Below, in pieces: positions 1 to 64,000 of a DNA stretch of 64,000 bases. The stretch is from the NCBI RefSeq assembly GCF_012027395.1, contig NZ_SNUJ01000001.1:744001-808000 (forward strand), given 5' to 3'. Both the position numbers and the translations under genes were made by a program. Each line of letters starts with the position of its first letter. The stretch's first letter is position 1. The DNA is from Thermococcus sp. LS1. GTDB taxonomy: Archaea > Methanobacteriota_B > Thermococci > Thermococcales > Thermococcaceae. The notes below the pieces were generated by a model, which saw nothing but the letters and a program-made list of their open reading frames with translations, was not told the origin of the DNA and made no database searches.

Positions 1-33
1 CTCGAGGTCCGCCTCGAGGAGAGGGGCGTCTGA
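1..33 (+). CDS. pdxS: PdxS C-terminal fragment (partial)
   Basis: The first eleven codons of the window end an open frame (C-terminus LEVRLEERGV, then TGA) that began before the window. PdxS is the synthase subunit of the DXP-independent pyridoxal 5'-phosphate synthase and usually precedes pdxT in Thermococcales. The assignment rests on the 32-base gap to pdxT and on a plausible charged C-terminus; the fragment alone is too short to prove it. Confidence 0.55.
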   Translation, partial: LEVRLEERGV

Positions 34-65
34 GCTTTTCTTTCTCTATTTCTGGGGGTGAGAAG

Positions 66-659
66 GTGCTCAAAGTCGGAGTTATTGGTGTTCAGGGGGC
101 GGTTAGCGAGCACATCGAGGCGGCGAAGAGGGCCTTCGAGAGGCTCGGCGTCGAGGGGGAGGCATTCTGGCTGAGGAGGCCCGAGCAATTGAATGCCATT
201 GACGTGATAATCCTGCCGGGCGGAGAGAGCACGACCATATCTCGGCTGATGCAGAAGAACGGTCTCTTTGAGCCGGTTAAGAAGCTCGGTGAGGAAGGGC
301 TTCCAATAATGGGCACCTGTGCCGGTTTAATCCTCCTCGCAAAGGAGGTCGAGGGAGCCGTTGAGGGGCAGCGCTTTCTGGAGCTCCTCGACGTCAGGGT
401 TAACAGAAACGCCTACGGCAGGCAGGTGGACAGTTTCGAAGCCCCGTTAAAGCTGTCCTTCAGCGATGAACCGTTCCCGGGTGTCTTCATCCGCGCGCCG
501 AGGATAGTCAAGCTTCTGGGCGATAAGGTCAAGCCCATAGCCTGGCACGGCGATGAGGTCGTTGGCGTAGAGCAGGGGAACATCATTGGCTTAGCGTTCC
601 ATCCTGAGTTAACCGAAGACGCGAGGCTGCATGAGTACTTCCTCAGGAAGGCTCTTTGA
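66..659 (+). CDS. pdxT: Pyridoxal 5'-phosphate synthase glutaminase subunit PdxT
   Basis: PdxT hydrolyses glutamine and channels ammonia to PdxS for vitamin B6 synthesis in the cytoplasm. The 197-residue protein is a class I (triad) glutamine amidotransferase: PGGEST at about 51-56, nucleophile elbow GTCAGL with Cys85, and the His/Glu pair in FHPEL (about 179-181). Length matches the family. The start is GTG with a GGGGTGA ribosome site a few bases upstream. It follows the presumed pdxS end by 32 bases, so the two form an operon. Convergent to purF. Confidence 0.95.
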   Translation: MLKVGVIGVQGAVSEHIEAAKRAFERLGVEGEAFWLRRPEQLNAIDVIILPGGESTTISRLMQKNGLFEPVKKLGEEGLPIMGTCAGLILLAKEVEGAVEGQRFLELLDVRVNRNAYGRQVDSFEAPLKLSFSDEPFPGVFIRAPRIVKLLGDKVKPIAWHGDEVVGVEQGNIIGLAFHPELTEDARLHEYFLRKAL

Positions 660-694
660 CTTTACAAATTTTCATGTATTCAGAATAAGGAGGC

Positions 695-2026
695 TCAGAA
701 GCGGAAAGCCCACTCTGGATACTCGCCGGTGAGGCAGGCGGTGCAGAGCCCCCTCTTCCCCACTGCCTTTTTCAACCCCTCGACGCTTAGATACGCCAGA
801 CTATCAGCTCCAATGGCTTTCATGACCTTCTCGATGCCGCCGAAGGCCGCTATGAGCTCGTGCCTGGTGGGGATGTCTATTCCCATGTAGCAGGGATACC
901 TTATCGGTGGCGAAGCGATCCTCACGTGCACCTCCTTCGCGCCGGCCTTTTTGAGCATTGCAACGATCCTCTTCATCGTCGTGCCCCTGACTATTGAATC
1001 GTCCACGAGGACGACTTTTCTGCCCTCGACGATTTCCTTAACTGGCGAGAGCTTGAGCTTGACCTTCAGCTCGCGGTAGAACTGCCCCGGGGTTATGAAC
1101 GTCCTTCCGATGTAGCGGTTCTTTATGAGCCCCTCAGAGTATGGGATGCCGCTTTCCTGGGAAAAGCCCAGAGCGGCTGCCCTTCCGGAGTCGGGAACCG
1201 CTATGACGACGTCTCCATCGGCAGGGCTTTCCTTTGCAAGTTCATGGCCCATTCTGACCCTCGCCGAGTAAACGCTAACACCCTCAATCGTGCTGTCCGG
1301 CCGGGCGAAGTATATGTACTCAAAGACGCAGTGGTGGTGGCTCTCCTCCACTAGAACTTTGCTCTCAACCGAATCATCCACGAAGAAGACCTCGCCGGGC
1401 TTTACGTCCCTTATCTCATCAACAAAGAGACTCAGCGCGGAATCTTCGGAGGCGAAGTAGTGGCCGTCTCCGGTTCCGTAGCTCAGCGGGCGAAATCCTA
1501 CAGGGTCCCTCGCGACGATTATCTTCCCGTCGAAAAGGAAGGCAACGGAATACGCGCCTTTGACCTCGTTGAAAACTTCTCCCATCGCCTCGAACTCGTC
1601 CCTGGTTTCCTTGAGGTGCCAGAGGAAGGAAACGCCAAGGAGCTCGGAATCGACGGAGTGGCTGAACCTAACACCAAGTCTCTCGTAGTGCCTCCTCAGG
1701 GGAAGAAAATTCGTGAGGGTGCCGTTGTGAGCCAAAGCAAGCCTCTTCCCGCAGCAGGAGACCTCGAGCGGCTGGGTCTCGTTCAGCGAGCCGGAGGTGG
1801 AGTAGCGGACATGGGCTACGGCAAGGTTGGACTTCAGCTTTGCCAGCCCCTTTCCCTTGAACACCTCGGAGACAAGGCCTTGGCCGGCCACCGTTTTAAT
1901 TCTGTGCTTCCAGATGCTTATTCCTGCACTCTCCTGGCCGCGGTGCTGCAGAGCGATGAGTGCGTAGTATGCCTTCGTCGGGGCGTTTTCAGTCTTCGCT
2001 GCAAAGATCCCGCACTTCTCCCTCAT
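695..2026 (-). CDS. purF: Amidophosphoribosyltransferase PurF
   Basis: First step of de novo purine synthesis: PRPP + glutamine to 5-phosphoribosylamine. 443 residues. The N-terminal Ntn glutaminase domain begins MREKCGIF, so the nucleophile Cys is residue 5 and a very short propeptide must be removed, as in the family. HRGQESAGI follows at about 28-36. The C-terminal phosphoribosyltransferase domain carries the PRPP loop [13 protein letters not shown]. Divergent from purC; the 161-base gap between the two starts holds a 9+9 inverted repeat and both TATA boxes, so the pair is probably co-regulated. Confidence 0.96.
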
Positions 2027-2098
2027 GGCGTACCCTCACACTGATTGACGTGAAAGTGATAATTATGATGGATTTTTGACGGTCTTTTTTAGCGTTTT

Positions 2099-2154
2099 AT
2101 GTTTAAAAGCTTTGCCCATGTTTTGCCATATTAATGGCAAAATAACGCTTAAAT
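2099..2154. promoter_or_regulatory. Divergent purF/purC promoters with inverted-repeat operator
   Basis: Between the divergent starts lies TTTTGCCAT-N4-ATGGCAAAA (2121-2142), a perfect 9-base inverted repeat, plus an extra half-site TTTGCCCAT at 2111-2119. The purC TATA box GCTTAAAT (2147-2154) follows the motif directly; the purF TATA box on the other strand is GCTTTTAAACAT (2110-2099). The same motif precedes purT, purD and purS at the same distance from the TATA box, which suggests one purine regulator. The regulator itself is not identified. Confidence 0.75.
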
Positions 2155-2187
2155 ATTCACAAAATTTACATAAATATGGTGAAGTCT

Positions 2188-2883
2188 ATGCATGTTTATG
2201 AAGGTAAGGCCAAGAAGATAATCCCGCTCGACGACGGAAAGGTTATTATGGAGTTCAAGGACGATGCAACGGCCTTTGACGGCAAGAAGAAGGCCCAGTT
2301 CAACGGAAAAGGCTGGCTTAATGCTCAGATAAGCGCGGCTCTTTTCAGGGTTCTTGAGGAGAGGGGTGTTAAGACCCACTTCATAGGTGTTGCAGGTGAC
2401 AACAGGCTCATTGTTGAAAAGCTCGATATGTATCCGCTCGAGGTTGTGGTCAGGAACGTCGTTGCTGGAAGCCTGAAAAAGCGCCTTCCGCTGGAGGAAG
2501 GAACCGAGCTTCCGGAGCCGGTAATCGAGCTTTACTACAAGGACGACAGCAAAGGAGACCCGATGATAAACCACTACCATGCCAAAATTCTCGGAATAAG
2601 TGAGGGGGAAATTAGAGAGATGGAGCGCATAGCTCTGAAGGTTAACGAAATCCTGAGGGAGTACTTCGCCGAGAGGGAAATAATCCTCGTCGACTTCAAG
2701 CTCGAGTTCGGAAAGAACGGCAGAGGCGAGATAGTCCTTGGGGATGAGATAAGCCCTGACACCTGCCGCTTATGGGACGCCGAAACGAGGAAGAGCCTCG
2801 ATAAGGACGTTTTCCGCTTCGACAAGGGCAACCTGATAAACGCCTATGAGGAGCTCTACAGAAGGCTCACCGGGGAGGCTTGA
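2188..2883 (+). CDS. purC: SAICAR synthetase PurC
   Basis: Phosphoribosylaminoimidazole-succinocarboxamide synthase: joins CAIR and aspartate with ATP. The protein starts MHVYEGKAKK, with the KAKK motif typical of the family, and keeps DDATAFDGKKK, VVVRNVVAGSL and the LVDFKLEFG...DEISPDTCRLWD block. 231 residues, usual length. An ATG at 2176 is in frame, but GGTGA at 2178-2182 lies 5 bases before the ATG at 2188 and the TATA box predicts transcription to begin near 2177, so the later start is preferred. The 3' end overlaps a small gene on the other strand. Confidence 0.95.
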   Translation: MHVYEGKAKKIIPLDDGKVIMEFKDDATAFDGKKKAQFNGKGWLNAQISAALFRVLEERGVKTHFIGVAGDNRLIVEKLDMYPLEVVVRNVVAGSLKKRLPLEEGTELPEPVIELYYKDDSKGDPMINHYHAKILGISEGEIREMERIALKVNEILREYFAEREIILVDFKLEFGKNGRGEIVLGDEISPDTCRLWDAETRKSLDKDVFRFDKGNLINAYEELYRRLTGEA

Positions 2884-3037
2884 AGTCAGACTCGTAGGTT
2901 ATGAAAACTGTGTAGCAGCCCTTCTCGTCTTCCGCTATTTCTATTCTCCTCAGTCTCGGGCCATACTCCCTAACGGCATCATCTACGACCTTCGGAAGTT
3001 CCTCGAGGAAGGCCTTTCTCTTGACGGTCATTTCCAT
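2867..3037 (-). CDS. Small conserved-looking protein of 56 residues, function unknown
   Basis: An open frame of 56 codons fills the gap between the converging ends of purC and purM, overlapping the purC end by 17 bases. It begins MEMTVKRKAFLEELPK and ends YESDFKPPR. The composition (alternating charged and hydrophobic residues, GRRIEIAED-like beta pattern, a single Cys) looks like a folded small protein. A second ATG two codons downstream is an alternative start. No strong ribosome site is visible and I do not recognise a family. It would be cotranscribed downstream of nothing obvious: purM lies after it on the same strand is upstream, so it may be read through from purM. Confidence 0.5.
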   Translation of the reverse strand: MEMTVKRKAFLEELPKVVDDAVREYGPRLRRIEIAEDEKGCYTVFITYESDFKPPR

Positions 3038-3068
3038 TGGATTCACAGAGAAAAATTGGAAAGAGTGT

Positions 3069-4073
3069 TTAAAGCCTTATTCCGTAGTTCTCCACGACTA
3101 TTCCCGGCTCCTTTGTAACCATTCCGAGCTCAAAGCTTTCGTAGTGTTTGCTGAGAATTTCGAGGGCCTCCTCCTTCCCCTCTTGGGGGACTATGACAGC
3201 GAAGCCCACTCCCATGTTGAAGACCCTGAACATCTCCTCCAGCAGAACGCCGTTCTCGTAGATCAGCTTGAATATGCCCTCGATGGGCGGCATCTCCAGC
3301 CTGAAACCGTGGTTCGTCAGGCGATTGAGGTTGAGCAGGCCGCCGCCGGTGATGTGTGCCAGCCCGTGAACCTCAACGCTCTTCAAAAGCTCAAGCACGG
3401 GCTTCACGTAAATCCTCGTGGGCTCAAGGAGAAGCTCCCAGAGCTTTCTGCCCTCGTACTCGTAGTCGAGGCCGTACTTCGGGATGAGGAGCTTTCTGGC
3501 AAGGGTTAGGCCGTTTGAATGTATCCCTGAGCTGGAAACTCCAATGACCACGTCTCCGGGCTTTATCTTCTCGCCCGTTATTACTCCGTCTTTCTCGACG
3601 ACACCGATGGCGGTTCCGGCTAAATCGAAGCCGTTTATCAAGTCAGGCATTACAGCCGTTTCGCCGCCCACTATGGCTATTCCCGCTTGCTTTGCCCCCT
3701 CATAGAGGCCCTTCGCTATCTCGCTGAAGACTCCCTCGTCCGGCTCCTTAACGGCAAGGTAATCGACCAAGGCAACGGGCTCTGCACCGACGCAGAGCAA
3801 ATCGTTCACGTTCATGGCTATCATGTCTATTCCTATGGTGTCGAACTTTCCAACGTCCTCAGCAACGAGCACCTTTGTGCCAACTCCGTCCGTGGTCATG
3901 GCGAGGTAAAAGCTTCCGAAGTCCATCAAGGCTGCGTAGTGGCCGAGATCTTCGGCCGGCTCACCGATTTTACCCTTCCTGAACTCGAAGGTCTTCTTTG
4001 CGAGTGAGATTATTCCCTTCAGGGCCTTTGAGGTCTTTTCGTCATCAACTCCTGCTTGGGCATAGGTCAGCAT
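3069..4073 (-). CDS. purM: AIR synthetase PurM
   Basis: Phosphoribosylformylglycinamidine cyclo-ligase: converts FGAM to AIR with ATP. The protein begins [13 protein letters not shown], followed by the PurM-fold metal/ATP region ([59 protein letters not shown]) and [13 protein letters not shown]. 334 residues, normal for the family. The frame is open up to 4121, but GGTGAT at 4082-4077 lies four bases from the ATG at 4073, so that start is chosen. Divergent from purT with a shared operator-like motif in between. Confidence 0.95.
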
Positions 4074-4103
4074 GAGCATCACCACTGGCTGGTTCGCGGA
4101 AGA

Positions 4104-4147
4104 GCTTAAAAAATTTGCCATTTTTTTGCTTAAAAAGGCTTAAATAC
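4104..4147. promoter_or_regulatory. Divergent purM/purT promoters with TTTGCCAT operator motif
   Basis: A 24-base block starting TTTGCCATTTTTTTG (4114-4137) runs straight into the purT TATA box GCTTAAATAC (4138-4147). Read on the other strand the same block abuts the purM TATA box GCTTAAAAAATT (4104-4115 on the plus strand, reversed). It aligns with the blocks before purC, purD and purS. Inference: the operator of a purine-responsive regulator shared by both divergent genes. Confidence 0.65.
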
Positions 4148-4191
4148 TTGCAAATTTTAACATTTTAACGTCAAACCTTGAGGTGATTTTC

Positions 4192-5481
4192 ATGGTGAAG
4201 CTTAGGGATGAGCTTGGAACCGCCATGACGGATTCTGCCCAGAAGATACTTCTCCTCGGTAGCGGCGAGCTCGGGAAGGAGATAGCTATAGAGGCCCAGC
4301 GCCTGGGCGTTGAGGTCATAGCCGTTGACCGCTACGCCAACGCCCCTGCTATGCAGGTTGCTCACCGCTCTTATGTGGGCAACATGAAGGACAAGGACTT
4401 CTTGTGGAGTGTCGTGGAGAGGGAGAAGCCTGACGCAATAATCCCCGAGATTGAAGCCATAAACTTGGATGCGCTCTTTGAGATTGAAAATGAAGGCTAT
4501 TTTGTTGTCCCAAACGCCAAAGCAACGTGGATAGCCATGCACCGTGAGAGGACAAGGGAGACTTTAGCGAAGGAAGCTAAGGTTCCAACCTCGTGCTATG
4601 CCTACGCGACAACGCTCGATGAGCTCTACGAGGCCTGCGAGAAGATAGGCTACCCCTGCCACACCAAGGCCATAATGAGTTCTTCTGGAAAAGGCTCCTA
4701 CTTCGTTAAGGGCCCCGAAGACGTTCCGAAGGCCTGGGAGGAGGCCAAGAAGAAAGCCCGCGGTAGTTCGGACAAGATAATCGTTGAAGAACACATTGAC
4801 TTCGACGTCGAGATAACCGAGCTGGCTGTGAGGCACTTTGACGAGAACGGTGAAATAGTTACCACCTTCCCCAAACCGGTTGGCCACTACCAGATCGACG
4901 GTGACTACCACGCCAGCTGGCAGCCGGCGGAGATAAGCGAGAAGGCCGAGCGCGAGGTTTACAGGATAGCCAAGCGCATCACAGATGTCCTCGGCGGCCT
5001 CGGCCTCTTCGGCGTTGAGATGTTTGTCAAGGGCGATAAAGTCTGGGCCAACGAGGTCTCCCCGAGGCCCCACGACACAGGTATGGTAACGCTCGCCTCC
5101 CATCCGTCCGGCTTCTCGGAGTTCGGCCTCCACCTGAGGGCAGTTCTTGGCCTCCCGATACCGGGCGAATGGGTCGATGGGTACAGACTCTTCCCGATGC
5201 TTACTCCAGCCGCAACCCACGTCATCAAGGCCAACGTCTCGGGGTTCTCCCCGCGCTTTAGAGGGCTGACTAAGGCGTTAAGTGTGCCCAACACAACTAT
5301 AAGGCTCTTTGGAAAGCCCGGGGCTTACCCTGGAAGGCGCCTGGGTATTGCCTTGGCCTGGGGCAGGGATGTTCAGGAAGCGAAGAAGAGGGCTGAGAGG
5401 GTCGCCCACATGGTGGAACTGAGAACCAGGAGCGCCGACTGGCACTCCCAGGACTACGAGAGGAGGAAGCACCTCCTATGA
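4192..5481 (+). CDS. purT: Formate-dependent GAR transformylase PurT
   Basis: Uses formate and ATP to formylate GAR to FGAR, the folate-free route expected in an archaeon that lacks purN here. ATP-grasp protein of 429 residues: N-terminal Rossmann part KILLLGSGELGKE, adenine/ribose region KAIMSSSGKGSYFVKG, IIVEEHIDFDVEITELAVR, and the metal-binding end ANEVSPRPHDTGMVTL. The ATG at 4192 is preferred to the GTG at 4183 because AGGTGAT (4181-4187) is its ribosome site. Own promoter with the purine motif. Confidence 0.96.
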   Translation: MVKLRDELGTAMTDSAQKILLLGSGELGKEIAIEAQRLGVEVIAVDRYANAPAMQVAHRSYVGNMKDKDFLWSVVEREKPDAIIPEIEAINLDALFEIENEGYFVVPNAKATWIAMHRERTRETLAKEAKVPTSCYAYATTLDELYEACEKIGYPCHTKAIMSSSGKGSYFVKGPEDVPKAWEEAKKKARGSSDKIIVEEHIDFDVEITELAVRHFDENGEIVTTFPKPVGHYQIDGDYHASWQPAEISEKAEREVYRIAKRITDVLGGLGLFGVEMFVKGDKVWANEVSPRPHDTGMVTLASHPSGFSEFGLHLRAVLGLPIPGEWVDGYRLFPMLTPAATHVIKANVSGFSPRFRGLTKALSVPNTTIRLFGKPGAYPGRRLGIALAWGRDVQEAKKRAERVAHMVELRTRSADWHSQDYERRKHLL

Positions 5482-5614
5482 TTAACATTTTGTTACAGTT
5501 CGACGGAAGAAGCAAAGATTTAAAAGGATTTTGATGTTCCATAGAGTAAGCTAAAATAAGCGAAAACTTGCTAAAATAATGTGGGGTGAAATAAGCCCGC
5601 TCTAAACTGCGGGC

Positions 5615-6046
5615 CTACGCCCGCATCTTCTCCCTGTACTCTTTCAGCTTCCTTCTCAAGTCTTCGTCTTTCAGTGCCAGAATCTCAATCGCGAGCAGAG
5701 CAGCGTTCTTGCCGTTGTCTATGCCAACGGTGGCGACGGGAACGCCCGGTGGGAGCTGGGCGATGCTGAGCAGTGCATCGAGGCCGCCCAGTTTGGCCGA
5801 AACGGGGACACCTATGACCGGCTTAACCGTGTGGGCGGCTATGACGCCCGGCAGGGCCGCACTCAGGCCTGCTATCGCTATGAAAACATCATAGTCCTTC
5901 TTTGCCAACTCCTCGACCTTTTTTGGGTTCCTGTGGGCTGAAGCAACCTCGAGATCGTATTCAACGCCGAACTCCTCTAGGACCGCGGTAACTTTCTCTG
6001 CTATATGCAAGTCGCTCCTGCTGCCCATAACAACGAGCACCTTCAT
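5615..6046 (-). CDS. purE: PurE, AIR carboxylase or N5-CAIR mutase
   Basis: Makes CAIR from AIR. The protein starts [18 protein letters not shown]; the phosphate/CO2 pocket motif MGSRSD, the ASAHRNPKK loop and the [14 protein letters not shown] helix are all present. 143 residues, short like many archaeal PurE proteins. The frame is open further upstream, but GGTGA lies seven bases before the ATG at 6046. No purK is seen in this window, so whether it carboxylates AIR directly (class II) or acts on N5-CAIR cannot be decided here. Divergent from purD. Confidence 0.93.
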
Positions 6047-6077
6047 GGTCTTCACCGGAGTTCGTTCGTCGTTGACC

Positions 6078-6121
6078 TTTATAAATTTTGCCGTTTTTGT
6101 GTAAAAACAAAGCTTAAAAAC
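6078..6121. promoter_or_regulatory. Divergent purE/purD promoters with shared operator
   Basis: A 25-base block from TTTGCCGTTTTTGTG (starting 6087) to 6111 abuts the purD TATA box GCTTAAAAAC (6112-6121). Its left end touches the purE TATA box TTTATAAA on the other strand (about 6079-6086). Inside is the inverted repeat GTTTTT-GTGT-AAAAAC. Same architecture and spacing as the purC, purT and purS promoters. Confidence 0.65.
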
Positions 6122-6152
6122 TGAAGTTTTTGACAAGTTTATGGTGAATATC

Positions 6153-7469
6153 ATGAAGGTTCTGCTTGTTGGTGGCGGCGGTAGGGAGAACGCCATAGGT
6201 GAGGCTCTTGTAATGGCCGGGGCCGAGCTCTACGTTGTCTCAAAGCATGTTAATCCCGGACTTAAGAGGCTTGCGAAGGAGTACAGCCTGGCGAAGGAGA
6301 CCGACGTTCCCAAGGTTCTCGAGTATGCAGAGAGGTGGGGAGTCGAGCTCGCTTTCATCGGTCCCGAGGCCCCTCTCGAAGCCGGTATCGTGGATGTTCT
6401 GGAGGAAAACGGCATCCCAACTGTTGGGCCGAGTAAGGAGGCTGCCAAGCTCGAAACCAACAAGGCCTTTGCCCGTGCGCTGATGGAGAAGCACAAAATC
6501 CCTGGAAGGAAGCTCTTCAGGGTCTTTGAGGACGTTGCCGAGATGAAATCCTGGATAGACGACTTCGGGAGGCCGGTCGTTGTTAAACCCCTCGGCCTTA
6601 CCGGCGGCAAGGGAGTTAAGGTCGTCGGCTACCAGCTAGAGGACAACGACGAGGCCAAGGTCTACGCTGAGGAGCTTATCAGAAAGGACGGCAAAGTCCT
6701 CATCGAGGAGAGGACCGATGGAGTGGAGTTCACCTTCCAGGTCTTCACGGACGAGAAGAGGGTTCTTCCAATGCCCCTTGCCCAGGATTATCCGCACGCC
6801 TACGAGAACGACGAAGGTCCCATAACCGGAGGAATGGGGAGCTACTCCTGTGCGAATCATCTGCTCCCCTTTGTAACAAAGGAAGACTATGAGAAGGCTT
6901 TGGAGACGCTCAGGGCGACGGTTAAGGCGATGAGAAAAGAGGGAATCCCCTACAAAGGCATTCTCTACGGCCAGTTCATGCTGGGCAAGGATGGTCCTGT
7001 TATAATCGAGTACAACGCCCGCTTCGGAGATCCTGAGGCGATGAACGTCCTCCCGCTTCTGGAGACAAGCCTCCTTGAAATAGCGGAGGGAATCGTCGAC
7101 GGGAGCTTAAAGAAAGCCGAGTTCGAGAGGAAGGCCACCGTCGTGAAGTACCTCGCGCCCGAGGGATACCCAACGCACCCGGTTAAGGGTGTCAGGATAG
7201 AACTCAATGAGAAGGCCATAGTCGAGACGGGAGCGAAGCTCTACTACGCCTCAATTGACGAGAACCTCACTTTACTCGGCTCACGTGCCTTGGCGGTGGT
7301 TGGTGTAGCAGATACGCTTGAGGAAGCCGAGAGGATAGCCTCGGAAGGAATCTCCCACGTTAAGGGTGAGCTGTTCTGCAGGAAGGACGTTGGAACGAGA
7401 GAGAGCATCGAGAAGAGGATCAGGCTGATGAGGGAGTTCGGTAAAGATTTCGAGCCTTTGGCCTGCTGA
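6153..7469 (+). CDS. purD: GAR synthetase PurD
   Basis: Phosphoribosylamine-glycine ligase, second step of the pathway. ATP-grasp enzyme of 438 residues beginning [19 protein letters not shown]. Visible: [45 protein letters not shown] (ATP loop), GGMGSYS and [16 protein letters not shown] (metal site), as in archaeal PurD, where the usual GPT is replaced by GPS. The in-frame ATG at 6141 is rejected because GGTGA at 6144-6148 serves the ATG at 6153. Followed ten bases later by purP1. Confidence 0.96.
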
Positions 7470-7479
7470 GGTGGTCGGG

Positions 7480-8622
7480 ATGATAAGCCGCGAGGAGATT
7501 TTGGGAGTTCTTGAGAAGTACGAGCCGGAGAAGATAACGGTGGGTGTAATCGGCAGTCACTCAGCACTTGATATAGTGGACGGGGCCAAGGAAGAGGGCC
7601 TGCCAACGCTTGTCATTGCCCAGAGGGGCAGGCACAGGACTTACACGGAATACTTCAAGCTGAGGAAGACGAGAGACGGTTTAACCAAGGGGTTCATCGA
7701 TGAGGTTATAGTTCTCGAAAAGTTCGCCCAGGTGATTGATGTCCAGGATGAGCTCAGGAGGAGGAATGTTATCTTCGTCCCTAACCGCTCGTTCATTGTC
7801 TATACCGGAATAGACCGCGTCGAAAACGACTTCCTCGTTCCGCTCTTTGGTAGCAGAAACCTCCTCAGGAGTGAGGAGAGGAGCGAGGAAAAGAGCTACT
7901 ACTGGCTGCTCGAGAAGGCTGACCTGCCTTACCCAGAGCCTGTTAAGCCCGAAGAGATCGACGAAATCGGTTTAGTCATCGTCAAGCTTCCTCACGCCAA
8001 GAAGAGGCTTGAGCGTGGCTTCTTCACCGCTGCAAGCTACAAGGAGTTCCGCGAGAAGTCGGAGAGGCTGATTAAGCTTGGGGTAATCACGGAGGAAGAT
8101 TTGAGCAGGGCCAGAATCGAGCGCTACATAATCGGCCCCGTGTTCAACTTCGACTTCTTCTACTCGCCTATCGATGGGGAAATCGAGCTTTTGGGAATAG
8201 ACTGGCGCTTCGAGACGAGCTTAGATGGCCACGTTCGCCTGCCCGCTTCCCAGCAACTCACCCTGCCCGAGCACCAGTTTGAGCCAGAATACACTGTCTG
8301 CGGCCATGCTTCATCGACGCTCAGGGAGAGCCTGCTTGAGAAGGTCTTTGACATGGCCGAGAAGTACGTTGAAGCCACGAAGCGCTATTATTCCCCGGGA
8401 ATAATCGGACCCTTCACTCTCCAGACGGCCGTTGACAAGGACCTCAACTTCTACATTTACGACGTTGCCCCAAGAACCGGCGGCGGAACGAACATCCACA
8501 TGGCGATGGGCCATCCCTACGGCAACGCCCTATGGCGGAGACCGATGAGCACGGGTAGAAGGGTGGCGCTTGAGATCAAGCGCGCGATTGAGCTGGGCGA
8601 GCTTGAGAAGGTTGTTACATAA
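7480..8622 (+). CDS. purP: PurP-family protein 1 (divergent FAICAR synthetase paralogue)
   Basis: PurP formylates AICAR to FAICAR with formate and ATP in archaea that lack PurH. This 380-residue copy begins MISREEILGVLEKYEPEK, then the family motif GVIGSHSALDI, and ends with APRTGGGTNIHMAMGHPYG and MSTGRRVALEIKRAI. The place where the other copy (15074-16069) has the glycine-rich ATP loop HGARGGKGY here reads PHAKKRLERGFF, so nucleotide binding may differ. The ATG at 7480 follows GAGGTGGT; a GTG at 7471 is possible. It is in an operon with purD. The exact reaction of this copy is uncertain. Confidence 0.85.
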   Translation: MISREEILGVLEKYEPEKITVGVIGSHSALDIVDGAKEEGLPTLVIAQRGRHRTYTEYFKLRKTRDGLTKGFIDEVIVLEKFAQVIDVQDELRRRNVIFVPNRSFIVYTGIDRVENDFLVPLFGSRNLLRSEERSEEKSYYWLLEKADLPYPEPVKPEEIDEIGLVIVKLPHAKKRLERGFFTAASYKEFREKSERLIKLGVITEEDLSRARIERYIIGPVFNFDFFYSPIDGEIELLGIDWRFETSLDGHVRLPASQQLTLPEHQFEPEYTVCGHASSTLRESLLEKVFDMAEKYVEATKRYYSPGIIGPFTLQTAVDKDLNFYIYDVAPRTGGGTNIHMAMGHPYGNALWRRPMSTGRRVALEIKRAIELGELEKVVT

Positions 8623-8637
8623 TTTCCAATTGTTCGG

Positions 8638-8713
8638 TTACTTTTTATAATTTTACTTTCTTAAAAATCCTGGATTTGTGAAAAGAAGCTTTTTATGTGT
8701 TACTTTTTTTTTT
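8638..8713 (+). terminator. T-rich termination region after purD-purP1
   Basis: Just after the purP1 stop there are several T runs, ending with ten consecutive T at 8704-8713. Archaeal RNA polymerase terminates at such T stretches without a hairpin. This is where the GC-rich purine genes give way to the AT-rich peptide cassette. Confidence 0.5.
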
Positions 8714-8753
8714 AGAAATTTATTAACTTTATTTATGAACTTTAAGTTTACGA

Positions 8754-8769
8754 AAAACTTAAATATATT
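8754..8769 (+). promoter_or_regulatory. TATA promoter of the peptide/radical SAM cassette
   Basis: AAAAACTTAAATATAT reads as a BRE plus a strong TATA box. Transcription would begin near 8790, about 30 bases before the ribosome site GGGGGTGG of the first peptide gene. No purine-type operator motif is seen, so the cassette probably has its own regulation. Confidence 0.6.
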
Positions 8770-8830
8770 AAAACTCAACAATAGTATGCTGAGATAACGA
8801 TGAGGCAAAGAAAAATTGGGGGTGGAGAAA

Positions 8831-8947
8831 GTGGAGAACAAACAAAAAACTAAGATTTTAGCTTTAGAAATTGATGAGGAGTTCGACGTTGAAATAAACA
8901 CAAAAGTTAATGGAGATGAGGGATACTGCAAAGATCTGATGTTTTGA
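8831..8947 (+). CDS. Candidate RiPP precursor peptide A
   Basis: A 38-codon frame with start GTG, preceded by the strong ribosome site GGGGGTGG six bases upstream (GTG at 8822 is an alternative). The C-terminal half contains VEINTKVNGDEGYC followed by KDLMF; the N-terminal half has the pattern KILALEIDEEF. A second peptide of the same type (10076-10201) lies on the other side of a radical SAM/SPASM gene and shares the spaced pattern L-x-L-[ED]-I-D and VE[IV]NTKxNG. Seen: two homologous short frames with good ribosome sites flanking a maturase. Inferred: this is a precursor with an N-terminal leader and a C-terminal core around NTKVNGDEGYC. One Cys only. Confidence 0.75.
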   Translation: MENKQKTKILALEIDEEFDVEINTKVNGDEGYCKDLMF

Positions 8948-8998
8948 TTTTTATTATATTTTTAATAATCTATTCGGAATAAACGTGGGGGGAGTTTG

Positions 8999-10045
8999 AT
9001 GGAGGCGAAGTTAGGTCTACGGAGTGTTGACCTCTCAATAACATCGTCATGTAATTTAAAATGTAAACATTGTTATCTGGAAGACTTGAAAAACGCAAAG
9101 ATTATATTGCCTTTTAGGAAAATTGAAGAAGTCCTCACAGATGCTAGGGATCTTGGCGCACATCACGTAACGTTGACTGGAGGAGAGCCTACCCTCCATC
9201 CAAAATTTCCAGAAATTCTTAATCTTGCTAACAAATTAGGGTTTAGGATAACAATATTTACCAATGCAACGACATTGAACGAAGACATAGTAAGTGTTTT
9301 GAAAGAGTGCAACATAAATGGAGTTCAAGTTAGTCTTGAAGGACTAAAAGAGATGCACGAAAAAATTAGAGGTAAAGGAACCTTTGAAAGGACCATATCT
9401 GGGATAAAACTCCTTGTAGATGCTGGTATTAGGGTTACTGTTAATACTCAACTAACAAAAGACATAATTGACAATATTCAAGAATATGCTTCATTTTTGA
9501 AGTCAATAGGCGTTTCAAAGCTTCTGTTAACTATCCCCTCCCTAGTTGGTGAAGCAAAAAAGAATAATGTTTGTTTTCCAGATGAAAAATTAGACGAGAT
9601 TAGGAGCATGCTAAAAATACACAAACTCAAAGATCAGTTTAAGATCGATTCTACAAACCCTGACTCAAATTATACTTGCTCAAATTATACTTGTACTGCA
9701 CTAATTCATCAGCTTGCCATAAATTTTGATGGCACAGTTTATCCGTGTCACTATTTTAGATCGACACACCACCACTCACTAGGAAATATTTATGTCGAAA
9801 GTTTGAGGGATATATACATATCCTGGATGAACGGGGATTCAGAACTTCTTCATTACCAGAAGTATGGAACCGCCAAGTGTAACGTGTGTAAATTCAAAGA
9901 AGTGTGTGAGCCATGTGCTGGCAGAATATATTCATTGTACAAAAACTTCAAGAATCCAGATTTGTTGTATTGTATGTTGCTTGGGAAAGAAAAAGTATTC
10001 CACGACGTACACATTAGTAGGTTAGTATGGGGCCGTATAGAATGA
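8999..10045 (+). CDS. Radical SAM/SPASM peptide-modifying enzyme (candidate RiPP maturase)
   Basis: 348 residues. Radical SAM cluster motif CNLKCKHC (Cys18, 22, 25), GGEPTLHP at about 61-68 and a C-terminal SPASM domain: Cys232, GTVYPC (250), then CNVCKFKEVCEPC (294, 297, 303, 306) and Cys325. This seven-Cys pattern holds auxiliary Fe-S clusters and is typical of enzymes that modify peptides or proteins (sactipeptide, PQQ, mycofactocin types). ATG at 8999 follows GTGGGGGGAG. Flanked on both sides by homologous short peptide genes and followed by an MFS transporter, so a peptide substrate is likely. Codons are rich in A/T, unlike the purine genes around it, which suggests horizontal gain. Alternative: a heme d1/PQQ-like cofactor enzyme; no partner genes support that. 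Confidence 0.9.
   Translation: MEAKLGLRSVDLSITSSCNLKCKHCYLEDLKNAKIILPFRKIEEVLTDARDLGAHHVTLTGGEPTLHPKFPEILNLANKLGFRITIFTNATTLNEDIVSVLKECNINGVQVSLEGLKEMHEKIRGKGTFERTISGIKLLVDAGIRVTVNTQLTKDIIDNIQEYASFLKSIGVSKLLLTIPSLVGEAKKNNVCFPDEKLDEIRSMLKIHKLKDQFKIDSTNPDSNYTCSNYTCTALIHQLAINFDGTVYPCHYFRSTHHHSLGNIYVESLRDIYISWMNGDSELLHYQKYGTAKCNVCKFKEVCEPCAGRIYSLYKNFKNPDLLYCMLLGKEKVFHDVHISRLVWGRIE
9664..9693 (+). repeat. 15-bp tandem duplication inside the SPASM domain
   Basis: CTCAAATTATACTTG occurs twice back to back without change, encoding SNYTC-SNYTC. It adds one extra Cys (227) just before the first expected SPASM cysteine (232). Identical copies suggest a recent in-frame duplication. Confidence 0.85.
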
Positions 10046-10075
10046 TATAGATCTCTTTACTACGAGGTGATTTAG

Positions 10076-10201
10076 TTGCTAGGACAGATAAAGAAGAAAA
10101 CAATCAAAGGGCTGGTTTTAGATATTGATGGACTAGAAGTTGAAGTGAATACAAAATGCAACGGAGGTGGGTGTGACGAGGACATCGACGAATGGATATA
10201 A
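10076..10201 (+). CDS. Candidate RiPP precursor peptide B
   Basis: A 41-codon frame with start TTG preceded by an excellent ribosome site GAGGTGAT (10064-10071) four bases upstream. The peptide has GLVLDIDGLEVEVNTK in the leader-like part and ends CNGGGCDEDIDEWI. Aligned with peptide A it shares KT near the N-terminus, L-x-L-[ED]-I-D, VE[IV]NTK and NG, with a Cys 10-12 residues after VE in both. It has two Cys (A has one), so the core may carry different links. It lies 30 bases after the radical SAM gene. Inferred role: second substrate of the same enzyme, perhaps a two-peptide system. Function of the mature product unknown. Confidence 0.8.
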   Translation: MLGQIKKKTIKGLVLDIDGLEVEVNTKCNGGGCDEDIDEWI

Positions 10202-10260
10202 ATCTTTATCTTTTTCCTCTTTGTCTCTGGGCAGGATATCAAGAAATGGGGGGAGAACTA

Positions 10261-11421
10261 GTGAAAAAGATTTCACCAGAAAAGGGATACTTACTCGTAT
10301 CCTCCTTAGGGGCGTGGATGACTCACTTAATGGGCCCGTATCTCACAATCTGGCTTAGGAGTTTGGGAATCTCATTTGCTCAAATCGGCTTTTTTCAGTC
10401 GGTTTCATCTTTCCTTACATTCATAACGGACTTCCCGACGGGAGGTCTGGCTGACAGGTACGGGCGAAGGCTTAACTACGCGGTTGGTATCTTGCTATTT
10501 GGAGTCTCTCTTATCATAATCGCCTGTTCGAGCAGCTTTTTTATAATAGCCCTGGCATTTGCTCTGGCTGGTATTGGAAGTGCCTTTATGAGCGGAACGC
10601 TCACTCCCTGGCTCTATGATACCATTAAAGGCGATAAAAAGAGGGCTCACATGGTCTTCAGTCGCATGAGGATTATAAACGGCATTTTAGGGACAGTAGC
10701 TGGCTTTGTTGCTGGAACCATCTCACGCTATGCCCTTAACCTTCCCATACTCCTGGCCGGCATCTGTGGGATAAGCGCTTCCCTGCTGGCACTCCTCTTC
10801 CTTGAGGAAAACTATGGCCACGGAAAGGCAAAACCTTACGGAGAAATCCTTAAGGATGGATTGAAACATATAGCCCGGGAAAGGACTCTCCACTATCTTC
10901 TCGTTGCGAGTTTCTTCCTGTCGTTCGCAGGTCGCTCGTTCTTCATGTTCTGGATGGTTCTTGCAAAGGAAGCCGGACTCAGGGAAAGCAGTATAGGTTA
11001 CGTTTATCCCCTGCTGATACTTTCAACGTCTTTCGGGGGATTCGTGTCTCTCAGGCTCTCTAGGTTCATGGACCACAGGAAAATTTTAGCAATCACAACG
11101 CCGTTGATGGGTCTTCTGATAATCGCAATGGGCATTGTTAAGGGCCTCTTATCCCTCCTCGCACTCATAACTCTCTTTGAGATAATAATAGCCATTAGAG
11201 CACCCGCCATGATAACATTCAGAAACGAGCTTATACCCTCTCCAATCCGCTCTACCGTTACATCCGCACTTAGCACGATAGGAGGTATGTTCTCGATGCT
11301 TGCCAACATTGCAGTTGGGCTCATTGCTGATATCTTTGGCCTTGGAGGCGCTTATGTTGTATCTGGAATCCTTGCGCTCTTTGCGAGCTTATTCTTAATG
11401 ATGGCGATCAAACATTCTTAA
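10261..11421 (+). CDS. MFS transporter, probable exporter of the modified peptides
   Basis: 386 residues with about twelve hydrophobic segments and the MFS loop motif GGLADRYGRR after helix 2, so a 12-helix major facilitator membrane protein. Start GTG at 10261 is preceded by GGGGGGAG, the same leader seen before the radical SAM gene; the in-frame ATG at 10192 would overlap the end of peptide B and has no ribosome site. Gap to peptide B is 59 bases on the same strand, which suggests cotranscription. Base composition is closer to the chromosome than that of the peptide and radical SAM genes. Substrate not shown by sequence; export or self-protection is inferred from position. Confidence 0.85.
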   Translation: MKKISPEKGYLLVSSLGAWMTHLMGPYLTIWLRSLGISFAQIGFFQSVSSFLTFITDFPTGGLADRYGRRLNYAVGILLFGVSLIIIACSSSFFIIALAFALAGIGSAFMSGTLTPWLYDTIKGDKKRAHMVFSRMRIINGILGTVAGFVAGTISRYALNLPILLAGICGISASLLALLFLEENYGHGKAKPYGEILKDGLKHIARERTLHYLLVASFFLSFAGRSFFMFWMVLAKEAGLRESSIGYVYPLLILSTSFGGFVSLRLSRFMDHRKILAITTPLMGLLIIAMGIVKGLLSLLALITLFEIIIAIRAPAMITFRNELIPSPIRSTVTSALSTIGGMFSMLANIAVGLIADIFGLGGAYVVSGILALFASLFLMMAIKHS

Positions 11422-11518
11422 AAAAATAAGTACTCCTTCTCATCTTTGCTTTTTTGTTCAGATGTATCAAGCTTCCTCTTCTTTGTCTTCCCTGAGACCG
11501 AGAGGAAGTTGGGTCTTC

Positions 11519-11944
11519 ATGAAGACGCTTCATACAGATGTCGTTCTCCTCATGGGGGACAAGGGGGTAATGAGAGTCGTCTCGGAGGATTTCAGGAGGA
11601 GGGGTGGAACCGTCGTCGGAATCCTGTCGTACTTGGAAGAGAGCAACGGGAGCAACTCCGTCGGGATAAAGATTGGCCTCGACCGGTCTGCAGGAGCGTC
11701 GTCCTGGTGAATTCAGCCGACGTCCTTGTTGTCCTCGGCGATGGTTTCGGGACTATGGTCAGACAATGATGACTTACAACCTCGGAATACCTGTGATCGT
11801 CCTCACGGGAACCGACTACATGAGCGATCTCCTCAGGGAGCTTGTTCCCGATGGGCACTTTGACCACAGGGAAAGGGTTAGGTAGTTTTCACAGAGAGCC
11901 CGGAGGATTCCGTAAGGCTCGCGCTGGAGCTGGCGCATTTTTGA
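11519..11944 (+). pseudogene. Decayed LOG/TIGR00725-like Rossmann nucleotide-binding protein
   Basis: Three reading frames carry successive pieces of one protein: GDKGVMRVVSEDFRRRGGTV then VVGIL (frame ending 11710), SVVLVNSADVLVVLGDGFGTM (frame ending 11769), MMTYNLGIPVIVLTGTDYMSD to 11885, and FTESPEDSVRLALELAHF ending at TGA 11942-11944. The order matches the GG-x-GGVM...GGTVVGI...S-x-D-VVVLGGG-x-GT...LGIPVIVL pattern of LOG/lysine-decarboxylase-like proteins. At least three frame changes and a missing N-terminal part show it is broken. No ribosome site is seen. Confidence 0.7.
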
Positions 11945-12000
11945 CACTTTTCTGTTAAAATAACCCTTAAAAACTCTAAATTTTTACACTTTTCTGGTAA
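11940..12000 (+). promoter_or_regulatory. purS operon promoter with operator motif and second copy
   Basis: A 25-base block TTTGACACTTTTCTG... (11940-11964) leads directly into the TATA box CCTTAAAAAC (11965-11974), the same spacing as at purC and purD. A second copy of its core, ACACTTTTCTGGTAA (11986-12000), lies 42 bases later around the expected transcription start and just before the ribosome site GGTGAT. Two sites, one upstream of TATA and one at the start, fit a repressor. Confidence 0.65.
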
Positions 12001-12010
12001 GGTGATGGCC

Positions 12011-12253
12011 ATGAAATGGAAAGTTAGGGTAACCGTCCGCCTTAAGGAGGGTCTCAACGACCCCGAGGGAAGGGTGATAGGAAAGGCCCTTAGAAACCTC
12101 GGCTACTCCGTTGGGCGCCTCAAAGTTCCGAAGTGCTTTGAGTTTGAGCTGGAGAGCGATAATCCAGAGAGGGAAGTTGAGGAGATGTGCAGGCGGCTGC
12201 TGGCTAATCCCGTCATACACACCTACGAGTACAGCATCGAAAAGGTGAGCTGA
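12011..12253 (+). CDS. purS: FGAM synthase subunit PurS
   Basis: Small structural subunit that links PurQ and PurL in FGAM synthase. 80 residues, beginning [20 protein letters not shown], the family hallmark (K-x-G-x-x-D-P-x-G), and ending [12 protein letters not shown] at 12011 follows GGTGAT by four bases; two earlier in-frame starts overlap that ribosome site. First gene of purS-purQ-purL-purP2. Confidence 0.95.
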
Positions 12254-12254
12254 G

Positions 12255-12926
12255 GTGCCCCGCTTCGCGGTTATAGTTTTCCCTGGAACCAACTGCGACT
12301 TCGAGACCGAGCGGGCAATAAGAAAGGCCGGCGGCGAGGCCGAGAGAATCTGGTACAGAACCTCGCTCAAGAATTTTGATGGCGTCGTCCTTCCTGGGGG
12401 TTTCAGCTACGCCGATTATCTACGTGCTGGAGCGATCGCGGCGAGGCAGGAAATAATGGAGGAAGTGAAGGAGCTGGCAAAGGACGGAAAGCCTGTCCTC
12501 GGCATCTGCAACGGCTTTCAAATACTGACTGAATCCGGCCTCCTCCCGGGTGCTCTGAGACCCAACAGGATTCCGAGGTTCATCTGTAAGTGGGTTCACC
12601 TCAGGATCGTCGACACCGAGACAGCCTTCACTCAGTTCTACGGGCCCGGTGAAGTGATAAGAATGCCAATAGCCCACGCCGAGGGCAATTACTACGTTGA
12701 TGAGCCCTCAAAGGTTCGCATGGTCCTCCAGTACAGCGATGAGCGGGGGAACGTCACCGGGGAAGCCAACCCGAACGGCTCACTGCTCAACATAGCGGCC
12801 ATAGCCAACGGGAAGGGCAACGTCCTCGGAACCATGCCTCACCCGGAGAGAGCCAGCGACCGCTTCTTAGGGAGTGAAGACGGTCTGAAGGTCTTCCGCT
12901 CGATGGTTGAGTATGCAAAGAGGTGA
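12255..12926 (+). CDS. purQ: FGAM synthase glutaminase subunit PurQ
   Basis: Supplies ammonia from glutamine to PurL. Class I glutamine amidotransferase of 223 residues: [25 protein letters not shown], nucleophile elbow GICNGFQ (Cys85), and [13 protein letters not shown] for the His/Glu pair. GTG start one base after the purS stop, with GGTGAG in the end of purS as ribosome site. Required with PurS and PurL for FGAR to FGAM. Confidence 0.96.
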
Positions 12927-12932
12927 AAAGCA

Positions 12933-16069
<3,137 letters not shown>

Positions 16070-16092
16070 ACGTGAGGATTTGCTACAGGATA

Positions 16093-16103
16093 GATTTATA
16101 AAT
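16093..16103 (+). promoter_or_regulatory. TATA box of the GMP synthase genes
   Basis: GATTTATAAAT centred about 27 bases before an expected start near 16125. No TTTGCC-type purine operator is present here, so guaA expression may not follow the purine biosynthesis genes. Confidence 0.6.
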
Positions 16104-16136
16104 TGACTGTCCAATGTGAAGGAAAAGGTGATGCTC

Positions 16137-17060
16137 ATGTGGGAGAGCTTCATAGAGGAGAAGGTTAGAGAGATTAGGGAGACCGTTGGCGATGGGAAGG
16201 CCATCATAGCGCTCAGCGGCGGCGTTGACAGCTCGACCGCTGCTGTTTTAGCCCACAGGGCCATCGGGAATAAACTTCACGCGGTCTTCGTGAACACTGG
16301 CTTCCTAAGGAAGGGCGAACCGGAGTTCGTGGTGAAGACCTTCAGGGACGAGCTCGGTATGAACCTTCACTACGTTGACGCTCAGGAGAGGTTCTTCGAG
16401 GCCCTCAAGGGCATAACCGACCCCGAGGAGAAGAGGAAGATAATAGGCAGGGTCTTCATAGAGGTGTTCGAGGAGGTTGCGAGGGAAATAGACGCGGAGT
16501 TCCTGATTCAAGGCACGATAGCTCCAGACTGGATAGAGAGCCAGGGCAAGATAAAGAGCCACCATAACGTCGGCGGACTGCCGGAGAGGCTGAACCTCAA
16601 GCTTATCGAGCCGTTGAGGGACCTCTACAAGGATGAAGTCAGGGAACTGGCAAAGGAGCTCGGCCTTCCGGAGAAGATATACAACAGGATGCCCTTCCCG
16701 GGCCCTGGACTGGCCGTCAGGGTTCTTGGGGAGGTTACCCCCGAAAAGGTCGCCATCGTCAGGGAGGCCAACGCCCTCGTGGAGGAGGAGATAGCTAAAG
16801 CTGGACTGAGGCCGTGGCAGGCCTTCGCGGTTCTGCTGGGCGTCAAGACCGTCGGCGTTCAGGGTGACATAAGGGCCTACAAGGAGACGATTGCCGTTAG
16901 GGTCGTGGAGAGCCTCGACGGCATGACTGCAAATGCCATGAACGTCCCCTTTGAGGTTCTCCAGAGGATAGCCTTCAGGATAACGAGCGAGATTCCAGAG
17001 GTTGGTAGGGTGCTGTATGACATCACCAACAAGCCGCCAGCGACGATAGAGTTCGAATGA
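16137..17060 (+). CDS. guaAB: GMP synthase, ATP pyrophosphatase subunit
   Basis: Activates XMP with ATP for amination to GMP. 307 residues with the PP-loop [10 protein letters not shown] at about 25-34 and the GMP synthase dimer domain: [31 protein letters not shown] and the C-terminal [14 protein letters not shown]. In archaea the two GMP synthase domains are separate genes, as here. The frame is open from 16116, but GGTGAT with four-base spacing and the TATA box position select the ATG at 16137. Followed nine bases later by the glutaminase subunit. Confidence 0.95.
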
Positions 17061-17069
17061 GGTGATTAG

Positions 17070-17636
17070 ATGATAATCATAATGGATAACGGCGGCCAAT
17101 ACGTCCACAGGATCTGGCGTACTCTTAGATACCTCGGCGTCGAGGCGAAGATAATCCCCAACACTACGCCCCTCGAAGAAATCAAGGCGATGAAGCCTAA
17201 GGGAATAATCTTCTCTGGGGGACCGGACATAAACAAAACTGGCAACTGCGAGGCGATTCTGGAGCACTACGACGAGTTCAGCGTGCCCATCCTCGGCATC
17301 TGCCTCGGCCACCAGCTCATAGCGAAGTACTTCGGCGGTAAGGTCGGCAGGGGTGAGAAGGCTGAGTACAGCCTCGTGGAGATTGAGATACTCGAAGAGA
17401 ACGACATCTTCAGGGGACTTCCGAAGAGACTCAAGGTTTGGGAGAGCCATATGGACGAGGTGAAGGAGCTCCCACCTGGCTTCAAACTTCTGGCAAAGAG
17501 TGAGACCTGTCCGATCGAGGCTATGAAGCACGATGAATTGCCAATCTACGGCGTTCAGTTCCATCCGGAGGTCGCCCACACCGAGCGGGGAAGCGACGTT
17601 TACCGCAATTTCGTCAAGCTCTGCGGGGAGCTTTAG
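17070..17636 (+). CDS. guaAA: GMP synthase, glutaminase subunit
   Basis: 188-residue class I glutamine amidotransferase that feeds ammonia to the preceding subunit. Starts [20 protein letters not shown] (archaeal form of the family's D-x-G-x-Q-Y motif), FSGGPD at about 49-53, GICLGHQ with Cys78 and [11 protein letters not shown] for His/Glu. ATG follows GGTGATTAG. Confidence 0.96.
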
Positions 17637-17798
17637 TCAGCTAGTCGATCCTCTCCTCATCTTTTATCGGCAACGGGTTTAGTCATCATCCCCCAGCTAT
17701 TCTCCTTCTTTGTCTTAAAGCATTTCCCTGATTACGACAGTACATTGCAAAATCAAAAACTTTTTAAAGTTTTACTTCTTACTCTTTGTGGTGATATT

Positions 17799-18077
17799 TT
17801 GGGACACACGGTGTACTATCGCACTCGAATCGAGCGGTGGGATGACCTCAAGCGGTTCATCGAGAGAATCTGCGATGGCCTCGGATATGAATTCGTGGAG
17901 ATGGAGGAGTCTGCACTGATAGTTCCGGGATGTTGCAGTGTTGAGCCCCTACAGATAAAAAGAGAAGGGTTCGGGTTTGCCAAAACCAACCTGGTTGAGC
18001 CCTGCCATTCGGTTTACCTATTAATCCTTCACTCGCTTTCTTCTTTCGGCTCCGTTGAGGTCTGGGAGGACAGGTAG
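17799..18077 (+). CDS. Hypothetical protein, 92 residues
   Basis: A frame beginning with TTG right after GGTGAT (17790-17795), with a TATA-like CTTTTTAAAG about 35 bases upstream. The protein starts MGHTVYYRTRIERWDDLKRF and contains VPGCCSVEPLQI and EPCHSVYLLILHS: three cysteines in two short motifs, which suggests metal binding or a redox site, but I do not know the family. Its last 49 bases overlap the end of the convergent DUF2101-like gene. GTG at 17811 is an alternative start. Confidence 0.65.
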   Translation: MGHTVYYRTRIERWDDLKRFIERICDGLGYEFVEMEESALIVPGCCSVEPLQIKREGFGFAKTNLVEPCHSVYLLILHSLSSFGSVEVWEDR

Positions 18078-18766
18078 ACCTCTATGATCTTAGTCGGCAC
18101 CGCACCTCTCAGCCGTCTGTCCTCCACGATTAGCTTCACCACCCTTCCGACCTCTAAGTCATCGACGGCATCGACCCAGTAGCGACCTGGCTTGACGTTG
18201 GCGGCAATATCGTCGTGGACGAATACCTTCACAACGTCTTCCCTAATTTCCTCCACAACGCCGTAGGTCCAGTCACGTCCGTATTTAGCCTTGAAGTACC
18301 ATCTGAATGTCATGACTGCTATGAACACAAGCACAAGGTATCCGTAGTAATGGTAGATGCTAGTGGCGATTTTCCTGATGAGGGAGTAGCCAAGGAACGC
18401 ACCAAAGGATATTAGGGAAATGGAGTAGTAGAATAATCTGTACGGCTCTGGCTCTATGAAAAACTCCCTGTTTCTTGTGAGCAGGTAGCGAAGGTAGAGG
18501 AAGTATATCAGGGCTATCCCCACGAGCCAGAGAGGATTAAGCTTTAGGAACAGGACTGCGAGGTTTGTCAGGAGATAGATTAAGAATGCAATTTGGAGCT
18601 TAAGGCTGAGGAACTCGTGGGTTGTTAAATCCTTCTTTATCAGCCGTGTAAGGTATCTGAAAGTGGGTGGCTCTTCTGATGGAGAGGGGTTGATAAACTC
18701 AATTAGTTTGTGAATTCCGGAGTCCACCGCTTCACCTATGTTATAAAGGAAGTCTTCCAGCGACAT
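18029..18766 (-). CDS. DUF2101-like membrane protein
   Basis: 245 residues: a polar N-terminal 60 residues (MSLEDFLYNIGEAVDSGIHK), four to five hydrophobic helices between about 60 and 165, and a cytoplasm-facing C-terminal beta-rich domain (YGVVEEIREDVVKVFVHDD...PGRYWVDAVDDLEVGRVVKLI) that resembles an OB-like fold. I recognise the general type as the archaeal DUF2101 family with moderate certainty; no function is known to me. Last gene of the CetZ-pilin operon, four bases after the preceding stop, ribosome site AGGTGA. Confidence 0.75.
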   Translation of the reverse strand: MSLEDFLYNIGEAVDSGIHKLIEFINPSPSEEPPTFRYLTRLIKKDLTTHEFLSLKLQIAFLIYLLTNLAVLFLKLNPLWLVGIALIYFLYLRYLLTRNREFFIEPEPYRLFYYSISLISFGAFLGYSLIRKIATSIYHYYGYLVLVFIAVMTFRWYFKAKYGRDWTYGVVEEIREDVVKVFVHDDIAANVKPGRYWVDAVDDLEVGRVVKLIVEDRRLRGAVPTKIIEVYLSSQTSTEPKEESE

Positions 18767-18770
18767 AATT

Positions 18771-21700
18771 TCACCTCTTTAGTAGGTCTTGTGCACCCGT
18801 CGGTCCCAGTATGGCGGTGGCGGTTTCATTGTCAATGAAGAAAGGCACCACGCTCAGGTCTCCTGTAAGAGCGCTGGTGCCGTATGAAATGCCCCAGACG
18901 CGGTAGCCTGTCTTTTTAGCTATCCTTCCAAAGTAGTAGTTGAGGAAGTAGTAGTCCACGCTACTTTGTCCCTCTTCTACGAGTATTCCAAAGTTGTTGA
19001 AGAGGTCAAAGAGCTTCTGGTCGTAGTCTGCGTTTGGAACCATAAAGCTGACCAGCCCGATGGGATAGTACTCATCGCCGTATTTTATTCCGAGTTCATC
19101 CTGCATCTTCTTTGCTAGCTGGAAGTAGCGGTCGTGATTGGTTACACTGTTTTCAAGGCGCTCAAAGAAGGACACTCCCTCGTATGTTCCAAAGTACCTC
19201 TGGCCGATTATACAGGATATCAATGGCTGGAGGTCGTAGGCGCGGGCGTCGTATGCTCCCTCGGTCTCTGGAGCGGATTCGATTCCGCTGCTTCCCACAT
19301 CTATGGGATCCACAGTGTAGTAGGGCATCCTGCCGATAACTATCCAGTCGAAGTATGCTGTGTTGAGAATGCTGCCCTGACTGTCTATGACTATCCCCAC
19401 TTTAACTGGAGAACTCACCTGCTTGTCCAGAGTGTAGGATACGCTCCTGGCGGTGCTATCGATGTCTTCAAAGCTGAGCTCTATGTTGGTAGCTCCTGGC
19501 CTGAACACAACCTGGTATCTGTGATAGTCGGATAGCACCGAGGTACTGCCGGATATTAAGCTGTTCCCCCAGTTCTCCAGAAGGGCAAGGGTGTCTCCTC
19601 CGTGATCCTCGTAGGATGGGTTGTCATCTATGAATTGAAGAGTGTCCTCTTCCATGATGGTCTGGGTACTTCCTGAGACCCTTGTTGTTGTATAGCTGAG
19701 GTATTCATCCGCCAGATACTTGCGGACAAAGATCCAGTCATACTCGCTAGGTCCGTTGGTCCACTGCTCGAGGCCGAGGGCGCGGTTGGCCAGGTTGTAT
19801 CCATTCCATCTGTTAAATGTGTAGAAGCTCTTCAGTTCCTTGTTTAGCCAGTCACTGAACTGGTATATCTTCGTCGAAGTGGGCGTGATGCGTACTTCAA
19901 TGTTGTTGAACGAGTTCATCGTGTACTCGGAGATTCCGTTGTCGTACCATCCGTACCATTCTCCGTTTAGTACATTGAAGTTCCAGAGGTATCCGAGCTG
20001 ATCTCCATAGTAGTTGATGTCCTCTATGCGCCCCCATCCAGAGGTGGGGTTTATGTTCCACATTATTCCAGGATTATCCACTAACTTTGCGCGGAAGTCT
20101 AGGATGTATGTGTTCGGGAATGTCTCAACTGTCCATATCCAGCTCTCAGCTGGCAGGTACAAGAGGCCATTGCTAACGCTGGGGTTTCCTGATGTGTGCC
20201 ACTTTGCGGTGTCCAGAGTGGTTCCGCTGAAATCGTCGAAGAACTCGAAGACTTTGCTTCCATCTCCCCTTGTGAGCGTGCCGGTGTTGTACCTGATGTA
20301 CACGGTAGTGGTGTAGTAGTAAATCCATCCTGTTATGCTCCATCCTCTACCAATGTAAGTGAGGTTGGCCTTTACCCATACCTGCGCCCCGTTTGAGTTC
20401 CAGTACTCTATCCAGAATGGCAGTGGATTCTGGAAGCTCTCGTCCGAATACACGGATATATTTGCCATATTTGTCGTTGGGTCGTAGTTTATGCCGCTTA
20501 TATTCGCGGCACTTAACCTTATCGGGATTTGGATGTTCGTGATGTCATATAACTGGGGTCCTTCGTAGTTTATCACGACCTTTAGGTAGTCTCCAGTCTG
20601 CTGGTACTCTGTGTAGTTAAACTCCAGCTCAACTCCACCGTCAAAGTCGAGACTGGTATATTCCGGTTTCATTCTGAACCTTACGAAGAATGTCCCGTCT
20701 ATCGCCTCTGCCGTCTGGAGGGCAAGCTTCTCTGTTCCCCCTGGAACTACGAGGTGACCGTTCCCATCGAGGTAAGCGTCCGCGAGATCGTTCCAAAGCA
20801 CGGGGTTGATGCTCGTTCCATCAAAGGTATCTATGAGCCAGAACAGGTACTCCTTATTGTAGCCGTCCGTTGCGTATGCGGGATCGTCTGTGAAGTAGAT
20901 GGTGTAATCTGTACCGCTTGCCTTGATCCACACCCAAACATATGTCGGGCCCCAGTACTCTATCCAGAACGGAACCTGAACGCAGGCTGTGTCGGACTTC
21001 TCGTATATCATCATCGAGGCTTCTTCGTCGGTGTGATAGATGTTGGGGAAGATACTAGTGGGAAGTTTAAGTAACACAAGGCTGCCATCGGGGAACTGGG
21101 GTATGGTGATGTTGACCCTCCATTTGTAGTTCAGACTGCACCAGTGAACTGATGATCCGATATCCCCAAAAACTAGGACTCCGATATCGTTGTCCTTGAA
21201 CACTAGCCTAGGTGAGAGAGGAACCCCCTTTAGGGTTGTGTTTACTATTACTGGCGCGGTAATTTTGTTAATATCCCCCGTGCGCAGCACATATCCGGTG
21301 GCGCCATCCCCGGGATAGTACTCACCGAAGAATATGAATCCCTCGCTCCAGGTTACGGAAGAATATTTGCCCAGAACGTGGTCGGTATCGCTGCTTCCGT
21401 TACCGTAAAGAACCTTTACGGGCCTTTCTATGAGCTCCGGGAAGGTGTACTCACACGGCTCTATCGAGCGGTAGTATCTTCCGTAGGTTAATGCTGAGAA
21501 GAGCGGGTCCTCGAGGTTTTCCAGTGTGATTATTGAGTACACGTATCCTTCCCTGGGTATCGGGCCGGTGTAAACAACCTTCCCTGCCGAATCGGATATG
21601 GTCACATCGTTTATCTTGGCCTTTATCACAATCCTGAATGAATCGAGGGGAGCAACGACCAGCTCAACATTCTGCCTCAGGAAATCAGCCCGCTCGGCAG

Positions 21701-22166
21701 AGCTCATGGCTCTTATCTGGGAGACGCTAATATTCGCTATCTTAAAGTCGTATCCCTGCTTCTGGAGCTCTGCTGACATGTTGCCGAGCCATCCAATGAT
21801 GGTCTGATCCTTCATGAGCTTATCAGAGTAGTTTTTCGCTATCTCATTGGCCTCTCCGAAAAGGACAAGGTCACGTATGGTCGCGTTCGCCATGTTGTCG
21901 GGGTTATTTGGGTCTAGAAAGTCACGCGTGTTTGCTATGTAGTCGACTATCGTGACTATAGCCCTCTTTCCGGATATCTCGAGAGTTCTCTGGAAGTCCA
22001 TCTCAACGTAGGATACTATCCTGTAAGTTTTTTCAATCTGTATCCTCTCGCTCTGGGAGATGATTATCTGTGATGATACGTCCTCATACGTCGCGAGAAG
22101 AAGCATAAGGGGGATTAGAAGAAGGATAACGGTGGAGTTAAGAACGAATGCGCGCCGCTTTCTCAT
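18771..22166 (-). CDS. Giant type IV pilin-like protein with two DUF2341 domains
   Basis: 1131 residues. The N-terminus MRKRRAFVLNSTVILLLIPLMLLL is a charged stretch followed by one long hydrophobic helix, the layout of an archaeal pilin-like anchor, though the usual Q residue after the cleavage site is missing. The ectodomain has two DUF2341-type beta modules (around residues 345-430 and 540-640; each with PFWIEYW...VWVKA) and further lectin-like beta sandwiches. Likely a surface tip or adhesin-like minor subunit. Its start overlaps the previous stop (TGATG), so it is cotranslated with the other pilin-like genes. Confidence 0.8.
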   Translation of the reverse strand: MRKRRAFVLNSTVILLLIPLMLLLATYEDVSSQIIISQSERIQIEKTYRIVSYVEMDFQRTLEISGKRAIVTIVDYIANTRDFLDPNNPDNMANATIRDLVLFGEANEIAKNYSDKLMKDQTIIGWLGNMSAELQKQGYDFKIANISVSQIRAMSSAERADFLRQNVELVVAPLDSFRIVIKAKINDVTISDSAGKVVYTGPIPREGYVYSIITLENLEDPLFSALTYGRYYRSIEPCEYTFPELIERPVKVLYGNGSSDTDHVLGKYSSVTWSEGFIFFGEYYPGDGATGYVLRTGDINKITAPVIVNTTLKGVPLSPRLVFKDNDIGVLVFGDIGSSVHWCSLNYKWRVNITIPQFPDGSLVLLKLPTSIFPNIYHTDEEASMMIYEKSDTACVQVPFWIEYWGPTYVWVWIKASGTDYTIYFTDDPAYATDGYNKEYLFWLIDTFDGTSINPVLWNDLADAYLDGNGHLVVPGGTEKLALQTAEAIDGTFFVRFRMKPEYTSLDFDGGVELEFNYTEYQQTGDYLKVVINYEGPQLYDITNIQIPIRLSAANISGINYDPTTNMANISVYSDESFQNPLPFWIEYWNSNGAQVWVKANLTYIGRGWSITGWIYYYTTTVYIRYNTGTLTRGDGSKVFEFFDDFSGTTLDTAKWHTSGNPSVSNGLLYLPAESWIWTVETFPNTYILDFRAKLVDNPGIMWNINPTSGWGRIEDINYYGDQLGYLWNFNVLNGEWYGWYDNGISEYTMNSFNNIEVRITPTSTKIYQFSDWLNKELKSFYTFNRWNGYNLANRALGLEQWTNGPSEYDWIFVRKYLADEYLSYTTTRVSGSTQTIMEEDTLQFIDDNPSYEDHGGDTLALLENWGNSLISGSTSVLSDYHRYQVVFRPGATNIELSFEDIDSTARSVSYTLDKQVSSPVKVGIVIDSQGSILNTAYFDWIVIGRMPYYTVDPIDVGSSGIESAPETEGAYDARAYDLQPLISCIIGQRYFGTYEGVSFFERLENSVTNHDRYFQLAKKMQDELGIKYGDEYYPIGLVSFMVPNADYDQKLFDLFNNFGILVEEGQSSVDYYFLNYYFGRIAKKTGYRVWGISYGTSALTGDLSVVPFFIDNETATAILGPTGAQDLLKR

Positions 22167-24265
22167 CAGTCTTCCCTCCAGATCCTTAGGGTTATTGTTA
22201 TCGGTTCAAAGAGACCCGGAATGTTGCCCATGGAAACGAAGACTATGTTGACAGTTGGGGGCAGCTTTATCAGTATCGGGTTAGTCTGGGTTCCATCGCC
22301 GCCGAGATTGCGGAAGAGCCTTATTATCGCGTCGTCAACGGCGTATCGCTCCATTCCATCGAGGAGATCCTGGGCGGTGACATCACAGTATGGGGCATCT
22401 CCTGCGGTAACGTAATGCGGAGAGCTGTCTCCGGTCCAGTAGTAGGTGATGTTGTATCCGGAACAGCCGCTCCTCAGGAGTTCTGGGAAGACGTTACCGT
22501 ATCCAGCAAAACCCTGAATAACGTAGGTTAGTTCTCCGTCTCCATTGCTTGGCTGGAGGTAGTATCCCTCCCCAAGGCTTATCGTTAGGGTGTTGATTCC
22601 AGGGGCTATTGCATTTGGGAGAGGGTGGTATTCATAGTCATAGCTGTTTCTTGTGTATCCAATCCTTGCGAGTGCGTATATGAACGGATTGGGGGGATGC
22701 TGGTAGATGTATGTGGGATCTATCAATGGATTGTCAATCCTGATAGACTGATCCGGCTGGCCGTAGTTCGTGTAGTATAGCCACGGAAACTGGAACTTTA
22801 CCCAGAGGGGGGTAACACCCTGGGGAACATCGAAGCTGATTGTTATATACCTGCTCCAATCCAGATTCGGAAGCGTTATCGGTTCGGTTATGTCGATGGT
22901 GTAAGAAGTGAGCAGCACGCCGGGTGTGTAGTCCGCATAAACAAAGGATTCATTGCCTATGAGGTGGATGTTTGGAACGTACTCAGTATTCTCATCGCCT
23001 GCCCTGACTATTATCGTGGTATATCTGCTTGAGATGTGGGTATAGTTGTACCCAGCGTTTTCAAGGGCAGTTGCTATGGTGGTGTTGTCCCAGTAGCACA
23101 CCTTCGTCATCGTGGTGGCGTTATACTGGCACGGTGCGCTTAGAGGTATAGGTATTTCTTCGTTGAACATGAACGATAATGAGACTGGAGTCTGAGCGGA
23201 AACGTTTCCAACGGCGATCTGAATACTAAGGGCATTAAGTTTTCCAGGGATGAAGAGATATTTCCACGCTGTTATTCCGTGTTTGGCCGTAACGTCCTCG
23301 AAATAGAACCTGTCGTTAAATTTAAGCGTGGAGGGAATTGATGTGGTATACTTTATCTTAATGTATTGGGCACCGTCTTCACCGCCATCGTATCCGCTCT
23401 TGTAGACCCTTACTTCGAATACGTTGGTCTCCCCGGGTTTGAAGTTCTCTATTAACTCCAGTCCTCCGGATGGGTCAGTATCCACGAGCTTTTCGTTGTT
23501 GTCAACGTACCCTGACCATATGAGTTGGCCATTAAGATAGACCTCATAGTTAGAACCGACCCATGCCGGCTCAAGGAACCAAGTTATTTCCTGAATTTCG
23601 GCATCCTTTGGAATAGCATCCGCGGGAATTATGTATTTTATTATGACGGCGTCATCTTGGTTATCCGTTCTTGCATATATGTATCCTCCCCTGGCTGTGT
23701 AGGTGTTTTCCTTGCTTCCTAGCTTGTTGAGAAACGCCCTCGCCATGTATCCCCTTGGGGTCTGGTTGTAGGCGTAGCCGCTCAGTATGAGTGTTGCAGG
23801 GGTCACGTCCGAGGCCGTTGAATAGTTGGCTCCAGTCTTTCTTAGATATGGGCTTGTGTAGTTGTTTATCATGAGTTCATAGTTGTAGTCCGTTAAGGTG
23901 TTGTTGAGGACGTAGCCCATTATTACCTCCGCTTTGTGCTTGAGATTTGCCTCCGGAAAAACCGGGGCGGTTGCCCAGTACGTTGCCACAATGTCAATCG
24001 GGGACATATCTGGAGTTACAAGCGTTGTGTTGAGAGTCCCATCGCTTATCCACTCTTCGAGCTTCTCGGGTGGAACGAGCTCCCTAAGGGGAAGGGTTCT
24101 GAACATGGTCAGGGTATCTTCTGCTACATATTTGGATTGGGAGCGCATATATGTGGAGTAAACTTGGGCACTTGTGTTAATCTGGCTTATACTAACTACA
24201 AACATTGTTACGAGCAGGAGCGCAAGTATTGCGTCAAGTGTGAATATAAAGCCCCGTCTCTTCAT
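22166..24265 (-). CDS. Large type IV pilin-like protein
   Basis: 699 residues. N-terminus MKRRGFIFTLDAILALLLVT gives a basic head, a Gly at the expected prepilin cleavage site and a long hydrophobic helix. The ectodomain is rich in Asn-x-Ser/Thr and Tyr, as in S-layer-associated glycoproteins, with many beta-rich stretches (EVYLNGQLIWSGYVDN, NVFEVRVYKSGYDGG). Function unknown; predicted minor pilin or surface protein. Start overlaps the end of the previous gene (ATGA). Confidence 0.8.
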   Translation of the reverse strand: MKRRGFIFTLDAILALLLVTMFVVSISQINTSAQVYSTYMRSQSKYVAEDTLTMFRTLPLRELVPPEKLEEWISDGTLNTTLVTPDMSPIDIVATYWATAPVFPEANLKHKAEVIMGYVLNNTLTDYNYELMINNYTSPYLRKTGANYSTASDVTPATLILSGYAYNQTPRGYMARAFLNKLGSKENTYTARGGYIYARTDNQDDAVIIKYIIPADAIPKDAEIQEITWFLEPAWVGSNYEVYLNGQLIWSGYVDNNEKLVDTDPSGGLELIENFKPGETNVFEVRVYKSGYDGGEDGAQYIKIKYTTSIPSTLKFNDRFYFEDVTAKHGITAWKYLFIPGKLNALSIQIAVGNVSAQTPVSLSFMFNEEIPIPLSAPCQYNATTMTKVCYWDNTTIATALENAGYNYTHISSRYTTIIVRAGDENTEYVPNIHLIGNESFVYADYTPGVLLTSYTIDITEPITLPNLDWSRYITISFDVPQGVTPLWVKFQFPWLYYTNYGQPDQSIRIDNPLIDPTYIYQHPPNPFIYALARIGYTRNSYDYEYHPLPNAIAPGINTLTISLGEGYYLQPSNGDGELTYVIQGFAGYGNVFPELLRSGCSGYNITYYWTGDSSPHYVTAGDAPYCDVTAQDLLDGMERYAVDDAIIRLFRNLGGDGTQTNPILIKLPPTVNIVFVSMGNIPGLFEPITITLRIWRED

Positions 24266-25752
24266 GAGTCATCCCACACCCACAGCTTTAACACAGCGAG
24301 GCTCGCCTGAGGCTTCATTATTGTCTTGATTCCATTCAGATCCGTTATCTCAACTTGGTCAATGTCTCTCATCTCGTACACCCAAACGTAGATGTCTAGG
24401 CTCTCGCCCTGTTTTATCTGGGTAAGGAACTCCTTCCACTGGACTATCACGTAATCCGGACTTCCGGAGGTGTAGGACTTAACGTATGTCTTCCCATTGA
24501 TGGTCTGATTGATAATGAGCTGTATGTTGGAATCGACAGAGGCTTTGTAGGCGGCCAAGACAGAATAGCCCGAGATGTTCGTTCCCCTCATCCATGCCAC
24601 CATGACAATGTAGCCGGTATCGTTGAACCCTACCTTGAGGGCCATATAGTCGGGAATCGGGGTGTAAATACTTCCAACATAGAGCTCTTTTGGTAGACCA
24701 TTTGGTGTCACTGTGTAGCTTCTGTTGTATATCATCTTGGTCATCGGAACCCTTCTCTCGGTGTAGGTTATCCACGGAGAACGGTTCATTGAGGTCCGGA
24801 TTATGCTGGAATCTTCCACAAAGGTGCCGTTTATCATCGTCATGTTATAGTCAGCGTCAACGACCTTGGTAGCATAGATGTACCTTATGGTAAGGTTGGT
24901 TGAGTAAACTCCACCCTGCTGTCCCCACCAGATAACACCGTCCCACGTGGTGGAAACTTCCAGGCCCTCTCTGTGGTAGGGTAGCCATAGCTGGTACCCA
25001 CCATTCTCGAGGGGGGTCCATCCAATTGGAAGCCATCCTGAATCAACCCGCACGTATACAGTTGAACCCGCCGGGATCGTGACTATTTCTTTTGGTCCTC
25101 CAGCTGCCTGCCCTGCTGGTATAGAGTACACCACATTGACATCCTCGGTAATCTTGAAGGTGAATATCTCTCCGGCACTCATGTTCATAACGTACTGGAT
25201 ATTCCCAACACCGGGGAAGTCCTCTCTCAGGGGTGAAGCCCACGGGACCACTATTGAGAGTCCATATGCGTAGCCAGGTCTGGTAGTGAGTGAGAAATGC
25301 CTCCCCTCAGTCAGCTCGACTGAACCTTCTATTTGTGGGGGTATAACGGTAACGTTGCCGATAATCTCAACCCTAGTCAGGTAAAATCCAAGCGTGAAAT
25401 CCTTACCCATGCTCAAATTGGCAAGGGCACTCCTAATCGTTGGGTCATTATCATTAACAGCCTTGTTCAAGGCCTCTATTTTTAGATAGTCAATGGTATT
25501 GGGATATCTGCTGTTCTCGAGGCCTAGATAAACAAGGTTTGATGGGTCGCTCTCCCAGTTGCCTGGAGTTCCGGGGTTTTTCACTACGATATCGAGCATG
25601 TTGTCTCCGATATTGGCCCTTTCGTACCAGCCCAGCATGGTAGTTATATCATCTTTTAGCGCACTGGATGTGCTGATTATCATTCCCAGTATGAGTATAA
25701 CTATGACCAATGAGAGCATCGCGTCAAAGGAAAGCAGCTGACCTCGCCTCAT
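24262..25752 (-). CDS. Type IV pilin-like protein
   Basis: 496 residues. N-terminus MRRGQLLSFDAMLSLVIVIL shows a class III-like signal (RRG|Q) and a hydrophobic helix, then an extracellular domain rich in N-glycosylation sites (NMSAGEIF, NRSYTV, NISGYS, NQTINGK). The D in SFDAML takes the place of the conserved Glu5 of pilins. Between two other pilin-like genes with four-base overlaps on both sides. No recognised domain in the ectodomain. Confidence 0.8.
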   Translation of the reverse strand: MRRGQLLSFDAMLSLVIVILILGMIISTSSALKDDITTMLGWYERANIGDNMLDIVVKNPGTPGNWESDPSNLVYLGLENSRYPNTIDYLKIEALNKAVNDNDPTIRSALANLSMGKDFTLGFYLTRVEIIGNVTVIPPQIEGSVELTEGRHFSLTTRPGYAYGLSIVVPWASPLREDFPGVGNIQYVMNMSAGEIFTFKITEDVNVVYSIPAGQAAGGPKEIVTIPAGSTVYVRVDSGWLPIGWTPLENGGYQLWLPYHREGLEVSTTWDGVIWWGQQGGVYSTNLTIRYIYATKVVDADYNMTMINGTFVEDSSIIRTSMNRSPWITYTERRVPMTKMIYNRSYTVTPNGLPKELYVGSIYTPIPDYMALKVGFNDTGYIVMVAWMRGTNISGYSVLAAYKASVDSNIQLIINQTINGKTYVKSYTSGSPDYVIVQWKEFLTQIKQGESLDIYVWVYEMRDIDQVEITDLNGIKTIMKPQASLAVLKLWVWDDS

Positions 25753-26222
25753 TTTCTCACCACATCCACGTTTATCTCAACCTCTTCTCCACCAAAATAC
25801 AGCTTGCCTCCGCTCAGCTGGACGTTTGTGTTTGAGGCAAGGTCATTGACTATGTACTGCTTTATGTTGGCCTCCAGGGTTGCTTCGGGGACGGCACTCC
25901 CCGAGTACGTTATGATGATATTGACCTGTATCTTGCTATCCAGCTCGTTCATGCTAATGGAGGTGAGCTGGAATGTGTGGTAAGTGTAGTTGTCGGCCTT
26001 TATTATTTCGTTCAGGGGAGCGTAGCCAGCTTCGTTGATCATAACCCCGGTGTTTATGTATGCACAGGCACTGGATGCAGAGTTCCTTACGTAAACAACC
26101 AGTGAGGTGTCCCTGTTCTCATTCAGGTAGGGAGGTACTATTATCAGAATTCCCGTGAGGATTATGGCGACTATGAAGAGGGTCTCAATCGCGGTTTGAG
26201 CCCTACGACGAGATACCGACAT
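25749..26222 (-). CDS. Small type IV pilin-like protein
   Basis: 157 residues. MSVSRRRAQTAIETLFIVAIIL: cleavage after RRRA, then Q and a Glu at position 5 of the mature chain (QTAIE), the best match here to the class III archaeal pilin rule. A single helix precedes a small extracellular domain with repeated beta strands (KIQVNIIITYSG...LYFGGEEVEINVDV). Starts inside the end of the previous gene (20-base overlap). Probably a structural pilin subunit. Confidence 0.82.
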   Translation of the reverse strand: MSVSRRRAQTAIETLFIVAIILTGILIIVPPYLNENRDTSLVVYVRNSASSACAYINTGVMINEAGYAPLNEIIKADNYTYHTFQLTSISMNELDSKIQVNIIITYSGSAVPEATLEANIKQYIVNDLASNTNVQLSGGKLYFGGEEVEINVDVVRK

Positions 26223-26646
26223 ACAGCCTTCCCTCCGCCTCGTTGTACGTTGCCACTATCTGGAATTCTCTATCCGCCTCTGTGAGGGTGACTGAACTCT
26301 CCCTGTAAATTGGCACGGGACTGTTCTGGATGACGAGGTACTTTCTCCCAGCTATTGTGGCGTTTATCATGATGGTATCGTTGGATGGTACGAGTGTAAT
26401 CGTAACTTTGTCGCCTGAATCGAGGTTCATGGGAAGTTCTTTCCTCACACTGAAGCCATCTCCTGCGGCGTAAACTTTTACAACCGAATCTCTCATGTCT
26501 ATTGAGAATGCTTTGAGCTTTGCAGCCTCATTGAAGGTCTCGGCGTGGGTTGTCTCGCTACTGGCAATATAAACTAGGTTAACCATTGTTAAGGTTATCA
26601 GAGTAACCGCAAAGAGGAAGTCAATGCTTATCTGTCCCCTCTTCAT
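26203..26646 (-). CDS. Small type IV pilin-like protein
   Basis: 147 residues. MKRGQISIDFLFAVTLITLTM: KRG|QISID fits the QxSxEF-type class III signal peptide with Asp in place of Glu. One membrane helix, then a beta-rich ectodomain ending GRLYVGISS. Two bases after the upstream pilin gene. Confidence 0.83.
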   Translation of the reverse strand: MKRGQISIDFLFAVTLITLTMVNLVYIASSETTHAETFNEAAKLKAFSIDMRDSVVKVYAAGDGFSVRKELPMNLDSGDKVTITLVPSNDTIMINATIAGRKYLVIQNSPVPIYRESSVTLTEADREFQIVATYNEAEGRLYVGISS

Positions 26647-26648
26647 GT

Positions 26649-27284
26649 TCAGTCACCAGGATTAATGTTTATTCTCAGCTCGCCCTTCGTGGAATCAAAC
26701 GTCCAGCTGTTGGGATTGTCGGGGTTCCACTCGACGACTATCTTCAGGGTCGCGGGGAGGTCATCGGGGTCTATCTCCAGGCCGTAAATGGTATCCGCGC
26801 CAATAGTGATGCTTCCCAGGGGGGACCATATGGACGGGTTATCGTACAGCACCGCCTGATACATCGACCTGCTCCAGAATATGTTCTTATCTCCACCACT
26901 AAGAACGAGGTTAAAGCCCGTGCCAGTGACAGTGACGTAAGTGCCGTTGCCGTCACTGCTGTAGTTGCCGTAGGTTATGAACACCTTTGGATTCTCCACG
27001 TTCAGACTCTTCTCAAGCATTCCGGAGTCCTTCAGGTAAGTTAGCTTGACGTAGGTGGTGGACTTGGCACCGGGTCCCTGGGCATAGACTTGGCTTATCG
27101 TGTTGGAAACGGCATTGGCGAGGTTCTTCTCCTCAAGACTTACCTGAATACGGAGAGTTTCGGTTGAAGTTGAACCTTCTCGGAAAGTAACGTTGTTCAC
27201 AGAGTAAAGTAACAGTATAAGCATTATACCGAATATGAGCATAAACTCCAGTGAAACCTGGCCACGCCTCGCTTTTTTCATCAT
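26649..27284 (-). CDS. Type IV pilin-like protein with class III signal peptide
   Basis: 211 residues. MMKKARRGQVSLEFMLIFGI is a textbook archaeal class III signal: RRG|QVSLEF, processed by an EppA/FlaK-type peptidase. Ectodomain with NYSSDGNGTYVTVTGTGFNL and a C-terminal KIVVEWNPDNP strand pattern. First of six successive pilin-like genes. Either of two adjacent ATG codons may be the start. No ATPase or TadC-like platform gene lies in this window, so the secretion motor must be elsewhere. Confidence 0.87.
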   Translation of the reverse strand: MMKKARRGQVSLEFMLIFGIMLILLLYSVNNVTFREGSTSTETLRIQVSLEEKNLANAVSNTISQVYAQGPGAKSTTYVKLTYLKDSGMLEKSLNVENPKVFITYGNYSSDGNGTYVTVTGTGFNLVLSGGDKNIFWSRSMYQAVLYDNPSIWSPLGSITIGADTIYGLEIDPDDLPATLKIVVEWNPDNPNSWTFDSTKGELRININPGD

Positions 27285-27323
27285 ACATTCTCCCCTCAGT
27301 ATTGATATGGTGTGAACATCTAT

Positions 27324-27953
27324 TTAATGGTTACTCTCGGATTTTTCAGCTTTTACTACCGCAAAAAGGCCCGTTCCGACTTTTCTGGTTGCAACTCCGA
27401 AATAATCGCCGCTGAATATCTTGAACTTGTACCTTTCGGGGGGCAAGGAATGCTTCTCCACAAGTTCAGTCAGCTCATCGATGAAGAACTGGGTGAGCTC
27501 GTAGTAAATCAGGTCGAGCTTCTCTTTAGTGTAGTCCCTGATGAAGAGAATCACGGGCAGCATCGCGAGGCCGAGGATGAAGTAGGGCTGTTTTAGCAGC
27601 AGGGAGGCCGCTGCCGTGGCTGCAATGAGGCCTCCTACGACGGCGTATGCTGCTTTTTCCTTTTTCTTTATCCCCTTGATTTCCTTCACCTTTTCTTCCC
27701 AGATGTCCAGAAGCGCCGGATTGTAGAAATCAAAGGCGGTGTGACGCTTTCCCTTGGCTATTCTTTCTCTTATCAGGTCGTCCCAGTCATCCCTGTAATA
27801 GATGACCTCTCCATGGAGCTTGGCCCTTTCGGCATCGAGAGAGGAGATTATCCTGATTATGTCCTCGGCGCTTTCGTGGGCTATGTGTGCGTAAACCTCC
27901 TTTTCGTCGAGCTCCAGCGCGACCTCGACAGAGTCCTTTATTGGCTCGGTCAT
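27324..27953 (-). CDS. Membrane protein encoded between CetZ and pilin genes
   Basis: 209 residues. N-terminal polar domain (acidic; SAEDIIRIISSLDAERAKLHG), a hydrophobic hairpin at about 100-137 (AAYAVVGGLIAATAAASLLL...FILGLAMLPVILFI) and a cytoplasmic C-terminal domain. Family not recognised. Start overlaps the CetZ stop (ATGA), so its product may bring CetZ or the pilins to the membrane; that is inference from position. Confidence 0.8.
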   Translation of the reverse strand: MTEPIKDSVEVALELDEKEVYAHIAHESAEDIIRIISSLDAERAKLHGEVIYYRDDWDDLIRERIAKGKRHTAFDFYNPALLDIWEEKVKEIKGIKKKEKAAYAVVGGLIAATAAASLLLKQPYFILGLAMLPVILFIRDYTKEKLDLIYYELTQFFIDELTELVEKHSLPPERYKFKIFSGDYFGVATRKVGTGLFAVVKAEKSESNH

Positions 27954-29041
27954 TCCCCATCACCAGGATATATGTCGTCGAAGTCGGGCAGACCGCTCAG
28001 CAACTCTTTCTTCTTAGCTTCAGCCTTTTCCTTGGCTTTTATGAACGACTGAGCGTAGCGCTTGGCAGTTAGTACTATCTCCTCGATGCTCTTGCTCTCG
28101 TAGATGCCGCTCAGCAGGGTTACAACTTCAACCTCTCTCTCGCGCGGATCTGGATAGAAGCCGCGGAATATCTGCTTGCCTCGTATCTTGTTGGTGAGGT
28201 AATCGAGGGCCTCGAATATCTCCGTAGCTTTGAGCAGCTCCGGCGGTCCGTGAATAGCAACGAGGCCGTAGAGCGCTGACTCTATGTTTGCATCCAGATA
28301 AAGCCCCTCGTTCTCAAAGGACTTCATTATGAGCCTTGAGAGGCTCTTGACCTTGTTAGCGTCAGCTTTCGCATAACCAATGGTGGCAAAGCTTCCAAAG
28401 GCCTTGAGAACGAACTTCAGATCGCTCGCGTCAAGCGTCTGCTCGCCGGGAACGTCTACAAGTGCCAGCAGGGATGCTATGCGCTCGACTATCGTGTAGT
28501 TTATCCTCTCGTAGGCCTTTGTTATGTCGTCACCGCTCTCTTTCAGCTTGTTGTTGTCGATGGCTATGATGGAGTCGGCTATCTTGGAGAGCTTGTCTAT
28601 AGTTATGGCCGCGTTTATGGTCGGCCTTATGCCCTCTTCTTTGAGTGGAAGTGCTCCAATAGCCACGACGAGCGAATCGGGGTACTCCTCCTTCAGGGCC
28701 TCTGCCAGAACTGGTGTTCCTCCGGCTCCAGTTCCACCGCCGAAGCCAAAAGTTAAGAAGAATACGTCTATGTCTTCGTAGCCGATTATCGATCCTATCT
28801 TACGCATTACCATTGGTAAATCGCGCTTCATTGCCTCTCTGCCAAGTAGTGGGTTGGCGTTGACACCCTTTCCACCGGTGAGGCCCTCTCCTATGAGTAT
28901 TCTTCTCTCGTGAGGAATGTGTTTTAGGTAATCCAGGTCTCCCCGGGAGGTGTTTATCGCCAGTGCCTCAAAATCAACTAGGGCGAAGAGGTCGGCTATC
29001 TTCGTTCCGCACTGGCCGACCCCTATGATTAGAGCCCTCAC
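27950..29041 (-). CDS. cetZ: CetZ-type tubulin/FtsZ superfamily GTPase
   Basis: 363 residues. N-terminal GTPase domain: MRALIIGVGQCGTKIADLF (nucleotide loop), the tubulin signature GGGTGAGG at 101-108, NAAITIDKL and the N-rich IAIDNNKL ribose/guanine region. The second domain is tubulin/FtsZ-like with a charged C-terminal tail (KAEAKKKELLSG...DDIYPGDGE). CetZ proteins affect cell shape and motility in haloarchaea; here the gene leads an operon of membrane and pilin-like proteins. Overlaps the next gene by four bases. Confidence 0.92.
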   Translation of the reverse strand: MRALIIGVGQCGTKIADLFALVDFEALAINTSRGDLDYLKHIPHERRILIGEGLTGGKGVNANPLLGREAMKRDLPMVMRKIGSIIGYEDIDVFFLTFGFGGGTGAGGTPVLAEALKEEYPDSLVVAIGALPLKEEGIRPTINAAITIDKLSKIADSIIAIDNNKLKESGDDITKAYERINYTIVERIASLLALVDVPGEQTLDASDLKFVLKAFGSFATIGYAKADANKVKSLSRLIMKSFENEGLYLDANIESALYGLVAIHGPPELLKATEIFEALDYLTNKIRGKQIFRGFYPDPREREVEVVTLLSGIYESKSIEEIVLTAKRYAQSFIKAKEKAEAKKKELLSGLPDFDDIYPGDGE

Positions 29042-29048
29042 CTTTTAA

Positions 29049-31268
29049 TCACCCCACTACGATGACGCGCACCTTCCCATTCTCTCTGAGGAGTACCATT
29101 GCCTCTCCTCTTATGTATCTAATGAAGCCGGTGGTGAATATCTCCTTCGCTATTTCTGCGTTCTCTGGTTCGTAGAATATGAAGAACACGACGCCCTTTG
29201 GAGTCTTGCCGGGAATGAGGATCACTGCTTTGTCGGTCGGAACCGTGACGTTGCCCACAGTAACTGTACCATCCTCAATGTAGAACCTTATATAGGGGTT
29301 GTAGTCTCTGATGCAGTAGTCGCCGAAGTTTGTCATCACTATGTAGCTCTCCTCTCCGATGACCGTCGAGTTGGTCGGTATGAAGCCTCCGCTGAAGAGA
29401 TCGTTCAGTGTGGCTATTATCTCGTTTACGCTCTCCGGATCCATCCCGGGTGCAATGATCTGGAACACATCGGTGTTAAGGGCTCTCTCGACATCATAGA
29501 GGTTAACGGGCGGTACGTACTGGAAGCGCGAGAGGTAGAGTATAGCGTTCGCTGTCTCTATGGTCTTGTCCTCTATCAGTCCGCTGTCCCTGGCTTCCAT
29601 CACGAAGTCGAGGGTCTCATTGGTGTAGTTGTGACCGTACTTGATGAGTAAGTCGGTGGCCCTGACGGTGAGCTCGACGCTCGGGGTTCCCGGGAATTCT
29701 TTGTTCTTCTCCCAGACGTAGTAGGTCTTCCAGTAGGGCCAGCCGCCATCAACCCTCTGCTCTATGAGCCACTCAATGTGGGGCTGAAGTTCTTCGGGCG
29801 TGGCTATTCCGTCGAGGGCCTCAAGGACTGTGAGAGTGGTCAGGACGTCAGGCTTGAGCATGTAGGCGAAGTACCTCGTTGTCACGTAGGTTCCCCAACC
29901 GTCGTTGGTTATGCTCAGGAGCCAGTCCTTAGCCTTCTGGATTAGCGGGTCGTCCGAAGGAACGCCCAAATCGCGGAGGGCCTTAACGGCCAGAGCGGTC
30001 TCGTAGGGCTGAGGCCCAAGGACGGTGTTGCCCCAGAGGCCGTAGTCGAGCTGAGCGTTGCGTATGAGCTCTATTGCCTGAGCTTTCTCCTCCTCGGTGA
30101 GATCATTGTACATGAGGAGTATCTCGAGAGCGTAATAGTAGCCAACGGACATCCTGCCGTTTTGCTCTATCCAGAGAGCATCCCTCTGGAATGCCTCTCT
30201 TGCCCACGCCACTGCCTTGTCTATGGCCTCCCTCTCGGGATAGCACTCCTTGATCGCTATAAGTGCGTAGTAGGTGGCCTTCTCGTTGGAGGGGGAGTTT
30301 AGAGTAAGACCCCACCCTCCATCGGGGTTCTGCATGTTCTTCAGGGCTTGGCAGGGCATCTCGTATGGGTTTTTAACCTCGCTTGGAGGAAGTACTTCAA
30401 AGGACGTGGAGAGCGCCATCAGGGCAAAGGATGTTGTCGCTATGAGTTCGGTAGAAGAGAACAGATCCGGAGTGTTCATCCAATAAACGAGGTCGTTGGA
30501 TGTTTTGCTGTAAGATTCGAGCTTTATTAGTATTCTCGCGGTGTCAAAATCGGGTGGGGTGTGGAGAACCAGGGCATATGTGAGTATTGCCCTCTCTTTC
30601 ATATTTATATCGCCGTTGAGGAGGACATCCTTGACCTCATCTATAGTCTCTTTGTCGACGGGATATCCTGTGCTGTGATATGCGATGAGCTTAAGGGCTA
30701 GAGCTTCGTAATCGGAGATCTCGCAGGAGGCGTTTTCGAGATATTTAATCGCATCGCGGACGGTTTGGCTGTTGTAGGTGTATCCGCTCTCACCAAGGGC
30801 CCACACGGCCATGACCGTTGGATAGCATGAGGCAGATGTTCCAGGGACGTAGCCCCAGCCGTTTTCGTTCTTCGCAGAGAGAAGGTATGAAACTCCACTC
30901 TGAATGGCAGGCCTTACCTTGAGTCTGGTCATTGTATCCAGATGGGGATACGCTCTCTTCAGCGCTATGACAGCATAGGCAGTGTCGAGGACGTTGCTTG
31001 TCTCACCTGGATAAAGACCCCATCCCCCATCCGGGTTCTGGTATGCGAGAAGCGTCTCCAAAAGGGTTGAGATGTCCGGGACAATGCCCCCGTCCAGGTC
31101 GCTGGCAGCCTCGGATAATGCCATGACTGCCAAGCTTATTTCCCTCGTCTGCTTTGTAGATTTGGCCGCGTCTTCAAGAAACTTTGCAGAGCCGTCTATC
31201 GTTCCGGCGCTAACGGCTGGAATCAACATGAAAACAATCATCATCAAAGCCAGAACTTTCTTCATCAT
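29049..31268 (-). CDS. Secreted alpha/alpha-toroid repeat protein (prenyltransferase/squalene-cyclase-like repeats)
   Basis: 739 residues with a signal peptide (MMKKVLALMMIVFMLIPAVSA|G). Residues about 60-540 hold about six QW-like toroid repeats: NPDGGWGLYPG, NENGWGYVPG, NPDGGWGLTL, LDYGLWGNTV, NDGWGTYVTT, VDGGWPYWKT, each with a following AVxAL helix. No DxDD acid motif of terpene cyclases and no CAAX-prenyltransferase zinc site is visible, so it is probably a binding or scaffold toroid outside the cell, not a cyclase. The last 200 residues form a separate domain. Ends seven bases before CetZ. Confidence 0.85.
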   Translation of the reverse strand: MMKKVLALMMIVFMLIPAVSAGTIDGSAKFLEDAAKSTKQTREISLAVMALSEAASDLDGGIVPDISTLLETLLAYQNPDGGWGLYPGETSNVLDTAYAVIALKRAYPHLDTMTRLKVRPAIQSGVSYLLSAKNENGWGYVPGTSASCYPTVMAVWALGESGYTYNSQTVRDAIKYLENASCEISDYEALALKLIAYHSTGYPVDKETIDEVKDVLLNGDINMKERAILTYALVLHTPPDFDTARILIKLESYSKTSNDLVYWMNTPDLFSSTELIATTSFALMALSTSFEVLPPSEVKNPYEMPCQALKNMQNPDGGWGLTLNSPSNEKATYYALIAIKECYPEREAIDKAVAWAREAFQRDALWIEQNGRMSVGYYYALEILLMYNDLTEEEKAQAIELIRNAQLDYGLWGNTVLGPQPYETALAVKALRDLGVPSDDPLIQKAKDWLLSITNDGWGTYVTTRYFAYMLKPDVLTTLTVLEALDGIATPEELQPHIEWLIEQRVDGGWPYWKTYYVWEKNKEFPGTPSVELTVRATDLLIKYGHNYTNETLDFVMEARDSGLIEDKTIETANAILYLSRFQYVPPVNLYDVERALNTDVFQIIAPGMDPESVNEIIATLNDLFSGGFIPTNSTVIGEESYIVMTNFGDYCIRDYNPYIRFYIEDGTVTVGNVTVPTDKAVILIPGKTPKGVVFFIFYEPENAEIAKEIFTTGFIRYIRGEAMVLLRENGKVRVIVVG

Positions 31269-31300
31269 CTTACACCCCTAAGTTCATTCTAAGCGGCCAG

Positions 31301-31312
31301 AATAAATAAACC
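31301..31312 (-). promoter_or_regulatory. TATA box of the toroid-CetZ-pilin operon
   Basis: Read on the minus strand, GGTTTATTTATT lies about 25 bases before the expected start and is followed by the ribosome site GGGGTG ahead of ATG 31268. No other clear promoter is seen between 18029 and 31268 on this strand, and gene gaps are short or negative, so ten genes may be one transcript. Confidence 0.6.
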
Positions 31313-31338
31313 TTTTCCATAAAAAGGGGAGAGAAAGC

Positions 31339-32325
31339 TCAGTGCTTTATGAAGCGTTCCGTTTTGCCCACATCGTCCCGCATTATCAGAACGACACGGC
31401 TCGGCTCGTACTCGTCCTCGATGTGGTAGCCGGGCAGGTGCCTGACGAGCTCTTCGGCGAAGGCCTTAATTTCTTCGTGGCGCGGCATATTGTTTATCGT
31501 GAGTCTGTTCCTCGAGAAGCCGACGAACATGTAAGCTTTGGCCTCGACGAACATTGGTTTGGCCTTCATTATGAGCTTTGCGTAGCCCTCTGGATTATGC
31601 ATGTTCTCGCCCTTGACGAGCGTGAGTCTTATCACCGTCCTCGTCTGCAGGCCGTTCATGAGCTCGAGCGTTCTAAGGATTTTCTCCCAGCCGTCGGGAA
31701 TCATTGGGACATTGACGCGGTTGTAGGTCTCTATGTCTGGAGCGGTGAGCGAGACGTAGAGCTGGGTCGGAAGCTTGTCCTCCTTAATCATCTCTTCGAG
31801 TCTTTCCGGAGCGGTTCCGTTTGTGACTATAAAGGTGGTGAATCCGCGCTTGTGGAACTCTTCGACGAGGTCCCCCATGTATGGATAGAGCATCGGCTCA
31901 CCGGAGAGGCTTATGGCGGCGTGCTTCGGATTCCAGGCCTCCTCGAACTTCTTCATGTTTATTCCAGGCATGCCCTTGTAGCCGACGAGGAGCTTTCTTT
32001 GAGCTTTTATGCTCTCCTCAACAATGAACGCCGGGTCGTCCCATGGCTGTGGAAGCTCAATGCCCAGGAACCCTTCCATAGGACGCCAACAGAAGATGCA
32101 GTTGTGGGTGCACCACGCGGTAACAGGGGTCATCTGCAAACAGCGGTGTGAGTGTATTCCGTAGAACTTCTGCTTGTAGCAGAACCTGTCGTGCTTTATG
32201 CTCTCCTTTAACCAGTGGCAGAGCTTGACGGCGCTGTGATGACCCACTAAAGCATAATGCTGCTTCTGGAACAGTCTCGCGATCTCCTCAGGCATGTTTG
32301 GATTGGACTTGAACGTTATCGCCAT
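31339..32325 (-). CDS. taw1: 4-demethylwyosine synthase TYW1 (archaeal Taw1)
   Basis: Radical SAM enzyme that builds the tricyclic 4-demethylwyosine from m1G37 of tRNA-Phe with pyruvate. 328 residues. CTHNCIFCW (Cys72, 76, 79) binds the SAM cluster; Cys36, 49 and 62 match the second, pyruvate-binding cluster. SLSGEPMLYP and VTNGTAPERL are the SAM-binding strands. ATG at 32325 follows GGTGA; the in-frame GTG at 32334 overlaps that site. A TATA box CTTTTTAAAAG lies upstream. Confidence 0.94.
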   Translation of the reverse strand: MAITFKSNPNMPEEIARLFQKQHYALVGHHSAVKLCHWLKESIKHDRFCYKQKFYGIHSHRCLQMTPVTAWCTHNCIFCWRPMEGFLGIELPQPWDDPAFIVEESIKAQRKLLVGYKGMPGINMKKFEEAWNPKHAAISLSGEPMLYPYMGDLVEEFHKRGFTTFIVTNGTAPERLEEMIKEDKLPTQLYVSLTAPDIETYNRVNVPMIPDGWEKILRTLELMNGLQTRTVIRLTLVKGENMHNPEGYAKLIMKAKPMFVEAKAYMFVGFSRNRLTINNMPRHEEIKAFAEELVRHLPGYHIEDEYEPSRVVLIMRDDVGKTERFIKH

Positions 32326-32457
32326 TAGTCTCACCTAACTCCACTTCAGACACACTTTTAAAAAGGTGTTGGGAACAAAGCTGTCCCATATCTCATCGTC
32401 GAAAAACCCTTCGTCAATCGGGGAAAAGTTTAAAAGGAAAAGTTCGAGGTTAAGCCT

Positions 32458-32592
32458 ATGTTCGAGCGAGTAAAACCAATTTCAATGCTCAAAACGGAGG
32501 AGTTTGAGGTCTTTCCCGAGGAAGAGCCCGAGGTCGAGAACAGGCCGAAGGTTAAGTTCCTGTTTGAAGTTAAACGGCACCATTTGGCCTAA
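32458..32592 (+). CDS. Small acidic protein, 44 residues, unknown
   Basis: ATG frame with a TATA-like GTTTAAAAG about 30 bases upstream. Protein MFERVKPISMLKTEEFEV continues into a Glu-rich middle (FPEEEPEVENRPKVK) and ends FLFEVKRHHLA. Its last four bases overlap the end of the convergent HemK-like gene. Family not recognised; the promoter position and clean composition make it more likely real than not. Confidence 0.55.
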   Translation: MFERVKPISMLKTEEFEVFPEEEPEVENRPKVKFLFEVKRHHLA

Positions 32593-33170
32593 TCATCAAG
32601 CAGGGCGTTTATCAGGACTATGTCCTCAAAAAAGACATGCTTCTTAGCGGCTATTTCTCCCTTTAGGCCAACTTCTTTCAGCCTCTTGAGAGTCTCTTCT
32701 ATTCCTGTTATGGAGCTCTGAACTATCTGAACGATTCCACCTGGCTTTAGGTAATCGGCAACTTCATCTATGAACCTGTCGAGAACTTCCCTCCCGGTTT
32801 CTCCCCCCACCAGTGCAAGGTCTATCGGCTCCTCGGGTTCGCCGGGCAGATAAGGCGCGTTGAAGGTGATGACGTCAAACTCCCCATTAACCCTCTCAAA
32901 GAGGTCGCTCTGGATGAACTCAACGTTTTCAATGCCGTTGAGCCTCGCATTTTCCCTTGCCAGCTTAACGGCGAGGGGATTTACGTCAACACCGAGGACG
33001 TACTCTGCCTTCCTCGCCATCAGAAGTGCTATTATGCCCGTCCCGGCACCCATGTCGAGGGCAACGTCGCCATGTTTAACCGCTAAGTTCTCGGCTAAGA
33101 GGAACGTGTCCTCCGCTGGCTCGTAGACCTGAGGGTGGATTTTTATCCTCAGTCCTCCGTAATACAGCAT
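32589..33170 (-). CDS. HemK/PrmC-family (HemK2-like) protein methyltransferase
   Basis: 193 residues, class I SAM methyltransferase: LDMGAGTGIIALLMAR (39-54), GVDVNPLAVKLARENA, then FNAPYLPGEPEEPIDLALVGG at about 103-123. This is the place of the family NPPY motif; here it reads NAPY, but Pro106-Tyr107 and the following LPG...GG-x-x-G block of the HemK2/Mtq2 type are kept. Length matches stand-alone archaeal HemK2, which methylates the GGQ glutamine of release factor aRF1. Assigned from family knowledge. Confidence 0.85.
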   Translation of the reverse strand: MLYYGGLRIKIHPQVYEPAEDTFLLAENLAVKHGDVALDMGAGTGIIALLMARKAEYVLGVDVNPLAVKLARENARLNGIENVEFIQSDLFERVNGEFDVITFNAPYLPGEPEEPIDLALVGGETGREVLDRFIDEVADYLKPGGIVQIVQSSITGIEETLKRLKEVGLKGEIAAKKHVFFEDIVLINALLDD

Positions 33171-33195
33171 GATGGTAGCTGGTTCCCAACCTTTT

Positions 33196-33208
33196 TGTGT
33201 TTAACGCT
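33196..33208 (+). repeat. Upstream box shared by the two subtilisin genes
   Basis: TGTGTTTAACGCT at 33196-33208 recurs exactly at 34814-34826, each time upstream of a subtilisin-like gene (about 170 and 135 bases before the TATA box). It is either a remnant of the duplicated promoter region or a regulatory site. Confidence 0.55.
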
Positions 33209-33367
33209 GTCATCTCTGACACCATAAGGCATTTTTGAAAATATTTCGAACATTCCGAGAAGATTCTTGTATTTTGTATACTTGCCAAAATATTACTGTA
33301 CATAAACATCACATGACAGGATTTTCTTACATTTGATGGCGATATGCCATATGTAATCTACGAAAGA

Positions 33368-33379
33368 CTTAAGTATAAA
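33368..33379 (+). promoter_or_regulatory. TATA box of the first subtilisin gene
   Basis: CTTAAGTATAAA, about 57 bases before the chosen ATG, very like ATTTAAGTATAT before the second gene. Predicted start of transcription near 33400, leaving a short leader with GGGGTG. Confidence 0.55.
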
Positions 33380-33424
33380 TGCCTTCATGTATGGGTGCAT
33401 AAACATGTACTGGGGTGTTGGCAG

Positions 33425-34705
33425 ATGGACAGGAAAGTGGCTATAAGTGGTTTGATGGCTCTGCTGCTTCTGGCGGCAATCTTTGCAGTCCCCGCTGTCG
33501 CTGAGAAGCCAGAGACCGTCAGGGTTGTCGCACATATAGACAGGGGTCACTTCAAGGCCGATGCCGTCAAGGGAGTCGGGGGTAAAATCGTCTACGAGTT
33601 CAAGCTGATTGATGCCGTTGTCATTGATATCCCGGCTAATGCCGTTGGCAAGCTGGCTAAGCTCGACGGTGTTACCAAGGTTGAGTACGACCACATGGCT
33701 CAGGTTTACAGGGGTGGTCCGCCGTGGCTCATCAGCGAACCGACCCAGCCGGCCCAGACGATTCCGTGGGGAATTGAGCGTGTCATGGCTCCCGAGACCT
33801 GGAGCATAACCGACGGCTCTAGCAATGGTGTTATTGAAGTCGCAGTCCTCGACACCGGTGCCGACTGGGACCACCCAGACATAGCTGCCAACATCGTCTG
33901 GGGAGTTAGCACCATAGGAGGAGTCGTCAGTACTGACCCTGCCGACTGGTATGATGGAAACGGCCACGGAACCCACGTCATTGGAACCATTGCTGCCCTC
34001 AACAACGACATCGGAGTCGTCGGCGTTGCCCCGAACGTTGAGATCTACGCCATCAAGGTTCTTGACGACAGGGGAAGCGGTGCTTACACGGACATCGCCA
34101 TCGGTATCGAGCAGGCCCTCCTTGGTCCGGACGGAGTGCTTGACGCTGACGGTGATGGAATAGTCGTTGGTGACCCGGATGACGACGCTGCCGAGGTCAT
34201 AAGCATGTCCCTCGGTGGCCCGAGCGACGATGAGTATCTCCACGATATGATTATCCAGGCCTACAACTACGGCGTTGTCATAGTTGCCGCCAGCGGTAAC
34301 GAGGCCGCCGACCAGCCGAGCTACCCGGCCATCTACCCAGAGGTCATCGCCGTTGGTGCCACCGACTCAACCGACGCCATAGCCTACTTCAGCAACCTCC
34401 AGCCTGAGGTCAGCGCTCCAGGTGTTGACATCCTCAGCACCTATCCAGACGACACCTACGAGACCCTCAGCGGAACCTCGATGGCCACCCCGCACGTCAG
34501 CGGTGTTGTCGCTCTCATCCAGGCTGCCTACTACAACAAGTACGGCAAGGTTCTCCCGGTTGGAACCTTTGAGGACATGGACACCAACACCGTTAGGGGA
34601 ATCCTCCACGTTACGGCCGACGACCTCGGTGACCCCGGCTGGGACATCTACTACGGTTATGGAATAGTGAGGGCTGACCTGGCTGTCCAGGCGGCTCTTG
34701 GCTGA
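33425..34705 (+). CDS. Subtilisin-like serine protease 1 (Tk-subtilisin family)
   Basis: Secreted protease of 426 residues: signal peptide (MDRKVAISGLMALLLLAAIF...AVA), propeptide ending near 110 (YEFKLIDAVVIDIPANAVGK and [13 protein letters not shown] as in Tk-subtilisin), then the S8 catalytic domain. Triad: Asp143 (VLDTG), His181 (NGHGTHV), Ser352 (SGTSMATPH); oxyanion Asn in ASGNE. The calcium loop DADGDG[13 protein letters not shown] is the insertion needed for folding in this family. ATG at 33425 follows GGGGTG; the frame is open further upstream but lacks a signal there. Confidence 0.95.
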   Translation: MDRKVAISGLMALLLLAAIFAVPAVAEKPETVRVVAHIDRGHFKADAVKGVGGKIVYEFKLIDAVVIDIPANAVGKLAKLDGVTKVEYDHMAQVYRGGPPWLISEPTQPAQTIPWGIERVMAPETWSITDGSSNGVIEVAVLDTGADWDHPDIAANIVWGVSTIGGVVSTDPADWYDGNGHGTHVIGTIAALNNDIGVVGVAPNVEIYAIKVLDDRGSGAYTDIAIGIEQALLGPDGVLDADGDGIVVGDPDDDAAEVISMSLGGPSDDEYLHDMIIQAYNYGVVIVAASGNEAADQPSYPAIYPEVIAVGATDSTDAIAYFSNLQPEVSAPGVDILSTYPDDTYETLSGTSMATPHVSGVVALIQAAYYNKYGKVLPVGTFEDMDTNTVRGILHVTADDLGDPGWDIYYGYGIVRADLAVQAALG

Positions 34706-34735
34706 TTCTCTTATTTTTCACTACTTTTTACTTTT
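34706..34735 (+). terminator. T-rich terminator after the first subtilisin gene
   Basis: Starting at the stop codon, CTTATTTTTCACTACTTTTT provides two T5 runs, enough for archaeal termination. The second gene has its own TATA box, so the pair is not one operon. Confidence 0.4.
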
Positions 34736-34948
34736 GAGATAACACATTAGAATTAAGATTGAGCTTTGAGGCCTTTGTAGTTGCAAATTAGAGTACGTTG
34801 ACTCCAACTTCTCTGTGTTTAACGCTTGTTCTCTTGATTTTGCGCATATTTTGGTATCTATTATAACGTTTGATCTTTGCGTACTCGTCGATGTATTGAC
34901 AACGATATCCAGCGTTCTGTGGCGTTATGTCAGATTATTTCTAGAAAC

Positions 34949-34961
34949 ATTTAAGTATATG
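34949..34961 (+). promoter_or_regulatory. TATA box of the second subtilisin gene
   Basis: ATTTAAGTATATG, 50-60 bases before the ATG at 35009. The 303-base gap between the two protease genes otherwise holds only the terminator and the shared 13-base box at 34814-34826. Confidence 0.5.
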
Positions 34962-35008
34962 CATTTTATTAGGTATTGCTGAACTAATATGTGCTGAGGT
35001 GGTACTGT

Positions 35009-36289
35009 ATGGTCAGTAAGCATGCGATCAGTGCGCTACTCCTTGCTCTGCTGGTCTTGTCGCTGCTCGCGGTTCCGGCAACCGCGGAGAAGCCTGGGAT
35101 GATCAGGGTGGTAGTGCACATTGATAAGACCCAGTTCAAGCCGAACGAGGTCCTTGGAATTGGTGGCCACGTTATCTACCAGTTTAAGCTCATAGATGCC
35201 GCGGTTGTTGAGATACCCTCAACTGCAGTGGGCAAACTTAGGAAGCTACCGGGAGTCAAAATGGTTGAGTTCGACCATCAAGCGGTTCTCCTAGGAAAAC
35301 CCCCGGGAGTCGGAAAGCCTGGGAGTTCCCAGCCGGCCCAGACGATTCCGTGGGGAATTGAGCGCGTTCAGGCTCCAACCGTCTGGGGTATAACCGACGG
35401 CTCCAGCAACGGCGTCATTGAGGTTGCAATTCTCGATACTGGAATAGACTATGACCACCCAGATCTTGCGGCTAATCTGGCTTGGGGCGTTAGCACCTTG
35501 AGGGGCAAAGTTTCTACAAAGCCGAGAGACTACTACGACCAGAACGGCCACGGAACCCACGTCGCAGGAACCATAGCCGCCCTTAACAATGACATTGGCG
35601 TCGTCGGAGTCGCCCCGAACGTTGAGATATATGCAATCAGGGTCCTTGACGCCAGCGGAAGGGGTTCTTACACCGACATTGCCATTGGAATTGAGCAGGC
35701 CCTCCTCGGTCCCGATGGAGTTCTCGATGTCGATGGCGACGGAGTAATAGTTGGCGATCCCGATGACGACGCTGCCGAGGTCATAAGCATGTCCCTCGGT
35801 GGTTCGGTCGATGACCAGTACCTCCACGATATTATAATCCAAGCCTACAACTACGGTGTCGTCATCGTTGCCGCTAGCGGTAATGAGGGTGCATCCAGTC
35901 CCAGCTATCCGGCAGCTTATCCAGAGGTTATAGCCGTCGGTGCAAGCGACATCAACGACCAGATTGCCTACTTCAGCAACCTCCAGCCCGAGGTTAGCGC
36001 TCCTGGCGTTGATGTGCTCAGCACTTACCCGGACGATTCCTACGAGACCCTCAGCGGTACGAGCATGGCTACTCCGCATGTCAGTGGTGTCGTCGCTCTC
36101 ATCCAGGCTGCCTACTACAACAAGTACGGCAAGGTTCTCCCAGTTGGAACCTTTGATGACATGAGCACCAGCACTGTCAGAGGAATCCTGCATAGCACTG
36201 CTGATGATCTCGGTGAAGCTGGTTGGGACATCTACTACGGCTACGGAATAGTGAGGGCTGACCTGGCCGTTCAGGCGGCCATCGGCTGA
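35009..36289 (+). CDS. Subtilisin-like serine protease 2 (Tk-subtilisin orthologue type)
   Basis: 426 residues, secreted. Signal peptide [20 protein letters not shown]...ATA, propeptide with [20 protein letters not shown] and [11 protein letters not shown], which match what I recall of Tk-subtilisin more closely than copy 1. Catalytic Asp ([12 protein letters not shown]), His ([10 protein letters not shown]) and Ser (SGTSMATPH) are present, as is the multi-calcium loop DVDGDG...[10 protein letters not shown]. Copy 1 and copy 2 are nearly the same over the second half, so they arose by tandem duplication. ATG follows GAGGTGG. Confidence 0.95.
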
Positions 36290-36414
36290 TTCTTTTCTTT
36301 GTTTTCCTTTGATGGCTCTTCTCAGAAAAGTTTCCCAACTTTCGCAAAGTTCTAAAGGTTCAAAAATGATCCCAAGAAACGTTCTAGGACGATTTTAGAG
36401 AAGAGAAAAAGAAA

Positions 36415-36570
36415 TCACTTTCTCTTCCACTCGGTGTAGCCGCAGCGGCCGCAGCTCCAGCGGTCCTTGTGCTCGGCCATGAAGACACCCGGACCGCAGC
36501 GCGGGCAGAACTTGTTCTTCCTCTTGACCTTACCGCCCTGAACCTCGTAGAGCTTCCACTTCTGTCCCAT
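36415..36570 (-). CDS. rps27ae: Ribosomal protein S27ae
   Basis: 51-residue zinc ribbon of the small subunit: [11 protein letters not shown] and [11 protein letters not shown] supply four Cys ligands; N-terminus [10 protein letters not shown]. Last gene of the ppa-rpo7 operon, two bases after S24e. Too short for many gene finders but typical for archaea. Confidence 0.95.
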
Positions 36571-36572
36571 CT

Positions 36573-36869
36573 TCACTCCTCCTCCTTGGTTATTATTCCG
36601 TCCCTAACGAGGATGTACTCGGGCTCGATGTAGAGCATCCTCTCCTTGCTCTCATAAGCCTTAGCGTAGCCCTTGCTGACCCTGCTACCGAAGTAGGATC
36701 TTATGTACTGGATGACGGTAGTCTCGGGGTCAAGGTCGAGCATGGCGACGAGCTTGCCCTTGACGTCCTTCCTGCTCGGGGTTGGCTCACCCTCGTGAAT
36801 GACGTCGAAGTATATCTCCTTCCTTCCGAGGAGCTTGTTCTCCTTAATCTCGGTAACCTTAATCTCCAT
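36573..36869 (-). CDS. rps24e: Ribosomal protein S24e
   Basis: 98 residues: [35 protein letters not shown] and [19 protein letters not shown] are hallmarks of S24e. Ribosome site GGAGGTGG; overlaps the end of the kinase gene by 11 bases. S24e-S27ae pairing is conserved in archaea. Confidence 0.95.
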
Positions 36870-37395
36870 CGCGAACCACCTCCATCTTAGACATGAGCTT
36901 CCCGCACTTGAGCTTGCATTCGGGTGTTACCTTTATAAGCACTACTCCCTCGTCGGGCTGGCCGTAGAGCACCACCGAGCCCTCGGGGGCGTAGAGCACG
37001 GCCGGAATCGCCGCGAGGTCTTCTTCCCCGCACACCTTTATGTAAACCTTTCTGCCCCTCTCGGCCAGTCCAAATCCCTTTTTGATTGCGTTTAATAAAG
37101 CTTTCGTTATTGTTCCGGGCGGATTCTGCACGGTCATTATGACCGCGTCGTTCTCAATGTCCGGACTGTATTCCTGCCTCTTAGTTTTATGATCGTAGAT
37201 GGCCAGGCTCGGCTTTATCCCGAGCCTGAGGACGTTTTCCGTAACAACGTCGCCGACGGTGACGACGTGCCTGGCCCTTTCAAGCTCTTCCCTAATCATG
37301 AGGTATGGCTTAGGTATTTCCCCCCGGATGAGCTTCCCGAGGGGGTCCTTTAACTCCTTCCTGAGTTCGGGAGTTAGCTTGAAGTGGAACATCAT
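36859..37395 (-). CDS. GTP-dependent dephospho-CoA kinase (DUF359)
   Basis: Last step of archaeal coenzyme A synthesis. 178 residues: [48 protein letters not shown] and [25 protein letters not shown] match the DUF359 family, whose T. kodakarensis member in the same neighbourhood was shown to be a GTP-dependent kinase. There is no classical P-loop. Start overlaps the spt4 stop (ATGA). Two adjacent ATG codons are possible starts. Confidence 0.92.
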
Positions 37396-37577
37396 CTGAC
37401 CCTTATGGCATACTTTCCTGGGACTTTGACGCCCAGTTTCTGGGCTATTTTCGACTTCTCGGGTTCAGTGATTATGACGAGGTCGAACCACTCGTCGCTC
37501 AGATCCCTGCTGCCGCAGACGGGGCAGCGGTCTTCCGTGGTTATATAGTGGCAGTGCCTGCAGGCGCGCTCCTTCAT
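37392..37577 (-). CDS. spt4: Transcription elongation factor Spt4 (RpoE'')
   Basis: 61 residues with a zinc site C-x2-C...C-x2-C (ACRHCHYI, CPVCGSRDLSDEW) and the Spt5-contacting end FDLVIITEPEKSKIAQKL. Partner of Spt5 on RNA polymerase. Overlaps rpo7 and the kinase gene by four bases each. Confidence 0.95.
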   Translation of the reverse strand: MKERACRHCHYITTEDRCPVCGSRDLSDEWFDLVIITEPEKSKIAQKLGVKVPGKYAIRVR

Positions 37578-38140
37578 GCCTCTTCAGCCTCCTCCTTGCG
37601 CTTCTCCTTAGCTATCCAGTCGGGCTTGCCAAGACCGGGCTGGCGCATGGTGAGGCCTATCTTGTTCTCCCTGATAACGCGGCTCTTAATGCTTATCGCT
37701 ATAATCCTCGCCCTGACCTCGTCGCCAAGCTTGAGGATTCTCTTGGTCTCCTTACCGAGGAACTGCTTGTTCTTCTCGTCGAAGACTACGTAATCGTCCA
37801 TAAGCTGTGAGATGTGAACGAGACCGTCCATCGGACCGATCCTTATGAAGGCTCCGTAGGGAGCGACGTCTATAACCTCGCCCTCAACAACCTCGTGCAT
37901 CTCGGGCTTCCAGACGAGGACGTCGAAGACAACCTCGTGGTAGGTTGCGCCATCGCCAGGAACGACGACACCCTGGCTTATCTCTTCAACGTCCATGACG
38001 GCTAAAATAACCCCCTCGTCCCTGTCGTAGATGCCCTCGTAGGTTTCTCTGAGGACTATCTTTGCCGCCTCCTTGGGATCCATGGTGAACATCCTGGGGG
38101 GAATCCTTACAACATCCTTAATCTTCAGGAGCTTGTACAT
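37574..38140 (-). CDS. rpoE: RNA polymerase subunit Rpo7 (RpoE')
   Basis: 188 residues: N-terminal tip domain MYKLLKIKDVVRIPPRMF and C-terminal S1/OB domain VVEGEVIDVAPYGAFIRIGP...LVHISQLMDD. Forms the polymerase stalk with Rpo4. Ribosome site GGAGGT before the ATG. Second gene of the operon. Confidence 0.96.
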   Translation of the reverse strand: MYKLLKIKDVVRIPPRMFTMDPKEAAKIVLRETYEGIYDRDEGVILAVMDVEEISQGVVVPGDGATYHEVVFDVLVWKPEMHEVVEGEVIDVAPYGAFIRIGPMDGLVHISQLMDDYVVFDEKNKQFLGKETKRILKLGDEVRARIIAISIKSRVIRENKIGLTMRQPGLGKPDWIAKEKRKEEAEEA

Positions 38141-38179
38141 GCCTTTACCTCCTTGGTGAAGGAAATAAGAGGAAAGAAA

Positions 38180-38716
38180 TCACTCCTTCTTGCCAAACTT
38201 CTCTTTGTACATCTCGATGGCCCTGAGGATTTCCCTCTTGGCCTCTTCGGCGTTGCCCCAGCCTTCAACGGTGGTGACTTTGCCCTGGAGCTCCTTGTAC
38301 CTCTGGAAGAAGTGGGCTATCTCGTCAAGGAAGGCCTTCGGAACGTCGTCGATGTCCTTCCAGTCGTTGAAGTACGGGTCCTCGACGGGAACGGCGAGAA
38401 CCTTCCAATCCTTATCTCCGCTGTCCTCCATCTTCATGATGCCTATCGGCCTGGCCTCGACGATGGTGAGCGGGTAGACCGGCTCGCGCATGATGACCAT
38501 TATGTCGAAGGGGTCGCCGTCGTCGTACCATGTCTGTGGGATTATTCCGTAGTCGACCGGATAGAAGAACGGGCTGTAAAGCACTCTATCAAGCTTGAGA
38601 AGGCCGGTCTTCTTATCGAGCTCGTACTTGTTCCTGCTTCCCTTCGGAATCTCTATGAGAGCGTAAACGACCTCTGGAACCTCCGGTCCGGGCTCAAGCT
38701 CGTGGAACGGGTTCAC
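38180..38716 (-). CDS. ppa: Inorganic pyrophosphatase
   Basis: Family I cytosolic enzyme of 178 residues. Active-site motifs: [31 protein letters not shown] (metal Asp residues) and [12 protein letters not shown]. The start GTG at 38716 ([11 protein letters not shown]) matches related enzymes and follows GAGGTGGT; a GTG three codons upstream is possible. First gene of the ppa-rpo7-spt4-DPCK-S24e-S27ae operon; TATA box ACTTTAAAAG about 55 bases upstream. Confidence 0.96.
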
Positions 38717-38827
38717 CTCTACCACCTCTTACTCCTTGTAGAACTTCTAGGTTAGGCTTTCGGATAGGGCTTTTAAAGTTGTTGGTTGTGAAACCGAGAA
38801 AAAAGCAGTGGGGAGAAGGAAAGGCCC

Positions 38828-39850
38828 TCAGTTGGCCTTCTTCTCCTCCTTGGGTAGGGGCTTCCTGTACTCGTAGGAGATACCATCGTCTATTATTGCG
38901 TAGACCTCTTCCTCACCTTCTATGTAGTGCAGTATCGGTTTATCCAGTAGCTCGAATGTCGTCTCCAGATCCTTGGAAGTCCTCAGGACGACCTTCTTTT
39001 GAACCGTTCCGGGTGCGCCCTTGACGATGTAAGGCCGTATCTTTGCCATCTCGTCTTTGGGTGCCCTGGCAGTGTAAACGTATCCGAGCAGTGGAACGAG
39101 CATCAGCAGTGCCAGTACTGTGGTAACGGTCTTTGCCGTCTCGACGTCACTTGCTACTCCCAGAACGCTGGCGCTGGCTTCTTCCCTAACCGTTTCGGTC
39201 AGGGTTCTCTTCTCCGCCTTGCTTGCCTCCGTGAAGTAGTACAGCCCCGCGGTGGGATCCTTAATGAGCTCCACCTCGTGGTTGAAGTTCGCCTTTATCT
39301 CCCTTCCATACGCCGTCCCAATGCCAACGACGGTCGCTGTTATTGTGACCCTCTTCTTCAGCCTCTTTATACCCAGCTCCTCGGATATCCAGGCGCTCAT
39401 GTCGTCCAGCTCTTCCATGTTCAGCACGTACTCAACGGTGAATCCTCCGTCCTGAAGCTGGCCTTTCTCGTCGAAGAGCGTTTCCTCCCACAGGACGACC
39501 TTTTCGTTCCCCTTGTTAACGTAGTACTCAACCGTTCCGGTAACGTGGTAAGTTCCGCTACTCAGTGCCGGCTGTGAGCTGTAGGTGTACCTCAGCAAAA
39601 ACCTGTCAACCATTGATATTGGATAGTTGTCCATGGTTACTAGGTAGCCGTAGAGCTCGTTGGGCTCTAAATAAGCAGCGTGTTTAAGAGTTCCCTCCTC
39701 CTCGTAAGTTCCAAGGGTTTCAGTGCTCACCACGTATGGGTGTGCGCTCATGAGCTTCACTGAATAAAACGCAAAAACGAGAAAAAGAATCAGGAATATC
39801 CCTAGGACTTCCTTTCTCCTAATAAACTTAGCCAACTCTTCCTTTTTCAT
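38828..39850 (-). CDS. DUF5305-like membrane-anchored protein
   Basis: 340 residues: basic N-terminus, helix at about 15-33 (VLGIFLILFLVFAFYSVKL), a large extracellular beta domain (TGTVEYYVNKGNEKVVLWEE, TVTATVVGIGTAYGREI), a second helix near 243-262 and a cytoplasmic tail with KPLPKEEKKAN. The layout and the GTYHVTGTVEYYV motif fit the DUF5305 family, often found beside archaeal signal peptidases. Last gene of the SipW operon, ATGA overlap with the gene before. Confidence 0.78.
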   Translation of the reverse strand: MKKEELAKFIRRKEVLGIFLILFLVFAFYSVKLMSAHPYVVSTETLGTYEEEGTLKHAAYLEPNELYGYLVTMDNYPISMVDRFLLRYTYSSQPALSSGTYHVTGTVEYYVNKGNEKVVLWEETLFDEKGQLQDGGFTVEYVLNMEELDDMSAWISEELGIKRLKKRVTITATVVGIGTAYGREIKANFNHEVELIKDPTAGLYYFTEASKAEKRTLTETVREEASASVLGVASDVETAKTVTTVLALLMLVPLLGYVYTARAPKDEMAKIRPYIVKGAPGTVQKKVVLRTSKDLETTFELLDKPILHYIEGEEEVYAIIDDGISYEYRKPLPKEEKKAN

Positions 39851-40896
39851 TCTTCACATTCTCCTGTGTCGCTTTCGTGATTGGAACCGTTGTCATGATT
39901 GCATCCGCATCCATACTGTTCCTGACAGCACCCTTCGTGGTCATCGCAGCAATCCACAGTCACCACGAGTGCGTTGCTGGTTATACCGTACTGAACTATG
40001 GTTGCGCCTTCGTTTAGATTGTAATCACCGCACGAGGTGAACTCCTGCTGTCCTCCGGGGTTTACCCTGGTGAATACAGTCACGTTTATGTGGGCGCTTC
40101 CCCCTGCAGGGATAGTCACGTTCCACTCCATCTTTGTGGCCGGTTGGGCGTCATGCCCTCCGTGTCCACCTCCGCAGTACCCTCCGCACTGGCTTCCATC
40201 GTTTGCTGCCCAGAACCTGTACGTGCCGGAGCTTGCGCTGGTTTCACTCAGGCTCACGTTGAATTCCGCTGGTATCGTGTCGGTTATGGTTAGGATAAGG
40301 TCCTCACCGGTTGGGTTTGTTACCAGTATCTGGAAGATCCACTCCTGGTACATTTTCAGAGGTATTCCAGTGGTGTTGCCGTAGAAGAGTATCTTCTCTA
40401 TGGTTGGACCGCCTGTGATGATGAGTTTTATCGGACAGGTTTCTACAACCGCATCTCCGCCGTTCCAGCGGGCGTGCATTGTAATGGGGATTATGTACTC
40501 TCCCGGCGTGACCTCACTTACATTCACGTGGCCGGTGAACGTGTATTCATTCCCCGAAGCTATCATTCGCTCGGCACCGTCTTCCGTTTCTATGAACATA
40601 TCGACGTTGCCTGGAAGATCTGAGTAGTCCGGATCGAGCGATATCCAAACGTCCTTCATCTCGTTCAGATAGTTTCTTGCCGTCAGTGCATCAAAGTCAG
40701 TCTCACTGTAAGGACTAACCTCAACAACTGCGGCGTAGCCGTTTTCACAGTCAAAGCCGAGGTACTCCTTATCATGGGGGACGACAGTGGCCTTGACTTC
40801 TCTCGATGCCTCAAAGCTTACAAAGGTTCCACTGGAGCCTACGAGAATCAGCGATGCCAGTGCGAACGTTATAATAATTGAGAACAGAGCTTTCAT
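39847..40896 (-). CDS. Secreted protein with Cys/His-rich insert and tail
   Basis: 349 residues: signal peptide (MKALFSIIITFALASLILVG), beta-sandwich body with repeated Ig-like strands, a Gly/His/Cys insert (QCGGYCGGGHGGHD near 250) and a C-terminal tail with many Cys, His, Asp and Glu (VDCCDDHEGCCQEQYGCGC, then NHDNGSNHES). The start SFEASREVKATVVPHDKEY resembles the mature start of the DUF1102 proteins upstream, so it may be a larger relative of them. The tail could bind metal or form disulfides. Overlaps the signal peptidase gene by four bases. Confidence 0.82.
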   Translation of the reverse strand: MKALFSIIITFALASLILVGSSGTFVSFEASREVKATVVPHDKEYLGFDCENGYAAVVEVSPYSETDFDALTARNYLNEMKDVWISLDPDYSDLPGNVDMFIETEDGAERMIASGNEYTFTGHVNVSEVTPGEYIIPITMHARWNGGDAVVETCPIKLIITGGPTIEKILFYGNTTGIPLKMYQEWIFQILVTNPTGEDLILTITDTIPAEFNVSLSETSASSGTYRFWAANDGSQCGGYCGGGHGGHDAQPATKMEWNVTIPAGGSAHINVTVFTRVNPGGQQEFTSCGDYNLNEGATIVQYGITSNALVVTVDCCDDHEGCCQEQYGCGCNHDNGSNHESDTGECEE

Positions 40897-41960
40897 ATCC
40901 TAAACACCTCCGCTATCTCTCTAAAGAAGGAACTCCTCCTTCTCCTGATTCTAAGGACATCTTCGTTTCCGATGCCTGAGACCAGGTAGAGCACTCCGAG
41001 AAATGCTGATATTTCGAGCAGAATTGCCATGAGCGGCACCATTGGATGAACCCTGTAGAGGGGCTCCATAACTGAAGTCGGAAGAAGTGGGAGGTACGCG
41101 TTAACCTGTAGCCTGGGGGAATACATTGCGGTTGTCTGTGGTGCCCTGAGGGTTACTGTAATGGATTCGTCCTCTCCCCCGCCCAGCTTGAACCCATCCT
41201 TTGATACGCCCGTTATCGTTGGTCCCGGCGAGACGTAATACAACATGGGGTATACGTTGCTGTTCTTTATGGTGACCTTCTGCTGGAACTCTTCACCTGG
41301 GAGATACCAGCCCTCCCTGAGGCCTCCGGCGGACGTCACCGAGTATGTGATAGGAATGACCTCCCACGAAACAAGGGTTGAGACAGCCACCATAAGAAGG
41401 AGGAACACCGATGTCAGTGCGTAGAGTGTCTTGAACTTTACCGTGATTTTTTTCTGGCTTTTCCTGGAATGTCTGGCCGTTTCGTCTCCGGTGAATGCCA
41501 AGATGCCAATTACTATCAGAAGCCCTGCAAGAAGTACCTTGCCCCTGTCCGAGAGGCCTGTTCCAAAATAGTTTCCGAGTTGGGGTATCCTTAACGGGGC
41601 ACCGTTAAGGGTAATCACCGTGCCGGCTATTCTGTCCCCAGGTATTGGGGGGATATTGTGGCTCTGCTGGTCGGTTGCTATGTTGTTGTCCCCCTTAGTT
41701 ATGTATCCACCTTCTGTAACCGCATAGACCCTGTGAACGGTCCATACGTTACCCGTCTGGAAAACGATAATATCGCCGGCTTCCGGGCTCCTTGCAAGGG
41801 GATTGATGAAAAATATGTCCCCCTTGTTTATCGTGGGTTCCATACTTCCTGAGTATGCGTATGATATGAAAACCGGCCTGTCGAGGAGCATTCCAACCAA
41901 AGAGCCTGTAACAAGAACTCCGATAATTGCTAGCACAGTATATTCGAGTATCCTCTTCAT
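40893..41960 (-). CDS. SipW-type signal peptidase I
   Basis: 355 residues. S26B (ER/SipW) type: Ser39 in YSGSMEPTI, His76 in TVHRV in place of the bacterial Lys, and Asp91 in KGDNN. Helices at the N-terminus and at about 145-160, then a long extra region (residues 180-330) with another helix and a beta domain, and a C-terminal helix; much longer than usual. ATG at 41960 overlaps the stop of the upstream gene. Likely processes the DUF1102/TasA-like products of this operon, as SipW does for TasA in Bacillus. Confidence 0.9.
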   Translation of the reverse strand: MKRILEYTVLAIIGVLVTGSLVGMLLDRPVFISYAYSGSMEPTINKGDIFFINPLARSPEAGDIIVFQTGNVWTVHRVYAVTEGGYITKGDNNIATDQQSHNIPPIPGDRIAGTVITLNGAPLRIPQLGNYFGTGLSDRGKVLLAGLLIVIGILAFTGDETARHSRKSQKKITVKFKTLYALTSVFLLLMVAVSTLVSWEVIPITYSVTSAGGLREGWYLPGEEFQQKVTIKNSNVYPMLYYVSPGPTITGVSKDGFKLGGGEDESITVTLRAPQTTAMYSPRLQVNAYLPLLPTSVMEPLYRVHPMVPLMAILLEISAFLGVLYLVSGIGNEDVLRIRRRRSSFFREIAEVFRI

Positions 41961-42466
41961 CCGCAACTTCCTCCCCAGGCCTCTATGCTCATTCCTTCAC
42001 TGTAGTCTCCCAGCTGGAGGCCGTGGGTGTCAATTCTCACCCCAATACCCACACTCTCATTGGCCTGCAGCGTCACTTCAACGATATCGCTCCAGTTCCC
42101 TTCAAAGTTCCCGACGAAGAATCCCACTTTCTGGGCCTCCGAGCTTACCCTCACACATATCTCGCTGTATCCTGTCTGGCTCTGGTTGTTCTCGATGATG
42201 AAAACGTTATCAAAGACGTAGGTGCTGTTTACGCTTAATCCATCTCCATAGCCGGGATAGAATGGACTGTCCGGTGAAATATCGATGACAAGGATCCCAT
42301 TGTCAGAATAAGCATATGGGGGAACGGGGTTCTCAATTGAGAGTGTCCCGTTTTCAGGGGTAGCATAAACAACTGTTAGAGGGTCTGAAGAATACAGTTC
42401 CCAAACCCCTATGAGTAGGACAATGATGATTCCAATACTGGTACCAATCTTTATGGTTTTTCCCAA
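41957..42466 (-). CDS. DUF1102/TasA-like secreted protein 3
   Basis: 169 residues with TTG start after GGGGGAGAG. One N-terminal helix (IGIIIVLLIGVWELY), then the domain shared with the next two genes: PYAYSDNGILVIDIS, GDGLSVNSTYVFDNVF and a Cys in SEICVRVSS. More divergent than the other two: it lacks the VVPDDSELIDL strand. Predicted extracellular fibre-type subunit. Confidence 0.78.
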   Translation of the reverse strand: MGKTIKIGTSIGIIIVLLIGVWELYSSDPLTVVYATPENGTLSIENPVPPYAYSDNGILVIDISPDSPFYPGYGDGLSVNSTYVFDNVFIIENNQSQTGYSEICVRVSSEAQKVGFFVGNFEGNWSDIVEVTLQANESVGIGVRIDTHGLQLGDYSEGMSIEAWGGSCG

Positions 42467-42527
42467 TTTTCTCTCCCCCTGGCGCGTATAATGTAAAAAT
42501 GGAGCAAAGGCCCCAGAACTAAATCAC

Positions 42528-43061
42528 TCAGTCCTCCTCACACGGTCCGGGGACTGCGTAGAACTGGACCTGCCCGTTTATGGCATCTCCGTCCACCAAG
42601 CCAGTGCTGTTGAGAATAAGGCCTATAGGCACGACTTCGCCCGGCATTACGGTTACATCAAGGGTGGTCTCACCTGGTTGGCCAGTGTAGTTTCCAACGA
42701 AGAACTTAACTCCACCGTCGCCGCTGTATGTGATATGCATACAGATCGGAGTTCCCTCCCAAAGGTCGTTGCTAACACCAAAGACTTCCTTGAAGACGTA
42801 TGTGCTGTTCGGGCTGATGCCCTCGCCGAATCCTTCCTGCCAGTTTCCGTTGTACTTGCTCAGGTCTATGACCAGCATTCCGTTATCGTTAATGTACGCA
42901 TAGGGCTGCATGGGTCTAAGGTCTATGAGCTCGCTGTCATCTGGGACGACCTCAATATGGACACCCCTGTCGGCTTCGAAGTATGCAAAGTGGGCGCTGC
43001 TTGCTGCGACTGCAACTAGAAGCCCTACCATAAGTGCAAAGAGTCCTATGATCTTTCTCAT
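42528..43061 (-). CDS. DUF1102/TasA-like secreted protein 2
   Basis: 177 residues: signal peptide MRKIIGLFALMVGLLVAVAASSA, mature start HFAYFEADRGVHIEVVPDDSE, then PYAYINDNGMLVIDLSK, GISPNSTYVFKEVF and a Cys pair (ICMHITY and GPCEED). Archaeal DUF1102 proteins have the TasA fold known from bacterial biofilm fibres and from Pyrobaculum bundling pili. Start ATG 43061 follows GGAGGTGG; the open frame extends upstream but overlaps the previous gene. Confidence 0.85.
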   Translation of the reverse strand: MRKIIGLFALMVGLLVAVAASSAHFAYFEADRGVHIEVVPDDSELIDLRPMQPYAYINDNGMLVIDLSKYNGNWQEGFGEGISPNSTYVFKEVFGVSNDLWEGTPICMHITYSGDGGVKFFVGNYTGQPGETTLDVTVMPGEVVPIGLILNSTGLVDGDAINGQVQFYAVPGPCEED

Positions 43062-43063
43062 CT

Positions 43064-43699
43064 TCAGCCACCTCCGCACTCGAACGGTGCTTCGTTGGCA
43101 GGCCATGCCTGAATAGCTATGTTAACGTCGTAGCTCCCAAGAGTGTTGGGTGCTGCAAGTTCCATGCCCACACCGAGTGCCTCTCCGGGCTCAAGGTAGA
43201 AGCAGACGTCTCCGACGGCTGTGTCCGAGTTGTACGGCTGGCCGCCTCCGTTTGTGTTATACATCATGCCATTGGGCTCGTAGAATGAGACCATTCCGGG
43301 ATCTGATGAGATGATCCTGACTAGTATGGTTTCCTGCTCCCAGAGATGGTTGCTCACGTTGAATATTTCGTCAAAGTTGTACCGGCTCTGCGGGCTGAGT
43401 CCTATTCCTCTTGCGGGGACAGCAGTATCCAGTTCATCATCCCATGCCCACCAGCTCTCGTTTTCCCAGCCTGGCCAGTTCGGGTTGTCTGCTGAGAAGT
43501 CAATAACAAGTTGCCCTCCATCGTTAAGGTACGCGTAGGGCTGAACGGGCGTCAGGTCAATGAGCTCGCTGTCGTCGGGGACAACGGCAATATGAACGCT
43601 CCTCTGGGCCCTGTAGTCCCTGAAGGTTGCGCTCGTGCCTAGTGCAAAGGCCGCCGCGATCATCAGCCCCAGCATACCGAGGGCCAAAATTTTCTTCAT
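43064..43699 (-). CDS. DUF1102/TasA-like secreted protein 1
   Basis: 211 residues: signal peptide MKKILALGMLGLMIAAAFA, mature start TFRDYRAQRSVHIAVVPDDSE, then PYAYLNDGGQLVIDFSAD, GIGLSPQSRYNFDEIF and a C-terminal PFECGGG. Same fold and order of motifs as the next gene. It carries a longer loop with many Trp (NWPGWENESWWAWDD). ATG at 43699 follows GGAGG. First gene of the operon, preceded by a TATA box and an operator array. Confidence 0.85.
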   Translation of the reverse strand: MKKILALGMLGLMIAAAFALGTSATFRDYRAQRSVHIAVVPDDSELIDLTPVQPYAYLNDGGQLVIDFSADNPNWPGWENESWWAWDDELDTAVPARGIGLSPQSRYNFDEIFNVSNHLWEQETILVRIISSDPGMVSFYEPNGMMYNTNGGGQPYNSDTAVGDVCFYLEPGEALGVGMELAAPNTLGSYDVNIAIQAWPANEAPFECGGG

Positions 43700-43781
43700 G
43701 GTACATTCCTCCATGTTTTCCAAACCGACACCCTAGGCAGTGGCCATCATGGGGATGCCTCAACTTTTGTAGTGAGACCAA

Positions 43782-43845
43782 CCTATATAGTAAATTCCGG
43801 CTTACCGGGTGGTAATCCCCCATTACCGGAGGTAAAACCACCGGG
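43782..43845 (-). promoter_or_regulatory. Promoter and CCGGTAA operator array of the DUF1102/SipW operon
   Basis: On the minus strand the TATA box is CTATATAGG (43789-43781). Directly upstream are three copies of CCGGT(AA/GG): CCGGTGGT, CCGGTAAT and CCGGTAAG, the last two 21 bases apart, two helical turns. Between them is a perfect inverted repeat GGTAAT-N5-ATTACC (43811-43827). The array lies between the operon and two winged-helix genes, which are the natural candidates to bind it. Confidence 0.65.
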
Positions 43846-43880
43846 TTTGATTAGAATAGGCAAGATATAGCGGTTATACG

Positions 43881-44315
43881 CTAAAACAGCCTCTTAATCT
43901 TCCTGTGGTGCACAACACTCATGGCTAGATACACGATGGCAGCCAGCAATAAATGCATGCTGCCCAAGTACCAGCCGGCGATAATGAAAATTATCGACGT
44001 CCCCATGTAGAAGGTGCTCCAGCTTATGTCGTTCTTCTTGACGACCTCCATATAGACGGTAACATCGTCCGGAATCTTCAGGAGCGTAACGACTCCATGG
44101 TCAAAGGTAACCACACCCTCCCTCTCGAGTTTCGGGATGTGCGTCTGCACCAGGCTGACGTAAACGCTTTTCCTGTGCCTCCGGTCAGTGTCACCTTCTT
44201 TCTCGGCTATGTATTCCACTAAATCCCTGAGCTCAGCCTTCCCGTCCTGTCTCTGAAGGAACTCTATCAGGAGCATTCTCCTGTCGTTCCCCAGTATCAT
44301 AGCGGTTGTACCCAT
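43881..44315 (-). CDS. Winged-helix regulator with two membrane helices
   Basis: 144 residues. N-terminal winged helix (NDRRMLLIEFLQRQDGKAEL...RKSVYVSLVQTHIPKLEREGVV) of the type seen in archaeal DUF7344-like regulators, then two helices at about 100-135 (FYMGTSIIFIIAGWYLGSMHLLLAAIVYLAMSV). A membrane-tied DNA-binding protein. ATG 44315 follows GGTGAT. Probable regulator of the DUF1102/SipW operon downstream. Confidence 0.82.
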   Translation of the reverse strand: MGTTAMILGNDRRMLLIEFLQRQDGKAELRDLVEYIAEKEGDTDRRHRKSVYVSLVQTHIPKLEREGVVTFDHGVVTLLKIPDDVTVYMEVVKKNDISWSTFYMGTSIIFIIAGWYLGSMHLLLAAIVYLAMSVVHHRKIKRLF

Positions 44316-44319
44316 AGTA

Positions 44320-44535
44320 TCACCGCAGGCGGTAGTGCTTTCTCTTGTTTCCATTGGTGTAGAAAGCCTCTACCTTCCTTTGCTCCACCATCCTTCTGAG
44401 CGTTCTTTCCACTCTCTGTCTTGTGCAGAATACCCCTCTCTCGTTAAGGAATCTCGTTAGGAACGCTACGCTCAGTGAACCATGAACCTTGAGTAAGCTT
44501 AGGATCTCGCCCTCAAGGTTGGCCATACTGTTCAT
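44320..44535 (-). CDS. Small winged-helix DNA-binding protein
   Basis: 71 residues: EGEILSLLKVHGSLSVAFLTRFL then RQRVERTLRRMVEQRKVEAFY, a compact winged helix rich in Arg and Lys. First ATG after GGAGGTG; a second ATG is three codons on. Four bases before the membrane-tied regulator, so the pair is cotranscribed. Upstream is a TATA box TTTTAAATAA overlapping an inverted repeat TAACATC...GATGTTA (44567-44597), perhaps for autoregulation. Confidence 0.8.
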   Translation of the reverse strand: MNSMANLEGEILSLLKVHGSLSVAFLTRFLNERGVFCTRQRVERTLRRMVEQRKVEAFYTNGNKRKHYRLR

Positions 44536-44940
44536 CCTCCCACCTCCATATTAGGCCATCAGTGTGTAACATCATATGTACCTTATCTCTGATGTTATTT
44601 AAAAGTTCCTAAAAAGTCTGATTTTTGAATTTTCGCGGTTTTTGTGTTTATTTTTCCCCAAAGAACTATTATCTTGAAAGAAACTGTTAAACAGGCCTGT
44701 TTTTGTTGTTTTTTGGGATGGTACCTTCTCGGATCGTTAGAGAATATCTAAATATTTTGAAAAGATTCTGCTGGGCGGGAGAATGGACCGTGTTGTATTT
44801 GCTGGGGATCCAAAGGCCGAACCTCGAAAATGATGATGTGTACCGGCCACAGGATACGTTTTGAGGTACAATATGAGGTTCGAAGAAGAAACTTGGAATG
44901 CAGTAAGAGGGTGGGGTTCGAGGTCTGGAGCCCAGTTGAA
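44536..44940. other. Intergenic region between winged-helix genes and tRNA-Gln
   Basis: 405 bases without a convincing gene. The left part holds the promoter of the winged-helix pair (TATA about 44595-44605). The rest is AT-rich and then mixed; short frames here have no ribosome site. A GGTTCGA-like piece near 44914 recalls a tRNA T-arm, but no cloverleaf can be formed. Confidence 0.5.
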
Positions 44941-45016
44941 TGGTAGCCCCGCGGGGATTCGAACCCCGGTCGCGGGATCCAGAGTCCCGCATGCTTGGCC
45001 GCTACACCACGGGGCT
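44941..45016 (-). tRNA. tRNA-Gln (anticodon CTG)
   Basis: Read on the minus strand: acceptor AGCCCCG pairs with CGGGGCT, discriminator A, and CCA is encoded in the gene. Anticodon stem CGGGA/TCCCG with loop CTCTGGA gives anticodon CTG (codon CAG). The T arm holds GGTTCGAATCC. 76 bases including CCA, no intron. Confidence 0.93.
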
Positions 45017-45143
45017 GTGCCCGTTGATAGGTTCAGGTATTGATTTATAAATTTTATCATCTTCTCCGGAATTTCATACTCCTAACGGGGCTTGTGCAAA
45101 AAGTTTATATTTTTCTCTACTTCAATGGTAACTGGTAGGATCA

Positions 45144-45401
45144 GTGGACTTCGCCCTCTTCATGGAGAGGTATGGCTACCGAATTTTGGTGCTGGTTTTT
45201 GGCGCCGCTGTACTCGGAATCATGCTCGCGCCCTTTGTGATGACTTTCTGGGCCTTCAGCAGCAGCGGCATTGTGGCCGCGGTTATCGCGGTGATAGTGC
45301 TCGCAATAGGCATTGCATTGATGGTCGTCCCGAAGTTCTGGAATTTCGCCGACAAGATGAGGCAGACCCACGTCATTGAAGACTGGAACGAGGAAAAGTA
45401 G
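45144..45401 (+). CDS. Small membrane protein, 85 residues
   Basis: Two hydrophobic helices: about 14-36 (ILVLVFGAAVLGIMLAPFVM) and 42-63 (GIVAAVIAVIVLAIGIALMV), followed by a charged tail KFWNFADKMRQTHVIEDWNEEK. GTG start at 45144; ATG at 45162 is possible. A TATA-like GTTTATATTT lies about 45 bases upstream. Conserved type unknown to me. Confidence 0.72.
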   Translation: MDFALFMERYGYRILVLVFGAAVLGIMLAPFVMTFWAFSSSGIVAAVIAVIVLAIGIALMVVPKFWNFADKMRQTHVIEDWNEEK

Positions 45402-45684
45402 CACCAAACGTTTCTAGCGAAAAGTTTGATTAAAACAGATTTACTGTGAAGTAGCCGAAGTACATTTGTATGCCTTCTCTCCAAGTTGAAAAGTGAAAAC
45501 AGTTTCCACACTCAAACCAGCTTTTTAAGGTGTTTCGACTTTTCTTTTGACGCCCGTAGGGCGTCGTGTTGAAGTGAAACACTGTAAAATGGTCTTTTAC
45601 TCGTAGAAATCACTTAGAGAACTGGAAGTTCAAAAGGGCATATACGAACTTTGATCAAACTTTGCTTGGCAAAAGTTTGTTTTC
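45402..45684. other. Intergenic region with long imperfect hairpin
   Basis: The 283 bases between the small membrane protein gene and tRNA-Pro have no gene. They contain the hairpin at 45530-45582 and several AAGTTTGATNAAAC-like repeats (45420-45434, 45650-45664) of unknown meaning. Confidence 0.45.
45530..45582 (+). ncRNA. Possible structured RNA or bidirectional terminator hairpin
   Basis: Outer stem GTGTTTC-g-ACTT pairs with AAGT-GAAACAC; inner stem GACGCCC-GTA-GGGCGTC is perfect, seven pairs and GC-rich in otherwise AT-rich DNA. A TATA-like GCTTTTTAAGG stands at its left edge. Could be a small RNA, or a structure between a plus-strand gene and a minus-strand tRNA. Confidence 0.35.
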
Positions 45685-45762
45685 TGGTGGGGCCGCCGAG
45701 ATTTGAACTCGGGTCCCCGGCTCCCGAAGCCGGAAGGATAGGCCAAGCTACCCCACGGCCCC
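45685..45762 (-). tRNA. tRNA-Pro (anticodon CGG)
   Basis: Minus strand: acceptor GGGGCCG pairs with CGGCCCC, then A and an encoded CCA. Anticodon stem CCGGC/GCCGG with loop TTCGGGA gives CGG (codon CCG). T arm GAGTTCAAATCTC. 78 bases with CCA, no intron. Confidence 0.93.
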
Positions 45763-45841
45763 ATGCCCGCTGATAAGGGGACTCGCAGGACTTATAAAGT
45801 TTACGGAGTAGTCTGATGTACAGGGTGGAGGAGTGGAGAAC

Positions 45842-46900
45842 ATGAAGGTCTCGGTGATAGTACCAACGTACAACGAGCGCGACAACCTTGAGAAACTCTT
45901 CGAGAGAATGAGCAAGGCCCTTGCTGATTACGATTATGAAATCATCGTTGTTGATGACGATTCTCCTGATAAAACCTGGGAATTCGCCCAGAAGCTCGCC
46001 GAAAAATATCCAGTCAAGGTTATCCGCCGGACGAGAGAGAAGGGCCTCTCCTCAGCGGTCATCCGCGGCTTCAAGGAGGCGAGCGGCGACGTCTTCGTCG
46101 TGATGGACGCCGACCTGCAGCATCCGCCGGAGGTGATTCCCCGGCTGCTGGAGGCAATCGAGAACGGCGCGGACATAGCCATAGCCTCCCGCTACGTTAA
46201 GGGAGGGGGCGTCAAGAACTGGTACTGGTACAGGAAGCTAATCTCCAAGGGAGCCATAATGATCGGCCGCATCGCCCTGCCGAAGATAAGGGACGTTAAG
46301 GATCCCGTGAGCGGCTTCTTCGCCCTCAGAAGGGAAGTCGTCGAAAACGCCCAGCTCAACCCCATCGGCTTCAAGATACTTATGGAGATACTCATCAAGG
46401 GCAGATACCAGCGCGTCGAAGAGGTTCCGTTTGTCTTTGGCCTCAGACACGCTGGCGAGAGCAAGCTCGGCGGAAAGACGATACTCAACTACCTCAAGCA
46501 TATTTACAGGCTCATGAAGTGGGAGGGCGAGCTCGACAGGCTGCTCAAGTTTACGATAGTTGGGCTCTCGGGCGTTCTCGTGAACCAGGGATTTCTGTGG
46601 TTCTTCGTCTCTAAGCTCGGCTGGGACAAGATACTCGCCAACATTCCAGCCACGGAGCTGGCCATACTCAACAACTTCACCTGGAACGACCTCTGGACGT
46701 TTAGGGATCTTAAGACGAGACCGCTTCATCTCCGACTCCTGAGCTTCCACCTGGCAGCGCTGACCGGAGCAGTCGTACAGTGGATAATTTACGCTGGTCT
46801 GGTCCTCCTCGGGATGCACTACCTGCTGGCGAACATGGTCGGCATTGTGGTCTCTTTCATAGTTCGCTTCCTTGTGAACAGGCACGTTACTTGGGGCTGA
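45842..46900 (+). CDS. Dolichol-phosphate mannose synthase with GtrA-like membrane domain
   Basis: Transfers mannose from GDP-mannose to the lipid carrier for protein N-glycosylation. 352 residues: GT2 domain with VSVIVPTYNERDN, VVDDDSPD, catalytic MDADLQHPP (Asp89-x-Asp91), SRYVKGGG and VKDPVSGFFALRR, then four membrane helices from about 235 with the GtrA motif (FTIVGLSGVLVNQG...NFTWNDLWTF). This fits the P. furiosus DPMS whose structure is known. ATG at 45842 follows GGAG; GTG at 45833 is in frame. TATA box CTTATAAAG at 45791-45799. Confidence 0.92.
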   Translation: MKVSVIVPTYNERDNLEKLFERMSKALADYDYEIIVVDDDSPDKTWEFAQKLAEKYPVKVIRRTREKGLSSAVIRGFKEASGDVFVVMDADLQHPPEVIPRLLEAIENGADIAIASRYVKGGGVKNWYWYRKLISKGAIMIGRIALPKIRDVKDPVSGFFALRREVVENAQLNPIGFKILMEILIKGRYQRVEEVPFVFGLRHAGESKLGGKTILNYLKHIYRLMKWEGELDRLLKFTIVGLSGVLVNQGFLWFFVSKLGWDKILANIPATELAILNNFTWNDLWTFRDLKTRPLHLRLLSFHLAALTGAVVQWIIYAGLVLLGMHYLLANMVGIVVSFIVRFLVNRHVTWG

Positions 46901-46964
46901 TTCTTTGTTCTTTTCCGAACAACCTTAAATATACCCAGATTTATTCTCTCGTTGGGGGATTAAC

Positions 46965-48653
46965 ATGAGACGCTTTCTGAAGGAAACTGAGGTTTTTGAC
47001 TCGACGAACGTTCTCCACTACATAGCCGAGATAAGCCAGTTCCACAGGATACAGGGCTCGAAGGAGCTCCCCGAGGCAGTGAGGTTCATTAAGGAGGAGC
47101 TTAGGATCTGGGGAGTTAACGCCCAGCTCTTTGAGGAGTTTTACGATGGGAAGAGCTGGTATCTAACATTAAAGTCGCCGATAGCCTGGGATTTAGTCTA
47201 TGGAAAGGTCGAGCTCCTTGGAAAGACCCTAACAACATCTCTAAGCCCACTCGTCGTCATGGCTCACTCCCCAAGTGGAAATGCAGAGGGCGAAGTGGTT
47301 CACATAGTCCGGGAAGAGGACTGGGAAAAAGCGGAGGGGAAGATAGTTCTAGTCGGAAAGGAATGGCGTGAGGCCTACAAAAAGGCCAACAAGACTGGTG
47401 CTAGGGCTTTCATAGCTTACCGCGAGGGAACCGGGGATGCAATCCCCTACATCGGCCTTTTCCTCACGAAGGATGAACTCGAATGGGCAAGGATTCCGGC
47501 CGTTGCAGTTCCAGAGAGCCTCGCCAAGAGGGTCATAAACAAACTGAATTCGGGAGAAACAGTTAAAGCGAAAATAGAGGTCGAGACCCAGATAAACGAG
47601 CGTCAGGTTCTCCCAATCCTCTACGCCGAGATAGGTAAGCCTCCTTTCATACTCTTCACCGCCCACATCTGTCACCCGAAGCCTGGAGCCAACGACAACG
47701 CCAGCGGAAGTGCGATGCTCATAGAGCTCGCAAGGGTTCTGAACGGCCTCTACAACGACTCCTTCCGCTTTGGCTTTGCCTTCCTTTGGATACCCGAGTA
47801 CTACGGAACCCAGGCCTTCATCGAGAAGTACGCCGAGCTCGACAAGTACTATGCTGTTATAAACCTCGATATGGTTGCCGGGAGCGAGGACAGGGCTGGC
47901 TCGACGGTGATGCTCGTCACAACGCCGGCTTCGAGATTTTCCATAGTTTCCGGTGTTCTGGAATACTTCCTCGAGCTGTCCAACGGAGCTGGAAAGAGCT
48001 TCTCTGGCAGTCTGATGCCGAGGCTGAAGCTCAAGTCATACCCCTATGAGATGGGCAGCGACCACGACGTCTTCAACTTCTTCGGGATTCCTTCGGTTAT
48101 GCCTATAACCTGGCCCGACCGCTTCTACCACTCCAGCGAGGATACGGTGGATAAGGTGAGCAAGGCAACCATCGAGCTGATTGGTAAGGCTGTTCTGGCG
48201 ACTGCCCTGGCACTGGCAAAGGCAGAAAAGGAGGAGCTCCAGCGCTTCGCCAGGGGCTATGCCATGAAGTACCTCGGAGAGCTGGGTAGAGACAGAGACA
48301 CGGAAAGGATAGAGAGGCTTGTCATGACTGGCCTTGCGAGAGATTCACGCTTCCTCGGGATCGAGAGCGGCCACGAGTTCGAGAGGAGGCCGTGGCTCAG
48401 GTGGGTCAAGAAGGGAAGAGTATCCGGTGAGCTGATTAGGGAAGCGGATAAGGAAGCCTACGAGGAGTTTAAAGAGCTGACCAAGGACAGGAAGATTCTC
48501 GTCCACCTCCACGAACTCCTGATGCTCGGCGAGTTTCTGCCGAAGGAAGAGGCCTTTGAGGCTTTAGAAGAGGAGTTCGGAGAGGTGAATAGGGAAAAGC
48601 TCGAGAAGCTGGTCGATGTGCTCGAAAAAACGGGAGTCGTGGAGCTCCTCTAG
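46965..48653 (+). CDS. M28-type zinc aminopeptidase (DUF4910-like)
   Basis: 562 residues. N-terminal helices and a PA-like insert (EGKIVLVGKEWREAYKKA...AFIAY), then a zinc peptidase core: HICHPKPGANDNASGSAM supplies His and bridging Asp, WIPEYYGTQAF the Glu pair, NLDMVAGSED an Asp and FYHSSEDTVDKV the last His. C-terminal 100 residues are helical, ending like a winged helix (EKLEKLVDVLEKTGVVELL). TATA box CTTAAATATA upstream. Cytoplasmic, no signal peptide. The stop overlaps the end of the convergent HTH gene. Confidence 0.88.
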   Translation: MRRFLKETEVFDSTNVLHYIAEISQFHRIQGSKELPEAVRFIKEELRIWGVNAQLFEEFYDGKSWYLTLKSPIAWDLVYGKVELLGKTLTTSLSPLVVMAHSPSGNAEGEVVHIVREEDWEKAEGKIVLVGKEWREAYKKANKTGARAFIAYREGTGDAIPYIGLFLTKDELEWARIPAVAVPESLAKRVINKLNSGETVKAKIEVETQINERQVLPILYAEIGKPPFILFTAHICHPKPGANDNASGSAMLIELARVLNGLYNDSFRFGFAFLWIPEYYGTQAFIEKYAELDKYYAVINLDMVAGSEDRAGSTVMLVTTPASRFSIVSGVLEYFLELSNGAGKSFSGSLMPRLKLKSYPYEMGSDHDVFNFFGIPSVMPITWPDRFYHSSEDTVDKVSKATIELIGKAVLATALALAKAEKEELQRFARGYAMKYLGELGRDRDTERIERLVMTGLARDSRFLGIESGHEFERRPWLRWVKKGRVSGELIREADKEAYEEFKELTKDRKILVHLHELLMLGEFLPKEEAFEALEEEFGEVNREKLEKLVDVLEKTGVVELL

Positions 48654-48991
48654 TTCCTCTGGCCTGTGGAGCTCTTCAGCTCTTTTTCCAGCTCGTTTAT
48701 CTTCTTTACAAGGTTCTCTTTAATGTGTTCGAGAACCTCGCTTGGGGTCACGGCAGTGTAGACGTAGCCGAGCCAGCCCTGTTCTATCAGTCTCCTCCTG
48801 AGGATGCCCTTGCGATAAAGGCTCAGCACGTGCTCCCTGACTGAGCGCTCGCTTATGCCCAGCTCTCTCTGGATTTCGGTTATTCTCATGGGCTCTCTCT
48901 TCTCGAGAAGGAGTCTGTATATCCTAAGCTCCGTCTTCTTGAGTCCCAGTGAGCGCAGCAGTGCCTCGAGCTTCTCGTAGACGTCGCTCAT
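48650..48991 (-). CDS. TrmB-like winged-helix transcription regulator
   Basis: 113 residues: LGLKKTELRIYRLLLEKREPM then ITEIQRELGISERSVREHVLSLYRKG and a wing RRRLIEQGWLGYVYTAVTPSEVL, closing in a coiled-coil tail. Fits TrmB/MarR-like regulators without a ligand domain. ATG 48991 follows GGGGTGAG; the frame is open to 49021 with no better site. Target unknown; the convergent aminopeptidase is a neighbour only. Confidence 0.82.
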   Translation of the reverse strand: MSDVYEKLEALLRSLGLKKTELRIYRLLLEKREPMRITEIQRELGISERSVREHVLSLYRKGILRRRLIEQGWLGYVYTAVTPSEVLEHIKENLVKKINELEKELKSSTGQRN

Positions 48992-49060
48992 CTCACCCCA
49001 CCTGATGTACTTTCGTCCCACCTATGAAACCTTATCTTCATACCCATTAATAAAGCTTGC

Positions 49061-49711
49061 CTATCTGAAGGGAACCTCGCCCACGTAGATTCCTTCGGGT
49101 AGAAAAGCTTTTCCACCCTTGGTGTCTTTCAGAAAGGGCACCATCTTTATACCTTCCCTCACGTCAAAGCCCTCAATGAACGGGTTCACCGAAGGTAGAA
49201 TGAGGAACCTCCCAACCCTGAGGAAAATCTTGGTTTTCCTGGCTACTCCTCCGGATTTGAAAGTGTAGGCGGGATGAATGTGGCCGAGATATGCCTCGCT
49301 GAACTCTACCTCCGGCAGATTTGTATGGCCGTGTAGGAGGAGTATCTCGTCGGCCAGTAGGTGTTCTCTGACCTCAACGTTCGGAAACTTTCTGGCAACC
49401 TCTTCTATCCTTCCGTCATGGTTGCCCTTGGTTATAATCGTCGGAATTTCCTTCAGCTCGGAAAAGAAGCCCATTAAGAGTCTTTTCATGGTGAAGCTCA
49501 TCCCTATTGGCTCCTTAACGTCCCCCAGAAGAACCAGCAGGTCCGGGTCCTTTTCGACTATGAACTGAGCCAGTCTCTCCTCGAAATGCGTCCTTATCCT
49601 CAGCCCGCGGGAAAGCTCGAATCCTATATGTGGGTCTGCCATGAGAAGAGTTCTTCCACGTGAAGTTTCAATTTCCAGTGAGAGCCTTTCAAAGGCTTCA
49701 AAAGAGTCCAT
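49061..49711 (-). CDS. Calcineurin-like metallophosphoesterase
   Basis: 216 residues with the metal-site series DPHIGF, GDVKEP, KGNHDG, LLHGHTN and YLGHIHPAY. This arrangement is that of archaeal COG1407 phosphoesterases, often tied to helicases; substrate unknown. Ribosome site GGTGGTG just before ATG. Follows L41e by 43 bases on the same strand. Confidence 0.9.
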   Translation of the reverse strand: MDSFEAFERLSLEIETSRGRTLLMADPHIGFELSRGLRIRTHFEERLAQFIVEKDPDLLVLLGDVKEPIGMSFTMKRLLMGFFSELKEIPTIITKGNHDGRIEEVARKFPNVEVREHLLADEILLLHGHTNLPEVEFSEAYLGHIHPAYTFKSGGVARKTKIFLRVGRFLILPSVNPFIEGFDVREGIKMVPFLKDTKGGKAFLPEGIYVGEVPFR

Positions 49712-49754
49712 AGCACCACCAAAAAGGAAGCAATAGAAAATGAATGGAAGGGCG

Positions 49755-49868
49755 TCAGATGAGTCCGCGCTCCTTCCTGCGCTGCCTCTTGAGGCGCCTG
49801 ATCCTCTTCTTGATCCACTTCCACCTCATCCTTCCCTTCTTCTTCCACTTCCTCGGTCTCCTCTTCAT
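49755..49868 (-). CDS. rpl41e: Ribosomal protein L41e
   Basis: 37 residues, nearly all Lys, Arg and Trp: [19 protein letters not shown] and on to RRKERGLI. A single basic helix of the large subunit and one of the smallest proteins known in archaea. Start follows GGTGATGCTC, a strong ribosome site; TATA box AAAAGCTTAAAAAGG about 45 bases upstream. Commonly missed because of its size. Confidence 0.93.
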
Positions 49869-50225
49869 GAGCATCACCCCTGAGCTCTAACTCCACCCTT
49901 AGCTCCAGCGGCTCCTTTTTAAGCTTTTCCGTGGGGAAAGGTTAACTCCCTTTGGACGGTCGAAAAGGTGCACCAACGCTCCAACCTGCCCGAAAAGCCG
50001 ATAGAGGATGGGTTCTTACTTTTAAATTTTTCCTGGATGTATGGAGCTTTTATGCTTTATTTGTTGGGTATTTGGGTTATTTGGACTGAGTGCGTTGTCA
50101 ACCGTATCGCAATTGCATGTATTGGTTCTATGGACCGGTGTAACTGGAATGCGGCTGTTCTAAAGTTCGAGGCACTTCTCCGCTAACCTTATCTACTTCT
50201 CCGAACAAAATCTCGCGGTGGTAGT
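49869..50225. other. Intergenic region between L41e and nitrilase
   Basis: 357 bases. The left end holds the L41e promoter. A 72-codon plus-strand frame (49968-50186) with one hydrophobic stretch has no ribosome site and atypical codons, and I do not call it. The right end holds GGTGGTAGT, the nitrilase ribosome site. Nothing else is seen. Confidence 0.5.
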
Positions 50226-51020
50226 ATGAGGGTCGCCTACGTCCAGATGGAGCCGAAGCTTTTAGAGCCTGAGAAAAACTACTCCAAAGCTGAGAAGCTA
50301 ATAAAGGATGCTGCCAAGGAAGGAGCAAAGCTGGTGGTTCTTCCCGAGCTCTTCGACACCGGCTACAACTTCGAGAGCAGGGACGAGGTGGGAAGCGTCG
50401 CCGGCCAGATTCCGGACGGAGAAACCACTGAGTTTCTTGTTGAGCTCGCCAAGGATCTTGAGGTCTTCATCGTCGCGGGAACCGCGGAGAAAGATGAGAA
50501 GGGGAGACTCTACAATTCCGCAGTAATAGTTGGCCCGATAGGCTGGGGCTATATCGGGAAGTACCGCAAAGTTCACCTCTTCTACCGCGAGAAGCTCTTC
50601 TTCGAGCCCGGAAACCTCGGCTTCCACGTTTTCAACATCGGCATCGCAAAGGTCGGAGTTATGATATGCTTTGACTGGTTCTTCCCAGAATCGGCAAGAA
50701 CGCTCGCTCTGAAGGGAGCGGAGATAATAGCCCACCCGAGCAACCTCGTCATGCCCTACGCACCGAGGGCCATGCCAATCAGGGCCTTGGAGAACCGTGT
50801 TTATACTATAACCGCTAATCGCATAGGCGAGGAGCGGGGTCTTAGGTTCATAGGCAAGAGCACAATAGCCTCACCGAAGGCCGAAGTTTTGGTAGTGGGA
50901 AGTGAGGATAAGGAAGAGATTGGTGTTGTCGAGATTGACCTGAACCTCACCGGGGACAAGAGGCTCAATGAGTTCAACGACATATTCAAGGACAGGCGGC
51001 CTGAGTTCTACCTCCTGTGA
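50226..51020 (+). CDS. Nitrilase/omega-amidase family hydrolase
   Basis: 264 residues, carbon-nitrogen hydrolase fold with catalytic Glu41 (VLPELFD), Lys115 (GKYRKVHL) and Cys148 (MICFDWFFPE). Very like the thermoactive nitrilase described from Pyrococcus abyssi, which hydrolyses small aliphatic dinitriles; the true cellular substrate may be an amide. Cytoplasmic. ATG follows GGTGGTAGT. Confidence 0.92.
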   Translation: MRVAYVQMEPKLLEPEKNYSKAEKLIKDAAKEGAKLVVLPELFDTGYNFESRDEVGSVAGQIPDGETTEFLVELAKDLEVFIVAGTAEKDEKGRLYNSAVIVGPIGWGYIGKYRKVHLFYREKLFFEPGNLGFHVFNIGIAKVGVMICFDWFFPESARTLALKGAEIIAHPSNLVMPYAPRAMPIRALENRVYTITANRIGEERGLRFIGKSTIASPKAEVLVVGSEDKEEIGVVEIDLNLTGDKRLNEFNDIFKDRRPEFYLL

Positions 51021-51271
51021 TAATTTCTCTTTATCTTTTCTTGGATGTTATGTAAATGTCTCACTCTCTGGGAACGATATCTTGGATGGTCATCAGCGAT
51101 GTTGCAGAATCCTTAAACATTACGGTTGTGATTTTCATAACCTACAATGACCAACCATTTTCGTTGGATAAATTACATAAAAACCTCTCCACAGCCCTCC
51201 GTTTCAGTTTTGGAGGCTTTTTTCGAAAGGGTTTTAAGAAATAAGGTCACAAATAATAACTGGTGCTTAAA
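51021..51271. other. Intergenic region after the nitrilase gene
   Basis: 251 bases. A 62-codon frame at 51056-51244 has no ribosome site. A TATA-like GGTTTTAAG at 51232-51240 fits the next gene. Nothing else is seen. Confidence 0.4.
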
Positions 51272-51649
51272 ATGAGAAGCTCAATCTTCATAGGGCTTGC
51301 ACTCATGGTCGCCTTGGTGATTGGCTTCGCAGTGCAGGCGGAACTCTTCACGGCCAACTATGTCTACCAGAAGAGCTATCTTTGTTCTGATAAGATACAA
51401 GCCGAGTTCATCCCAGCTGACACTCACGTCACGGGCTACATAAGGGCGGAGAACCCGTTCTCGGCCTACGTCGTTGTATCGAACTCTGGATACTTTGAGA
51501 GCCTTGAAAAGAGTGAGGTTGTCCGCAGTTGGGAGAACGTGACAGAGGCCAAACTCGATTTTGATGCGCCGGGTGAGAACTGCTACCTCGTAGTGAAGAA
51601 CGGGAACACGAGCCAGATAGTTGAGATAAAGTTCAAAGCTGAGCGCTGA
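51272..51649 (+). CDS. Small secreted or lipid-anchored protein, 125 residues
   Basis: Signal peptide MRSSIFIGLALMVALVIGFAVQA, then a single beta-rich domain with Cys in SYLCSDK and ENCYLVVKN (a likely disulfide) and YIRAENPFSAYVVVSNSG. Resembles emp24/TasA-like small beta sandwiches, but no family is recognised. ATG 51272 follows GGTGC; TATA-like GGTTTTAAG upstream. Confidence 0.72.
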   Translation: MRSSIFIGLALMVALVIGFAVQAELFTANYVYQKSYLCSDKIQAEFIPADTHVTGYIRAENPFSAYVVVSNSGYFESLEKSEVVRSWENVTEAKLDFDAPGENCYLVVKNGNTSQIVEIKFKAER

Positions 51650-51665
51650 ATGGAAAAATAGAGGA

Positions 51666-52454
51666 TCAAAAATCAGCGAGTACCTCCCTAGCGGTGTTCT
51701 TCCTCGGCCTTCTGAAGTAGAGCAGGTGGGAAACACCGTTGATCCCGTGTTCGTTTCTTGTGATGAGTTTCCATTCCCTAAAGAAAACGCTTCCGATGGC
51801 CAACTGGGAAGCGAGATCCCAGAGCCTATGCTCCTCTTCGGTGATCTTCTCGAAGCCCGGCAGCTTGTAGTACGTCCTCCTGAAGGTGCCCCTCTTGAGG
51901 TTATAGCCCTCATGAACCGAAATTAGGGTGTAGTCTTCCGTTTTGGATTCGACGAGGAAGTCCTTGTAGCCTATCTGGTAGAGGATTCCATAGACCCTGT
52001 CAGTTTCCTCCATAACGAAAACTCCGTCTTCGCTCAGGCTCAGGGCCACGTTTGCGAATATTCTTACCGCATCGAAGGGGTCGAAGTGCGGCATTGTGAG
52101 TCCCCAGAGTAGGGCCAGATCGTGCTCCCCTACGAGCTTTGAAACTTCCCTCACATCCCCGGTGACGAGTCTGAGCTCAGGACTTATCTCAGCTATCTCG
52201 AGCCACTTCCTGGCCTTCTCAAGGTCCTCCTTCCTTGCGTCCAGAACCGTCAGCAGCGGGGCATTAGTAGCTCTGGCAGCAGCGACCCCGGCAATCCCCG
52301 TGCCGGCGCAGAGGTCGAGCACTCTGGGCTCTTCTGGCAGGAGCCCTTCCATGAACTCGAAGACCTTCACTATCCTCCAGAACCTCCCAACTGCCCGTTC
52401 ATCATCAGGATCCATTCTCCAACGAAGGTAGCGGTAGAGCTCCTCCAGTGACAT
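51666..52454 (-). CDS. Class I SAM-dependent methyltransferase
   Basis: 262 residues: SAM loop VLDLCAGTGIAGVAAAR at about 45-61, VLDARKEDLEKARKW acidic loop, GDVREVSK and ALLWGLTMPHFDPFDAVR in place of an NPPY-type motif, so small-molecule rather than nucleic acid substrate is more likely. C-terminal EHGINGVSHLLYF. Target unknown. ATG follows GGTGATACC; a TATA-like CTTAAATATC at 52506-52515 belongs to the next divergent gene. Confidence 0.85.
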   Translation of the reverse strand: MSLEELYRYLRWRMDPDDERAVGRFWRIVKVFEFMEGLLPEEPRVLDLCAGTGIAGVAAARATNAPLLTVLDARKEDLEKARKWLEIAEISPELRLVTGDVREVSKLVGEHDLALLWGLTMPHFDPFDAVRIFANVALSLSEDGVFVMEETDRVYGILYQIGYKDFLVESKTEDYTLISVHEGYNLKRGTFRRTYYKLPGFEKITEEEHRLWDLASQLAIGSVFFREWKLITRNEHGINGVSHLLYFRRPRKNTAREVLADF

Positions 52455-52557
52455 GGTATCACCACAGCCAATAATACATGAAGTTATTTAAATCAATCGA
52501 AAGACTTAAATATCTTGTAAACTTACATAGGTTGACAAAAATACCCGGTGGTAGCGC

Positions 52558-53253
52558 ATGAGGTCAGGGATTCACAGAGGATATTTGACCATCACAACCC
52601 TGGCATTCGCGGCGTTCACTATGGGTGCAGTGTTTCAAAACGACACTATGTTGGTGTTCTCGTTCCTGCTTCTGGCTATTGGTATATTCATGTTCTACGG
52701 AAGGAAAGTCCGGATGGAGAACGGTAGGATTATCTTAGAGTGGGGATTCTTCCTGAAACGTAGAAAGGTAATTGAGCCCGGTGATATCATCGAGGTTGTG
52801 GATGCCCCATCGAACAGGTATCTTGTCTTTGCCCGCTATATGCCGGAGGTTCTTCTGCTTCCGGCTGTTATGGTGCTCTTTGGTTTTTTGGCATTTTTTG
52901 TCACGGATTTTAGATGGGTTGGCCTGGGATGGATCCTCTTTGGTGGAATACAGCTCGTATCGTACACCTACTCCGAAGCCGAAAGAAGGAAGGGAGCGGC
53001 CCTGATTCTTTCACTTACACTGCTCGTTGCACTCGTCGGGTATTTTGTTAAGGTTGAGGTTGTTGCTCCAATAGTTGTTTCGGGAATGCTGCTTGCAGGT
53101 CTGTTCTGGGAGGATGGTCCCATATTCACGAATATGATTTTCATTGTGACTAGAGAAGGAGTTTACACGATAACCTACACCTCCCGAAACGATATAAAGG
53201 CTCTGCTGGCTGCCTTGGGTGGTGAGGGATGGAGGTTAAAGGAGCGAGAATGA
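52558..53253 (+). CDS. Membrane protein with PH-like domain, copy 1 of 3
   Basis: 231 residues. Two helices at the N-terminus, then RMENGRIILEWGFFLKRRKVIEPGDIIEVVDAPS, a pattern of beta strands like the bacterial PH domain, then four more helices and a C-terminal strand pair FIVTREGVYTITYTS. The next two genes share this order. TATA box CTTAAATATC about 45 bases upstream. Stop overlaps the next start. Confidence 0.78.
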   Translation: MRSGIHRGYLTITTLAFAAFTMGAVFQNDTMLVFSFLLLAIGIFMFYGRKVRMENGRIILEWGFFLKRRKVIEPGDIIEVVDAPSNRYLVFARYMPEVLLLPAVMVLFGFLAFFVTDFRWVGLGWILFGGIQLVSYTYSEAERRKGAALILSLTLLVALVGYFVKVEVVAPIVVSGMLLAGLFWEDGPIFTNMIFIVTREGVYTITYTSRNDIKALLAALGGEGWRLKERE

Positions 53254-53924
53254 TACCTTTTAGCGGGTTGCCCTTTTTGTTCTCGGCTATGGGGGTTTTG
53301 ATGCTTATCTTAGCGGGCTATCTGGAGGGGTTAATTGGTTACAACCCTGGGATAATACCTATTATACTGTTTCTGCTCTCCAGCGGTACTTCAGTTGAGG
53401 TTCGGAATAATGAACTTCTTCTCCACTACGGATTTGGAAAACTGGCTGTGAGAATAGGGCTCGAGGACATCAGGGAGCTGACCCTTCTGAACAGGCTTGA
53501 AAGAGGGGTGATTATGCGTTATTTCAAGGGTGAGGCTTTCATAGTGCTAATCCTGTTAGTTTGTGCCATTTTTGATATGGTTCTCATGAAGGGCGAGGGG
53601 ATTGGATGGGAAGTTTATGGAGACGTCTTGGCAATGATCTTTTTGACTCCATACTTTCTTCTGTTGATGCTTCCGTTCAGGAGCAGGTGGATAACCTACT
53701 CTGTGGGGTTTATCTGTGCTGGACTGGCTTTGATTCTCCCAATGATGTTTCATGATGCTGCTTATCTCTTTTGGGGACCCTTCTGGACTGCTGTTGTTAT
53801 TTTCATGCTTCGAGAGTTCTATTCGAAGGACTACGTGCTCTTGAAGACTGAGAAGGGGATGTACCTGATAGCAACGGATGACGGCAGTGCGTCCCTCAGC
53901 ACCATCCGGGGGGAGATTTCATGA
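53250..53924 (+). CDS. Membrane protein with PH-like domain, copy 2 of 3
   Basis: 224 residues from ATG 53250, which overlaps the stop of copy 1 (ATGA); an ATG at 53229 is in frame but less likely. Same order: two helices, VEVRNNELLLHYGFGKLAVRIGLEDI (PH-like strands), four helices, and KTEKGMYLIATDDGS at the end. Overlaps copy 3 in the same way. Confidence 0.78.
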   Translation: MIPFSGLPFLFSAMGVLMLILAGYLEGLIGYNPGIIPIILFLLSSGTSVEVRNNELLLHYGFGKLAVRIGLEDIRELTLLNRLERGVIMRYFKGEAFIVLILLVCAIFDMVLMKGEGIGWEVYGDVLAMIFLTPYFLLLMLPFRSRWITYSVGFICAGLALILPMMFHDAAYLFWGPFWTAVVIFMLREFYSKDYVLLKTEKGMYLIATDDGSASLSTIRGEIS

Positions 53925-54625
53925 CCCTTCGTCCAAGTTGGCACAGGAGAGCATGGTGGATTGGAACAGCCATTGGAGTTTTCATGGTCTTGTACATTCT
54001 GACAGGTAGGAGAGAGTTCATGTTGGCTTCGGCAACATTGTTCTGGAGTTCCCTTGCGATCTTCATGGGACGACCTGTTCGCATTGAGGAAAGAGAACTT
54101 GTGCTCGAGTGGGGATGGCCCCTTGTTATCCTGAGGAAGCATATCCCTCTGGATGCGATAGTCGAAGTGCTGGATCCATCTTCAGTTGGGATGGTGAGAC
54201 TCCTCAAATACTTCAAAGAAATGATCATTCTCTCCATCCTATGGGTCTTCATTGGAATTCTGGGCATTGTCACGGACGCACCATACGGTCCCTACATGTG
54301 GGCGATGTGGATATACTGGGGCATCCTGCCCCTTCTAATGTATCTTTTCCCATACAGCGCCAGGAAGGAACTTACTATGAGCATTCTTCTCCTTACGATC
54401 CCAGTGGCGGCTTACCTTTATCGGACAGTTGAACCAAGCATAGGCCTTTACATTCTGATGGCTGGCATGGTGATGGCAGGAATGGCCTATGACGGTGTAT
54501 TGCAGCAAAAGGGTGTTATATTAATAACTGAAGATGATGTCTATATGCTGTTTGCCGGGAGTTCCGGGGACGTTGAAAAGTTCCTCAAGCAGCTGGCGGG
54601 GGTCTTCAATGCTTCGGCTTCCTGA
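53921..54625 (+). CDS. Membrane protein with PH-like domain, copy 3 of 3
   Basis: 234 residues: two helices, VRIEERELVLEWGWPLVILRKHIPLDAI (very like copy 1), four helices, ITEDDVYMLFAGSSGDVEKFL at the end. The C-terminal strand with VY[TM] occurs in all three. They arose by two rounds of tandem duplication. The last 17 bases overlap the HTH gene that follows. Confidence 0.78.
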   Translation: MTLRPSWHRRAWWIGTAIGVFMVLYILTGRREFMLASATLFWSSLAIFMGRPVRIEERELVLEWGWPLVILRKHIPLDAIVEVLDPSSVGMVRLLKYFKEMIILSILWVFIGILGIVTDAPYGPYMWAMWIYWGILPLLMYLFPYSARKELTMSILLLTIPVAAYLYRTVEPSIGLYILMAGMVMAGMAYDGVLQQKGVILITEDDVYMLFAGSSGDVEKFLKQLAGVFNASAS

Positions 54626-55001
54626 GGGTATGGAAAGGATCTGGCTCATGAAGGCAAGAGGAATGAGAGAAGTTGAAATAGCTGAGACTCTTGGGATTTC
54701 GAGACAGGCCGTCAACAAAGCTTTGCGGGACGCCAGGATGAAACTTTTTGAGGCCTTTTTTGGTTTGGCTGAAATCTTCTCCTGGGATGTGGTTAGAGTT
54801 AACGCGGAGAAGGGGTTCATGGTTGCAAGGGGAAGGTGCGGAAGCTCTTCGGTGAGGGTCTATGCCTTCTACCTTCCGGGAAAAGGGATAAGGGCCTTCT
54901 TCAACGGGGAGTTCCCGGACTATATACTCGAGCACGCCGTCGATATAGGCCTCATTAGGAGACCGGAAAAAGAGGAGCTTGTTAGGGCGCTGGAGGGCTA
55001 A
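54609..55001 (+). CDS. Helix-turn-helix DNA-binding protein
   Basis: 130 residues: N-terminal sigma-region-4-like HTH (LPEGMERIWLMKARGMREVEIAETLGIS... QAVNKALRDA), then a C-terminal domain with an unusual beta pattern (DVVRVNAEKGFMVARGRCGSSS...FYLPGKGIRAFFNGEFPDY) that may be a sensor. Overlaps the third membrane protein gene, so it is in that operon and is a candidate regulator of it. Family not certain. Confidence 0.8.
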   Translation: MLRLPEGMERIWLMKARGMREVEIAETLGISRQAVNKALRDARMKLFEAFFGLAEIFSWDVVRVNAEKGFMVARGRCGSSSVRVYAFYLPGKGIRAFFNGEFPDYILEHAVDIGLIRRPEKEELVRALEG

Positions 55002-55723
55002 TAGTAGCCCTCCTCGTAGGCGCTAACGAGAGCCTTGAAGACCCCGTAGGCAAGAATCGTTAAGCAGAGAAAGGTCAGGAGCAGGCCGCCAAGGACTCCG
55101 ACGTTGAAGGCAGCTCCGAGGGCTAGGATGAGGAGCATCAGCGAAGCGACGCTCATCGAAAAGGCAAAACCTCTCGCCATCTTCCCCTTAAAGCTGGGAG
55201 CTAGCTGGAAGACGAGGGGACGGGAGGCGAAGGCAGTGAGAGCCATGAAGACCGCGATGAGAATGGAGAAGAAGGCAACGCTTCCCTCCGGCAGCCTCGG
55301 CGAGAGGGCAAGGACACCCAAGAGGCAGATGGCCTGAAAGGCGAGATGCCTTCTAACGTCCGGCGGCTTTATCTCCCTTCCCTTTCCCTCAGGAGCCTCT
55401 ACCGAAAGCTCCTCAAGCTCGTACTCCCTCTTTGCCACGAGGTAAGCGATTGCAACCGAGGAGAGCAGCCCGACGAGCAGGAGCCCCCACAGATAGAACA
55501 TCGGCAGGAAGAAGCCCGCGATAATCAGCAGGGTGCCTGTTGCGATGATCAGTCCGCCTGAAACGCGGTTGGCCTTTCTCCTCGCCCGCTCGGAGAGGTA
55601 GGTGTAGCCGATGCGAAAGCCGATTCCGGGCTCGTCTTTGGCCGTGAAGGTTAATGCCCCCATAATTATGAGGAAAGCGCCCATGAAGAGCGCGTAGAGA
55701 ACCCTGAGGAGCTCAGCCCACAT
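54998..55723 (-). CDS. SdpI-like membrane protein
   Basis: 241 residues, about seven helices. Residues 32-50 GIGFRIGYTYLSERARRKAN are the conserved SdpI motif (GFR-x-G-Y-T-x-x-x-x-x-x-W/R-x-x-A-N). In Bacillus SdpI gives immunity to the peptide toxin SdpC and signals its presence. Overlaps the preceding DUF1648 gene by 11 bases. Function here is inferred. Confidence 0.8.
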   Translation of the reverse strand: MWAELLRVLYALFMGAFLIIMGALTFTAKDEPGIGFRIGYTYLSERARRKANRVSGGLIIATGTLLIIAGFFLPMFYLWGLLLVGLLSSVAIAYLVAKREYELEELSVEAPEGKGREIKPPDVRRHLAFQAICLLGVLALSPRLPEGSVAFFSILIAVFMALTAFASRPLVFQLAPSFKGKMARGFAFSMSVASLMLLILALGAAFNVGVLGGLLLTFLCLTILAYGVFKALVSAYEEGYY

Positions 55724-56501
55724 AGCCCCTCGCCCTCAGGAACCTGTATATCATAATGCCCGTGACAGCCAAAATGAGCCAGGCGGAGTAGCTTATCCAT
55801 TCCCCAGCCAGGAGACCCGCGTTGTATAGGAGTGTCGCGGTGAGGACCACAATGAGCAGGATGCTGAAGACCGTCATGAACTCGGCGAAGGCCCTCCAGC
55901 CTTTCTCGCTGAACTTAAGCTGTGGTGCAAAACCCGGCTCCCTGAGGAGAAGGGTCATCGTGATTGGGAGGACTTGGGCAATCAGGGGGAGGATAATTGC
56001 TCCCACGTCTTTAGATGCGAAGTTGTCCGGTTCTCCGCTCGCGTTGAAGTGGATGGCTACCTTTTCCGGCAACTTGTCCCAGAGGAGAATCGTTAGTACG
56101 AGATAGAAAACCACTGCTGAGAGCTGAACGATTATGTAGGGTCTGACGTTGACATTTATGGGCTCAGTTGGTCTTTCCGGGGCATTATCAGAGAGATCCT
56201 CAATCTCGTAGGCTTTCTTTGCAATTAAAGTGCCAAGAAAAAGGAGCAGGAGGATGCCGGCTATCATGACAAGGACGAATACGTTGAGGGAAACGTCCGC
56301 GATGGCCAGGACGAGGAGGAAGAGCGATAATGCCATCATGAATATTCCAGCGAAGGTATTTGCCTTCCTCCATGCCTCGTCGGACTGATAGGTGTAGCCT
56401 ATCCTGAAGCCTATGAAGTACTGCCTTTTGTTTCTGAAGGCGAGGGTCAAGAGACCAGCAACGAAGAGCGTCATAACGATGTATAGTTCTACCCACTCCA
56501 T
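55713..56501 (-). CDS. DUF1648/SdpI-like membrane protein
   Basis: 262 residues. Starts with the SdpI motif (IGFRIGYTYQSDEAWRKAN at about 31-49), then helices, and the DUF1648 motif LPEKVAIHFNASGEPDNFASK at about 145-165, followed by more helices. It contains both parts of the SdpI architecture; its neighbour lacks the DUF1648 motif, so they are unequal paralogues. Ribosome site GGAGGGA. Overlaps the PadR gene end. Confidence 0.83.
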   Translation of the reverse strand: MEWVELYIVMTLFVAGLLTLAFRNKRQYFIGFRIGYTYQSDEAWRKANTFAGIFMMALSLFLLVLAIADVSLNVFVLVMIAGILLLLFLGTLIAKKAYEIEDLSDNAPERPTEPINVNVRPYIIVQLSAVVFYLVLTILLWDKLPEKVAIHFNASGEPDNFASKDVGAIILPLIAQVLPITMTLLLREPGFAPQLKFSEKGWRAFAEFMTVFSILLIVVLTATLLYNAGLLAGEWISYSAWLILAVTGIMIYRFLRARGYVG

Positions 56502-56857
56502 TCAAATCCCTCCACACGCTCAAGAATTGCACGTATCTCCTTTATTTCACCCCTCAGCTCGGTTAGAACTTCCCTTCCAAGATCCGTAAGTCTGTAATAC
56601 TTCCTCGGCCTTCCGCCGACCTCGGCCCAGAAGTCCTCAACGAGCCCGTACTTCTTCAGGCTCTTGAGGAGGTCGTAGAGAGTTCCCTCGCTCGGAACAA
56701 GCCTTCCACTGCTCAGCTTCTCAAGCTCCTTCCTTATCACATATCCGTGCATCTCTCCTCTCTTTTCTAAGAGAGAAAGGACTAAATAGGAGTAAAGACC
56801 GGAGCGTAGGTCCTTGAGAAGCTTTTTGAGTGCCCTCTCCTTTTTGTTACCAAGCAA
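56489..56857 (-). CDS. PadR-family transcription regulator
   Basis: 122 residues: KKLLKDLRSGLYSYLVLSLL, GEMHGYVIRKELEKL, PSEGTLYDLLKSLKKYGLVE and GGRPRKYYRLTDLGREVLTE are classic PadR winged-helix elements, with a C-terminal dimer helix. TTG start after GGTGA...GTGAT. Together with two SdpI-like genes downstream it forms a regulator-membrane protein module, as in SdpR-SdpI. Confidence 0.88.
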   Translation of the reverse strand: MLGNKKERALKKLLKDLRSGLYSYLVLSLLEKRGEMHGYVIRKELEKLSSGRLVPSEGTLYDLLKSLKKYGLVEDFWAEVGGRPRKYYRLTDLGREVLTELRGEIKEIRAILERVEGFEWSG

Positions 56858-56862
56858 TCACT

Positions 56863-57567
56863 TCACCATATTACTTTTTCTTCCTCAGGCTTCTCGACCT
56901 TCACCCTGGGGATTATGTAGTACATGAGCGCGAGCGCTATTACGGCAAAGATTGCCTCAGTGGCGTACATAAATGTCTCGCTCCCTGTCAGCTGGTAGTA
57001 GGCTGCCATTGAATCAACAATCGTATGCAGACCGACGATTGCGATCAGTCCCTTCTTTCCGAAGCCTTCTCTGTATGCGTAGGCGAGGAAGACCGTTGTT
57101 CCCACATGGAAGAGCACGGCAAAGTAGCGCTCGACCAGCGAGAGGAGGGCCGTGCTGACTGGAACGTCCAGTGGGGTCTCGCTCGCTATCGCGGCAACGG
57201 CGGCGATTATTCCCACAAAGAAAGCTTCGGTAACGCCGAATCCAAGTCCCACGAAGAGAGCAGTCCTTAGGTTCTTCCCTTTAACTAGAAGATATTTGGT
57301 GCCCTCCTGGACGAGGCCGGCAACAAAGCCCAGCCACAGCGAGGCCGCTATGGTAAAGGCTGCTCCCTTGGCTACCACGTCAGCGTTCGAACGTATTCCC
57401 AGCGCCAGTAGAGGCAACTGCTGGATTGGGTTCTGAACGATTATCGCAATGAAGAATATTGCCAGCCCGAATACAAACTCTGACCACTTCGTCCTTTTGA
57501 AGCCCAGAAAGTATATCGTGGCCCAAGCGAGCAAACCTCCCAGTATCGGGAACGGGAGGAGGTACAT
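56863..57567 (-). CDS. YhfC/CPBP-like intramembrane protease
   Basis: 234 residues with about seven helices. Motifs GLVQEGTKYLLVKG, GFGVTEAFFVG (Glu pair), YFAVLFHVGTTVF and VGLHTIVDSMA (His) are arranged as in the YhfC/ABI-type membrane metalloproteases. Abi/CPBP proteins are often tied to bacteriocin self-immunity. ATG 57567 follows GGAGTGAT. Overlap-free, five bases before PadR. Confidence 0.8.
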   Translation of the reverse strand: MYLLPFPILGGLLAWATIYFLGFKRTKWSEFVFGLAIFFIAIIVQNPIQQLPLLALGIRSNADVVAKGAAFTIAASLWLGFVAGLVQEGTKYLLVKGKNLRTALFVGLGFGVTEAFFVGIIAAVAAIASETPLDVPVSTALLSLVERYFAVLFHVGTTVFLAYAYREGFGKKGLIAIVGLHTIVDSMAAYYQLTGSETFMYATEAIFAVIALALMYYIIPRVKVEKPEEEKVIW

Positions 57568-57572
57568 AGCCA

Positions 57573-57902
57573 TCACTCCTTTTCCACGACCACCGCAGTA
57601 CCGTAGGCGTAAACCTCAGCAACGCTAGAACCGACGTTCGCAGTCGCGAAGCGGACGTTTACAACGGCGTTTGCTCCGAGCTCCTTGGCGTGGAGTATCA
57701 TCCTTTTCAGAGCCTCCTCCCGGGCCTCGGCCATCATCTGAGTATACTCTTTCACTTCACCACCTTTTATGTTCCTGAAAACGGCCATTATGTCCTTTCC
57801 CAGGTGAGTGGCCTTCACGATGCCACCGCGGGCTATTCCCTTGACTTCCACTATCCGGTACCCGGGCACGCTCTCAGTTGTAACCACAATGATGTCCTCC
57901 AT
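57573..57902 (-). CDS. YbjQ/UPF0145-family protein
   Basis: 109 residues: VVTTESVPGYRIVEVKGIARGGIVKATHLGKDIMA, GGEVKEYTQMMAEAREEALKRM and LGANAVVNVRFATA are the hallmarks of UPF0145 (heavy-metal-binding-like fold, pentameric). Function unknown; cytoplasmic. ATG 57902 follows GGAGGTGAAC. First gene of the YbjQ-YhfC-PadR-SdpI operon. Confidence 0.9.
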   Translation of the reverse strand: MEDIIVVTTESVPGYRIVEVKGIARGGIVKATHLGKDIMAVFRNIKGGEVKEYTQMMAEAREEALKRMILHAKELGANAVVNVRFATANVGSSVAEVYAYGTAVVVEKE

Positions 57903-57916
57903 AACGTTCACCTCCA

Positions 57917-57937
57917 ATACCTCGGACTTCGAGGTAT
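57917..57937. promoter_or_regulatory. 21-bp palindrome at the promoter of the YbjQ-PadR-SdpI operon
   Basis: ATACCTCG-GACTT-CGAGGTAT: two perfect 8-base arms around five bases. It lies 20 bases downstream of the minus-strand TATA box ACTTTTTATATT (about 57960-57949) and 15 bases before the first start, so it sits at the transcription start. Position and form suit an autorepressor such as the PadR encoded in the same operon. Confidence 0.7.
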
Positions 57938-58054
57938 GTTGGGGGGGTGGAAATATAAAAAGTTTTTTTATTGTAGAAACTACTGCTCCCTAAATTTTGA
58001 GTTATTTACAGAGTTGGGATTAACCCGTGAAGTGTTGTTAAAATAGAAAAGAAC

Positions 58055-58642
58055 TCAGCTGACCGAGTGATAGTAGATCACATAGGTATCCGAATCATCG
58101 TAGACCTCTTGGGGTGCAACGCCATACGCGTAGGTCCAGCTCCAGCCTGGATTGGCATCAATGTCTGGTCCACCGGCGGCTATGTAGGATGCCCAAACGA
58201 GCTCGGAGCAGTAGTAGCTATCGCCATAGACCTGCTTGGTGTACCAAGCGTAGTCATAAGGCTTGCCGAGCTGATAATATGCAAAGTACACGGCGTTCAG
58301 TCTTACATAATCGTTGGTGTTGACTCTAAGGACGGCAACCGTATCGTACCTGCTGAGGAACTCGCTTAGGGGAGTGAGAATGACACCATCGAAGGTAGCC
58401 TCAATGACTATCCATTCCCCAATTGAAGTGTCGTAGTATGCTATCATTCCTGTGTGGGTCCAGTATCCGGGGATTACTAAGTCGGTTGTTGGGTTGTGGC
58501 CTATAACTATGTCCCCTGCAATGAGGCCTGTTGGATATGGGTGGTAGTAGCTGTCTTCTTCGGTGCTGCTTGTTGCAGTTACCGGGGTGGCAAGTACTAC
58601 CACCAGCATGATACTCACGATAAGGTATTTTAATGTCTTCAT
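58055..58642 (-). CDS. Secreted permuted NlpC/P60-like (YiiX-type) protein
   Basis: 195 residues with a signal peptide (MKTLKYLIVSIMLVVVLATPVTA). The mature part has the permuted papain-like order: GLIAGDIVIGHN, WTHTGMIAYYD (His), EWIVIEATFDGV (acid) and SYYCSELVWASYIAAGG (Cys nucleophile). Such enzymes cut amide or ester bonds in cell-wall or lipid substrates. Archaea of this order lack murein, so the target is unclear. ATG 58642 follows GGGGTGC. Confidence 0.82.
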   Translation of the reverse strand: MKTLKYLIVSIMLVVVLATPVTATSSTEEDSYYHPYPTGLIAGDIVIGHNPTTDLVIPGYWTHTGMIAYYDTSIGEWIVIEATFDGVILTPLSEFLSRYDTVAVLRVNTNDYVRLNAVYFAYYQLGKPYDYAWYTKQVYGDSYYCSELVWASYIAAGGPDIDANPGWSWTYAYGVAPQEVYDDSDTYVIYYHSVS

Positions 58643-58870
58643 TTGAGCACCCCCGTCCATTGATAGTCACCAAAGTATTTTGGCAATCTTTTATAAGTTT
58701 TTTCCAATATTTTGAATAACATACGCGTTAAGTTATATTATTCCTTTATGTTGGAGAAACTATAATGCGCTGTCTATTTACTTTCGCCAATAACGTCTGC
58801 CTCAAATGGGCTTGTGGTGTTCTCTTGTCTCAACGCAACAGTTTTAATAAGACGGTCCAAATTTCCTGCC

Positions 58871-59914
58871 ATGAAGAGTGTTCATGATATACCTGTTTCG
58901 AGCGTTTTGTCGGTGCTTCATAATATTCGGGCTACACGCGTCCTCATCCAAACTCCCGAGGGACTGAAAAGAGAGGCTCAGAATCTCGCTGATTTCCTTG
59001 AGGAAAACGGGATAGAGGCGATAATAAGCGGCGACATCAACTACGGAGCCTGTGACCCGGCTGACAGAGAAGCGAAAGCCCTTGGTTGTGATGCCCTGAT
59101 TCACCTCGGCCACAGCTACATGAAGCTTAACCTTGAGGTTCCCACCATCTTTGTTCCAGCCTTTGCCAAAGTTGACGTTCTTCCTGCGCTGGAGAAGAAT
59201 CTGGACGAAATTAAAAAGCTCGGGAGGAAGATAGCGCTCGTTACAACCGCCCAGCATATACACCAGCTGGAAAGGGCCAAGGAGTTCCTTGAAAATGCCG
59301 GCTTTGAAGTCCTTATAGGTGCGGGCGACGGAAGGGTAAGCTGGTGCGGCCAGGTTCTCGGCTGCACATTCACCGCCGCCAAAGTTGACGCCGATGGAGT
59401 GCTTTTCATTGGGGCAGGGTATTTCCATCCGATAGGAGTTGCCTTAGCGACGAAGAAGCCCACTCTGGCAGTAAACCCCTACAGCGGCGACGCGATATGG
59501 ATGGAGAAAGAGGCTGAGCGGATTATTCGGAAGAGGTGGGCCCAGATAGCGAAAGCCTATGATGCCAAAAAGTTCGGTGTCGTTGTAAGCACCAAGAAAG
59601 GCCAGCTTCGCTTGGCTGAAGCCAAAAAGATTGTGGAACTCCTGCGTAGGCATGGCAAATACGCCAGGCTAATAGCTATGAACCACATAAGCTACTCTGC
59701 GCTGGAGGGCTTTGACTTCGATGCCTATGTGGTTGTTGCCTGCCCCAGGGTGCCCATAGACGACGCTGAAAACTGGAGAAAGCCAGTTCTAACGCCCCCT
59801 GAGGTTGAGATTCTCTTGGGCCTTCGCGAGGACTACGAATTCGATGAAATCCTTGGCGGGAAGCGCGAGAAGGACGAGCCGTTCGGCATAGCCCTCCACG
59901 GGGTGAGAGGGTGA
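58871..59914 (+). CDS. dph2: Diphthamide synthase radical enzyme Dph2
   Basis: Transfers the 3-amino-3-carboxypropyl group from SAM to His of elongation factor 2. 347 residues: three cysteines hold the Fe-S cluster in separate domains (INYGACDPADREA at Cys61, WCGQVLGC, VVACPRVPID), the non-classical radical SAM layout of archaeal Dph2. The frame is open further upstream, but TATA TTTTAATAAG at 58840-58849 predicts a start near 58866, so MKSVHD at 58871 is chosen; the message would be almost leaderless. Confidence 0.94.
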   Translation: MKSVHDIPVSSVLSVLHNIRATRVLIQTPEGLKREAQNLADFLEENGIEAIISGDINYGACDPADREAKALGCDALIHLGHSYMKLNLEVPTIFVPAFAKVDVLPALEKNLDEIKKLGRKIALVTTAQHIHQLERAKEFLENAGFEVLIGAGDGRVSWCGQVLGCTFTAAKVDADGVLFIGAGYFHPIGVALATKKPTLAVNPYSGDAIWMEKEAERIIRKRWAQIAKAYDAKKFGVVVSTKKGQLRLAEAKKIVELLRRHGKYARLIAMNHISYSALEGFDFDAYVVVACPRVPIDDAENWRKPVLTPPEVEILLGLREDYEFDEILGGKREKDEPFGIALHGVRG

Positions 59915-60522
59915 AAAAGAAGCACCTTGCGATGATACTTTCAAAGCTGAAGGGTTTCCCCGAGCCGAAGCCCGAACTTGAGCAGTACAGGACACCTGGC
60001 GACGTCGCGGCGGAACTGCTTTGGCTGGCCCACTCTGTCGGAGACATTGGGGGAAAGGTTATAGCGGATTTAGGTGCCGGGACTGGAGTTCTGAGTGTTG
60101 GTGCGTGCCTGATGGGGGCTGAAAGGGTCTATGCCGTTGAAATAGATGAAGAGGCTTTAGGGCTCGCCAGGAAAAACGTTGAATCTCTCGGTCTCGAGGA
60201 CTGCGTTGAGTTTGTGAACTCTGACGTCTTGGATTTCTCTGCTCGGGTTGATACCGTGATAATGAACCCTCCCTTTGGCAGTCAGGTGAAGCATGCCGAC
60301 AGACCCTTTCTTATGAAGGCCTTTGGGATAAGTGACGTCGTTTATTCCATTCACCTCGCGAAGCCCGAAGTGAGGAGGTTCATCGAAGCGTTCGTTAGAG
60401 ATGCTGGTTTTTCAATAACTCATAGAATAACCCTTCCCTTTGAGATTCCTGCCCAATTCTTCTTCCATAGGAAGAAACTGGAGAGGATTTTGGTAGATAT
60501 TTACAGGTTTGAAAGAACCTGA
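59911..60522 (+). CDS. COG2263-type nucleic acid methyltransferase
   Basis: 203 residues: YRTPGDVAAELLWLA, IADLGAGTGVLSVGACLMGA, VEIDEEALGLARKNV and IMNPPFGSQVKHADRPFL. The NPPF motif and the KHADRPF block resemble METTL5-type rRNA m6A methyltransferases. GTG start overlaps the dph2 stop, so it is cotranslated with dph2. Confidence 0.9.
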   Translation: MKKKHLAMILSKLKGFPEPKPELEQYRTPGDVAAELLWLAHSVGDIGGKVIADLGAGTGVLSVGACLMGAERVYAVEIDEEALGLARKNVESLGLEDCVEFVNSDVLDFSARVDTVIMNPPFGSQVKHADRPFLMKAFGISDVVYSIHLAKPEVRRFIEAFVRDAGFSITHRITLPFEIPAQFFFHRKKLERILVDIYRFERT

Positions 60523-60599
60523 AACACTGGTGAGCGAAAAAAATATATTGGATAACCTCCAACTAATGGCAGTTGCTATAATCGGTAATGGTGGCTGTA

Positions 60600-61559
60600 A
60601 TGACTGGGGTTTCCGTTGATAAAATTAGAGAGTTAATACTTTCTTGGCAGATGAGGGATGCAGTAAAGCTATCCCGAGATAGTGAAGAGGTTCTCTTGGC
60701 TCTCATTGAACTCATCAGCGAGGAAGACAGGATCACAAAGATACGAGCTCTTTCTGCTCTGGGAGAGGTTCTCAAAGGGGCCGACAAAAAGACAAAGTCC
60801 TTAATACTGGGGAATGGCTTCGATGCAATAGTCGGAACCCTCCGGGAAGGGGATGAGCGGCTGAAAGTGAGAGCTCTTAGGGTTTTAAAACGTCTGCTTG
60901 AAGGAAATCCCCTAACGAAAAATCAGCTGGCTAAGCTAGTGGATGCGCTTGCTTCGCTAGTTTCTGATAACGACGGTCTTGCATGGCTTGAGGCGGTGGA
61001 GCTCACGGGAAATATTTCCACGACATATTCCATTGATGGAGTGCTGTCTAGGATTGATCCTCTTCTCACTTCACCCAATCTTCGTGAAAAGGCTCTGGGT
61101 ATTCGGTTGCTCCTGGCCTTAGGAGGGCCCTCAGAGGAGAACTGGGGTTCCATCGTTAGCGGAATCGCTGAACTCCTGAGGAGCAAGGACCCTCTTCTCG
61201 TGGAGGTCGGTCTTGATTCTGCGGCTGATATGCTAAATCTTCCCATTGCTCTTCCTATGGAAAGGATCATCGAGAATATTCTTCCTGCCCTCAAGGAGTT
61301 CACAAAGAGTGCGGATACTTTAGTCCTGCGCGCAAAAGCCAGAGAAGTCATAGGGCTCTTGGAAGGTGCACTCTACAATTACTACCGCTCTAGGCCCATT
61401 GAGGCACGGAACGCCGTTAGGAAGTTCCTTAGTGCAGGATTTGTTGACGAGGCTATGATGCTTTCCTTGGTCGTGGGGGACTCTTCGCTACTGCTCGGGA
61501 CGAGCAGTGGTATGGGATCATTCAGCGTGCCGGGACAGAGATTTGATGAGATGCCGTAG
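60600..61559 (+). CDS. HEAT-repeat protein 1
   Basis: 319 residues made of helical pairs: KIRELILSWQMRDAVKL, KIRALSALGEVLKGADKKTK, KVRALRVLKRLLEGNPL and others. No enzyme motif. Cytoplasmic, likely a protein-binding scaffold. ATG 60600 follows GGTGG; ATG 60588 is a possible earlier start. TATA AAATATATTG at about 60541. Paralogue of the next gene. Confidence 0.8.
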   Translation: MTGVSVDKIRELILSWQMRDAVKLSRDSEEVLLALIELISEEDRITKIRALSALGEVLKGADKKTKSLILGNGFDAIVGTLREGDERLKVRALRVLKRLLEGNPLTKNQLAKLVDALASLVSDNDGLAWLEAVELTGNISTTYSIDGVLSRIDPLLTSPNLREKALGIRLLLALGGPSEENWGSIVSGIAELLRSKDPLLVEVGLDSAADMLNLPIALPMERIIENILPALKEFTKSADTLVLRAKAREVIGLLEGALYNYYRSRPIEARNAVRKFLSAGFVDEAMMLSLVVGDSSLLLGTSSGMGSFSVPGQRFDEMP

Positions 61560-61680
61560 TCCAGGATAGGTCGTAACTTCTGTTTGTATTATCTTACGGA
61601 TCAGTTAAATGAACCTTGAAGTTACTTTGGAATTCGGAAAGCGAAATCAATATATGTACAGATTCAAACTCTATAATATA

Positions 61681-62526
61681 ATGCCCGCGAATAACCCCAT
61701 ATCAAAGACTGAGCTTAGGGAGTTAGTGCTTTCGTGGCAGATATTGGACGCAGTTAGTCTAGCCTTAGAGGATAAGCGGGCACTTTTTCTGATTCTGGAG
61801 CTTGCAGGAGAAGATGATGAAACCACACGCCTTAGAGCTTTCGTAGCTTTAGGTGAGATTCTCAAAAGGGCCGACAGTGATCTTAGGATGATGGTTCTGG
61901 AGGGGCACTTGGATGTGTTTACCGATGCACTATCCCTGAAGAACGAAAAGGTCACTATCAAGGCCCTTCGTGCCCTGGGATATCTGGTTGAGGGCATCCC
62001 CCTGGAATCAAAAGCGTTTCTGAAGGCGGCGAAAGCTCTGGTTAGCTTGTTAGGAAGCTCGGACGATGTGATGAAGATAGAAGCCATTGATGTTCTTTCA
62101 AAGCTGCGGCCTCTGGAAGATTCGAAATTGGTGAGGGCCTACATAAACGAACTTGTGGCTTCCCCCAATCCATACACAAAGGTGACAGGGTTTTATCTGT
62201 TCCTTAACGTGCTGAATTCGTCCGCTGATAGCGGCTCTTTGACACGCATACTCGATGAAATTCCTCCTCTCCTCCAGAACGACAACGAGTTTATCGTTGA
62301 ACTGACTCTAGATGTACTTGAAAAAGCTCTGAGTTTTCCTCTTCCAGAAGACGTAAAGACAGAACTCTTGGAGATTTCCCGGGTTGTGAATGGTTTGGTT
62401 TACCGGGAAGGGGCACCCGTGATACGATTGAAGGCCAAAAGGGTTTCCAATCTCATTGATTCCATTGTTTCTGTCCAACCCCAGCTGTTCGCAGACTTTA
62501 AAACCCCAACCGGGAACACCCAATGA
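61681..62526 (+). CDS. HEAT-repeat protein 2
   Basis: 281 residues, paralogous to the gene before: ELRELVLSWQILDAVSLAL, RLRAFVALGEILKRADSDLR, TIKALRALGYLVEGIPLESK. The N-terminal ten residues and spacing match copy 1. The frame is open from 61609, but the TATA box ATCAATATATG at about 61647-61657 puts transcription start near 61680, so ATG 61681 would give a leaderless message. Directly before the methyltransferase gene. Confidence 0.8.
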   Translation: MPANNPISKTELRELVLSWQILDAVSLALEDKRALFLILELAGEDDETTRLRAFVALGEILKRADSDLRMMVLEGHLDVFTDALSLKNEKVTIKALRALGYLVEGIPLESKAFLKAAKALVSLLGSSDDVMKIEAIDVLSKLRPLEDSKLVRAYINELVASPNPYTKVTGFYLFLNVLNSSADSGSLTRILDEIPPLLQNDNEFIVELTLDVLEKALSFPLPEDVKTELLEISRVVNGLVYREGAPVIRLKAKRVSNLIDSIVSVQPQLFADFKTPTGNTQ

Positions 62527-62535
62527 GGGGTTGAA

Positions 62536-63864
62536 GTGGGGAAGCTTAAGCTGAGCGACAGGCAGCTCTATGCCATCATTGAAGCTGTTAAGCTTGGTGA
62601 GGAGCTTAAGCCGAGCCAGCAGGCTAAGAGAAAGGCCTTCGCCAAGTATAAAATCGAAGGCTGGGAAAATTCCAAGCTAACGGGTATATTTTACTCCATT
62701 CAGCGCAGACTCGGTTTGATAGATGAGATAATAGAAGAGCTTGTTGGCGTTTCCCCGTTCATCCTCGACCCGTGGCTGAGGGCTACGCTGAGGGTTGCCA
62801 TTGAGGTGTCGGTCTTTAGGGATCCAAACGAGAGGACGAGGCAACATCTCAAGGGGCTCGCCCAGTTTCTATCGAAGAAAACGCACCCCTTTGTGGGCTA
62901 TTACTACTACGACCTTCTTCCGAGGATTCTTGAGTACGTTCCAAAGCTCGACACCGAAGAGAAGCGCCTGAAGTGGGACTACCTCTTCCCCGAGTGGTTC
63001 ATAAAAAGAATGAAAGAACTCATTGGAGACGAGGCGGAGGAGCTTCTCAAGGCCCTCAACGAGACCCTGCCGACGAGCATGAGGGTTAACCTGCTGAAAA
63101 CGAGCGTTGAAGAGGTCGAGGATTATCTAAAAAGCAAAAATGTCCGCTTTGAGAGGAGTGAGCGCGTTGGAACAGTTTTGAGAATCCTCGACTCCTTCAA
63201 CCCTGAGTGGCTCTTCAACAAGGGCTGGACAATTCCCCAGGAGGAAGCGGCAGCGATTGCCTCACTTGTTCTGGCCCCGGAACCTGGCGAGACCGTCGTT
63301 GATCTGGCCGCCGCTCCTGGCGGAAAGACTGCCCACATGGCAGAGCTGATGAACAACAGAGGCAAAATCTACGCTTTTGACATTGACTCGGCGAGGATAA
63401 AGCGCATGAAGGAAGTTCTCAGGAGGACTGGGGTTGAGATAGCCGAGACCATAAAGGCCGACGGCAGAAAAGCACCGGGAATTCTCGGTGAGAGAATAGC
63501 CGACAGAGTCCTTCTTGATGCACCGTGCACGAGCGACGGGACGATAGCCAAAAATCCAGAGCTTAGATGGCGTCTGCGTGAGAAAAATATTTCAAAGGTC
63601 GTTCAGCTCCAGAAGGAGCTCATTGAGAGTGCCTGGAAGCTTTTGAAGCCTGGGGGGAGGCTGCTTTATTCAACCTGCTCGATGCTGCCAGAAGAAAACG
63701 AGGGCGTTGTGGAGTGGTTCCTGAAGAGGCATAAGAATGCTGAACTGATACCACTAAACGGTCCCTACGATGAGGGATTTCTGCCCGGAACGATGAGGGC
63801 GTGGCCTCACAGACATAAAACGATAGGCTTCTTCTATGCCCTGATAGAAAAGAAAGGGGATTAG
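62536..63864 (+). CDS. RsmB/NOP-type RNA m5C methyltransferase
   Basis: 442 residues: N-terminal NusB-like helical domain (LSDRQLYAIIEAVKLGEEL...QQAKRKAFAKY) and C-terminal NOL1/NOP2/Sun domain with SMRVNLLKTSVEEVEDYL, VVDLAAAPGGKTAHMAELM, DAPCTSDGT and YSTCSMLPEENEGVV (catalytic and resolving Cys). Substrate, tRNA or rRNA, not decided by sequence. GTG start nine bases after copy 2 of the HEAT pair. Confidence 0.92.
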   Translation: MGKLKLSDRQLYAIIEAVKLGEELKPSQQAKRKAFAKYKIEGWENSKLTGIFYSIQRRLGLIDEIIEELVGVSPFILDPWLRATLRVAIEVSVFRDPNERTRQHLKGLAQFLSKKTHPFVGYYYYDLLPRILEYVPKLDTEEKRLKWDYLFPEWFIKRMKELIGDEAEELLKALNETLPTSMRVNLLKTSVEEVEDYLKSKNVRFERSERVGTVLRILDSFNPEWLFNKGWTIPQEEAAAIASLVLAPEPGETVVDLAAAPGGKTAHMAELMNNRGKIYAFDIDSARIKRMKEVLRRTGVEIAETIKADGRKAPGILGERIADRVLLDAPCTSDGTIAKNPELRWRLREKNISKVVQLQKELIESAWKLLKPGGRLLYSTCSMLPEENEGVVEWFLKRHKNAELIPLNGPYDEGFLPGTMRAWPHRHKTIGFFYALIEKKGD

Positions 63865-64000
63865 GACTCCTTATCTACCTTTACCCTTAGCTCGTTGGCG
63901 AACCAGTTCACCCTCTGCGGGAACGGTATCTCTATTCCCGCCTCGTCCAGAGCCTTCTTGATTCTGGATATGACCTCAGTCCTGACGTCGAACCACTTCT
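63861..64000 (-). CDS. MscS-family mechanosensitive channel, C-terminal fragment
   Basis: The last 45 codons of a minus-strand gene that continues past the window: KWFDVRTEVISRIKKALDEA then GIEIPFPQRVNWFANELRVK. The D-x-R-x-x-V...KALDEAGI-x-IPFPQ pattern is the soluble end of MscS channels. The stop overlaps the convergent RsmB-like stop. Confidence 0.85.
   Translation of the reverse strand, partial: KWFDVRTEVISRIKKALDEAGIEIPFPQRVNWFANELRVKVDKES

Follow-up and report, generated by a model that had tools for sequence, protein, structure and literature searches.

Why should a single radical SAM/SPASM gene of Thermococcus sp. LS1 be framed by two very small reading frames whose products resemble each other, and what could these peptides be for? 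The question arises in a 64,000-nucleotide stretch of DNA (the window) which is part of the purine biosynthesis region of this archaeon, in an assembly of 2.0 Mb and 25 contigs. The gene order is purP, A, radical SAM/SPASM, B, MFS, a broken SLOG gene and purS (Table 1), and A and B stand on opposite sides of the enzyme gene, no more than 55 bp from it. We consider it probable that this is a horizontally exchanged RiPP cassette in which a single radical SAM/SPASM maturase acts on A and B as its precursors and the MFS protein serves as exporter. Most likely, to judge from the sequence, A and B supply the material from which a chemically modified peptide, so far undescribed, is made. Elsewhere in the window, a minus-strand run of large genes (18771-31268) includes a DUF2341 protein, a CetZ-type tubulin homologue and a squalene-hopene-cyclase/TED-like repeat protein; at E 1e-5, Pfam recognises nothing in two large proteins of the run.

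Table 1. Positions of the cassette, its flanks and a second peptide family (window coordinates unless a locus is named)
Feature	Size	Position	Strand	Remarks
purP		7471-8622	+	left flank, outside the cassette; DUF1297/DUF1246 and NCBIfam
Exchanged cassette (A, radical SAM, B, MFS, 5' part of broken SLOG)		8797-11582 (approximate ends)	+	bounded by a step in DNA identity
Peptide A	38 aa	8831-8947	+	GTG 8831 to stop 8947; MENKQKTKILALEIDEEFDVEINTKVNGDEGYCKDLMF; candidate RiPP precursor; amino-acid-identical in G054 and G070
Radical SAM/SPASM enzyme	348 aa	8999-10045	+	PF04055 (E 6e-31), PF13186
Peptide B	41 aa	10076-10201	+	TTG 10076 to stop 10201; MLGQIKKKTIKGLVLDIDGLEVEVNTKCNGGGCDEDIDEWI; candidate RiPP precursor; amino-acid-identical in G054 and G070
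MFS transporter	386 aa	10261-11421	+	PF07690 (E 3e-29); GTG 10261; candidate exporter
SLOG/TIGR00725 gene remnant		11462-11947	+	frameshifted, matches in three frames; marks the purP/purS insertion context
purS		12002-12253	+	right flank, outside the cassette; from position and conservation in the purine operon
[LV]PF[VI]C...C..C peptides (tandem)		L009 915-1055, 991-1209	+	beside a radical SAM gene
[LV]PF[VI]C...C..C peptide		L010 2792-2914	-	beside a radical SAM gene
[LV]PF[VI]C...C..C peptide		L013 2916-3038	-	beside a radical SAM gene

The original prediction had singled out the two frames for their rare starts (GTG and TTG), for a VE[IV]NTKxNG motif with LxL[ED]ID and KT before it, and for one cysteine in A and two in B; all of this is present in the window. 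Altogether 17 residues are common to A and B, across KxKT..K.L.L[DE]ID..VE[IV]NTKxNG..GxC, and the local BLOSUM62 score of the pair is 55. The shuffle comparison that had been proposed as a check bears out the likeness, since 20,000 residue shuffles gave at most 49, and shuffling the dinucleotides of both intergenic regions 1,000 times gave at most 42. Among the 426 small ORFs of the window, A and B are mutual best matches, the next best scores being 30 and 38. In the codon alignment, the codons differ at 8 of the 17 identical residues and nucleotide identity stands at no more than 57%, so that the likeness is one of protein sequence. Thus, A and B look like old paralogues kept alike as proteins, not like a recent DNA copy.

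Two other in-frame starts are available to A (GTG 8822 and TTG 8816); of the three, GTG 8831 is preceded by the best purine stretch (GGGGGTGGAGAAA), which is not decisive. A strong ribosome site, GAGGTGAT, lies 4 nt 5' of the TTG of peptide B, and the MFS gene has GGGGGGAG at its GTG, while a longer MFS frame from ATG 10192 would overlap B. T-rich/pyrimidine runs occur directly 3' of the A and B stop codons (8948-8975 and 10202-10230). These could be candidate partial archaeal terminators, in which case the precursor transcript would exceed that of the enzyme and transporter. Because they are short and begin with GTG or TTG, A and B are easily overlooked in annotation, and neither matched a family in Pfam, NCBIfam or the defence-system and phage libraries. 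The rare starts and the lack of a database family are what one would expect if A and B were chance ORFs and the cassette merely a radical SAM gene with a transporter, but the shuffle tests, the ribosome sites, the amino-acid identity in three genomes (with only two differences, both silent) and the position of the left cassette end just 5' of A make this scarcely credible.

Near-identical copies of A and B exist beyond the window in two genomes of the same genus (G054 and G070). Indeed, the whole four-gene block is found in three of 94 Thermococcaceae genomes, each time between purP and a broken SLOG gene. Orthologues of the enzyme among these 94 are confined to G054 and G070 (97-99% protein identity); the next matches in the family are at most 46% identical, and the best of these is partial. 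The DNA of the cassette is 97-99% identical to that of G054 and G070. Outside it, identity falls to 79-81% in purP, to 76-78% over the 174 bp that precede the cassette and to 74-79% in purS. This contrast (97-99% inside, 74-81% outside) indicates that A, the enzyme, B and the transporter were exchanged between species as one unit, and since the left edge falls about 35 bp 5' of A, this peptide is part of the block. Assembly chimerism is an unlikely source of the step, as the single-contig G070 shows the same step as the draft G054. Silent sites in the cassette are as conserved as the rest, which points to recent exchange and not to selection. The synonymous-site argument of the original prediction, which asked for conserved residues with low constraint at silent sites, is borne out only weakly: two silent and no amino-acid changes separate the three copies of A and B, but the whole block has barely diverged.

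The insert is AT-rich, with a GC content of 33-40% in A, the enzyme gene and B and of 47% in the MFS gene, versus 54-57% in purP and purL. Other genomes have purP followed directly by purS (for example L149 and L150), or a SLOG gene between the two (L154, L155, L159 and L166, the L159 copy being intact). The SLOG gene is broken in all three cassette genomes, and in G054 and G070 it is also partly deleted. The position and the SLOG remnant being common to the three genomes, the sequences suggest a single insertion, later passed between species by homologous recombination. In G054, another cluster lies next to purL (L052, G054:C7:16000-25766), where ABC transporter genes, the gene of a TPR protein and that of a 31-aa peptide, MEPEKKEEIVEEVEILCWKCLLNWQQQDVTA, accompany two radical SAM/SPASM genes. 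Cassettes of this sort may have a hot spot at the purine locus.

The enzyme carries the CX3CX2C radical SAM motif (C18/C22/C25) and seven SPASM cysteines (C232, C250, C294, C297, C303, C306 and C325), in the spacing CX12GX4C-X43-CX2CX5CX2C-X18-C. A 15-bp tandem duplication at 9664-9678, absent from G054 and G070, adds five residues and one cysteine (SNYTCSNYTC) just before the first SPASM cysteine. The best structural match of the AF2 model (72 aligned sequences, pLDDT 81.3, pTM 0.84) is CteB (5why; VIA Z 28.9, rmsd 2.5 over 306 residues), followed by SkfB (Z 26.7), SuiB (26.5), ChlB (26.4) and anSME (26.4) and, lower, by PqqE (22.5) and EpeE (20.4). The best of these relatives are peptide maturases, CteB being a ranthipeptide/sactipeptide maturase, and the top two are entries on thioether formation. 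As in CteB (5why, 5wgg) and SkfB (6efn), a radical SAM barrel is joined to a full SPASM domain, and the matches span residues 5-337 and 1-318, respectively. Yet identity to these two enzymes is 20-25%, their precursors are unrelated to A and B, and the cassette is archaeal, has two paralogous precursors and encodes an enzyme without an N-terminal RRE. Among NCBIfam models, StsB, PapB and SkfB come near the top, all under their cut-offs. The best, the sactipeptide maturase StsB (NF045574), gives 132.9 bits over residues 6-304 against a cut-off of 625, and PapB (NF047865) gives 98.2 bits against 340, which places the enzyme in neither family. The StsB alignment begins at StsB position 94, the N-terminal part being missing in the cassette enzyme.

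An RRE on or beside the maturase is usual, not universal, in sactipeptide and ranthipeptide systems, and many sactisynthases have one. The cassette enzyme has none: the protein begins at the barrel and aligns from CteB residue 91, so that its model starts where the N-terminal domain of CteB, the RRE, ends. Nor does the cassette hold an RRE gene, there being no room between the four genes and no PqqD domain by Pfam. Other features of thioether systems are present, namely the radical SAM and seven-cysteine SPASM motifs and cysteines in the putative core (one in A, two in B). Short candidate precursor genes beside the radical SAM/SPASM gene, a feature of radical SAM RiPP clusters in general, are there too. 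It is plausible that the cassette works like a sactipeptide or ranthipeptide system; we do not call its product a sactipeptide, because the RRE is absent and the thioether is putative.

Among the matches listed, the best radical SAM relatives in genome contigs are 25-36% identical, and in the tree the three cassette enzymes form a long branch of their own (100/100), to which no sister group is joined with support. The top-scoring relative outside Thermococcaceae among these matches (L185; 32% identity, E 1e-42) belongs to a cluster in which it is accompanied by an MFS gene, by a Cys peptide of 26 aa (MEKYVKPEIKMSYIVGSVHTLCVNVK, ribosome site GAGGTGA) and by a PqqD-like RRE. Homologues of the cassette MFS protein adjoin radical SAM genes in two loci of other Thermococcaceae (L016 and L029), and short Cys peptides with ribosome sites occur at several further Thermococcaceae radical SAM loci. 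The gene order of the cassette thus repeats a theme, though A and B themselves are orphans. Other loci were set aside: L060 (34% identity) has a larger enzyme and no matching peptides, while radical SAM matches in phages and plasmids show about 23-31% identity, and neither of the two plasmid loci inspected has a similar context. From the defence-system and phage libraries came nothing but generic matches to radical SAM or MFS proteins. In three Thermococcaceae genomes, each from a different genus (G015, G074 and G004), radical SAM genes adjoin a second peptide family, unrelated to A and B. Its members have the common motif [LV]PF[VI]C...C..C and are likely another RiPP family.

A profile of A and B searched against the 94 Thermococcaceae genomes found the three cassettes only; the weaker matches inspected (E 0.06-0.6) lay inside other frames or were without the motif. 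No relatives of the peptides were found in viral contigs, in plasmids or in 545 genomes sampled from two further archaeal phyla, a sample that held no positive control, and none comparable near about 110 other radical SAM relatives among the matches listed. With no relative found in the genomes, viral contigs and plasmids searched, the peptide family appears to be an orphan.

In the A/B alignment, a positively charged start is followed by a middle segment (KILALEIDEEFDVEINTK in A, KGLVLDIDGLEVEVNTK in B), whose alternation suggests something hairpin-like, and by a Gly-Cys tail, NGDEGYC in A and NGGGC in B (CNGGGC with the extra cysteine), in which one cysteine is aligned. The predicted fold of A is uninformative (pLDDT 57). 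Both the leader-like part and NG..GxC are common to A and B, the other copies being near-identical only. That the longest common part resembles an ordered hairpin-type segment and not a variable core would suit real small proteins that are not substrates, such as regulators, chaperone-like partners or inhibitors of the enzyme. But paralogues with Gly-Cys tails on both sides of a maturase-like enzyme would be atypical for regulators, and small Cys peptides adjoin the enzyme at several other radical SAM loci of the family; we find such roles quite improbable. The earlier suggestion that the pair might be two substrates of one enzyme agrees with all the context that could be tested (flanking position, structural relatives, transfer as a unit); the other role suggested, that of a two-component peptide, is hypothetical. 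The paired peptides, the enzyme class, the gene order and the unit transfer are read from the sequence, and the enzyme fold and the cluster motifs from model and pattern.

For the substrate role of A and B, the bond type, the trimming, the export and the biological role, we infer the following scheme. The common K-rich and L.L[DE]ID..VE[IV]NTK part would be the recognition (leader) segment, bound directly by the RRE-less enzyme, and the NG..GxC tail would be the core. With SAM and its auxiliary [4Fe-4S] clusters, the enzyme would abstract hydrogen from a core residue, which would then be joined to the conserved cysteine in a thioether of the sactipeptide or ranthipeptide type. A host protease would trim the product and the MFS protein would export it. 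The cassette contains neither a protease nor an immunity gene. Two tandem subtilisin-family (S8) protease genes lie in the window, unlinked to it (33344-34705 and 34991-36289); host proteases of the S8 type could trim the peptides. The product is probably a competition or signalling peptide.

Modification probably takes place through the GxC cysteine common to A and B. This shared motif and the structural neighbours incline us towards a Cys thioether, which as a bond type is a guess; A, with its single cysteine, could carry one such thioether at most. The same cassette logic might serve a different chemistry: a C-C crosslink of the cyclophane type, epimerisation, another radical modification, or a small-molecule scaffold, as peptides provide for PQQ and mycofactocin. 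The presence of ChlB, anSME, PqqE and EpeE among the structural neighbours speaks for this, and the common Asn-Gly and Lys could offer sites other than cysteine; against it, the GxC cysteine is the sole chemically distinctive residue common to both tails, and the two best structures concern thioether formation. We therefore hold a different chemistry to be possible, if somewhat doubtful.

Among the closest known systems is thuricin CD, in which TrnA and TrnB are the precursors and TrnC and TrnD the enzymes (PMC12093266). Both clusters encode two precursors, and the SPASM spacing of TrnC, Cx11Gx4Cx36Cx2Cx5Cx2Cx14C (PMC12093266), is close to that of the cassette enzyme. In contrast, thuricin CD uses two radical SAM enzymes with RRE domains where the cassette has one enzyme without, and each Trn peptide carries three thioethers, whereas peptide A has one cysteine. 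ChlB (9gm3), named as a cyclophane synthase in a title cited in PMC12636437, matches the enzyme model from its own first residue and was solved with a leader peptide; on these grounds it may serve as a precedent for an enzyme that binds its leader with no RRE. It is 19% identical to the cassette enzyme, and A and B have no aromatic core motif in common. The boldest version of the scheme, in which an RRE-less archaeal enzyme acts on two paralogous precursors by a new NG..GxC crosslinking to give a two-peptide product spread by recombination at the purine locus, is unlikely as a whole.

There is precedent for radical SAM RiPPs with small precursors, for two-precursor clusters and for leader-bound enzymes without an RRE. 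A literature search that covered few subscription journals found no description of radical SAM RiPPs in Thermococcales, and the peptide family, the hyperthermophile archaeal host and the between-species exchange appear to be undescribed in the literature searched. Small, complete-looking and recently exchanged, the cassette offers a practical system for the study of modified peptides in hyperthermophilic archaea, one suited to asking how a maturase that lacks an RRE finds its substrate, and what roles such peptides play in their communities.
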